The position numbers and the translations under genes were made by a program. DNA of 41,609 nt from positions 1 to 41,609 of the forward strand of contig JADLEZ010000447.1 of NCBI GenBank assembly GCA_020845855.1, read 5' to 3'. The notes under the pieces are model-generated. The model had not been told where the DNA came from, searched no databases, and worked only from the letters and a program-made list of their open reading frames with translations. The DNA comes from Burkholderiales bacterium (lineage in GTDB: Bacteria > Pseudomonadota > Gammaproteobacteria > Burkholderiales > Casimicrobiaceae). The first letter of the stretch is position 1, and each line of letters starts with the position of its first letter. This document shows positions 1 through 41,609 of the stretch, in pieces.

Positions 1-40
1 ACATCGCGACCGTGACCGCGCCGCCGGCGCCGCCCGGGCG

Positions 41-1795
41 TTGAACATCCAGGCGCCCGTCCAGGTCGACGATCCGGGCCGCGTCTACCGCCGGCTGCTC
101 GGCTACGCGCGCCCGCACCTCGGCATGTTCTCGATCGGCGTGCTCGGCATGGCGCTGTTCGCGGCCACCGATTCGGCGCTGGCCTATCTCGTCAAGGTGT
201 TCCTCGGCGGCGCCTTCGTCGAGCCCGATCCGCGCGTGCTGTGGCTGGTGCCGGTCGGCGCGATCCTGCTGTTCACGCTGCGCGGCATCGGCGACTACGT
301 CTCGAACTATTTCCCGGGCTGGGTCGGCCGGCAGATCATCAAGGCGATGCGCGCGGAGCTGTTCGCGCACTACCTGCGCCTGCCGACGCGCTACTACGAC
401 GACTCCGCCTCCGGCCAGATGCTCTCGCGCCTCACGTACAACGTCGAGCTGGTCGCCGAGGCCACGACCAGCGCGGTCACGGTGCTGATCCGCGACACGC
501 TGACCATCCTCGGCCTGCTCGGCATGCTGTTCTGGTTCAACTGGCAGCTCGCGGCTTTCGCGCTGACGCTCGCGCCGCTGATCTCCTGGCTGATCCGCCA
601 CATCAACCGCTCCTTCCGCCGCTACAGCGCGCGCATCCAGGCGTCGATGGGCGATGTGACCCGCGTCGCCAAGGAGGCGCTGGATGCGAACCGCGTCATC
701 AAGGTGTTCAACGCCGAGGCGCACGAGGAGCGCGCCTTCGCCACGGTCAACGAGCTCAACCGGCACACCAACATGCGCCTGATCGGCGCCAAGGCGCTGT
801 CCAACCCGGTGGTGCAGCTGATCGCGGCGGTCGGCCTCGCCGGCGTGCTCTATTTCGCGATCCGCCAGGTGTTCACGCGCGAGATGCGCGTCGACGACTT
901 CATGTCCTTCCTGACGGCGCTGCTGCTGATCACCGCGCCGCTGCGCCGCCTGGTGCAGATCTTCGGGCCGCTGCAGCAGGGCATCGCAGCCGGCGCGAGC
1001 GTCTTCGAGGTCCTCGACACGCCGGTCGAAGACGCGGGCGGCGAGCGGCGCATCGTGCGTGCGCGCGGCGAGATCGAGTTCCGCGACGTGAGCTTCACCT
1101 ATTCGCGCGACAAGGGCGTCGTGCTGCAGGGTGTCGGCTTCCACGTGGCGCCGGGCGAGACCGTGGCCATCGTCGGCAAGTCGGGCAGCGGCAAGTCGAC
1201 GCTCGTGAGCCTGGTGCCGCGCTTCTACGATCCGGACCGCGGCGCCGTGCTGCTCGACGGCCTCGACGTGCGCGAGTACCGGCGCGTCGACCTGCGCGAG
1301 CAGGTGAGCCTCGTCAGCCAGGACGTCGTGCTGTTCAACGACACGATCCGCAACAACATCCGCTTCAGCACCTCCGGCGCGGACGCTGCGGCAGTCGAGG
1401 CTGCGGCCGAGGCGGCCTTCGTCATGGACTTCGTGCGCGAGCTGCCGCAAGGCCTCGATACCATGATCGGCGACCGTGGCGCGGGGCTCTCGGGCGGGCA
1501 GAAGCAGCGCATCTCGATCGCGCGCGCGCTGCTGAAGAACGCGCCGGTGCTGATCCTCGATGAGGCCACGAGCGCGCTCGACAGCGAGTCGGAGCGCTGG
1601 ATCCAGGCGGCGCTGGCGCGGCTGCTGCGCAGTCGCACGACCCTGGTCATCGCGCATCGCCTCTCGACCATCGAGCAGGCCGACCTCATCGTCGTGCTCG
1701 ACGAGGGGCGGGTCATCGAGACCGGCACGCATGCCGAGCTGCTGCGGCGCGAGGGGCCGTATGCGCAGCTCCACCGCCTGCAGTTCGCGGCCTGA
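41..1795 (+). CDS. msbA: Lipid A export ABC transporter, permease/ATP-binding protein MsbA
   Basis: TM N-terminal half, Walker A GKSGSGKST, signature LSGGQKQR, Walker B VLILDEATSALD; followed by lpxK as in the conserved msbA-lpxK operon. Confidence 0.95.
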   Translation: MNIQAPVQVDDPGRVYRRLLGYARPHLGMFSIGVLGMALFAATDSALAYLVKVFLGGAFVEPDPRVLWLVPVGAILLFTLRGIGDYVSNYFPGWVGRQIIKAMRAELFAHYLRLPTRYYDDSASGQMLSRLTYNVELVAEATTSAVTVLIRDTLTILGLLGMLFWFNWQLAAFALTLAPLISWLIRHINRSFRRYSARIQASMGDVTRVAKEALDANRVIKVFNAEAHEERAFATVNELNRHTNMRLIGAKALSNPVVQLIAAVGLAGVLYFAIRQVFTREMRVDDFMSFLTALLLITAPLRRLVQIFGPLQQGIAAGASVFEVLDTPVEDAGGERRIVRARGEIEFRDVSFTYSRDKGVVLQGVGFHVAPGETVAIVGKSGSGKSTLVSLVPRFYDPDRGAVLLDGLDVREYRRVDLREQVSLVSQDVVLFNDTIRNNIRFSTSGADAAAVEAAAEAAFVMDFVRELPQGLDTMIGDRGAGLSGGQKQRISIARALLKNAPVLILDEATSALDSESERWIQAALARLLRSRTTLVIAHRLSTIEQADLIVVLDEGRVIETGTHAELLRREGPYAQLHRLQFAA

Positions 1796-1808
1796 AGGCC
1801 GCTGCGCC

Positions 1809-2873
1809 GTGCAGTCCTGGCTCGAGTCCGCCTGGTACGACGCCTCGGGGCGGCGGGGCGCCTGGCTGCGGCCGCTCGGCGCGCTGTTCGGCGGCCTGAT
1901 CGCGCTGCGGCGCGCAGCGTTCCGCGCGGGCCTGCTGCGTCGCACCCACGCCGGCTTGCCGGTCGTCGTCGTCGGCAACATCTCGGTCGGCGGCACCGGC
2001 AAGACGCCGCTCGTGATCTGGCTGGCGCAGGCGTTGCGCGCGCGCGGCCTCAGGCCGGGGCTGCTGTCGCGTGGCTACCGCGGGCGTGCGCACGAGGTGC
2101 GAGAGGTGCACGCCGGCGACGACCCCGCCGAGATCGGCGACGAACCGCTGCTGCTGGCAGCAGCCGGCGACTGGCCGGTCGTGATCGCGCCGGTGCGCAG
2201 TGCCGGTGCCGCGCGCCTGCACGCGCTCGGTGTCGACGTCGTGATCTGCGACGACGGTCTGCAGCACTATGCGCTCGCGCGCGACTTCGAGATCGCCGTG
2301 GTCGACGCCGCACGCGGACTCGGCAACGGCCGCCTGCTGCCGGCCGGCCCGCTGCGTGAGCCGCCGTCGCGGCTCGCGACGGTCGACGCCGTGGTCGTCA
2401 ACGGTGCGGGCGGCTGGCGGCCGGGCCCGCAGATCGCGGCCGAGGCCTGCTTCGCAATGCGGCTCGAGCCAGGCCCGGCGCGCCGGCCGGTCGGTGTGAC
2501 GGGCGTCGCTGAGGCCGGCGCCGATGCGGCTGCAGGCGCGATCCGGATCGAACAGCGGTCGCTGGAGTCGTTCCGCGGCGCACCCGTGCACGCGGTCGCG
2601 GCTCTCGGCAATCCGGCGCGTTTTTTCGCGACGCTGCGCGCAGCGGGCCTTGACCTGCGCGAGCACGCGTTCCCCGACCACCACGCGTTCCGCGCGGCAG
2701 ACCTCGCATTCGGCGACGCGCTGCCGGTCCTGATGACTTCCAAGGATGCCGTAAAATGCCGGGCGTTCGCGGATCCGCGGCTCTGGGAGCTGCCGGTCGC
2801 CGCCCGCCTCGAGCCCGATGCGGGGCGCGCGATCGTCGACCGCATCGTTTCCCTGGTCCACGCGAGGCACTGA
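1809..2873 (+). CDS. lpxK: Tetraacyldisaccharide 4'-kinase LpxK (GTG start inferred)
   Basis: VVVVGNISVGGTGKTPLVIWLAQ and LSRGYRG motifs; frame open from upstream, GTG at 1809 gives a typical LpxK N-terminus. Confidence 0.93.
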   Translation: MQSWLESAWYDASGRRGAWLRPLGALFGGLIALRRAAFRAGLLRRTHAGLPVVVVGNISVGGTGKTPLVIWLAQALRARGLRPGLLSRGYRGRAHEVREVHAGDDPAEIGDEPLLLAAAGDWPVVIAPVRSAGAARLHALGVDVVICDDGLQHYALARDFEIAVVDAARGLGNGRLLPAGPLREPPSRLATVDAVVVNGAGGWRPGPQIAAEACFAMRLEPGPARRPVGVTGVAEAGADAAAGAIRIEQRSLESFRGAPVHAVAALGNPARFFATLRAAGLDLREHAFPDHHAFRAADLAFGDALPVLMTSKDAVKCRAFADPRLWELPVAARLEPDAGRAIVDRIVSLVHARH

Positions 2874-2876
2874 CGG

Positions 2877-3065
2877 ATGGACACACGACTGCTCGAAATC
2901 CTGGCCTGCCCGATCTGCAAGGGTCCCGTCGTCCATCGTCGCGATGCGCAGGTGCTGGTCTGCCGCGCCGATCGTCTGGCCTTCCCGATCCGCGACGGCA
3001 TCCCCGTGATGATCGAGGAGGAGGCGCGCCAGCTCGCCGCGGACGACCCGCTGCTGGAGCGCTGA
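2877..3065 (+). CDS. ycaR: Trm112-like small zinc-ribbon protein (YcaR family)
   Basis: 62 aa, LLEILACPICKGPVVH...LAFPIRDGIPVMIEEEAR; lies between lpxK and kdsB. Confidence 0.9.
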   Translation: MDTRLLEILACPICKGPVVHRRDAQVLVCRADRLAFPIRDGIPVMIEEEARQLAADDPLLER

Positions 3066-3071
3066 GTTACC

Positions 3072-3854
3072 GTGTTCCGGGTCGTGATCCCTGCGCGCTA
3101 CGCCTCGTCGCGGTTCCCGGGCAAGCCGCTGGTCGAGCTCGCGGGCCGGCCGATGCTGCACTGGGTGCACGACAACGCGCGTCGCAGCGGCGCGAGCGAA
3201 GTGCTCGTGGCCACCGACGATGTGCGCATCGCCGACGCCGCGCGCGGCTTCGGCGCTGCCGTGGTCATGACCGCGGCTACGCACGCCTCCGGCACCGACC
3301 GCATCGCCGAGGCGGCTACGCGCGCCGGCTGGGAGAGCGGCGACATCGTCGTCAATCTGCAGGGCGACGAACCGCTGCTGCCGCCGCGCCTGCTGCGCCA
3401 GGTGGCGGAGCTGCTCGCGCGCCACGAGCGCGCCGATCTCGCGACCCTCGCCGTGCCGGTGACTTCGGTCGAGGAATACCTCGACCCGAACGCCGTCAAG
3501 GTGGTCGCCGACGCCGAAGGCCGCGCGCTGTATTTCAGCCGCGCGCCGATCCCCTGGCACCGCGACGGTGCTGTGCCCGGCGCACCGCCGAGCTTCGCGG
3601 GCGCGCGCCGCCACGTCGGTCTCTACGCCTACCGCGTCGGTGCACTGCGCCGGCTGGCGGCGCTGCCGGTCGCGGCGCTCGAGGAGGCCGAGAAGCTCGA
3701 GCAGCTGCGCGCGCTCGCCAACGGCTTCGAGATCCGCATCGCCGATGCGCTCGAGCGACCCGGCCAGGACATCAACACGCCGGCCGATCTGCAGCGCGCG
3801 GCGGCGCAGCTGCACGCGCGCGGCGGCGCGGCCGCCGCCGGGGCCGCGGACTGA
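3072..3854 (+). CDS. kdsB: 3-deoxy-manno-octulosonate cytidylyltransferase KdsB
   Basis: VVIPARYASSRFPGKPL, QGDEPLLPP, YFSRAPIPWHRD motifs; stop codon TGA overlaps the ATG of the attL copy of LMW-PTP (TGATG). Confidence 0.95.
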   Translation: MFRVVIPARYASSRFPGKPLVELAGRPMLHWVHDNARRSGASEVLVATDDVRIADAARGFGAAVVMTAATHASGTDRIAEAATRAGWESGDIVVNLQGDEPLLPPRLLRQVAELLARHERADLATLAVPVTSVEEYLDPNAVKVVADAEGRALYFSRAPIPWHRDGAVPGAPPSFAGARRHVGLYAYRVGALRRLAALPVAALEEAEKLEQLRALANGFEIRIADALERPGQDINTPADLQRAAAQLHARGGAAAAGAAD

Positions 3855-3881
3855 TGCGGATCCTGTTCGTCTGCTTGGGAA
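3854..3881 (+). repeat. attL: attL core, 28-bp direct repeat with 41425..41452
   Basis: ATGCGGATCCTGTTCGTCTGCTTGGGAA identical at both ends of the prophage, integrase gene adjacent. Confidence 0.93.
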
Positions 3882-3967
3882 GCAGATGGACACGCGGGTT
3901 CTCGGCTGAAAACCGCCATCCGTCACTATCCATTCACTATTCGATCGATCGCGCTACCGGGGCTTGA
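3854..3967 (+). pseudogene. Disrupted 5' fragment of LMW protein tyrosine phosphatase fused to phage sequence (37-codon ORF)
   Basis: MRILFVCLG continues out of homology as SRWTRGFSAEN... then TGA; the intact version begins at 41425. Confidence 0.85.
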
Positions 3968-5054
3968 TCGTCACCCGGACGAATTCCGCCCCTCGGTTGT
4001 TGCGATAGAGCAGGGTGGTCTCCGGGTCAGCGTGTCCCAGGAGCTGCTGCGTGTCGACGTTGCCCTGGGCGCCGTAGAGGCGCTCAGCGAGACTCCGGAT
4101 CTCGTGGAAGGTGGGAGGTGTCTTCTCGCCCCAATCGAGCCCCAGGGCCGCCAGGGCGCCGGAGAAGCGCCGGGAGACGGTGTCCTTCCAGATGGGGCTC
4201 CCGACGGGGCTGTTGCCGTAGGGGGCGGTCTGGTGGATCAGGTAGCGCGAGAGCACCCCGGTGCGCCGGCACTGCTCGTAGACGTCCCGCAGACTCATCC
4301 CGAAGGCGTCGAGGCGCAGCTCGAGCGGGATCTCCAGCTTCGCACCGGTCTTGCGCTGCGTCAGGCGCCAGGCGTCGTCCCGGAATTCGGCAACCTGGGC
4401 GAGCGCGATGTCCTCCCGGCGCTGCCCGGTGAGCAGCGCCAGGGCGATGGCATTGCGCAGCCAGACTGTCTCGCAGGACTCGTAGACCTGCCGAAGCACC
4501 GTCAGGGTGAGGCGGGCGCGCTTCACGACCACCCGGCCGGCTCGGACGTCCCGGACCGGGTTCTCGTCCAGCCAGCCGGGCACGATCGCGGCCCGGCTGA
4601 ACTCTTTCAGGAACGACCGCCATGCCTGCGCCAAGCGCGGCGTGCCCGCCAGCGCTTTCAGTGCTGCGTCGACCGTCAGGGGCGTTATGCTGCGGATGGG
4701 TGCGCGCTCGCCGAAGGTCTGGAGAGTGCGCCCAAGGAGGCTCTTGTACGACTTCAGGGTGTTGGCCGCCAGGGGCGGGTCGCGGGCCTTGAGATCCTGC
4801 CAGAACCGCTCTCCCCAGGCGCCGACCGTGCGCTCCTGGTTCCCCGTGAGGCGGTCGACAAGTCGAGGCTGGTCGAGCTGCTTGGCGAGCCAGAGGTTCG
4901 CCTCGATCGCTTGCCGAAAGGCGTCCTCCTTCGCGATGCGGCCAAGCCCGATCTCCTCGCGCGTGCGTGGATCCCTCCATGTGAAATAGCCGCCGCGGCA
5001 GTAGAGGTTTGCGGGCCAGCCGCGCCTGGAGAGGCTACGGCGCCGGGGTGTCAC
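3954..5054 (-). CDS. int: Lambda-family tyrosine integrase
   Basis: N-terminus RRRSLSRRGWPANLYCRGGYFTWRDPRTREEIGLGR resembles lambda Int arm-binding domain; catalytic TGQRREDI, HEIRSL, LLGHADPETTLLYR. Confidence 0.95.
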   Translation of the reverse strand: MTPRRRSLSRRGWPANLYCRGGYFTWRDPRTREEIGLGRIAKEDAFRQAIEANLWLAKQLDQPRLVDRLTGNQERTVGAWGERFWQDLKARDPPLAANTLKSYKSLLGRTLQTFGERAPIRSITPLTVDAALKALAGTPRLAQAWRSFLKEFSRAAIVPGWLDENPVRDVRAGRVVVKRARLTLTVLRQVYESCETVWLRNAIALALLTGQRREDIALAQVAEFRDDAWRLTQRKTGAKLEIPLELRLDAFGMSLRDVYEQCRRTGVLSRYLIHQTAPYGNSPVGSPIWKDTVSRRFSGALAALGLDWGEKTPPTFHEIRSLAERLYGAQGNVDTQQLLGHADPETTLLYRNNRGAEFVRVTIKPR

Positions 5055-5256
5055 GGGTCAGCCTCTGCACCAGCTGCTCGTCCGACAGGTACTCGGCGTT
5101 GGGGCTGACATAGTACGCCCGGCCGTGCTTCTGCGGGGCAGGGTGGATTTTTCCCTCTCGGGCCCACCGGCGGATGGTCTGGACGTGAGGCGTACGAATC
5201 GGGAAGCGCCGCTCGGCCCAGGTGTCCAAGGGGATGAGTTGTCCGGCTGCACTCAT
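5035..5256 (-). CDS. xis: Excisionase (lambda Xis-like winged helix)
   Basis: LDTWAERRFPIRTPHVQTIRRWAREGKIHPAPQKHGRAYYVSPNAEYL parallels lambda Xis; overlaps the int 5' end by 20 nt as in lambda. Confidence 0.85.
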   Translation of the reverse strand: MSAAGQLIPLDTWAERRFPIRTPHVQTIRRWAREGKIHPAPQKHGRAYYVSPNAEYLSDEQLVQRLTRDTPAP

Positions 5257-5465
5257 GCGTTCGGTATCCGCCACGCCAGAATATCTCGATACAGCGTCGG
5301 CGCGTCGAGCTCGGCCAGCGGCTCTGCGCGCAGGAGCAGGCGCTGTGCGGCCTGCAATGCGCGCTCCAGTTCCTTTACTCGCGCGCGGAGGGCGTCGTGC
5401 ACCTCGGCCGATACGTCCGGCCTCGTCACGTCGTGCGCGCAGGTCGCTGACTTCGCATCGGTCAT
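5253..5465 (-). CDS. Small hypothetical coiled-coil protein
   Basis: ATGA overlap with xis; AAGGAG upstream of ATG 5465; VKELERALQAAQRLLL helix. Confidence 0.6.
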   Translation of the reverse strand: MTDAKSATCAHDVTRPDVSAEVHDALRARVKELERALQAAQRLLLRAEPLAELDAPTLYRDILAWRIPNA

Positions 5466-5526
5466 CCTCGTCATCTCCTTGCAAACGCCCCGGAAACCGC
5501 CGGGGCTCGGTGTCAGCTTCGAGCGG

Positions 5527-6309
5527 TCAGGCGGCACCTGCCGCGATAATCTTTTCACACCACACTCTGACGCCCGGACCGACGACCGCGGCCGCGTCGC
5601 CCTTCAGCGCAACAACCGTCTTGCGGATCTTCTGCTCGTCCGGCATCTGGAATTGGGCGCTGACCTTCGACGGGTCGACCACCTCGAATTTCCAAACTTC
5701 CCGCGTGCTGACACCGATCGCCTTCGGCTGCTCGGCCTGCACCACCGGCGCGACGATCATCGCGGCAGCCTGCTGGAAGCTCTCGGCCTTCACCTCCGCG
5801 CGCTCAACCTTCGCCTCGGCGCGTGCGGCGAGCTTCGCGGCTTCCGCGGCGCGGCCCGCCTCGGCCTCCGCGTCCGCGCGGGCGCGCAGCTCCGCGGCCT
5901 CTCGCGCGGCCTTCTCCCGCGCGGCAGCGGCCTCGCGCTCGGCGCGCAACCGTGCCTGGCGGGCTTCCTCATCGGCAATGCGCTGCTTCTCGCGGCGGAT
6001 GCGCTCCTGCTCATCCGAGTACGCGATCAGCCGCGACTTGATCGTCCGCTCGATTGCTGCCAGGCGCTCCGCCGGCGCGCGGAAGAAGCTATTCAGGCGC
6101 TTCAGCGATTCGTTGATTGGGCGCGTGAAGGCCGTGCGCGTTTCTTCGAGGTGCTTCTGCGCGGCCTTCACGCGCTTCAGATCCTCGGCGCCGGCCTGGT
6201 ACTGCTCGGGCGTCGTGACGACGTAGGCGCTTGCGAAGGATTCCAGATCGCTGATTTGCGACGCGAGAGCCTGCACTTCGGGGCGGGATTCGAGGGGGTC
6301 AAGCTGCAT
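5527..6309 (-). CDS. Coiled-coil phage early protein of the recombination module
   Basis: 260 aa, long Ala/Glu/Arg coiled coil; overlaps nuclease gene by 11 nt and shares its orientation. Confidence 0.75.
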   Translation of the reverse strand: MQLDPLESRPEVQALASQISDLESFASAYVVTTPEQYQAGAEDLKRVKAAQKHLEETRTAFTRPINESLKRLNSFFRAPAERLAAIERTIKSRLIAYSDEQERIRREKQRIADEEARQARLRAEREAAAAREKAAREAAELRARADAEAEAGRAAEAAKLAARAEAKVERAEVKAESFQQAAAMIVAPVVQAEQPKAIGVSTREVWKFEVVDPSKVSAQFQMPDEQKIRKTVVALKGDAAAVVGPGVRVWCEKIIAAGAA

Positions 6310-6886
6310 TGCGGGATCTCCAAGTGTGGACGTTAAGGCAACTCAGAAACAGCGGAAAATCCGCAGGATCGTCGAGCGCGTGCAGGCGGTAGTCGCCGGG
6401 CATGAGCTGCACGCAGTAGCGCGAAAGTGCGCGGTTGTAGCTGTTGGCATAGCACCACGCCGCGGCATACGCAGCCGTCTGGGCGCCGACCGACTTCGGC
6501 TTCATGCCCGACTTGATGTCGATCAGTGCGGGCCTGTTGCGCAGCATGCCCATGCGATCGACCGTGCCGGCGTAGCGGTACTGGCGATGCAGCACGCGCT
6601 CCTCGATGTGCGTCGGGACGAACCCGGTGTCGCCGCGGAATTTCCGCCAGCCGTCGAGGTAGGGCCGCAGGTTCATATCGAGCGCGGACTCGTCGAGCGT
6701 CCCGCGATCCCACAGTTCGCACGCTAGATGGACGTGCACGCCGAACTCCCTCGCAGCCTCTAGCGTCCTGGCCGGCACATTCTCGTACTGATCGAGCACC
6801 TGCAGCGCCTGCGTCACGCTCGGCAGCACGCGGCCGCCGAGCGTATAGATGTGCGTCGTCGCGTTGAATTTCAGCTCAGCCAGCAT
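6299..6886 (-). CDS. PD-(D/E)XK phage nuclease (RecB/Cas4-like)
   Basis: GVHVHLACELWD, YRYAGTVDRMG, LIDIKSGMKP, QTAAYAAAW motifs; adjacent to a Bet-like annealase. Confidence 0.8.
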   Translation of the reverse strand: MLAELKFNATTHIYTLGGRVLPSVTQALQVLDQYENVPARTLEAAREFGVHVHLACELWDRGTLDESALDMNLRPYLDGWRKFRGDTGFVPTHIEERVLHRQYRYAGTVDRMGMLRNRPALIDIKSGMKPKSVGAQTAAYAAAWCYANSYNRALSRYCVQLMPGDYRLHALDDPADFPLFLSCLNVHTWRSRNAA

Positions 6887-7781
6887 GGAGGCTGTTCAAC
6901 CAGATGAGGGCGTCGGGGATCTTCGTGGCGGGGAACGATTCGAGCCCCGTGCCGGCGACATCGAACTTTTCCAGCAGTTCGGACTCGGGTACGCCCGCGA
7001 AGTCGAGGACGTTGCGGAGCTGGCCGAACAGTTCTTCCTCGGTCGGCGGGAGCAGGTCGGCCGGCGCAGTGGACGCAGCGGCGCGTGCCTGTGGCGCCGT
7101 GGTTTTCGGCTTTGTGCTCACCGGCTGGGCGGTGATGTCGATTACACGACCTTCCATTTCTTCCGCCGTCGCTTCCCCGCCGAGTTCGTCGGGAAATGCC
7201 TCGCGGAGCGCCGCCGCCTCCGCGCATTTCGTCAGCATCTGCGTCGGCGACTTCGACCACTTCTCGTTGAGGCTCAGCTTGCCGGTTTGCTTGTCCTTCT
7301 TCGTGTTCGCGACCTCGCTGAAGACGACGCGCACGCAGAACTCCATCTTCTCTTTCGCGCGATCGCTCCAGCGGTAGACCGACACCTCGCACCAGGACGG
7401 CGCGTCGATGTCTAGATACGGCTCAATAGGGCCGTACTTGAACGCCGAGCGCCCCATGTAGAGGCCGGTGCGGTGCGCGGTGATCCGGTACTCGTAGATG
7501 CCCGGTAGGATCACGTCGCGCCAGCCGTAGCTGCCGGTTTTCGCGTCCCGCACGTTCATCGGGACGATGTGGCAGGGCTTCTTCATGACGTCGAGCTGCC
7601 GCGCCTTGCAGTAGTCAACGGCCATCAGAATCGAGTCGTTCGAAGCGCCGGGGAACAGCGATCCCTTGAGAGTGCGCCACTGCGCTTCGTTTAGACCGCG
7701 GCGCGCAACCGGTTCTGGAAGTGCATCCGCGCCGGGTGCGCCGAGAGTCGGGGGGGCGGTGGTGGTCTGGGACTTGCTCAT
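6876..7781 (-). CDS. bet: Phage recombination protein Bet (RecT/Redbeta-type annealase)
   Basis: LNEAQWRTLKGSLFPGASNDSILMAVDYCKARQLDVMKKPCHIVPM..., KCAEAAALREAFPDELGGEATAEEM; ATG at 7781 chosen inside the longer ORF. Confidence 0.88.
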   Translation of the reverse strand: MSKSQTTTAPPTLGAPGADALPEPVARRGLNEAQWRTLKGSLFPGASNDSILMAVDYCKARQLDVMKKPCHIVPMNVRDAKTGSYGWRDVILPGIYEYRITAHRTGLYMGRSAFKYGPIEPYLDIDAPSWCEVSVYRWSDRAKEKMEFCVRVVFSEVANTKKDKQTGKLSLNEKWSKSPTQMLTKCAEAAALREAFPDELGGEATAEEMEGRVIDITAQPVSTKPKTTAPQARAAASTAPADLLPPTEEELFGQLRNVLDFAGVPESELLEKFDVAGTGLESFPATKIPDALIWLNSLHAG

Positions 7782-7831
7782 CGTCGGTACTCCTATGTGG
7801 GTGTGGTGCGCGACATGCGCACGCTCGGCCA

Positions 7832-8038
7832 TCAGTTCGTGGTCTTGCGCTGCGCCTGCCAGCGCCGGAATTCGGCGAGTTTGTCGCGCGGGTCGTCCTC
7901 GGGCGCCTCGTCCACGTACATCTGCGCGCCGCGATACCACGCGCGCCACTCGATGACCCACGCCACGAGCGCGCAGACCCCGAGCAGCCCGAGCAGGATC
8001 GCGAGCACGGCCAGGTCGGACTCGATGAGCGGCCTCAT
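7832..8038 (-). CDS. Small membrane protein, early left operon
   Basis: 68 aa with one TM segment LAVLAILLGLLGVCALVAWVIEW; 4-nt overlap with the upstream gene. Confidence 0.6.
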   Translation of the reverse strand: MRPLIESDLAVLAILLGLLGVCALVAWVIEWRAWYRGAQMYVDEAPEDDPRDKLAEFRRWQAQRKTTN

Positions 8039-8208
8039 GCCGGCGCCCCCTCGGCGCGCTCGGCGTCTTCGGCGTCGCTCGCGCGCTGCAGGATCGCTTC
8101 GACTTTGGCCAGCGCGGCGTCGTAGCCGGCGAGCCAGCCCGCGCGCCACGCGGCAGGGGCGGGTAGCGCAAGGCTATCCGGCATCTCTGGGATCGTGATG
8201 TCGGTCAT
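8035..8208 (-). CDS. Small hypothetical protein, early left operon
   Basis: 57 aa, MTDITIPEMPDSLALPAPAAWRAGWLAGYDAALAKVEAILQRA; overlaps next gene. Confidence 0.55.
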   Translation of the reverse strand: MTDITIPEMPDSLALPAPAAWRAGWLAGYDAALAKVEAILQRASDAEDAERAEGAPA

Positions 8209-8209
8209 G

Positions 8210-8419
8210 TCAGTACCTCTCTCGGGCTTCTCTTGTGGCGTCGCGGCGGCCGAGGGCATAGGCCGCGCGCAGCAGCTCGGCGAGTAGCGCAGTGGATGCG
8301 CCGGGCAGCAGCGGCAGCAGCGGCAGCAGCGCGGCATCGCACTCGCGCTCGCAGCGATCAGAGTCAATGGCGCGCGGCAGACCCGGCGCGCGAGTCTCGG
8401 ACTCGATCACAGCGCTCAT
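8210..8419 (-). CDS. Small hypothetical protein, early left operon
   Basis: 69 aa, MSAVIESETRAPGLPRAID...; start overlaps stop of 8416..8757. Confidence 0.55.
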   Translation of the reverse strand: MSAVIESETRAPGLPRAIDSDRCERECDAALLPLLPLLPGASTALLAELLRAAYALGRRDATREARERY

Positions 8420-8757
8420 ACCCGGGCCGCCTGGTATTCGCAGGCCCGACACATCGCGATGCCGTCCTCGACATGCCAGCCGTACCGCGCCGCACGCTCG
8501 CGCTCGATCGTGTCGCCGCACTCGCAGCAGTCGAGGATCGAGGCGGCCTCGCACTCGCCGCAGTAGTGCTTAGGCTCGATCCCGCTGCCCTCGCAGCGCG
8601 GGCACCAGTCTTTGACATCGCGGAATCGCGCGTCGTCACCGCTGCCGCTGTAGGTGATCGGCTCGATACCGACCGTCACGCGGCACGCGCCGGCGCACTC
8701 GGTGCAGGCATTGCCAGCGACTAGCAGGTGGCTGGCGTCGTCGTCGGGGTGGTACAT
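8416..8757 (-). CDS. Cys-rich zinc-binding-like protein, first gene of the early left operon
   Basis: CTECAGAC, CPRCEGSG, CGECEAA, CCECG motifs; GGAGG upstream of ATG 8757; downstream of predicted PL. Confidence 0.65.
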   Translation of the reverse strand: MYHPDDDASHLLVAGNACTECAGACRVTVGIEPITYSGSGDDARFRDVKDWCPRCEGSGIEPKHYCGECEAASILDCCECGDTIERERAARYGWHVEDGIAMCRACEYQAARV

Positions 8758-8781
8758 GGGGCCTCCGGGTGGGTGGAAACG

Positions 8782-8823
8782 AGAATAGCCCAGCTATTAA
8801 TGTCCGTCAATAGTGGAGCTATT
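8782..8823 (-). promoter_or_regulatory. Early left promoter PL with two repressor operators
   Basis: Minus-strand TTGACG (8805..8810)-17 bp-TATTCT (8782..8787); palindromes AATAGCCCAGCTATT (8784..8798) and AATAGTGGAGCTATT (8809..8823). Confidence 0.8.
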
Positions 8824-8884
8824 GCCGCGAGCTGTCGACGCCGTATTTCCGACAGTACCGGCCGGCGCGGCGGGTCGGTCGGCT

Positions 8885-8930
8885 GTTGGCATGATTGACA
8901 ACGCGCGTAGCCGTTGGCATCATGGCCAAC
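8885..8930 (+). promoter_or_regulatory. Promoter/operator of the TumE/TumA-like pair
   Basis: TTGACA (8895..8900)-17 bp-CATCAT (8918..8923); two 18-bp near-repeats GTTGGCATGATTGACAAC (8885..8902) and GTTGGCATCATGGCCAAC (8913..8930). Confidence 0.65.
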
Positions 8931-9215
8931 ATGCCGGCGACCCTCTTACTGCGCGACCGTCTCGACTTCGACGACGGCACGCGGGTGGAGATGGTGATCT
9001 GGCGCGTGCCGCAGCCGGTCGAGGGCTGCACGCACGGCTACAAGTACCGCCTGTACTTCGGGCGCGAAGGCGCGCGCATCGTCGGCTACGACAACGAGCG
9101 GCCGAAGGGCGATCACCGGCACCTCGGCCGACGCGAGATGCGCTATGTGTTCACGAGCGTGGAGCAGCTGGTCGCCGATTTCCTCTCCGACGTCGAGCAA
9201 TGGAGGGCGCGATGA
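8931..9215 (+). CDS. TumE-family (DUF6516) toxin-like protein
   Basis: DDGTRVEMVIWRVPQPVEGCTHGYKYRLYFGREGARIVGYDNERPKGDHRHLGRRE matches my memory of the TumE/DUF6516 family; ATGA overlap with next gene. Confidence 0.78.
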   Translation: MPATLLLRDRLDFDDGTRVEMVIWRVPQPVEGCTHGYKYRLYFGREGARIVGYDNERPKGDHRHLGRREMRYVFTSVEQLVADFLSDVEQWRAR

Positions 9216-9619
9216 AGACCGTCACAATCCGCATCGAGCGGGACACCGGCAAGGCGCTGCGCCAGATGGGCGAGCGCTTCGTGCGCGCTTGGAACAGCGG
9301 CGGCAGGGCGGGCGGCAGCTTTCTCACGTTCGAATCGCCGGCGGCGCTGTTTCGGGTGCTGACGCCGACGCGCTGGGCGCTGATCGAACGGTTGCAGGCG
9401 CTGGGGCCAACGAGCCAGCGGGCGCTCGCGCGCGCGCTCGAACGCGACGTGAAGCGTGTGCACGGCGATGTGCAGGCACTGATCGAGCTGGGCCTCGTCG
9501 ATCGCACGGAGGCTGGCCAGGTGCGCGTGCCCTACGAGGTGATCCGCGCCGACTTCGACCTGCGGGCAGCGCGCATCCAGCCGCCCCCTCGGGCGGAGGA
9601 GGCGGCGAGCGCTACGTGA
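9212..9619 (+). CDS. Winged-helix antitoxin-like regulator (TumA / HVO_A0114-type)
   Basis: LTPTRWALIERLQALGPTSQRALARALERDVKRVHGDVQALIELGLVDR wHTH; coupled to TumE-like gene. Confidence 0.75.
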   Translation: MKTVTIRIERDTGKALRQMGERFVRAWNSGGRAGGSFLTFESPAALFRVLTPTRWALIERLQALGPTSQRALARALERDVKRVHGDVQALIELGLVDRTEAGQVRVPYEVIRADFDLRAARIQPPPRAEEAASAT

Positions 9620-9693
9620 GGATGCGGCTCTAACTCGGGTCGAACTGCTGTGGTGCTGGCGGGAGAGGCGGCGCGCTTTGCTATATTGCCGCC

Positions 9694-10029
9694 ATGGAAT
9701 CCTCTCTCGATCCCTCGACGTTCGAGGCAGGAACGCGCGCTCGGATCGCTTCCCCGGTCCCTGGCGCCCGCTTCACCGACGAGGGCTGGCTCGTTCCGCG
9801 CCCTTCGCGCGGAGGGTGGCTCGATCGCTTACTTGTTCCGTTGACCGTGATCCTGCTGCTGGCCGTCGCCGCGCAATGCGTGATGGCGGTCATCATGGCT
9901 CGGGAGCTGGACAGGCTGATCGCGCGTCGCGCGTCTGTTCCGCAAGCTGCAGCATGCGCCACTGAAAGTATATGGACGCCGCCCCTGATGCTGCCGCAAC
10001 CACCAGTGCTACTACCGTTGCCGCGGTGA
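9694..10029 (+). CDS. Small putative membrane protein
   Basis: LLVPLTVILLLAVAAQCVMAVIMA TM segment; extended -10 TGCTATATT (9679..9687) just upstream of ATG; overlaps an opposite-strand ORF. Confidence 0.4.
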   Translation: MESSLDPSTFEAGTRARIASPVPGARFTDEGWLVPRPSRGGWLDRLLVPLTVILLLAVAAQCVMAVIMARELDRLIARRASVPQAAACATESIWTPPLMLPQPPVLLPLPR

Positions 10030-10114
10030 CGGTGAACCTTTGCCGCTGCTCGGAGATGTAGTCGGCGCGCGTGCGCCAGGGGTTCTCGTTACCCATCGGA
10101 CAGCAGCCGCTCAA
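9893..10114 (-). CDS. Small single-TM protein coupled to the repressor gene
   Basis: 73 aa, FTVTAATVVALVVAAASGAASIYF; ATGA overlap with the repressor stop (10111..10114). Confidence 0.55.
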   Translation of the reverse strand: MSGCCPMGNENPWRTRADYISEQRQRFTVTAATVVALVVAAASGAASIYFQWRMLQLAEQTRDARSACPAPEP

Positions 10115-10539
10115 CCTGCGCGTCGCTGAGCGCTGCGGGGCTTCGACACGTCGGCCTCGACGGCAGCGCTTTTACTCTCCGCCTCGATCCTCTCCAACTC
10201 GCGCAGCAGCACCGACGCGATCGCCAGTTGCTGGCCCGGCGTGAGCCGGTCGTAGCGGGCGCGGTCGAAGGGGAAGGGCCAGGATATTCGCGATCTCTCC
10301 GTGGCGAGACGCCACGCCGGGCTGACTATCGCCGGTTCCAGATTCAACGCGCCGGCGAGGGCCACCGCGCGCCCCGCCGGCACGCGCATTCGTCCGTGCG
10401 CCCACTGCCACACTTGGCCCTGCGTGACTCCAACCAAGTCCGCTACGGCCTCCTGAGTGATCGCCGGGTCTCCAAGTGCTCTCCTGATCGCGGCCGCGGC
10501 TGCAAGCTCTTCGGCGGTCAGGGCGCGTTTCTTGCTCAT
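10111..10539 (-). CDS. HTH phage repressor (cI analogue) without an S24 peptidase domain
   Basis: ITQEAVADLVGVTQGQVWQWAHGRMRVPAGRAVALAGAL HTH; divergent from a Cro-like gene with operators between. Confidence 0.8.
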   Translation of the reverse strand: MSKKRALTAEELAAAAAIRRALGDPAITQEAVADLVGVTQGQVWQWAHGRMRVPAGRAVALAGALNLEPAIVSPAWRLATERSRISWPFPFDRARYDRLTPGQQLAIASVLLRELERIEAESKSAAVEADVSKPRSAQRRAG

Positions 10540-10616
10540 TGTAGCAACGCTATTTCGACGTTGGCCGCCACGCCACTAGTGCGGCTATTGCGATGGCTTA
10601 ATAGCCCGGCTAGTAT
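10540..10616 (+). promoter_or_regulatory. OR region and promoter PR
   Basis: Operators TGTAGCAACGCTATT (10540..10554), ACTAGTGCGGCTATT (10575..10589), AATAGCCCGGCTAGT (10600..10614); PR TTGCGA (10588..10593)-17 bp-TAGTAT (10611..10616). Confidence 0.8.
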
Positions 10617-10623
10617 GCGGGCT

Positions 10624-10857
10624 ATGGAAACATCGGCGATTGAACGCGCAGTGCAACTGGCCGGTGGCCAGACGGAGCTGGCGCGCATGCTGGGGGTGAC
10701 GCAGGGGATGGTGTGGCAGTGGGCCAATGGCCGCCGCCAGGTCGCCGCGGAGCGCGTGTTGGCGATTGAAGCAGCGACTGGTGTGTCCCGCCACGACCTC
10801 CGGCCGGACATATACCCGTTCCACGAGCGCAAGCCCCTCCGCCGCGAGGCGTCATGA
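10624..10857 (+). CDS. Cro-like HTH regulator
   Basis: 77 aa, IERAVQLAGGQTELARMLGVTQGMVWQWANGRRQVAAERVLAIEAATGVSRHDLRPDIYP. Confidence 0.85.
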   Translation: METSAIERAVQLAGGQTELARMLGVTQGMVWQWANGRRQVAAERVLAIEAATGVSRHDLRPDIYPFHERKPLRREAS

Positions 10858-11093
10858 GCTGCGACCTCGCCGACCTGAAGCGGCTGAAGATCACGGCGGA
10901 GACGCGCGCGTGGCTGGCCGCAGAGGCGCACGTGAGCGGCCGATCCGCGCAGGACGTCGCGCGCGACGTGCTGCACGCCAAGGCGGTCGAGAAGATCCAC
11001 GCGGCCAAAGTAATCACCGCAATGGCCGCGGGCGAGGTCCACATCAGGGACGGGCGGGCCCACATCAGGGACACCAGGGGACGCACCCCGTGA
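10854..11093 (+). CDS. Small hypothetical early protein
   Basis: ATGA overlap with cro-like gene; 79 aa. Confidence 0.6.
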   Translation: MSCDLADLKRLKITAETRAWLAAEAHVSGRSAQDVARDVLHAKAVEKIHAAKVITAMAAGEVHIRDGRAHIRDTRGRTP

Positions 11094-11132
11094 ACCGCCG
11101 CCCCGCCGTGGCGCGGCAGATCCGCGCCAAGC

Positions 11133-11384
11133 TCAATTGGCTTCGCGTTCTCGGCGAAGTGGGTCGGCGAGCCAGTGCATCTGCACCTCCCCGAACTTCT
11201 GGACCGAAGCGAGCGTCTGCGGCGAAAAGTGAGCGCGCTGTGCCAGCAAAGTCTCCCCGAGCTGCCGCTCGTAGTGCTCGCGCAGCAGCTGCGGGTTCGG
11301 ATGGGTCTGCGCGAGCGCGGCGAGCATCACCGTCATCGCGAGGTAGGAAGCGTTGAGCTCGTCAATTGCGGAAAGGTCGTTCAT
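11133..11384 (-). CDS. Hypothetical protein on the opposite strand within the right early region
   Basis: MNDLSAIDELNASYLAMTVMLAALAQTHPNPQLLREHYERQL..., AGGGAGA upstream of the ATG, helical non-shadow-like composition. Confidence 0.55.
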   Translation of the reverse strand: MNDLSAIDELNASYLAMTVMLAALAQTHPNPQLLREHYERQLGETLLAQRAHFSPQTLASVQKFGEVQMHWLADPLRREREAN

Positions 11385-11418
11385 GGCCGGGGTCTCCCTG
11401 TGAAGTTGGGGTCCGTCA

Positions 11419-12407
<989 letters not shown>

Positions 12408-12411
<4 letters not shown>

Positions 12412-12905
12412 CCAACCCGATCATCGAGCGCTTCTGGCGGTCCATGGGCGAGCGTTTCGGCAAGCGCTGGCTCGACGAGTACGGCCCGGTGCCGACCAGG
12501 GCATGGCTCGAGTGCTTGCGGCCTTGGGACGCCGATGTGATCCGCAATGCGCTCGAGATGATGGGGGAGAAGGCGTGGCAACATCCGCCCACACTGCCGC
12601 AGTTCCAAGCCCTGCTGCGCGAGACGGATCGCAAGAACGCCAAGCCGGCCGATGACTTCGTGCGCGGCTACTGGCGCACCGTGATCGTCGGCGCTGCGGC
12701 CCATGCTGCCGGCTTGAGCGTCCGCAAATTCCAGGCGATCCTGGCTGCGAACGCCTACAGCCTCGGGGCCGACCTGCGCGCGCTCCTGGATGAGTTCGAC
12801 GCGCGCGACAAAGCCGCGGGAAGGCGGACCGACGAGCAGGTTCGCTGGTGCGTCGAGCGCGCCTCGGCGATTGCCCAGGATCACGTGGCGAGGGAGGCTG
12901 CATGA
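12408..12905 (+). CDS. Replication protein P-like (putative helicase loader)
   Basis: FWRSMGERFGKRWLDEYGPVPTRAWLECL...WQHPPTLPQFQALLRE; downstream of and overlapping the DUF1376 gene. Confidence 0.55.
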
Positions 12906-12971
12906 CCGCCGCCGCCGATGCGGTACGCGCGCGCGCGTTTGCCGGGCAAGTCTGAAACCAGCAGGTGAATC

Positions 12972-13493
12972 ATGAAAAGCTATTCCGCAGCGAGCGATGA
13001 CGTGATCCGCACGATCCAGCGTGTGCGCGAGCAGCACCACAGCCCCGATCTCGACGGCGTCACGATCGCCGCGCTGTTCATTTTCGACCTGGAAGCGACC
13101 GAGCCCGTGCTCACGCACCAGGGCTATCCGGCGCAGGCGGTCACGCGCATCACGCCGACGCGCGACAGAGCGCTGGGCATCGCCGACGCGGTCGTCGTGA
13201 TCGACCGCAGCAACTGGCTCACGCTCTCGGCGAGGAAGCGTGACGCACTGATCGATCACGAGCTGATGCACCTCGAGCGCGTGCTCGACGAGGAGACCGA
13301 GCTATCGCTGACGGACGCCGTGGATCGGCCGAAGCTGCGCATCCGGCGGCATGATCGACGACTCGGCTGGTTCGACGCGGTCGCGCAGCGGCACGGGGAT
13401 GCCTCGCCAGAGGTTCGCCAGGCGAAGCAGATGATCGCCGAGACCGGCCAACTGTATTTCGATTTTGAGCGCCCGGAGGCTCGGGCTGCATGA
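12972..13493 (+). CDS. Putative phage metallopeptidase (HExxH-like)
   Basis: LSARKRDALIDHELMHLERV zinc-binding-like motif; ADAVVVIDRSNW. Confidence 0.7.
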   Translation: MKSYSAASDDVIRTIQRVREQHHSPDLDGVTIAALFIFDLEATEPVLTHQGYPAQAVTRITPTRDRALGIADAVVVIDRSNWLTLSARKRDALIDHELMHLERVLDEETELSLTDAVDRPKLRIRRHDRRLGWFDAVAQRHGDASPEVRQAKQMIAETGQLYFDFERPEARAA

Positions 13494-13801
13494 GCTCCCC
13501 GACGCAGCGCAGCCTGGAGGTGATGCGCGAACGTGGCTACACCGTAGCCGTCACCGAGAAGTGGAATCCACACGCCCGCGTGCGGCAGGACCTTTACGGC
13601 TTCATCGACGTGCTCTGCCTGAAGGAAGGCGAGATCGTCGGCGTCCAGGCGACAAGCGACAGCAACCTTGCTTCGCGCATCACGAAGATCAGCGAGCACG
13701 AGCACGTCGGGGCAGTGCGAAGAGCTGGCATCCGAATCCTCGCGCACGGCTGGAAGAAAGTGCGCGGCCGCTGGCGCCTGCGGGAGGTTGATGTCTCGTG
13801 A
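13490..13801 (+). CDS. Putative VRR-NUC/PD-(D/E)XK-like resolvase-type nuclease
   Basis: ERGYTVAVTEKWNPHARVRQDLYGFIDVLCLKEGEIVGVQATSDSNLASRITKI. Confidence 0.6.
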   Translation: MSSPTQRSLEVMRERGYTVAVTEKWNPHARVRQDLYGFIDVLCLKEGEIVGVQATSDSNLASRITKISEHEHVGAVRRAGIRILAHGWKKVRGRWRLREVDVS

Positions 13802-13896
13802 CCCAGAACACCGCGATCCTCACCGAGCAGGAGCGCAGAGCCCACCAGGCGCTGCAGGGGGCAGTCCTGGCGTATCTCGAAGGACCGAGCGCGTGA
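13798..13896 (+). CDS. Very small ORF (32 aa, GTG start)
   Basis: GTGA coupling to both neighbours; MTQNTAILTEQERRAHQALQGAVLAYLEGPSA. Confidence 0.35.
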   Translation: MTQNTAILTEQERRAHQALQGAVLAYLEGPSA

Positions 13897-14129
13897 GCGC
13901 GCGTGTCGTCGACTGGCCGAGCTTGCTCGGTGAGCTGCGCCGCCTCGGCTTCTCGCTGCGCTCGGTCGCCGGCCAGGTCGGCACCTCACACTCGATGCTC
14001 GTGGAGTACGCCCAGGGCGTCACGCGCCCGCAGCACGCCTCCGGCGAGCGTCTCATCGGGTTCTACCTGCAGGCCACCGACAAGACGCGCAACGATCTGC
14101 CGATGACGCAGGATTTCTCGCGCAGTTGA
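13893..14129 (+). CDS. HTH-containing protein, last gene before the late region (GTG start)
   Basis: WPSLLGELRRLGFSLRSVAGQVGTSHSMLVEYAQGVTRPQHASGERLIGFYL. Confidence 0.65.
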   Translation: MSARVVDWPSLLGELRRLGFSLRSVAGQVGTSHSMLVEYAQGVTRPQHASGERLIGFYLQATDKTRNDLPMTQDFSRS

Positions 14130-14134
14130 TTCGC

Positions 14135-14154
14135 CTGGTCGGGACTTCGACCAC
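14135..14154. promoter_or_regulatory. Dispersed element copy 1: CTGGTCGGGACTTCGACCAC
   Basis: 20 bp identical to 24553..24572; 44 bp upstream of the first late gene. Confidence 0.6.
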
Positions 14155-14197
14155 GAGCCGGGGAGATATTCCCGACCGCCGCCCACCGGAGGATCCC

Positions 14198-14521
14198 ATG
14201 GCCAAGAAACCGCTGCCGCTCGCCGTCCCTGGCGAATCATCCACCGGTCTGCCGGCCGGCGAGGATCCCGTCGTCGCTGCCGATCGGGCGGCAGACGAGG
14301 CCGCGGCCGCCGATGCCCTCCTCGAGCCGCCGCTGCCGCTCGAGGCGGGTGCGGCACCCGACTACGTCCCCGACCAGTCGGAGATCAACCCGGCCAGCAT
14401 TCCGCACGGCCAGTCGGTGATGTCGAAGCAGGGGCATGTGATCTCGACCGCCGAAGATCCACGGCGCCTGGCGCAGGCGCGGGCGCTGCTCTCGGGCGGC
14501 GTGACGAACTCGCGCGCCTGA
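14198..14521 (+). CDS. Hypothetical protein, start of the late operon
   Basis: 107 aa; GGAGG upstream of ATG. Confidence 0.65.
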   Translation: MAKKPLPLAVPGESSTGLPAGEDPVVAADRAADEAAAADALLEPPLPLEAGAAPDYVPDQSEINPASIPHGQSVMSKQGHVISTAEDPRRLAQARALLSGGVTNSRA

Positions 14522-14528
14522 TCCGCGC

Positions 14529-14852
14529 ATGTGCGGCAACGACGGCATCTTCCACGGGTCGCTGAAGGATCCGTACTTCGGCAAGCGCAAGCGCAAGGTA
14601 TCGACCGAGACGGTCGATCCTGCTGAGGCTGAGCGCATCCGCATCGAGCAGGAAGCGGCGACTGCCGCCAACCTGCAGACCGCCGCGACCCGCCGGCGCC
14701 GGCGCCAGGGTTCGCTCCTCGGGGCCGGCCGGTCGGTCATGGGTGCTGCGTCGGGGAGCGGTGCGGCCTCGGGGGGCGGCAGCGTACTCGCGGGCGGCGC
14801 TGAGTCCTTCGGCGCGGGCAGCGGCTTCGATCGGTTCGATATCGGCTTCTGA
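14529..14852 (+). CDS. Hypothetical podophage structural-region protein
   Basis: MCGNDGIFHGSLKDPYFGKRKRKV... immediately upstream of portal. Confidence 0.65.
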   Translation: MCGNDGIFHGSLKDPYFGKRKRKVSTETVDPAEAERIRIEQEAATAANLQTAATRRRRRQGSLLGAGRSVMGAASGSGAASGGGSVLAGGAESFGAGSGFDRFDIGF

Positions 14853-14854
14853 GC

Positions 14855-16450
14855 ATGGACGCCAAGCAGCTCGAGCGGCGGCACGCCGCGATGAAGGCGG
14901 CCCGCGCCAAGCACGAATCAGTCTGGCGCGATTGCCTCGATCACACGTTTCCATACCGCGGCGACGGCTTCGGCCGCACTGACACAAGTGCGGTCGCCGG
15001 CGCCGAGCGCCGCGCGCGCCTGGTCGATGGCACCGGCGCGGATTCGGCGCGCATCCTCGCCTCGGCGATCATGGGCGGGGTCACGCCGGCCAACTCGCGC
15101 TGGTTCGCGCTCGAGCTGCCGAAGGCGCAGGGGGATGAGCGCGTCTGGCTCGATGAAACCGCCGATCGGCTCTGGCGCAACATCCACGGCGCGAACTACG
15201 ACGCGGCAGGGTTCGAAGCGATCCTCGACGCGGTCTCAATCGGCTGGTTCGTGCTCTACATCGACGAAGAACCTGGCGGCGGCCTGCGCTTCGATGCCTG
15301 GCCCGCGGCGCAGTGCTGCGTCAGCGCAAGCAAACCCGGCGGCCGCATCGACACGATCTACCGCGAGTACGAGCTCACGGCCGAGCAGGCGCTCGCCGAG
15401 TTCGGCGGTGCGATCTCGGAGAAGACGCGCGAGCTGGCGGAATCCAAGCCCGACACGCTGGTGACGTTCCTGCATGCACTGCAGCCGCGGCCGGAAGGGC
15501 GTTCGGATGCGATCTTCGCGCGCGACCTGCCGTTCGCCTCGTTCCACGTGGAGCTGAAAGCGGCGCGGATCGTGCGCGAGAAGGGCTATCACGAGTTCCC
15601 CTGCGTGGCGCCGCGCTGGCAGCTGCTGCCCGCGTCGCACTACGCGGTTGGCCCGGCGGCGGATGCGCTGCCCGACATGCGCACGCTCAACGAGATCAAG
15701 CGCATGGAGCTCGCGGCCGCGGACATTGCCGTGTCCGGCATGTGGAAGGCCGTCGACGACGGCGTGCTCAACCCGCGCACCGTGAAGATCGGGCCGCGCA
15801 AGATCGTGGTGATGGCGGACATTAAATCGATGGAGCCGCTCGAGACCGGCTCCGACTTCAACGTGGCCTTCGCCGCCGAGGAGCGCCTGCAGGCCGCGAT
15901 CCGCCGCATCTTCATGGCCGATCAGCTGCAGCCCCAGGACGGCCCGCAGATGACGGCATACGAGGTGCACGTGCGCGTCGGCCTCATCCGTCAGCTGCTC
16001 GGGCCGGTCTACGGGCGCCTGCAGGCGGAGTTCCTGCAGCCGATGATCGAGCGCTGCTTTGGGCTTGCCTACCGCGCCGGGGCGCTGCCGCCTGCACCGG
16101 AAGGCTTGCGCGATCGCTCGGTGTCGATCAAGTACGTGAGCCCGCTCGCCCGCGCCCAGTCGCTCGAGGACGTCTCGGCGATGGATCAGTACGAGACGGT
16201 GCTGATGAACGAGGCCGAAGTCGAGCCGTCGATTCTCGACAACTACGACTTCGACGAGGCGGCGCGCACGCGCGCGCAGCTGCTCGGCGTGCCGGCAAAG
16301 CTCACCCGCAACGCTCGTGACGTCGAGCAGCGTCGCCGAGCTCGCGCGGAGGCGCAGCGTGAGCAGGACGCGCGCATGGTTGAGGCTGAGGGCGCGACCG
16401 CCATGGCGCAGGCCGCGGGCGAGCGCATTGGGCGTCAGGTCGCGGTATGA
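14855..16450 (+). CDS. Podovirus portal (head-tail connector) protein
   Basis: SARILASAIMGGVTPANSRWFALELP, AERTL-type core DQLQPQDGPQMTAYEVHVRVGLIRQLLGPVYGRLQAEFLQPMIERCF; T7 gp8-like head-tail connector family. Confidence 0.9.
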   Translation: MDAKQLERRHAAMKAARAKHESVWRDCLDHTFPYRGDGFGRTDTSAVAGAERRARLVDGTGADSARILASAIMGGVTPANSRWFALELPKAQGDERVWLDETADRLWRNIHGANYDAAGFEAILDAVSIGWFVLYIDEEPGGGLRFDAWPAAQCCVSASKPGGRIDTIYREYELTAEQALAEFGGAISEKTRELAESKPDTLVTFLHALQPRPEGRSDAIFARDLPFASFHVELKAARIVREKGYHEFPCVAPRWQLLPASHYAVGPAADALPDMRTLNEIKRMELAAADIAVSGMWKAVDDGVLNPRTVKIGPRKIVVMADIKSMEPLETGSDFNVAFAAEERLQAAIRRIFMADQLQPQDGPQMTAYEVHVRVGLIRQLLGPVYGRLQAEFLQPMIERCFGLAYRAGALPPAPEGLRDRSVSIKYVSPLARAQSLEDVSAMDQYETVLMNEAEVEPSILDNYDFDEAARTRAQLLGVPAKLTRNARDVEQRRRARAEAQREQDARMVEAEGATAMAQAAGERIGRQVAV

Positions 16451-17628
16451 CCAAAGACGCGCGGCCGAAGGTCTGGACACCAATCATCTGGAGCGATGGC
16501 TCTCAGCGCTCCTACGTCGAGCCGCCAGCGCCTTCGAATACCTTCAGTTGGAATCCCGGCTACGGTGTGCGCACGAACAAGCAGCCCTACGCCGAACTGC
16601 TCTCGACCCAATTGGCTGAGTACGACGAGATCGCGAGCGACGTCGGCAGCAACATCGGATTCATTGCCACGCAATTCGCCTGGGGCGACCTCGAACCCAG
16701 CAAGGGCAGCTACGGCGCCGGTCTCGACTTGATCCACCAGCACCTTGATCGCTGCAAGACCAACGGCCACCGGCTCGGGATTCAGCTGAAGACCCGAAAG
16801 TTCGGTGGCTCGAGCGTGCCGAGCACGCCGCAGGCGAACATGCGTGCGACGCCCGACTGGCTCATCAACGAGGGCCGAGTCAAGGTCTGCACGGACGGCG
16901 GCGGCGAGGGCGCTACGCTCCACGACGCGCAGACCATGGATTACTTGCTCGCGTTGATCGCCGCGATCGCCGGCGAGTTCGACGCCGATCCCATGGTCGA
17001 GTTCTTCGAGTTCGGAGAACTCTCGTATTCCCAATGGGGCGACCCCGCATTCACTCAGGAAAACTACATCGCCCAGGTCAATCGACTGTGCGATGCGCTG
17101 CCGGGCCTCTGGACGAAGAAGATCGCCGGCCCTGGCATCAACTACGTCTGGGGGCACAATCAGACGGTGACGTACGCGCTGCGCTCGCACGCGCTGGGCA
17201 ACGCCATCAGCGCGCCGGATGCGATCGTCTACGACGCGAACCCGGCCGGCTCAGGTTGGACGTATGGCGCGTCCTGGGGCATGCTCGGAATCGCCGGCTA
17301 CACCTGGAACGGCGCCGAATGGGTAAAGACAAACCCGGACCGGCGCCTCGAGGCGGCCAGCAAGTACGAAATGCAGGTGGTGCCCAACACCTCGCTCACG
17401 GCGGCGATCTACGCGGACCACGCGGCCGACGTGTTGAAGTGTACGCACTTCATCTACACGAAGATGAACAGCACCGCCGAAGCCTACGGCGCGGCAGGCT
17501 GCGCGTGGAACACGCCCAACGGCGTCAAGCAGTACCTCAACAACCTGGCCACCCGCCGCGCGCTGCGCACCGCATTCCCGTCGAAGCTCGCTGAGCGTGG
17601 CGTCACTCCGATCACGGGGGAGACGTGA
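16447..17628 (+). CDS. Glycoside hydrolase-like (TIM barrel) phage protein
   Basis: SNIGFIATQFAWGDLEPSKGSYGAGLDLIHQHLDRCKTNGHRLGIQLKTRKFGG and VEFFEFGELS resemble GH TIM-barrel strands; ATGA overlap with portal. Confidence 0.6.
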   Translation: MTKDARPKVWTPIIWSDGSQRSYVEPPAPSNTFSWNPGYGVRTNKQPYAELLSTQLAEYDEIASDVGSNIGFIATQFAWGDLEPSKGSYGAGLDLIHQHLDRCKTNGHRLGIQLKTRKFGGSSVPSTPQANMRATPDWLINEGRVKVCTDGGGEGATLHDAQTMDYLLALIAAIAGEFDADPMVEFFEFGELSYSQWGDPAFTQENYIAQVNRLCDALPGLWTKKIAGPGINYVWGHNQTVTYALRSHALGNAISAPDAIVYDANPAGSGWTYGASWGMLGIAGYTWNGAEWVKTNPDRRLEAASKYEMQVVPNTSLTAAIYADHAADVLKCTHFIYTKMNSTAEAYGAAGCAWNTPNGVKQYLNNLATRRALRTAFPSKLAERGVTPITGET

Positions 17629-19304
17629 GCGCTAGCTTCTTCGGCTATGCGGCGAACCCCGCTAACGGGGGTGACGTCCGCGACGGCGCGATACCGGTGG
17701 CAATCACGCCGCCAGCCGCGATGCTCGAGGGAGACCTGGTCTACGTCGAGGTTACCCAGCGAGATCCCGGCGCCACGCTATCGATCGCCGAGGATGGTGG
17801 GCAGACGTGGAATGCGATTGCGCCATACTCGTCCGGGTCGCAGCGCAAGCGCACGTTCTGGTGCGTTTATAACGGGACCTGGGAGGCGAACCCGAGCTGG
17901 ACGACCAGTTTTCAAGCGGGTCTGCACTTCTCGGTGCAGATGCTGGTTTTTCGTCCGAGCGGGACGCCCACTTGGGCAGTTGACGTCGTGCAGGCCTCGG
18001 GCTACGCCGTGCCGAGCTCTCCCTTCGATGTCACGGCGACCGGACAGACCGCGACGGACTCCGGCGTCACTATCGCAACGTGGTTCAACACCGGTTACGA
18101 CGGCGAGCCCTTCACGCTGCAGACCGGCGGTTGGTCGAACCCGGGCGGCGTCGCGCAGTTCCGCAACACCAAGGCGAGCCCGACTGGCAACGAGCAAAGC
18201 ATATCGATTGCCTACAAGCTCAACAGCGGCGCGGGCGCGACCGGCAATGTCGCCAATCGCGTCACCCAGGCCGTCACGACTCTCTGGACCGTCATCACGT
18301 TCAAGGATCAGAGCTCCGCGGCACCGAGCCCGACCGACGTCGATACCGACGAGATCATCCTTGGTGGGCAGGTTGACGTCGTCGTCACCGGCTCGAACTT
18401 CGGCGCGAGCCAGGGCGCAGGTTCGGTCACGCTGCGCCAAGGAAGCGTCGCGGTCACGCAGACCATCGACTCTTGGGCGGCGGCCTCCATCCAGTTCGAT
18501 ACCGTCTTCGAGACCGCAGGGGCCGACCTGAAGCATGGCGCGGCGAGCTTGCGTGTCACCGATAACGGCGGCGCGTACGGCTCCATCGCCATTACGATCC
18601 ACCCGCCGGCCGGCCATCTCTACGTCGATCTCATTTCGATCGCGGCCGCGGGCGCGCTCGAAGCGCTGCCCACGCTCGTCGCCGGCGACCAGCTGCAGGT
18701 TCGCGGCGTCGGCGGCGGCGCCGCTCCCGCGGGTCTCTTCGTCAACGCGGACGGCGCCTACGGTTTCCTCTCGGGCTACACGCCCACGGCCTTCGAGTTC
18801 CGAGTTTGGGCGGCCTCTGACCAAACCTGGGGCGCCTGGGCAACTGTGGAGCCCACCGACACGGTTCCGGCGGCGTTCGACTTCGTCGACCAAGTCGGCC
18901 AGGAGCTCTCGGTAATCACCGAGTCGGCGCAGATCACCGTCAGCGGTATCAATGCGCCCGCGCCAATCATCGTGGCGAACGGCGAAATGCGGATTGACGC
19001 CGGCCCGTGGATCGGCGGCCAGAGCTCCATCGCCCCGGGCCATACCCTCCAGCTCCGGCACGCGACCGCGAACACCGCGGACACCCTGGTGGTGACGACG
19101 GTCACGATCGGCGGCCTCGCCGCCGACTGGTCGACCAGGACCAAGGCGCTTCCGCCCGAAGAGGAGCAGGAAAGCCCGCCGACCGAGCTGCCGCCGACCG
19201 ACTCGCCGCGACCGACCACGATCGAAGAGGCCTTCGTCATCGACTACGGCGGCACTCCCGATGACATCACGATCCGGCTGCGCCGGCGCCAGCCGAGGAG
19301 CTAA
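17625..19304 (+). CDS. Beta-rich adhesin-like protein (Ig/IPT-like domains)
   Basis: DEIILGGQVDVVVTGSNFGASQGAGSVTL is IPT/TIG-like; many Thr/Ser/Gly beta repeats; GTGA-coupled. Confidence 0.6.
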   Translation: MSASFFGYAANPANGGDVRDGAIPVAITPPAAMLEGDLVYVEVTQRDPGATLSIAEDGGQTWNAIAPYSSGSQRKRTFWCVYNGTWEANPSWTTSFQAGLHFSVQMLVFRPSGTPTWAVDVVQASGYAVPSSPFDVTATGQTATDSGVTIATWFNTGYDGEPFTLQTGGWSNPGGVAQFRNTKASPTGNEQSISIAYKLNSGAGATGNVANRVTQAVTTLWTVITFKDQSSAAPSPTDVDTDEIILGGQVDVVVTGSNFGASQGAGSVTLRQGSVAVTQTIDSWAAASIQFDTVFETAGADLKHGAASLRVTDNGGAYGSIAITIHPPAGHLYVDLISIAAAGALEALPTLVAGDQLQVRGVGGGAAPAGLFVNADGAYGFLSGYTPTAFEFRVWAASDQTWGAWATVEPTDTVPAAFDFVDQVGQELSVITESAQITVSGINAPAPIIVANGEMRIDAGPWIGGQSSIAPGHTLQLRHATANTADTLVVTTVTIGGLAADWSTRTKALPPEEEQESPPTELPPTDSPRPTTIEEAFVIDYGGTPDDITIRLRRRQPRS

Positions 19305-19344
19305 GCGTGCCATCACTCACTTCGTTCGGACGGTGGGATTGACC

Positions 19345-21171
19345 ATGCGTACACGTCTCGCTCTTGTTCTCCTCGCGCTCGCCGGCACGGCGCAGGCCGC
19401 GACGGTCGCCACGGTCACGCCAGGGGACTGGCCGCTGTACCGTGGTGCGTCCATCGTGAGCCGGCACGCGACGCTCGATGCGTGCGTGGAGGCTGCGAAG
19501 GCGCTGGCCGTGACGCGCTCATACACTTGCCGCACCTCGGCGGGTGTCGCAGTGGTGGTGACGGTCGACCCGCCGCCGCCTGCCGTCACGGCGACGATCA
19601 GCGCAAGCCCGAACCCGGTCGCGGCGGCCGGTGCGTCGACCACCCTCACCTGGGCGAGCACGGGCGCCGCGTCCTGCACGCTCTCGGCGCTCGGCCAGTC
19701 GCAGGCGGTGCCGACCTCGGGCAGTGTCTCGGCGCCTGTCCCGCAGCCGCTGACGGCCACGGTGACGTGCGGCGGCGCGAGTGCATCGGTGGACGTGACC
19801 ATCGCGAGCGCGCCGCCTGCGCCGTCTGACAGCGACGGAGACGGCATCCCGGACTCATCGGACGCTTGCCCGACGGTGGCCGGTGTCGCGCCGGACGGCT
19901 GCCCGGTCGTCACGCCGCCGCCGGTCGACCCGCCGCCTGCCGGTGCGCGCTGGGCCGCCCCCTCGGGCTCGGGCTCGGCCTGCGCCGAGGCGGCGCCGTG
20001 CTCGCTCGATACCGCGCTGTCGGTCGTGGGGACCGTGGTGCTGAAGGACGGCACGTACCCGGCCATCGGCTGGAACGGCTCCGCCGAGCCGCGCCGGCTG
20101 CTCTCGGGCGCGACGCTGCGGGCGCAGAACCCCGGCGGCGCGGTCGTCAACGGCATCTGGATCGGCCGCAGCTCGCGCAAGGACTCGAACATCCGCGTCG
20201 AGGGCGTGCGCATCGAGGGCGGCGCGCTGCTCTACAACACGCAGCGCGTGACACTGAAGGCGGTCGGCGTCCACGGACCCTTGAGCATCGGCACGAACGA
20301 TCATACCCAGGGCAACACGGACAACCTGATCGAGGACGTTTGGGTCTGGGCGTCGGGCCAGCGGCTTATCGCGAGCAACTACCGGAGTGATCGCAACGTC
20401 TGGCGCCGCGTGATCGTGCGCGGCGACGGCTGCGGCACCTCGGGCTGCTCGGGCTCGGGCAACCCGAACGTCGGCGTCACGATCTACGACTCGTCCGACG
20501 TGAGCTTCCAGAACGTGTTGGTGCTGGATCGCGTGCTCGCGGGCAGTGACAGTCCCTATGCGGACTTCGCGTGCGCGCAGCACACGCCGAACCAGTACCT
20601 GTGGGGTCGCAACGAGTGGCTCGGTATCGTCTCGCTGAACGCGCCGGACCAGGCGCTCTATTGCGAGCCCGACCAGGTGATCGCGGGCGTGGTGTCCGCC
20701 ACGATCCGCGACGCACTGCTGTGGAACGGCTACGGCCTCAACCTCGCGCGCCAAGGGCGTTTCGTCGTGGACGGCGCGATCATCACGAACAAGGGGCAGG
20801 GTGACGGCGTGCGAGTCGCGCCGGAGTTGTCCGGCAGCGGCACCACAGTCGCGCGCGTGACGGTCGGCGGCTCGGGCCGCTATGCGGTGAATTCCGCAGT
20901 CGCGCCGACCGACTGCAACGTGTCGGGCTCGTGGCAGTCGGCCTATAACCAGACGCCCTGCTCGCCCTCGGGCAGCGCGGCGCCTGTGTGGACGCTGCCG
21001 CAGCGCTACGGCATCGACGGCACGCGCTACGGCGAGGCGGGTGTGACCGCGCCGCAGGGCGCGCTGCTGCCGTGGCCGAACGATGCGCGGATCAAGGCCG
21101 AGATGTGCGCGGACACCACGCGCGGCTTCTGCTCGGCGCCGTCTGTGTCGGAGTACCTTCGGACGCGGTAA
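19345..21171 (+). CDS. Predicted secreted right-handed beta-helix protein with thrombospondin type-3 repeat
   Basis: Signal peptide MRTRLALVLLALAGTAQA; TSP3 DSDGDGIPDSSDACP; beta-helix repeats GVRIEGGALLYNTQRVTLKAVGVHG... Confidence 0.75.
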   Translation: MRTRLALVLLALAGTAQAATVATVTPGDWPLYRGASIVSRHATLDACVEAAKALAVTRSYTCRTSAGVAVVVTVDPPPPAVTATISASPNPVAAAGASTTLTWASTGAASCTLSALGQSQAVPTSGSVSAPVPQPLTATVTCGGASASVDVTIASAPPAPSDSDGDGIPDSSDACPTVAGVAPDGCPVVTPPPVDPPPAGARWAAPSGSGSACAEAAPCSLDTALSVVGTVVLKDGTYPAIGWNGSAEPRRLLSGATLRAQNPGGAVVNGIWIGRSSRKDSNIRVEGVRIEGGALLYNTQRVTLKAVGVHGPLSIGTNDHTQGNTDNLIEDVWVWASGQRLIASNYRSDRNVWRRVIVRGDGCGTSGCSGSGNPNVGVTIYDSSDVSFQNVLVLDRVLAGSDSPYADFACAQHTPNQYLWGRNEWLGIVSLNAPDQALYCEPDQVIAGVVSATIRDALLWNGYGLNLARQGRFVVDGAIITNKGQGDGVRVAPELSGSGTTVARVTVGGSGRYAVNSAVAPTDCNVSGSWQSAYNQTPCSPSGSAAPVWTLPQRYGIDGTRYGEAGVTAPQGALLPWPNDARIKAEMCADTTRGFCSAPSVSEYLRTR

Positions 21172-21183
21172 TCGCGGATTGCC

Positions 21184-21792
21184 ATGGCCGTACTATTTTC
21201 TGACAACTTCAACCGTTCCGACGGCGGGCTAGGCTCGAACTGGACCAATCTGGCCTACGCCGCGCAGATCGTCAGCAATCAAGCGACTGGAAATTCAAGC
21301 GGGTCGGTCGTTCCGTACTGGAACGGCGGCACGATTGGCAGCGGGTATGCGCAGTGCACGCTTGTCAACAAGCCGAGCAGCGGAGGAAATCACTTCGTCC
21401 TGACGTGCGCTGTCAACATCAGCACGTTCAACGGCTATCAGTTCAAGACGACAGACACGACAGCGCAGATCGAGCGGATCGACAGTTCGACTCCGACGGT
21501 CCTCGGCGCGACGTTCAGCGCACCGGCTAACGGCGACGTCGTTCGATTTGAGCGGAACAACTCATCCGGCGACTGCATCGTCTACTACAACGGCTCGCCG
21601 GTAGCGACACGAAATGACTCGACGTACACCGCTGCCGGAAATCGCGCAGCGTTCAGTTTCAACACCAGTGCGGCCGGCACACTCGACAATTTCGAAGTCG
21701 GCGATCTGGACAGCGGCGGACAGCCTATGTCCCGACGCTGGGAAACCGTTCCTCACTTGGGCGGGCGCCGCCGGTTCGCCGCTTCCTTCTAA
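21184..21792 (+). CDS. Concanavalin-like lectin/LamG-fold protein
   Basis: FSDNFNRSDGGLGSNWTNLAYAAQIVSNQATGNS... NFEVGDL pattern typical of jelly-roll lectin domains in phage virions. Confidence 0.6.
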   Translation: MAVLFSDNFNRSDGGLGSNWTNLAYAAQIVSNQATGNSSGSVVPYWNGGTIGSGYAQCTLVNKPSSGGNHFVLTCAVNISTFNGYQFKTTDTTAQIERIDSSTPTVLGATFSAPANGDVVRFERNNSSGDCIVYYNGSPVATRNDSTYTAAGNRAAFSFNTSAAGTLDNFEVGDLDSGGQPMSRRWETVPHLGGRRRFAASF

Positions 21793-21807
21793 CCTGGAGA
21801 ACTCAAC

Positions 21808-22812
21808 ATGGCTGCTTCCGATTCCCGCCCGGTGCCGCGCAAGAACACGGCGTTCCGGGTGTACTTCCCGATCCTCGATGCGGACGGTGATCCGGTCTCG
21901 GGCGCCGCCGGCCTCGACTCCGAGCGCTCGATCGATGGCGCCGCCTTCGCCGACTGCACCAACGAGGCGACCGAGATCGGTTCGAGCGGCATCTACTACC
22001 TCGATCTCACGGCGTCCGAAATGAACGGCGACGGGGTGGTGGTGCGCATACAAACCAGCACCAGCGGCGCGAAGACGACGCCGATCATTCTGTACCCCGA
22101 GGAGCTCGGCGACCTGCGAGTCGACGTACAGATGATCTCGGGCGACTCGGCCGCAGCGGACAACCTCGAGGCCGCAGCGGACGGCACGGGCTACAACCTG
22201 GGTGGCGGAAGCGTTGTCGCGGCGAGCGTCACCGGCAACGTGAATGGCTCGGTGGCCTCGGTCGCCACGGGCGGCATCACCGCGGCTTCGATTGCGGCCG
22301 ACGCGATCGGCGCCTCGGAGCTTGCCGCAGATGCTGCCGCAGAGATCGCGGCTGCGGTCCGCACCGAGATCGCAACAGAGCTTGGCCGGGTCGATGCAAC
22401 GATCTCCAGTCGCGCCAGTCAGGTCTCAGTGACGACGATCGACGACTTCCTGGACACCGAGATCGCGCAGCTCGTGTCCGACGTCACCACGCTACTCGCT
22501 CGTCTGACCTCGGGCCGCGCTTCCGCGCTCGACAATTTGGACGCGACCGTGAGTTCTCGCGCTACGCCCGCCCAGGTCAACTCCGAGGTGGTCGACGCGA
22601 TCAACGTCGACACCTACGGCGAGCCCGGCTCCGTTCCGGCGGCGACCGTCAGCCTCGTCACGAAGATCAACTGGCTCTTCGCCCTGGCGCGCAACAGGAT
22701 CACTCAGACCAGCACGACCCAGGCGCTGCGTAACGATGGCGATACCTCCAACATTGCGACCGCGAGTGTCTCGGATGACGGCACGACCTTTGTGAGGGCC
22801 GAGTGGACCTGA
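21808..22812 (+). CDS. Fibre-like phage structural protein with coiled-coil/hepeptide-like repeats
   Basis: ITAASIAADAIGASELAADAAAEIAAAV, VDATISSRASQVS and LDATVSSRATPAQVN repeats. Confidence 0.6.
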   Translation: MAASDSRPVPRKNTAFRVYFPILDADGDPVSGAAGLDSERSIDGAAFADCTNEATEIGSSGIYYLDLTASEMNGDGVVVRIQTSTSGAKTTPIILYPEELGDLRVDVQMISGDSAAADNLEAAADGTGYNLGGGSVVAASVTGNVNGSVASVATGGITAASIAADAIGASELAADAAAEIAAAVRTEIATELGRVDATISSRASQVSVTTIDDFLDTEIAQLVSDVTTLLARLTSGRASALDNLDATVSSRATPAQVNSEVVDAINVDTYGEPGSVPAATVSLVTKINWLFALARNRITQTSTTQALRNDGDTSNIATASVSDDGTTFVRAEWT

Positions 22813-22885
22813 CGCAGCATTCGGCCGGTTCGGGCCTGGGGCGCAGGCCCACGAGTTGCAGTGTTCATGCGCGGAGGATATAGCT

Positions 22886-23128
22886 ATGGCCATCGACACC
22901 CGCAACGAGAGGGCGGGGGCGCTGGCGATCGGTCTGCCGTTCGCACGTGTCTTTGACAATCCCGACAGCGGCTTCGGTCAGGGTGACCGGCAGCAGAGCG
23001 CGCTGGTCTTTCCCGGCATCTTGGCCGACTTCGGCGGCGTCACTGAGCAGCCGATCCGACGGCGCGCGATGTACGTCCCTGGCGCATGGAACAACCCGGG
23101 CATCTTCGGCCCGAAGGCCGCGACGTGA
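22886..23128 (+). CDS. Small structural-region protein, paralogue A
   Basis: ALAIGLPFARVFDNPDSGFGQGDRQQSAL similar to the next ORF; AGGAGG-like RBS. Confidence 0.6.
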   Translation: MAIDTRNERAGALAIGLPFARVFDNPDSGFGQGDRQQSALVFPGILADFGGVTEQPIRRRAMYVPGAWNNPGIFGPKAAT

Positions 23129-23514
23129 CGGTGCGCGACGATCGCAGCAGCGCGCTACTCGTCGCGCTGCCCTTCGGCCGTCTCTTCCCAGAGACGGATG
23201 GCGCGCTCGAAGCGCTCGACCGGCAGCAGCTCGCGCTGCTCTACCGGCCGATCCCCGCGGGCTCCGGGATCCCGCAGACGCCGACCGAGGTCGTGAATTC
23301 GTCGATCGACAACTGGCATGTGATCGACTACTGGCAGCGCAGGACCCGCCCGATCACATCGATCGAGTGGCGCTTCCTGAAACAGGTGTTCGACGTTTGG
23401 CGTCGCAGCGATCGGAAGGCGCGGCGTGACGAACGGCTGCGCCGCGCGCTCGAGCGCCGCTTCACTCGCGACCTAACCCCCCGCCGCAGAAGAGTGGGAG
23501 ACCTCTATGTCTGA
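23125..23514 (+). CDS. Small structural-region protein, paralogue B (GTG start)
   Basis: ALLVALPFGRLFPETDGALEALDRQQLAL; GTGA overlap. Confidence 0.6.
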   Translation: MTVRDDRSSALLVALPFGRLFPETDGALEALDRQQLALLYRPIPAGSGIPQTPTEVVNSSIDNWHVIDYWQRRTRPITSIEWRFLKQVFDVWRRSDRKARRDERLRRALERRFTRDLTPRRRRVGDLYV

Positions 23515-23752
23515 CCGACCGATCGTGACGCCCGAAATGTACGCCCGAATTTTCGAGGGCAACCCAACCGGCGAAGCGCTGCTCGAGGACCTGACGCGCC
23601 GCTTCGTGCGTCCGCCGGTGCTCGAGGGCGGGATCGACGGCATCCGTAAAAGCGACGTCCGCGCCGGATCGCGTGCGGTCATCGAGCACATCGTGAACCA
23701 GATCAACCTAGCGGGCGGCGTGCCGCCCATCGACGAGGAGCAGAGCGAATGA
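23507..23752 (+). CDS. Bbp19-like small phage protein
   Basis: MYARIFEGNPTGEALLEDLTRRFVRPP...GSRAVIEHIVNQINLA; position upstream of scaffold. Confidence 0.6.
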   Translation: MSDRPIVTPEMYARIFEGNPTGEALLEDLTRRFVRPPVLEGGIDGIRKSDVRAGSRAVIEHIVNQINLAGGVPPIDEEQSE

Positions 23753-24549
23753 CCACCCCAGCACCTGGCACCGCACCCGTCCCCGGCAGCGAGCCGCCGC
23801 CACTGGCCGCGTCCGGTTCCGCGCTGAGCGGCGGCGCGGAGAGTCCGCACGACTGGCTTCCCGAGCGCTACCGCGTGGCGAAGGACGACAAGAGCCTGGA
23901 CGTCGAAGCCTCCGCGCGTAAGCTCGCCGGCGCCTACGGCGAGCTCGCGAAGCGCATGAAGGATGTCGGCCTGCCGCCCGAAACGCCCGACGCCTATGAC
24001 GTCAAGGAGCTGCCGGAGGGCTTGAACTTCGAGGAGCTCAAGAAGGACCCGAAGATGCAGACCTGGTTGAAGGGCGCGCATGCCAAGGGCATGACCAACG
24101 CCCAGATCCAGCACGTGCTCTCGGGCCTGGCAGACGTCGCGCTCGGCGATCGCGAACTCACTGCTGACGATTGCCTCGCGGAGCTGCGCAAGAGCTGGGC
24201 GAGCCCCGCGGACTTCAACCGCAACCAGGCCGCGGCGTATCGAGCGGCAACCCGGCTCGGCGAGCAGGTCGGCGTCACGTTCGCCGAGATCGAGTCCGCG
24301 GGGCTCGGCAACCACCCGCTCTTCATCCGGATCATGGCGAAGATCGGCGAGCACATGCGCGAGGACGGCGCGCCGAACGCGCCGGGCACGCCAGCCCCGC
24401 AGGACTGGCAGGGCCAGATCGATGCGATCCAGAAGCAGCTCGATGAATTGCCGAAGCACGATGGCCGGCGGCGCGAGCTCAACGACCAGAAGCTCAAGCT
24501 CTACGAGCAGAAATTCGGGACGAAACGCGCAGCTGCCTTTGCCGGCTGA
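23749..24549 (+). CDS. Capsid scaffolding-like protein
   Basis: Pro/Ala-rich N-terminus, YRVAKDDKSLDVEASARKLAGAYGELAKRMKDVGLPPETPDAY..., directly upstream of capsid. Confidence 0.75.
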   Translation: MTTPAPGTAPVPGSEPPPLAASGSALSGGAESPHDWLPERYRVAKDDKSLDVEASARKLAGAYGELAKRMKDVGLPPETPDAYDVKELPEGLNFEELKKDPKMQTWLKGAHAKGMTNAQIQHVLSGLADVALGDRELTADDCLAELRKSWASPADFNRNQAAAYRAATRLGEQVGVTFAEIESAGLGNHPLFIRIMAKIGEHMREDGAPNAPGTPAPQDWQGQIDAIQKQLDELPKHDGRRRELNDQKLKLYEQKFGTKRAAAFAG

Positions 24550-24552
24550 GCA

Positions 24553-24572
24553 CTGGTCGGGACTTCGACCAC
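24553..24572. promoter_or_regulatory. Dispersed element copy 2: CTGGTCGGGACTTCGACCAC
   Basis: Identical to 14135..14154; in the leader of the capsid gene. Confidence 0.6.
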
Positions 24573-24740
24573 CTCCCTGAGCCACATTCCACGCCATCGG
24601 CCCCCGGTGGCGTGGGGAACACCCGAGAGCCCGCTTCAGAGCCCGCCCGAGCCGGGGCGAGCGAGCGACATCCAGGCCGCGCGCGAGCGCGAACACCCTG
24701 ACAGGCACGACACGAGTCAACCCTTCCAGGAGCCATCGCC

Positions 24741-25604
24741 ATGTCGCAGCAGATCACAGAGGCCTTTGTCCAGGCCTTCGCCGCCAACTTCCGGCACGTC
24801 GCCCAGCAGAAGACGTCGCGTTTCGAGAACGCCGTGCTGCTCGAGCCGGGCATCGTCGGGACGTCCAAGTCCATCAACCGCCTGGGTCAGCGCACCGCGA
24901 CGCGGCGTCTTACCCGCCACGGCGACACGCCGATCAACGACCAGCCGCACAGCACGCGGTATCTGGATCTCTTCGATTGGGAAGACGGCGACATGCTGGA
25001 CGACCAGGACAAGATCCGCATGCTTACCGACCCGCAGAGCGACTACATCCAGGCTATGGTCGCCTCGCTGAACCGCGCCAAGGACGACGTCGTCATCGGC
25101 GCGCTCGGCGGCAACGCGCGCGCTACCGCGGGCAACATCGCGCTGCCCTCGGGCCAGAAGATCGCGGTGGGCGGCACCGGCCTCACCCGCGCGAAGCTGA
25201 TCAGCGCGCGCGCACTCTTCCGCCGCAATGAGGCGGACGGCGAGCAGGGCGAGGAACTCTTCCTGGCCTACCATGCGACCGGTCTCTCGGACCTGCTGTC
25301 CGACACCTCGCTGACCAACAGCGAGTACAACACGGTGCTCGACATGCAGGCCGGCCGCCCCGTCGGCAGTCTCTTCGGCTTCAAGCCGATCCCGAGCGAG
25401 CGGCAGTCGAAGGTGTCGAGCACTCGCTACATCTACGCCTGGGCGAAGAGCGGCGTTTCGCTCGGCTGGGGCGAGGACATCTTCACCCGCGTCGGCGAGG
25501 ACCCGGGCAAGGGCTTCAACACGCGCGTCTACGCCAAGATGTCCGTCGGCGCGGTGCGCATCGAGGAGGAGAAGGTCGTCGAGATCGCCTGCAACGATCC
25601 CTGA
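24741..25604 (+). CDS. Major capsid protein
   Basis: FVQAFAANFRHVAQQKTSRFENAVLLEPGIVGTSKSINRLGQRTATRRLTRHGDTP, TRVGEDPGKGFNTRVYAKMSVGAVRIEEEKVVEI; podophage capsid family. Confidence 0.88.
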   Translation: MSQQITEAFVQAFAANFRHVAQQKTSRFENAVLLEPGIVGTSKSINRLGQRTATRRLTRHGDTPINDQPHSTRYLDLFDWEDGDMLDDQDKIRMLTDPQSDYIQAMVASLNRAKDDVVIGALGGNARATAGNIALPSGQKIAVGGTGLTRAKLISARALFRRNEADGEQGEELFLAYHATGLSDLLSDTSLTNSEYNTVLDMQAGRPVGSLFGFKPIPSERQSKVSSTRYIYAWAKSGVSLGWGEDIFTRVGEDPGKGFNTRVYAKMSVGAVRIEEEKVVEIACNDP

Positions 25605-25646
25605 TCGCTGACTCTCAACCCCTGACCCTCTCAAGGAGAACTGAAC

Positions 25647-26117
25647 ATGGCCTCTCAAAATGCTTCCATCGCAGCCGCGCGCGCCGCGATCCCGCAGTCG
25701 CTCGTCCGTGGCAACCAGCAGGACGGCGAGCTGCGCGTCTTCTTCTCGACCGTGACCAACCCCGCGTCCGGCGGCGTCGCGGTCGGTGAGTACATCTCCT
25801 GGGGCCATCTGCCCCTGGGTGCGCGCGTCGTCGGCGGCTTCCTCACCTGCTCGGCGGGCGCGTCGAGCTCGACCCTGAACCTCGGCGATGCGGTGACGCC
25901 CGCGCGCTACCTCGCGGCCTCGGCTGTGAACGCGGCGGCGAACGTCGCGATCAACCCGCCCGCGACGTTCGCGAGCGGCGCCGCAGGCTTCGAGGTGAGC
26001 GTCGTGGCGCCGGGCCTCGCGACCGATCACAGCGAGATCCGCTCGGTGTGCGCCGGTGCGAACCTCGGTGCGAACCAGACGCTCACGCTCTATCTGCTGT
26101 ACGTTTGCAACAACTGA
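25647..26117 (+). CDS. Capsid-adjacent structural protein (decoration-like)
   Basis: 156 aa, ISWGHLPLGARVVGGFLTCSAGASSSTLNLGDAVTPARYLAA; immediately after capsid with good RBS. Confidence 0.6.
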   Translation: MASQNASIAAARAAIPQSLVRGNQQDGELRVFFSTVTNPASGGVAVGEYISWGHLPLGARVVGGFLTCSAGASSSTLNLGDAVTPARYLAASAVNAAANVAINPPATFASGAAGFEVSVVAPGLATDHSEIRSVCAGANLGANQTLTLYLLYVCNN

Positions 26118-26153
26118 CAGCGACCACGGGGTGCCCTTTCCCCGTAACCTTCC

Positions 26154-26178
26154 AGGGGGCCTCACGGCCCCCTTTCTT
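26154..26178 (+). terminator. Rho-independent terminator
   Basis: AGGGGGCC-TCAC-GGCCCCCT followed by TTCTT; between capsid block and tail block. Confidence 0.8.
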
Positions 26179-26192
26179 CATGAGGACGGCGC

Positions 26193-26768
26193 ATGAGCTC
26201 GGCGGTCAATATCTGCTCCAACGCCCTCCTGATGCTCGGCGCGCAGCCGGTCGCCTCGCTGTCAGAAGCCAATGACCGGGCGCGTCTCGCATCGAACCTC
26301 TGGCCAGACTGCCGCGCCGCGCTTCTGCGCTCGCACTACTGGAATTGCCTGGTCGCTCGTGTGGTGCTGGCGGCCGACACGGTGGCGCCCGCGTTCGACT
26401 ACGCGTTCCAGTATTCGCTCCCCGGTGATTGGCTGCGCACGATCTCGGTGGGCGAGGAGGGCGCGGAACCAGACTACAAGCACGAGGGGCGGAAAGTCCT
26501 CTGCGACGAGTCGCCGCTGCGCCTGCGGTACGTACGCGACGTCACCGAGGGCGGGTGGGATTCGATGCTCGTCTGGGGCGCGACGCTCGCCATGAAGTCC
26601 GCCATGGCCTACGCGATCACCCAGAGCGCGAGCGTGCGCGACAGCGCGCTGCAGGAACTTGCGAGCTACCTGAGGCAGTGCCGCGCGATCGACGGCCAGG
26701 ACGATCCTGCGCAGACGTTCGGGGACTTCCGGCTGCTCGCGAGCCGCTACACCTCGGGCGGCTGGTGA
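26193..26768 (+). CDS. Tail tubular protein A-like (T7 gp11-type adaptor)
   Basis: ICSNALLMLGAQPVASLSEANDRARLASNLWPDCRAALLRSHYWNCL. Confidence 0.8.
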   Translation: MSSAVNICSNALLMLGAQPVASLSEANDRARLASNLWPDCRAALLRSHYWNCLVARVVLAADTVAPAFDYAFQYSLPGDWLRTISVGEEGAEPDYKHEGRKVLCDESPLRLRYVRDVTEGGWDSMLVWGATLAMKSAMAYAITQSASVRDSALQELASYLRQCRAIDGQDDPAQTFGDFRLLASRYTSGGW

Positions 26769-26771
26769 GCG

Positions 26772-28934
26772 ATGCCGCGCGTCACCACGCTGCAGACCAA
26801 CTTCACGGCGGGCGAGCTCTCGCCGCGGCTCTTCGGTCGCACCGACGTCGAGGCGTACCAGAATGGCGCGGCGGCGCTGGAGAACGTCCTGCCGCTGTTG
26901 CACGGCGGTGTCCGTCGACGCGGCGGCTTCCTGCGAATCGAGGCGTCCAAGGACAGCTCGAAGCGCTCGCGGGTGATCCCGTTCGTGTTTTCGACCTCGG
27001 AGGCGTACCTGCTCGAGCTTGGCCATCAGTACCTGCGCTTCTACAAGGACGGCGCGCGGCTTGGCGCACCCTACGAGATTGCGACTCCCTGGACCGAGGC
27101 GCAGCTCGAGCAGGTGGCCTATGTGCAGGGCGCGGACACGATGTTCCTCTGTCATCCCGCGCACCCCACGCGTCGTCTGCGCCGCTACGGCGACACGCAC
27201 TGGTCGCTCGATGCGATCCCATTCGAGATCGAGCCGCACGACGAGATTGGGCACAGCTTCTCGGTCGCGCTGACCCTGTCGGATGCCACGGTCGGCAGCG
27301 CTCGCACTGCGACCGCGGCAGCCGGGATTTTCCTCGCGGGCGACGTGGGCCGCTCGATCACCTACCAGGGCGGGGTGCTGAAGATCACCTCGGTCGGCTC
27401 CTCGACCGTCGCGACCGGTGATGTCTCGGTCGCCTTCCTGGGTACCGCGATCCCGGCTGATCTCTGGACGCTCGAGGGCTCGCCGCAGGATGCGGTCACG
27501 CCCAGCGCGAAGGATCCGATGGAGGCGGCCTGCACACTCACGACAACCTTGGCCTGCTGGCGCGCAAGTGACGTCGGCAAACTCGTGCGCATCAACGGCG
27601 GCCTCGTCAAGATCGACGCCTACGCGAGCGCGACCAGCGTCTCGGGCAAGATCAAACAGGTCCTTTCCGCGACCGTTGCTGCACCCGCGAACTCCTGGAC
27701 GCTCGAGGCATCGGTCTGGTCGGCGGCCAACGGCTACCCTTCCGCCTGCACGCTCTACCAGCAGCGACTGATCCTCGGGGCGTCCCCGGCGTTCCCGCAG
27801 ACGGTCTGGGGCTCCTCCGTGGGCACCTATCTCGACTTCATGCTCGGCAGCTCCGACTCCGACGGCCTCAGCTACACGCTCGCCTCGGACGAGATCAACC
27901 CGATCCGGCACTTCGCGAGCGGTCGGCTGCTCTTCGCGCTGACCTACGGCGCCGAGTTCTCGATCAAAGGGGGCGTCGAGAAGCCGATCACCCCGACCAA
28001 CGTCCAGGTCGACAACCAGACGGGCTACGGTGCTGCAGGCGTGCGGCCGGTGCGCGCGGGAAAGGATGTGGTCTTCGTGCAGCGCTCGGGCCTGAAGGTG
28101 CGCCGGTTGAGCTACGAGGCGTCCGACGAGGACTTCGACGCCGAGGACTTGGCCGTGCTCTCGGAGCACATCACCGGTCCGGGCGTCGTGGATCTCGCTT
28201 GGCAACAGGAGCCGGAGCCCACGCTCTGGTGCCTGCGTGCCGACGGTGTGCTCGCGTCGCTGTCGCTGTCCCAGAAGCAGGGCGTCGCGGCCTGGGCACG
28301 CCAGATGACCGACGGCGTGGTCGAGTCGATCGCGCGCATCCCGGTCGCCGGCGGCGAGCAGCTCTGGGCGATCGTGCGCCGCAGCCTCGGAGGCGCCACG
28401 GTACGCCACATCGAGCGCCTCGACCCCGCGATCGGTACCGACTGCGCGCTGGTGCAGACGGCCGCAGCGCCGGGGCTCTCGACTTGGTCGGGCCTCGCGC
28501 ACCTCGAGGGCGAGGAAGTCGACGTCGTGGCGGACGGGGCGTACATGGGCCGCTTCACAGTCGTCGGCGGATCGATCACCTTACCGCGCCCCGCGCTCAA
28601 GATCGAAGCCGGCCTGCCGTTCACCGCTCGCGTCAAGCTCCTGACGCCCGAGCTGCAGACTGGCCTCGGATCCGCCCAGGGAAACAGCATGCGCACCGGC
28701 GAGCTCACGCTGCGCCTCCTCGAGACCTATGCGGCGAAGGTGAATGGGCAGGAGGTGGCGCTGCGGCAGTTCGGCGCTGATCTGCTCGATGATCCTCCGC
28801 CGGCGTTTACGGGCGTGAAGCGCATCGAGCTGCTCGGCTGGGGCCGCGGAAGTTCCGACATCGAGATCACGAGCGAGGTGCCGCTGCCGTTTCACCTGCT
28901 CGCGGCCGTACGCAAGTTCACGGTCAACGACTGA
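26772..28934 (+). CDS. Tail tubular protein B-like / nozzle protein
   Basis: QTNFTAGELSPRLFGRTDVEAYQNGAAALENVLPLLHGGVRRRGGFLRI; SACTLYQQRLILGASPAFPQTVWGSSVGTYLDF. Confidence 0.85.
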   Translation: MPRVTTLQTNFTAGELSPRLFGRTDVEAYQNGAAALENVLPLLHGGVRRRGGFLRIEASKDSSKRSRVIPFVFSTSEAYLLELGHQYLRFYKDGARLGAPYEIATPWTEAQLEQVAYVQGADTMFLCHPAHPTRRLRRYGDTHWSLDAIPFEIEPHDEIGHSFSVALTLSDATVGSARTATAAAGIFLAGDVGRSITYQGGVLKITSVGSSTVATGDVSVAFLGTAIPADLWTLEGSPQDAVTPSAKDPMEAACTLTTTLACWRASDVGKLVRINGGLVKIDAYASATSVSGKIKQVLSATVAAPANSWTLEASVWSAANGYPSACTLYQQRLILGASPAFPQTVWGSSVGTYLDFMLGSSDSDGLSYTLASDEINPIRHFASGRLLFALTYGAEFSIKGGVEKPITPTNVQVDNQTGYGAAGVRPVRAGKDVVFVQRSGLKVRRLSYEASDEDFDAEDLAVLSEHITGPGVVDLAWQQEPEPTLWCLRADGVLASLSLSQKQGVAAWARQMTDGVVESIARIPVAGGEQLWAIVRRSLGGATVRHIERLDPAIGTDCALVQTAAAPGLSTWSGLAHLEGEEVDVVADGAYMGRFTVVGGSITLPRPALKIEAGLPFTARVKLLTPELQTGLGSAQGNSMRTGELTLRLLETYAAKVNGQEVALRQFGADLLDDPPPAFTGVKRIELLGWGRGSSDIEITSEVPLPFHLLAAVRKFTVND

Positions 28935-29392
28935 TGCACATCCGTCCGGCAAGGTACGACGATATCCCGCGCATCGTCGCGCTCGGCGCGCTGATGGCCG
29001 CGGAGAGCCCGCGCTGGTCGCGCCTCGCGTATAGCCGCGAGAAAGTGCGCGCGCTCGCTTACGAGCTCGTCGGCTCGGCGCAGGGATATCTGTACGTGGC
29101 GGAAGATCAGCACCTCGAGGTCGTCGGCTTCATGGCCGCGATGTGCCAGGAGCACTGGTGCAGCGAGGATCTCGTGATCGCCGAGCTTGCGCTCTACGTG
29201 GAGCCCGCGCGCCGCGGCAGTAGCGCGGCCGCGCGTCTGTTGCAGAGCTTCAAGGTCTGGGCGGTTCGCCGCGGCGCGCGCATGATCCTCGCCGGCTGCT
29301 CGACGGGCATCGGCGACGAACGGGCCGCGCGGCTCTACGAGAAGGTCGGTTTCCGCCGAGCCTCGATCGGCCTGGAGTTGCAGCATGTGTGA
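28934..29392 (+). CDS. GNAT-family N-acetyltransferase
   Basis: IRPARYDDIPRIVALG..., IAELALYVEPARRGSSAAARLLQSFKVWA, ARLYEKVGFRRA. Confidence 0.82.
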   Translation: MHIRPARYDDIPRIVALGALMAAESPRWSRLAYSREKVRALAYELVGSAQGYLYVAEDQHLEVVGFMAAMCQEHWCSEDLVIAELALYVEPARRGSSAAARLLQSFKVWAVRRGARMILAGCSTGIGDERAARLYEKVGFRRASIGLELQHV

Positions 29393-29795
29393 TCCCGTGA
29401 CCCTGTTGGTCGCTTCGACGGCGGTGAAAGCGACCGGCAGCGTGCTCGCCGGCAAAGCGCAGAAGCGCGGCGCCTACGATGAAGCGGCCGGTCTGCAGGA
29501 TGAGGCGCGCGCGCAGGCGAAGGTGATCCGGCGCCAGGCTGCGGAGTCGCGCTCCCGTGCCACCGCGAACTACGCCGCGTCGGGCGTGGACGTTTCCGAA
29601 GGCACGCCCCTCATCATCGAGCGGGTCATCACCGAACGCTCGGAGCAGGACGTCGGCAACACGCTGCTGACCGCCGATCGGCGCGCCGCGGCGCTGCGCA
29701 AGGGTGGCAAGGCCGCCCAGGCCGCGGGCTACATCAGCGCCGCCGGCAGCGCGCTGCAGACCGGCGGCAGCATCGCGCAGGGGGGCTGGAAGTGA
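29385..29795 (+). CDS. Internal virion/ejection protein (T7 gp14-like)
   Basis: 136 aa; VTLLVASTAVKATGSVLAGKAQKRGAYDEAAGLQDEARAQAKVIRRQAAESRSRATANYAASGVDVSEGTPL. Confidence 0.75.
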   Translation: MCDPVTLLVASTAVKATGSVLAGKAQKRGAYDEAAGLQDEARAQAKVIRRQAAESRSRATANYAASGVDVSEGTPLIIERVITERSEQDVGNTLLTADRRAAALRKGGKAAQAAGYISAAGSALQTGGSIAQGGWK

Positions 29796-31936
29796 AGATC
29801 CCGCTCGGAGACTTCGGCAACGTCGTCGGCGAGGGTCGGCGCGGCGCGGATACCTCGGCGATCGGCCGCGCGGTCCAGGGCCTCGGCGATACCGGCCAGG
29901 CGATCGCGGTCGAGATGCAGCGGGAACGTCAGCGCCTCGCTTCCGAGGAGCAGCAGGAGCGGCGCGCGATGGCGCGCGCGCAGGCCGACAACGCAGCGCT
30001 CGACTACGAGCTCGAGGTGAAGCGGCGGGAAGCGGGTGCCGCTGAGGATCTGACCACGGGCGACCTCGACCCCGACCGGGCCGTCCGCCGATTCGACGAC
30101 GAGATCGCGCAGATCCAGGAGCCCGAGATCGAGCATCTCGACCCGATCGCGCGTGAGAGTCTCGGCCGCGCACGCCGCCGCATCGCGGCGGCGGGTCGCA
30201 TGAAAGTCGAGGGCGTCGCGACCGCCGCACGCCGGCGCGCCTACCAGTCGCAGTTCGCCACCGCCCTCGACACGCTCGGTAAGCAGGCGGGTCTGCCGGG
30301 GGCCGACATCGAGGCGATCAACGCCCGCGCGGAGGCCTACCGCGACCTAGGCCGCCAGGCGGGGCTGCCGCCCGATCAGCTCGGCCGGGCCCTCCAGGAC
30401 TTCAAGGACCGCAACTGGCTGAACCACGCTCAGTCCCGGTCGATGGCCGCGAGGAACTCACTCCCGCAGCTCGAGGCGCTCGCCAAGGACCTCACTGCAG
30501 CCGACGGCTACTATGCGAGCCGCCTCGACACCGACCGCCGCAATGCGCTCCTGCGCGGCGTGCAGGCCGACCAGGACCAGCTGCGGATCCGGATCGAGAA
30601 CCAGGCGCTGAGGGTCGAGGCGCGCGCTGAGCGGGCACTGGCGGCCATCGACCGGCAGATCGCCAGCGGCGTGCCGGCGACGCCGCAGATGTGGGCCGCT
30701 TGGCAAGCCCAGGTCGCTGGCTCTCAACTAACGGGCGAGTTCCGGCAGCGCCTGGACGACGAGGCCGAAATCCAGCGGGTGCTGCGCTCGCCGGTCGATC
30801 AGCAGCTGCGCCTGGTCCAGGAGCGCGAGGCCAAGCTGACTCGGGACGGCGGCTCGATCGCTGAGGCCGCGAACGTGGCGCGACTGCGCAGGGCGGTCGA
30901 CGCCTCGGTCCAGAAGCTGCACGAGGCGCCGCTGTCGTTCGCCGAAGAGCGCCTGGGCGTCGAGAACCAGCCGATCGATCTCTCTCGGCTGCTCGAGCCG
31001 GGCGGCGCGAGCCAGGTTGCGGCGCTGCTCGGCGAGCGCGCGGCGACCATCGACTCGCTGCGCAAGCAGTTCGGCGGATCGGTGCCGCTGCGACCGCTGC
31101 TGCCGCAGGAGTCGCAGACCCTCGCCTCGACGCTCGAGAGCGCGAGCCCCGCCCAGGCGTCGCAGTTCTACGCGGCGCTGCGCCACGCGGCGGGCGACGA
31201 CACGGTGTTTCGCGGCGCGATGCAGCAGATCGCGCCGGATTCGCCGATCAAGGCGCTTGCGGGCGTGCTCTCCTCGAAGCAACGCGCCCTCACGCTCGAG
31301 CGCAACTGGATCGCGGACGACGTCGTCGCCTCGAGCCGTGATGTCGCGGTGACGCTCCTGCAGGGCGAGCGCCTGCTCAATCGTAGCGAGGGCGACAAGA
31401 CCGCGGACGGCAAGGCCCAGCCGAAGCTGTTCCTGCCCGAGACGACGACCTTGCAGGCGAGCTTCCAGGCCGAGGTGGGACGGGCGTTCGCCGGCCGACC
31501 CGGCGCCGCCGAACTCGCCTTCCAGGCCGTCCAAGCCTACTACGTCGGCAAGGCCGCGCAGACCGGGCGGCTTGCGAGCAGCAACAGCGACATCGACTTG
31601 GGACTCGTGCGCGAGTCGGTACGCGCCACCCTCGGCACCGTGGTCACCTACAACGGCAACGACGAGGTGATCGCACCCTGGGGCATGGACGCTGGCGAGT
31701 TCGAGGATCGTGTCGAGACCGCCATCCGCATCGAGGCGAAGCGGCGCAATCTCCCGTGGCAGGCCGAGACCCACAGCAGGTCGGTCGGGCTCGTGAACGG
31801 CAGCCGCGACGGCGAGTACACAGTCACGGTCGGTCGCCGGCTGGTGCTCGACGATCAGGGCCAGCCCGTGACGATCAACGTGCACTCCAACGATCCAGGC
31901 GAGCGATCCGGTGCGATTGCGCGAGGCAGCCGATGA
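29792..31936 (+). CDS. Large internal virion/ejection protein
   Basis: 714 aa helical protein in the T7 gp15 position. Confidence 0.75.
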   Translation: MKIPLGDFGNVVGEGRRGADTSAIGRAVQGLGDTGQAIAVEMQRERQRLASEEQQERRAMARAQADNAALDYELEVKRREAGAAEDLTTGDLDPDRAVRRFDDEIAQIQEPEIEHLDPIARESLGRARRRIAAAGRMKVEGVATAARRRAYQSQFATALDTLGKQAGLPGADIEAINARAEAYRDLGRQAGLPPDQLGRALQDFKDRNWLNHAQSRSMAARNSLPQLEALAKDLTAADGYYASRLDTDRRNALLRGVQADQDQLRIRIENQALRVEARAERALAAIDRQIASGVPATPQMWAAWQAQVAGSQLTGEFRQRLDDEAEIQRVLRSPVDQQLRLVQEREAKLTRDGGSIAEAANVARLRRAVDASVQKLHEAPLSFAEERLGVENQPIDLSRLLEPGGASQVAALLGERAATIDSLRKQFGGSVPLRPLLPQESQTLASTLESASPAQASQFYAALRHAAGDDTVFRGAMQQIAPDSPIKALAGVLSSKQRALTLERNWIADDVVASSRDVAVTLLQGERLLNRSEGDKTADGKAQPKLFLPETTTLQASFQAEVGRAFAGRPGAAELAFQAVQAYYVGKAAQTGRLASSNSDIDLGLVRESVRATLGTVVTYNGNDEVIAPWGMDAGEFEDRVETAIRIEAKRRNLPWQAETHSRSVGLVNGSRDGEYTVTVGRRLVLDDQGQPVTINVHSNDPGERSGAIARGSR

Positions 31937-33732
31937 GTGCGGTCTTCGAACTCGACCCGCGCGGCTGGGAGGCGCTGGTTGCCGACGCACAGGCCAATCC
32001 ACTGGATCTCTCCAGGCTGCGCCCAGCCCCCCTCGAGAACGCGGCGAGCGCGATCGGCCAGGGCGTGATGCGCGGTGGCGCGCGCGTTGCGCAGTTCGTC
32101 GGCATGGCTGCCGCAGCGCCTGCGGTGCTCTATGCGAAGGCGGCCGATGCCCCCGAGCTCGTGGACCCCTACTTCCGCAAGCTCGACGAGCTCGTCACCG
32201 ACGCGGTCGACTACTGGACCCCGAGCGCCCAGGAGACCGGCACCATCGGCCGCATCTTCGGCGGGCTCGCCGAGATCGTGCTGCCGCTGATGGCCGGCGG
32301 CGGCAACCCGACGCTGCTGCTGGGCTCGCAGCAGATGGGCATCGCAATGGACCTCGCGCGCCAGGGTGTCGATTCCGACACGGCGGTTGGAGTCGGCGCC
32401 GTGCAGGGCGCAGCGACCGCGGTCGGCTTCCGACTGCCGTATCTCGGCAAGACGCTCGCCTCGCGCATCGGCTCAGGCATCGGCGGCAACCTCGCGACCA
32501 GCATGAGTGCGGCTGCGGTCTCGCGCGAAGTCCTGCGCTCGCAGGGCTTCAACGCGCAGGCGCAGTCGTTCGATCCGCTCGATGTGGAGGCGCGTGCGAT
32601 CGACGTGCTCACCGGCGCTGTGTTCGGCGGTCTTGCGCACCTCGCGACGCCGACGCAGCGCGCCGCGGCCGCCGGCGCGATGAACGCCCGGAACTTCCAG
32701 GCCGATAGCGCACCGGGACGAGCGGCGGACCTCGAGGCGAGCGCCGCGCACCAGAGCGCGCTGGGAACGGCGCTCAAGCAGCTCTCCGACGGCGAGCCGG
32801 TGAACGTGCCGGCGGCCGTGGCCGATGCCAAGTTCGTCGACACGCCCGCGCGCGCGGCGCAGCGGGCGCAGATCGCCGACGCCATCCTCGCGGAGATGCG
32901 CCAGCTCGAAGAGGCCTACGGTGAAGTGTTGGCGCGGCCGCGAGGGCCCGCTGACGACCCACTCGTGCGCATCCAGCCAGAAGACATCGAAGCCGTCGTC
33001 GTTGCGCGGGGCGGCTGGCGAGGAAAAGGCGACGTCGAGGTGAAAGGATCGGGCTGGGGCCTCGCGAAGTTCATCTGGCGCCATGGGGAGGGCAGCGACA
33101 AAGCCCCCGCATACCAGGTGGGGCGCGAGGACGTGCTGGCCTTCCCGAGTGTCATTCGAGAGTTCGAGCCCTCGCGGGCTGCAGCTGCCGACGGGAGCTT
33201 GGGTCGCGAGTGGCGCATATCGCGGCCCGGCGCGGACGGGGCCTCGCGAACGGTCGTCTACGCGGACAACCTCATCGAAGGCCGGTCCGACCGACACCTC
33301 GTGACGGTCTACGTGCAAGAGCCTGGCTTGCCCGGAACCGATGCGGCGCTGTCGCGCGGCATCGACGAGCCCGGAGTCCCGCGCCCGGACTTTGGAGGTC
33401 CAGCGCGGATACCGCCTGCGGACTTTCGATCGTCGCAGCAGGGGTCCGGGCCGCCTGCCGGCTCAGCACCGGCTCAATCCAGTGTACCCGCGGGCGGCGC
33501 CGAGGCAAGAGGGGAAACTGCCGAGTCTGTCGTGGTCCGCGCCGCCCGCGAGGCGGTTGCGGCGCCCGAAGCCACGGTCCCGATCGACCAGTTCGACGCC
33601 GACGGTCGTCCGCAGGTCGAGCGCGCGGCGGACGTGCTGGCGCGGGCCGACGACGCCGTGAAGCGCGCCCAGACCGACGCGCAGGGCTTCCTGGCCGCCG
33701 TCACCTGTTTCCTGAGCCTAGGGGGTCGCTGA
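31933..33732 (+). CDS. Ejection protein with embedded BECR/PBECR-like nuclease domain
   Basis: Hydrophobic/Ala-Gly-rich N-terminus; GSGWGLAKFIWRHGEGSDKAPAYQVGREDVLAFPSVIREFEPS...REWRISRPGADGASRTVVYADN; ATGA overlap. Confidence 0.65.
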   Translation: MSAVFELDPRGWEALVADAQANPLDLSRLRPAPLENAASAIGQGVMRGGARVAQFVGMAAAAPAVLYAKAADAPELVDPYFRKLDELVTDAVDYWTPSAQETGTIGRIFGGLAEIVLPLMAGGGNPTLLLGSQQMGIAMDLARQGVDSDTAVGVGAVQGAATAVGFRLPYLGKTLASRIGSGIGGNLATSMSAAAVSREVLRSQGFNAQAQSFDPLDVEARAIDVLTGAVFGGLAHLATPTQRAAAAGAMNARNFQADSAPGRAADLEASAAHQSALGTALKQLSDGEPVNVPAAVADAKFVDTPARAAQRAQIADAILAEMRQLEEAYGEVLARPRGPADDPLVRIQPEDIEAVVVARGGWRGKGDVEVKGSGWGLAKFIWRHGEGSDKAPAYQVGREDVLAFPSVIREFEPSRAAAADGSLGREWRISRPGADGASRTVVYADNLIEGRSDRHLVTVYVQEPGLPGTDAALSRGIDEPGVPRPDFGGPARIPPADFRSSQQGSGPPAGSAPAQSSVPAGGAEARGETAESVVVRAAREAVAAPEATVPIDQFDADGRPQVERAADVLARADDAVKRAQTDAQGFLAAVTCFLSLGGR

Positions 33733-36176
33733 TGCGCCCGGAATGCGTCGCCGCCGTTGCCCAGGCCATCGGCCGGGAACCGACAGCCGAGGAGGTCTCC
33801 GGGTACGAGGCCGGTATCGAAGCCGCGCTGCGCCAGCTGCGGCGCGAGCAAGGGGCCGACTTCCTGTCGACTCCCGTGGCCGAGCGCCTGCAGGCCGCAG
33901 CGGAGCGGGCCGCGCAGGACCTGCTGGAGCAGGCGAAGCGCGCACGCGAACAGACCGCCCAGCGCATCGTCGCCACCCAGCGTGCGGTGGCGCGCGTGCA
34001 GCAGTTGCACCAGGGCGGCGAGCCCGTGGCGACCGCGCTCGGCCGCTTCCTTGAGCAGGCTGACGTCTATGGCAAGGGCGTCTCGCGGGACTACTTCTCG
34101 CGCCTGGTCGACACCATCCGCGCCGCCGAGCCGCGCTTCTTCGGCCTGCTGCAGGATGCCGCGAGCGTGCGCGACTTCGTGCGCGAGGTGCGCGGCGAGG
34201 CGAGCGGGAATGCCACGGCGGCCAAGGGGGCCAAGGCCTGGCTCGAAACCGTTGAGGCCATGCGCCAGCGCTTCAACCGCGCCGGCGGCGACATCGGTCA
34301 GCTCGACTATGGCTACCTCCCCCAGCCGCATGACATGGCGCGCGTGGCGGCGGCGGGACGCGAGGGCTGGGTCGCCGACGTGCTGCCGCGGCTCGACCAC
34401 GCGCGCTACCTGCGCGCCGATGGCGGGGCGATGAGCCAGGCGGAGCTCGTGCAGTTCCTCGCTCACGCCTACGACACGATCTCGAGCAACGGCGTGAACA
34501 AGCTCGAGCCGGGCCACAGCGGCGGGGTCGGTGCGCGTGTCAACCGCCACGCCGAGAGCCGGCAGATCCACTTCCGCGATGCCGACGCCTACCTCGGCTA
34601 CATGGAGCGCTTCGGCCGTGGCAGCGTGTTCGAGGCGATGCAGGGTCACGTGTCGGTGCTCGCGCGCGACATCGCGCTGGTTGAGCAGATGGGGCCGAAC
34701 CCCGAGCATCTCTTCCGCTACCTCGACGATCTCGCGATCAAGGCGGACGGGCGCCGCCGGCTGATCGGCCCGTTCGCGGTGCGCGCCAAGGACCTCTGGT
34801 CGGTGCTGTCCGGATTCACCAGCCAGACGGCTCACCAGCGCCTCGGCGACATCGCCCAGGGTGTGCGCAACTACACCGTGGCGGCGAAGCTGCAGGGCAC
34901 GCTGCTCTCCTCGATCACGGACATCCCGACGCTCGCGCTGACCGCGCGCTACAACCGCCTGCCCGTGCTGCAGACCTTCGCGAACGTGCTGCGCAGCTTC
35001 GGCGCCGAGACGGGCGAGTACGCCAACCGCGCGGGGCTCGTGGCCGACTCGGTCATCTCCGACATGAATCGCTGGGCCGAGGGCAACCTCGGCCACAACT
35101 GGACCGGCAAGCTGGCGAACACCACAATGCGCGTCTCGCTGATGAACGCCTGGACGGATGCGCTGCGGCGCGGCTTCTCGGTGACGCTGATGGGCGCGCT
35201 CGGCAAGCTCTCCCGCATCGACTGGGACGCGCTGCCCGAGGCCGATCGAGCGCACCTTGCTCGCAAGGGCGTCACGGCTGCGGACTGGAAGCTCTGGCGG
35301 CTCGCGCAGCCGGAAGTTTGGCGCGGCGCACAGATGCTGACGCCCGAGGCGGTGCGCGCGATCCCCGACGCACGGCTCGACGGCGTGGCCGACGTCGCGC
35401 AGGCGAAGGATGCCGCGGTCGCCAAGCTCCTCGGTGTCATCACCGACGAATCCGAGTATGCGGTGGTCAGCCCTGACCTCATGACCCGCGCGGCGCTCAC
35501 CCGCTCGACGCAGAAGGGCGAGGCGCTCGGCGAGATCACACGTTCGGTGGCGCTGTTCAAGTCGTTCCCGCTCGCGATGATTTCGCGCCATCTGCGTCGT
35601 GCCGCGCAGATGCCCGACACCGCGGGCGCGCTCGGTTATGCCGCTTCGCTGATCGCAGGCCTCGCCGCCTTCGGTGCGGCGTCGCTGACGGCCAAGGACA
35701 TCGTGACCGGCAAGGACCCGCGGCCGATGGACTCTGGGAAGTTCTGGGCCGCCGCGCTCGTGCAGGGCGGCGGGCTCGGGATCTACGGTGACATCCTCTA
35801 CACTGGCATGGGCGGGCAGACCCGCGGCGGTCAGGCCAACTGGACGAGCCTCATGGGGCCGGTGTTCGGCACGGGCGCGGACCTGCTCGACGTGACGCTC
35901 GGCAACCTCGGCCAGGGCCTGCAGGGCAAGGACCCGCATGCGGCGGCGGAGCTGCTGCGCTTCTCGCGGCAGAACCTGCCCTTCGTCAACCTCTGGTACG
36001 CTCGCGCCGCGCTCGATCACGCGGTGTTTCACGAGATGCAGGAGGCGCTGAGCCCGGGGTATCTCGCGAAGATGCGCCAGCGCGCGGCGCGCGATTGGGG
36101 TCAGCGGTTCTGGTGGGAGCCGGGCGAGGCACTGCCCTCGCGCGCGCCGGACTTCGAAGCGGCCTTGGGAGAGTAG
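33732..36176 (+). CDS. Large ejection/internal core protein (T7 gp16 position)
   Basis: 814 aa helical protein, start overlaps previous stop (TGATG). Confidence 0.75.
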   Translation: MRPECVAAVAQAIGREPTAEEVSGYEAGIEAALRQLRREQGADFLSTPVAERLQAAAERAAQDLLEQAKRAREQTAQRIVATQRAVARVQQLHQGGEPVATALGRFLEQADVYGKGVSRDYFSRLVDTIRAAEPRFFGLLQDAASVRDFVREVRGEASGNATAAKGAKAWLETVEAMRQRFNRAGGDIGQLDYGYLPQPHDMARVAAAGREGWVADVLPRLDHARYLRADGGAMSQAELVQFLAHAYDTISSNGVNKLEPGHSGGVGARVNRHAESRQIHFRDADAYLGYMERFGRGSVFEAMQGHVSVLARDIALVEQMGPNPEHLFRYLDDLAIKADGRRRLIGPFAVRAKDLWSVLSGFTSQTAHQRLGDIAQGVRNYTVAAKLQGTLLSSITDIPTLALTARYNRLPVLQTFANVLRSFGAETGEYANRAGLVADSVISDMNRWAEGNLGHNWTGKLANTTMRVSLMNAWTDALRRGFSVTLMGALGKLSRIDWDALPEADRAHLARKGVTAADWKLWRLAQPEVWRGAQMLTPEAVRAIPDARLDGVADVAQAKDAAVAKLLGVITDESEYAVVSPDLMTRAALTRSTQKGEALGEITRSVALFKSFPLAMISRHLRRAAQMPDTAGALGYAASLIAGLAAFGAASLTAKDIVTGKDPRPMDSGKFWAAALVQGGGLGIYGDILYTGMGGQTRGGQANWTSLMGPVFGTGADLLDVTLGNLGQGLQGKDPHAAAELLRFSRQNLPFVNLWYARAALDHAVFHEMQEALSPGYLAKMRQRAARDWGQRFWWEPGEALPSRAPDFEAALGE

Positions 36177-36178
36177 GC

Positions 36179-36523
36179 ATGCGACTCGATCAGTACGACC
36201 GCCTCCAGGCGCTGCAGGAGCGGCTCACCGATACGGTGCTGCAGGAAGCCGACCCGGATCGTTGGCCGGGCGAGGGCAAGGAGCTCGCCGCGCTCACGCG
36301 CGAGGAGCGCGGCGATCGGTACTGGTGCAAGCGCAATGCCGCGGCGACGCTCTCGATCATCATGAAGGTCCATACCCTGCTGGGCGCTACCCATGCGCGT
36401 GGTGTCGCGCGACCGAACGAGACCGACGACGAGGTCGATCTCGAGCAGGAGGTGCGCCAGGCGGAGAAGGAAGCCGCGGCGATCCTCGAGAAGATGCAGA
36501 AGCGGGCGCGTGCCAGGCAGTAA
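36179..36523 (+). CDS. Putative terminase small subunit
   Basis: 114 aa basic/acidic helical protein overlapping the TerL start; position only. Confidence 0.55.
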   Translation: MRLDQYDRLQALQERLTDTVLQEADPDRWPGEGKELAALTREERGDRYWCKRNAAATLSIIMKVHTLLGATHARGVARPNETDDEVDLEQEVRQAEKEAAAILEKMQKRARARQ

Positions 36524-38150
36524 AGCGCCGGTCTCGTTCCTCGTCTTCTTCCTGCTCTGGGCGCGGGTCCAGCGCTGGCAAGTCCCGGAGCTTCATGTTC
36601 GCATCGCGAACTGGCTCGAGGAGTGTCGCGACCCGACCCGTGTGCTGCTGGTCTTCCGTGGCGCAGCCAAATCCACGATCTACGCGGTCTACAAGGCCTG
36701 GCAGCTCTACTGCGATCGCTCGGCACGCTCGCTGATCTGGGCCGCCGACGACAAGCTCGCCACCAAACTCACGCGCGACACGCTCAACGTGCTGCGCCGC
36801 CATCCGCTTTGCAAGGGCATGCTCCCGCCGAAGCCCGGCGCGCAGTCATTCTGGATCAACGGCGCGACCGACGCGCGCAACCCGAGCCTCGATGCCGTCG
36901 GCGTGAACTCGAACGCCACCGGCTCGCGCGCCGATGCGATCGACTTCGACGACGTTGAAGTCCCGAAGAACATCAAGACCCCCGAGGCGCGCGCGAACTT
37001 GCGAGCGAAGATCGAAGAGTCCACCCACATCGCGGTGCCAGGCGGCCAGAAGACCTATATCGGCACGCCCCACACGCACGACAGCATCTATACCGAGCAG
37101 ATCGAAGGGGGCGCCGCCGTGCTGAAGATCCCGCTGTTCGAGCATGTGCGGCGGCACGAGAAGACCGACCAGGCCACGCGCTACCGCTTCGACTTCGAGC
37201 CGGGGACGGACGGTCTCTACGTGATCCTCGGGATCGGTGGCGGGGCAAGAATCCTCGCTGTGGGCGCCGACTACCAGGTGGAGCGCGGCGAAGTGGTGTT
37301 CGCCGCGCCGCCGCGCGCGGTACTCGATATCTGTGCCGGCTGCGCCTGGCCGGAGCGATTCACGCGAGCGGACATCGAGCAGCGCCGACGCGCCACGCGC
37401 ACGCTCAACGCCTGGGACTCGCAGTACCAGCTCGAGGCAAAGCCGGCGCAGGACATCCGCCTCGACCCTGAGAAGATCATCGCTTATGACCTCGAGCCGC
37501 GAATCCGCGAGGCGAACAACGCCGCGGAGTTGCTGCTCGGCAGCGTGCGCATCGTCGGCGCCGCGGCGTATTGGGATTGCAGCCTGGGCAAGCTGAAGAG
37601 CGACGCCTCGGTGTTTTCGATCGTCTTCACCGATGCGCGCGGGCAGCTCTACTGGCACGTGGCCGAGGGGTTGCTCGGCGAGCTCGCGGACTTCAACGAG
37701 CGCGGGCAGCTCGTCGGCGGGCAGTGTGCCGCGATACGAGGCCTCGTGGTGCGCTACCGGATCGGGCGCGTCGAGGTCGAGACCAACGGTCCGGGCGGCT
37801 TCGTGCCGCCGATCCTGCGCCGCGCGCTCGCGGGCACCGGCTGCGGGGTCGCCGAGGTGTTCAACAAGGCCGACAAGCGCGCGCGCATCCTGGACGCCTT
37901 CGAGCCGGTGCTCTCGGTCCGCGCCCTCTGGGCGCACCGGCGCGTCCTCGAGGGGCCGCTCTGGGACCAGATGAAGGACTTCAGTCCCGGCGTCCGTGAC
38001 CAGCCTGACGACTACCTCGATTCGGGCGCCGGCGCCATCAGTGCGACCCCGGTGCGCCTCGGGCACGTGGTCGGGACTTCGACCGGGGAACCCCGCAAGG
38101 ATTGGCGCCCAGCGAGCGGCGTGCACGAGGTGACGCTCGAGCTCGAGTGA
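36510..38150 (+). CDS. terL: Terminase large subunit (T7-type)
   Basis: VLLVFRGAAKSTIYAVYKAWQLY deviant Walker A, SLIWAADDKLATKLTRDTLNVLRRHP, AIDFDDVEVPKN, YIGTPHTHDSIY, nuclease-domain YWDCSLGKLKSDASVFSIVF. Confidence 0.88.
   Translation: MPGSKAPVSFLVFFLLWARVQRWQVPELHVRIANWLEECRDPTRVLLVFRGAAKSTIYAVYKAWQLYCDRSARSLIWAADDKLATKLTRDTLNVLRRHPLCKGMLPPKPGAQSFWINGATDARNPSLDAVGVNSNATGSRADAIDFDDVEVPKNIKTPEARANLRAKIEESTHIAVPGGQKTYIGTPHTHDSIYTEQIEGGAAVLKIPLFEHVRRHEKTDQATRYRFDFEPGTDGLYVILGIGGGARILAVGADYQVERGEVVFAAPPRAVLDICAGCAWPERFTRADIEQRRRATRTLNAWDSQYQLEAKPAQDIRLDPEKIIAYDLEPRIREANNAAELLLGSVRIVGAAAYWDCSLGKLKSDASVFSIVFTDARGQLYWHVAEGLLGELADFNERGQLVGGQCAAIRGLVVRYRIGRVEVETNGPGGFVPPILRRALAGTGCGVAEVFNKADKRARILDAFEPVLSVRALWAHRRVLEGPLWDQMKDFSPGVRDQPDDYLDSGAGAISATPVRLGHVVGTSTGEPRKDWRPASGVHEVTLELE
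38068..38084. promoter_or_regulatory. Dispersed element copy 3: TGGTCGGGACTTCGACC
   Basis: 17 bp shared with the 14135 and 24553 copies; inside terL 3' end, 101 bp upstream of tail-fibre ATG. Confidence 0.5.
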
Positions 38151-38185
38151 GCGGGGCGCGGCCTCGCGCCACCAGGGGCGAGGCG

Positions 38186-39970
38186 ATGACAGTTCCGGTT
38201 CAGCAATCCTCGAGTTCGACGGTCGGCAACGGCAGCACCACCGTCTTCCCGTATCCCTTCAAGATCCTCGACGAAGGCGACCTGCAGGTCTATGTGGGCG
38301 GTGCGCTCAAGGTCCTGGGCGCCGACTACACCGTCTCTGGCGTCGGCAATGCCAGCGGCGGCAACGTCACCTTCACCACGGCTCCGGCCGACCTGGTCAT
38401 CGTCGACCTGGTGCGCGCCATGGCGATCGAGCGCGAGACCGACTATCAGCAGCAGGGCGACTTCCTCTCGCCCGTCGTCAACGCCGACTTCGACCGCATC
38501 GTGCTCATGTTGCAGCAGGTCGACGACAAGGGCGGCCGCGCGATCCGGATGCCGACCAACGAGCCGAGCGCAATCACGCTGCTGCCCTCGCGCGCGGCAC
38601 GCGCGAGCAAGTACCTGCGCTTCAACGCCAACGGCGATGCCGAGGTTGCAGATTTGGTGGACTCAGGGGCGCCGCTCTCGGCGAGCGTCATCGGCGCGCT
38701 CCTGTACCCGCAGAGCGCAGCGGAGTCAGCCGCCGCAGTCGTTCCGACGTCCTACGCCTACCCGCCCGGCGACGTGCGCCGCTACGGCGCAGATCCAACG
38801 GGTATCGCCTCCAGCACCGCGGCGATCAACACGGCGCTGTCGGTCAACCAGACCGTCACCTTTCCCGCCGGCACCTATCTCGCCTCGACCCTCACACAGA
38901 CGCATCACGATCAGCGCCTTCTCGCGCTGGGCAACGTGCGTGTCGTGAAGAACGCCAACGGTGTACTACTCACGGCAAGCGGCAATGGCGTCGAGATCAA
39001 CGGCATCAGCTTCCGGGGCGATGCGGTCTCGCCAACCTACACCGGTGACAATCTGAATTTTTCCGGAGACAACGTCAGGCTCATCAACTGCGGATCGCGG
39101 TGGGCATACGGCAGGGCGCTGAAGTCTACAGGTCAGCACACGCAGATCATCGGGACCTGCGACATCTACCAGACGGCGGACGCCACGGGTACCGGCTACG
39201 ACATCGAGCTTGGCATCTCGGGCACGGCGACGCTCTACCACCACGTCAGCCACGTCTATTCGTCGCAGGCCACCGGCGGCATCAAGATGGTCGACACGGG
39301 CTCGGTGGTGGTGCAGGGCTCGCAGTTCGGCAAGCTCTTCATCGATGCGGGCACCTCGCCCGCCGGCGTGAACGGTGGAAATTTCAGCGGCAACCGCATC
39401 CTCGGCGACGTGACGGTGGAACTGTCGTCGGCGGCGTTCGCGGCCAACTCATTCGGCACCGTCGCGCTGACCTTCGCCGCGGGCACGTCGGGGCACACGC
39501 TCGACGACTCCAACGTGCTCGCCGGCGGCGCGACGATTACGGACAACTCGACCGGGTCGAGCGTTGTCGACCTTCGCACCGTCGTCCCGACGGCCTACAC
39601 GCCGACGTGGACCGGCGCGAGCGTGAATCCTGCCATCGGCAACGGCACGCTGACGGGCTACTACACACAGCGCGGACGCCACGTCTCGGTGGCGGTACGC
39701 GTCGTCATGGGTAGCACGACGACCTACGGGACCGGGGTGTGGTACTTCGCGCTGCCGAAGATTCCGTCAACCGGCGTCCCTCTGCTCGGCGCGGCCCGCG
39801 CGCTCGACAGTGGCACGAATATCCGCGTCGGCGTTGTCGAGACGCTGACCGACGGCACTGCACGCTGCCAGGTGATGTTCGACAGCGACACGGGCTCGGC
39901 CGACTCGACGAAGCCGTTCGCGTGGGCCAGCGGCGACGAGCTGCGCTTCTCCGTCGACTACTTCACCTGA
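38186..39970 (+). CDS. Tail fibre/tailspike with T7-fibre-like N-terminus and pectate-lyase-like beta-helix
   Basis: NGSTTVFPYPFKILDEGDLQVYVGG...DYTVSGVGNASGGNVTFTTAPA (T7-type adaptor) then VRRYGADPTGIASSTAAINTAL...VTFPAGTYLAS. Confidence 0.88.
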   Translation: MTVPVQQSSSSTVGNGSTTVFPYPFKILDEGDLQVYVGGALKVLGADYTVSGVGNASGGNVTFTTAPADLVIVDLVRAMAIERETDYQQQGDFLSPVVNADFDRIVLMLQQVDDKGGRAIRMPTNEPSAITLLPSRAARASKYLRFNANGDAEVADLVDSGAPLSASVIGALLYPQSAAESAAAVVPTSYAYPPGDVRRYGADPTGIASSTAAINTALSVNQTVTFPAGTYLASTLTQTHHDQRLLALGNVRVVKNANGVLLTASGNGVEINGISFRGDAVSPTYTGDNLNFSGDNVRLINCGSRWAYGRALKSTGQHTQIIGTCDIYQTADATGTGYDIELGISGTATLYHHVSHVYSSQATGGIKMVDTGSVVVQGSQFGKLFIDAGTSPAGVNGGNFSGNRILGDVTVELSSAAFAANSFGTVALTFAAGTSGHTLDDSNVLAGGATITDNSTGSSVVDLRTVVPTAYTPTWTGASVNPAIGNGTLTGYYTQRGRHVSVAVRVVMGSTTTYGTGVWYFALPKIPSTGVPLLGAARALDSGTNIRVGVVETLTDGTARCQVMFDSDTGSADSTKPFAWASGDELRFSVDYFT

Positions 39971-39975
39971 CGCTC

Positions 39976-40176
39976 ATGGACGGCGATAAGCGACCGCCCT
40001 TCGGCGGCCTAACCGAGGGCGAAATCGAGGCGCTTGTCGAGCGCGTGACGAAGCACGTGATCGAGAACTTCTACAGAGAAGTCGGGAGAAACGTGGTGGG
40101 AAAATTCCTCTGGCTCGTCGGTGTTGTGACGGTGGGCGTTGCGACCTATCTCGGCCTCACCGGCAAGGGTCCGTGA
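39976..40176 (+). CDS. Holin-like single-TM protein
   Basis: 66 aa, VVGKFLWLVGVVTVGVATYLGL; upstream of endolysin. Confidence 0.5.
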   Translation: MDGDKRPPFGGLTEGEIEALVERVTKHVIENFYREVGRNVVGKFLWLVGVVTVGVATYLGLTGKGP

Positions 40177-40553
40177 TGGCGCTCTCGGCTCGCTCGGAAC
40201 GTAACCTGCGCGGCGTGCATCCGGATCTCGTGAAGGTCGTGCGCCTGGCGGCTTCGATCTCAACGCAACCCTTCGAAGTTATCGAAGGGTTGCGCACGGC
40301 GGCGCGCCAGGCAGAGCTCGTGAAGGTTGGCGCCTCGCGCACGCTGAAGTCGCGGCACCTGACCGGGCACGCCGTCGACCTCGCGGCGCTGGTATCCGGC
40401 ACGATCCGCTGGGACTGGCCGCTGTACCGACGGCTCGCTATGGAGGTCAAGGCCGCAGCGCGTGATCTCGGCGTGGCCATCGTCTGGGGCGGTGACTGGA
40501 AGACGTTCAGGGACGGCCCGCACTTCGAGCTCGCGCGGAGTGACTACCCATGA
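40176..40553 (+). CDS. M15-family peptidase endolysin
   Basis: SRHLTGHAVDLAAL and DGPHFELA zinc/catalytic motifs; IVWGGDWKTFRDGPHFE. Confidence 0.88.
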   Translation: MALSARSERNLRGVHPDLVKVVRLAASISTQPFEVIEGLRTAARQAELVKVGASRTLKSRHLTGHAVDLAALVSGTIRWDWPLYRRLAMEVKAAARDLGVAIVWGGDWKTFRDGPHFELARSDYP

Positions 40554-40837
40554 GCATGAAATCGGCCGCGAACGCCACCGCCGACCGCTTCCCTGTTCTG
40601 ATCCAGCGGTCCACCTCCCAGCTCGCGGTGCGCCTGGTCGTGCTGGCGCAGGGCCTCTGGAACATCCTGGCGATCCTCTTCACCCAGAGCGAGGGCGCGG
40701 TGCGCTTCGCGCTCGTCGTAAACACGTGCTTCGCCGCGGTCGTCTTCCTGCAGGTTGAGCTGCGCAAGCTCCTCGACCTGTTCGGGCCCGATCTGAAGGC
40801 GGCGGCCGGACAGCCGCCGGCCGCCGGCACGCAGTGA
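40550..40837 (+). CDS. Small membrane protein (holin/antiholin candidate)
   Basis: Two hydrophobic segments LAVRLVVLAQGLWNILAILF and FALVVNTCFAAVVFLQV. Confidence 0.55.
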   Translation: MSMKSAANATADRFPVLIQRSTSQLAVRLVVLAQGLWNILAILFTQSEGAVRFALVVNTCFAAVVFLQVELRKLLDLFGPDLKAAAGQPPAAGTQ

Positions 40838-41313
40838 TCCCGCTCTGGTGGCGGCTTGGCGCCATCGCGGCCGCGTTGCTGGTCGGCCTCGCGGTGGGCG
40901 GCACCGTGGCGTGGAAGTGGCAGGCATCGCGCGTAAGCCACGCAGAAGCCCGTATGGCGGAGCTCCAGCGGGGCGCGGAGACAGCCGCTCGGCAAGAGCT
41001 GCAGCGGCAGGCCGAGCGCGAGGCTCGCGCCAGGGCCAACAATGACCGGTTGCGAAAGGAGAGGGACGATGCGATCCGGGATGCTGATGCTCGCGGCGCT
41101 GATCTGGCTGCCCGGCTGCTCGACGCCCGGGCGGACGCTGCCCGTAGTCGTGCGCTGTCCGAAGCCGGCGATCGACAGCGAGCTCTTGATGCCGCCGACT
41201 TCGCCCGCCGCGAGGGCGAGATTGCTCGAGCTGTTGCCGCCTACGACGCCGCCTGCCAGCGCGACGCGGCCCAGCTCATCGCCCTGATCGGGCAGCTCGA
41301 GCCGCAGCTCTGA
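40834..41313 (+). CDS. i-spanin (Rz-like, GTG start)
   Basis: N-terminal TM LGAIAAALLVGLAVGGTVAWKW then long coiled coil; embedded Rz1-like lipoprotein ORF. Confidence 0.85.
   Translation: MIPLWWRLGAIAAALLVGLAVGGTVAWKWQASRVSHAEARMAELQRGAETAARQELQRQAEREARARANNDRLRKERDDAIRDADARGADLAARLLDARADAARSRALSEAGDRQRALDAADFARREGEIARAVAAYDAACQRDAAQLIALIGQLEPQL
41069..41287 (+). CDS. o-spanin lipoprotein (Rz1-like) embedded in the Rz-like gene
   Basis: MRSGMLMLAALIWLPGC lipobox, Pro-rich tail, different frame inside the i-spanin. Confidence 0.8.
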   Translation: MRSGMLMLAALIWLPGCSTPGRTLPVVVRCPKPAIDSELLMPPTSPAARARLLELLPPTTPPASATRPSSSP

Positions 41314-41424
41314 CCGTTCACTATGCGTTGCTATGTGCCTGATTCCATTGCAACGTATCGCACCATTTCGGGGTATGTTTGCGCGGCGCAGAATAGACGT
41401 AACGCGCTGATCGTTAAGGGAAAT

Positions 41425-41452
41425 ATGCGGATCCTGTTCGTCTGCTTGGGAA
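41425..41452 (+). repeat. attR: attR core
   Basis: 28-bp identical to attL. Confidence 0.93.
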
Positions 41453-41609
41453 ATATCTGCCGTTCGCCGACCGCGCATGGCGTGTTCCGCGAAATCGCGC
41501 GGCGCGAGGCACCGGGCCTCGTCTCGCTCGTGGATTCCGCCGGCACCGCGGACTACCACGTCGGCGAGCCGCCGGATCCGCGGACCTGCCGCATCGCCGC
41601 GCAGCGCGG
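41425..41609 (+). CDS. Low-molecular-weight protein tyrosine phosphatase, 5' part (runs off window)
   Basis: MRILFVCLGNICRSPTAHGVFREIARREAPGLVSLVDSAGTADYHVGEPPDPRTCRIAAQR; CX5R P-loop CLGNICRS. Confidence 0.93.
   Translation, partial: MRILFVCLGNICRSPTAHGVFREIARREAPGLVSLVDSAGTADYHVGEPPDPRTCRIAAQR

Follow-up and report, generated by a model that had tools for sequence, protein, structure and literature searches.

Prophage integration at the 5' end of an LMW-PTP gene, with a probable attachment core in the catalytic P-loop codons

In the 41,609-nucleotide stretch of DNA analysed here (the window), a podovirus-like prophage lies between two copies of a 28-bp repeat, and this repeat is, with high confidence, the att core, where the lambda-type integrase of the prophage brings about recombination between attP and the opening codons of LMW-PTP in the host. 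The repeat, ATGCGGATCCTGTTCGTCTGCTTGGGAA, is present in exactly two copies (3854-3881 and 41425-41452), with 0.00 copies expected from shuffles and no further match across the rest of the assembly, and it opens at the ATG of LMW-PTP and runs into the P-loop, as the initial annotation had described. The bases preceding it differ between the junctions, being ctg at attL vs aat at attR. At attL, the TGA stop of kdsB overlaps the ATG as TGATG, and the frame continues for 37 codons before a stop (MRILFVCLGSRWTRGFSAENRHPSLSIHYSIDRATGA*). At attR, an intact LMW-PTP frame with the restored N-terminus MRILFVCLGNICRSPTAHG extends up to the contig end, which falls within the gene and leaves 61 codons of it visible. 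The same annotation's description of a regenerated ORF at attR, a dead ORF carrying the old start at attL and unlike flanks before the ATG was borne out at each point. Genes on the left of attL are msbA, lpxK, a Trm112-like ORF and kdsB, with LMW-PTP on the right of attR. Features of the two junctions are as follows.

3072..3854, plus strand: host kdsB (PF02348, 5.8e-56), its TGA overlapping the PTP ATG
3854..3881, plus strand: attL copy of the 28-bp identity (exact sequence match)
3854..3967, plus strand: dead 37-codon ORF, the old PTP start joined to phage DNA (translation)
41416..41421, plus strand: Shine-Dalgarno-like AAGGGA, phage-supplied (sequence)
41425..41452, plus strand: attR copy of the 28-bp identity, phage-derived from the start codon to the catalytic Cys codon
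41425..41609, plus strand: restored LMW-PTP, ended by the contig end (PF01451, 4e-15)

Position 41425 is the probable start of the restored PTP, though an ATG at 41323 is an alternative. In the region 41323-41424 the PTP frame is open for 37 codons 5' of the core with this ATG in frame, making a 34-residue N-terminal extension possible. The leader AAGGGA just 5' of the ATG at 41425 would replace the translational coupling to kdsB.

LMW-PTP comes after kdsB in many gammaproteobacteria. The native kdsB-PTP junction of Pseudomonas has the identical TGATG overlap (ctgATG) seen at attL. When the window flanks were joined in silico, the same kdsB-PTP arrangement as in Pseudomonas was obtained. Since such native TGATG junctions occur in Pseudomonas, the empty site is, judged from sequence, an ordinary arrangement, and the adjacency of the two genes at the unoccupied site, on which the initial annotation had relied, is found among relatives. 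The assembly itself is a contaminated MAG (8.06%), with a second kdsB on contig C58 that has 49% identity to the window kdsB and additional LMW-PTP genes on contigs C197 and C242. Because of this contamination, the low identity of the second kdsB and the best matches of the window kdsB reaching just 56-59%, the window contig probably derives from an organism other than the named bin, its host being an unplaced proteobacterium. The contamination and the extra kdsB and PTP genes could also suggest a mis-assembly of two PTP-bearing molecules; however, contamination bears on the identity of the host and not on the junction, both ends match an expected lysogen and independent assemblies reveal the same design, so that a mis-assembled contig is very unlikely.

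The prophage encodes tail, virion and lysis proteins of known families and a podovirus-like head-tail connector (PF12236, phrog_332). Its int, xis and lysis genes occupy canonical positions, and the features relevant to its integration and borders are listed below.

3882..41424, no strand assigned: podovirus-like prophage, 37.5 kb
3923..3929, plus strand: lambda-like arm-type site TCACTAT, P' arm (motif match)
3934..3940, plus strand: second TCACTAT, P' arm (motif match)
3954..5054, minus strand: tyrosine integrase of lambda type, 366 aa (PF00589, 1.1e-16; PF09003 Arm-DNA-bind_1, 6.5e-10)
5035..5259, minus strand: excisionase (PF07825 Exc, 2e-15; phrog_629)
40173..40553, plus strand: M15 endolysin at the right end of the prophage (phrog_465, 1.8e-55)
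40834..41313, plus strand: Rz-like spanin, the final phage gene before attR (phrog_2466, 6.6e-5)
41318..41324, plus strand: arm-type site TCACTAT, P arm (motif match)
41400..41412, minus strand: IHF-like site GATCAGCGCGTTA, 7/9 informative positions, 12 bp upstream of the core

The catalytic residues of the integrase (R213, H317, R320, H341 and Y350) are invariant in an alignment of 18 rows. Its N-terminal arm-binding domain PF09003 scores above the cutoff, likewise in the integrases of L120, L130, L132 and L144, and a search for this domain in the L151 integrase detected none. TCACTAT, which we take to match the lambda arm-site core, has four copies in the window, three of them inside the 185 bp of the attP arms (P ~1e-6), which places predicted arm-type sites in both P and P'. 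In most of 20 cores, an IHF-like site precedes the reference codon by 11-12 bp or, one helical turn further out, by 23 bp, and sites scoring at least 8/9 were present in 9 of the 20 cores vs 0.27 in shuffles (maximum 2). On the other side of the core, parS-like palindromes (TGTTTCACGGGAAACA, TGTTTCCCGTGAAACA and CTCCACGTGGAAC) were observed in L120, L122, L123, L127 and L130, placed 5-32 bp beyond the right edge of the 28-bp reference core. They reach at least 12/14 in 5 of 17, with shuffles reaching 11/14 averaging 0.085 (maximum 2), and may serve in ParB-like binding, as arm sites or as a terminator.

A scan of viral contigs with an alignment of integrase relatives yielded 80 viral loci, in which the PTP N-terminus was scanned for up to 700 bp beyond int. 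The LMW-PTP 5' motif scored 29-47 vs a background of about 8-23, with 17 distinct contigs clear, and an LMW-PTP 5' core beside int is carried by 16 other viral contigs, L151/G983 having the same layout. The distance from core to int is 80-470 bp, most often 80-170 bp when counted from the int stop, and the core usually runs on the other strand from int, as it does in the window, with L132 reversed. Because phage-family proteins (endolysins, metallophosphoesterases, an HNH endonuclease and others) lie beyond the core in several of these contigs, their cores are most likely attP and a few could be attL; known phage-family proteins in this position were confirmed in part of the contigs. No LMW-PTP core was seen beside int for the remaining integrases of the tree or for the cultured phages closest by integrase (LPPA33, Pocitis76, Tbat2_3, 813R8 and 689R6), and an exact scan of the viral contigs for the 28-bp sequence gave no match. 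Searches with a single integrase in its own family and class returned distant relatives or none, and a genome-contig scan with a single integrase returned no relatives. A single clade of PTP-targeting integrases was rejected, the PTP label requiring 8 changes on the tree vs 14 in shuffles. Since the label is scattered in this manner, LMW-PTP may have been the original target, from which some integrases switched later, or cores may have escaped detection.

Lysogens with the same design were found in three further genomes, with both junctions seen in two of them, G983 and G1043. In G983, a 59.8-kb contig, the uvrB stop is followed by an attL with the native MAARFRVLMVCMGNIC joined to phage DNA, and MRKAAVLFVCMGNICRSP stands in a complete PTP at attR. 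In G1043, uvrB is followed by MKVSVLFVCMGNI* at attL on contig C8, and attR (MNNKEKVGVIFICMGNICRSP) lies at the end of a separate contig, C6. Thus, the gene upstream of attL is uvrB in both, vs kdsB in the window. In G1268, int lies directly upstream of a complete PTP beginning MITLNKTSVLFICMGNICRSP, and the displaced native 5' end was not found within 58 kb. The restored PTP proteins of G983 and G1268 are supported by Pfam. Taken together, an in-frame replacement 5' end at attR is found in the window, G983, G1043 and G1268, and a displaced native 5' end at the other junction in the window, G983 and G1043. The 5'-end gene target that the initial annotation had recognized in one prophage, and the related integrases it had proposed to look for at the same site, accordingly extend to 16 other viral contigs and these three lysogens. 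That the repeat could instead stem from homologous or illegitimate recombination that captured a piece of PTP might be entertained, as it sits in a conserved gene, but Int, xis, the arm sites and the IHF-like site are correctly placed around it and the same core recurs beside int in many unrelated phages, which renders this explanation scarcely credible.

Several additional observations were made among these loci. G1095 was dropped as a further lysogen, because ~55 bases at its contig end are found unchanged on another contig, suggesting an artefact of assembly. In L132 and at G1268:C4:158989-160679, int is on the PTP side and hence the phage is inverted relative to the target gene. Downstream of its att core, L122 encodes another tyrosine integrase, unlike the first (phrog_1, 6.8e-44), which suggests tandem elements at one site. 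In another integrase group, many loci from L146 to L188 contain the frame KKDRIRFLYSVQGNGSWE about 85-156 bp after int on the plus strand, probably a different conserved attachment target. Finally, L192 has at 4151 on the minus strand a VCTANIC-type candidate for an LMW-PTP core, below the score used.

Comparison of the junction pairs narrows the zone of crossover. The stretch identical between attL and attR measures 28 bp in the window and is shorter in the other two lysogens, at 18 bp for G983 (TGCATGGGCAATATCTGC) and 13 bp for G1043 (TCTGCATGGGCAA). All three have TGC-NTGGGNA(A) in common, corresponding to the P-loop codons Cys-Leu/Met-Gly. Within it, the following elements are predicted.

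3864..3892, plus strand: inverted repeat TGTTCGTCTGCTT-GGG-AAGCAGATGGACA, candidate pair of Int core-type sites around the crossover (from sequence, role predicted)
3875..3881, plus strand: predicted 7-bp overlap TTGGGAA at attL, from the inverted-repeat centre, the right end of the identity and the zone shared with G983 and G1043
41446..41452, plus strand: predicted 7-bp overlap TTGGGAA at attR, on the same grounds

The inverted repeat is strong in the window, and core-site symmetry over all phages is moderate, with a sum of 66 at the predicted centre tied by two other offsets, and strong symmetry in all phages was dropped as a basis for the overlap. Because of this moderate symmetry and non-unique centre, the overlap assignment rests on the inverted repeat of the window and the three junction pairs. 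Since the 28-bp identity in the window stops at the last base of the predicted overlap, its right border looks set by recombination, and the extra 18 bp at its left is consistent with a core acquired from this host or a closely related one.

The initial annotation had proposed that selection for coding restoration bounds the identity at the start codon. This explanation draws on the window identity beginning at the A of the ATG with different flanks, and on the coding constraint upon the phage-side half. However, as a general rule it is contradicted by G983 and G1043: there the shared sequence starts at the Cys codon or slightly ahead of it, and the start codons of the restored genes are in non-identical DNA. 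Furthermore, a mismatch in the base before the ATG is a 3-in-4 chance event, and in many phages the N-terminus includes additional codons ahead of the beta-strand (MKNIRVLFVC, MKKTRILFVC and MRKAAVLFVC). A bound imposed at the start codon is hence quite improbable, and the identity used in recombination would not need to begin at this codon, 18-21 bp upstream of the crossover.

Coding restoration as such is supported. In 20 phage-side left halves, Cys7 and Gly9 are each present in 20/20, and over codons 3-9 second positions are nearly invariant with third positions mostly variable; these rows were picked by peptide resemblance, which inflates residue conservation while leaving the third-position pattern unaffected, and some of the cores, few in number, are possibly attL. 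To the right of the overlap, phage copies lose P-loop coding, this non-coding side having drifted. Because third-position variation with retained Cys and Gly matches such selection, the phage side appears constrained to supply a working 5' end. As to the broad host range suggested by the initial annotation, it is supported at the level of the integrase family, which spans gamma- and beta-type hosts, and not for the window phage, since each phage carries its own core needing a match and the 7-mer TTGGGAA occurs in 0 of 48 other LMW-PTP copies (CTGGGCA in 15, ATGGGCA in 13). A conserved P-loop would leave few overlap types, easing movement among hosts.

The mechanism that we propose can be outlined as follows. 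As the sequence shows, the phage carries a substitute 5' end comprising a leader, a Shine-Dalgarno-like sequence, the start codon, the first beta-strand and the catalytic Cys codon. Strand exchange would take place over the 7-bp overlap in the Leu/Met-Gly codons after the catalytic Cys, guided by two predicted TCACTAT arm sites in P' and one in P and by a presumably IHF-bent leader immediately upstream of the core. After integration, the gene at attR is a phage-host hybrid with an open frame and an intact P-loop, the displaced native start stays as a dead ORF behind kdsB at attL, and excision by Int and the Exc-family protein would reform the native kdsB-PTP overlap. Loss of the translational coupling to kdsB, and a scan for sigma-70 promoters upstream of the restored PTP that gave no match, could point to an insertion that acts as a lysogenic switch, actively shutting off or deregulating the phosphatase instead of preserving it. 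Such a switch seems unlikely, however, as the frame and catalytic residues are kept in every restored gene seen and the phage-side half shows coding constraint. Extending the proposed att mechanism beyond the window, we tentatively suggest, with doubt somewhat outweighing confidence, that the P-loop codons are an old shared target of a large family of lambda-type integrases in gamma- and betaproteobacterial phages, that ~60 bp of attP are dual-coded as IHF-bend site, start codon and catalytic Cys, and that every lysogen uses a phage-encoded active site and N-terminus. If so, the phage-encoded N-terminus could alter PTP expression or activity in lysogens.

Physiologically, LMW-PTPs act in tyrosine-kinase signalling and exopolysaccharide export, and lysogeny could therefore touch these traits. 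Phages of this kind also offer a natural experiment in keeping a recombination core and a part of an enzyme active site both functional, and a truncated xRxLFVCxG frame beside int provides a rule for finding prophage borders.

Among known systems, the window integrase has 37% identity to HK022 Int. The HK022 attB is intergenic. The HK022 att lies elsewhere than that of the window, which is inside a coding gene with restoration. Shared with lambda and HK022 are the Arm-DNA-bind_1 domain, putative IHF-like sites and an Exc-family Xis (PMC4880445; X51962); the lambda complex is built from core, arm and IHF sites (PMC4880445), and the annotated HK022 attP contains one copy of TCACTAT (X51962). The 5' end is a less common target than the 3' end, as the initial annotation had stated, yet it is documented, with restoration of the gene, for prfC, dusA and msrA. 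Integration at the 5' end with restoration is known at prfC for the SXT/R391 ICE, which differs from the window in being a conjugative element with one nearly uniform integrase (PMC2791158). The PhiM247 prophage resides at the msrA 5' end and, like the window, has its att over the 5' end of a protein gene; it differs as a Gram-positive siphovirus with a long att, spanning 96 nt of msrA (PMC10763512). The dusA-specific integrases, found in genomic islands and prophages at the dusA 5' end, resemble the window in combining a tyrosine integrase with the 5' end of a conserved protein gene and an element-supplied new 5' end, in short conserved att repeats (21 bp at dusA) and in diverse elements that share only the integrase-target pair (Farrugia et al. 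2015, PMC4482086). The part replaced in dusA is a TIM-barrel strand without a known cofactor- or tRNA-binding residue according to its authors (PMC4482086), whereas that of LMW-PTP includes the catalytic cysteine, and LMW-PTP rather than dusA (or dusB/C) was the target in all cases found. A full-text literature search, with subscription papers outside its scope, returned no paper describing LMW-PTP as the target of a prophage. With 5' integration and restoration already known, what appears new here is LMW-PTP as the target and a replaced part that contributes the enzyme's catalytic nucleophile, adding a target gene and a large integrase-target association to these systems.
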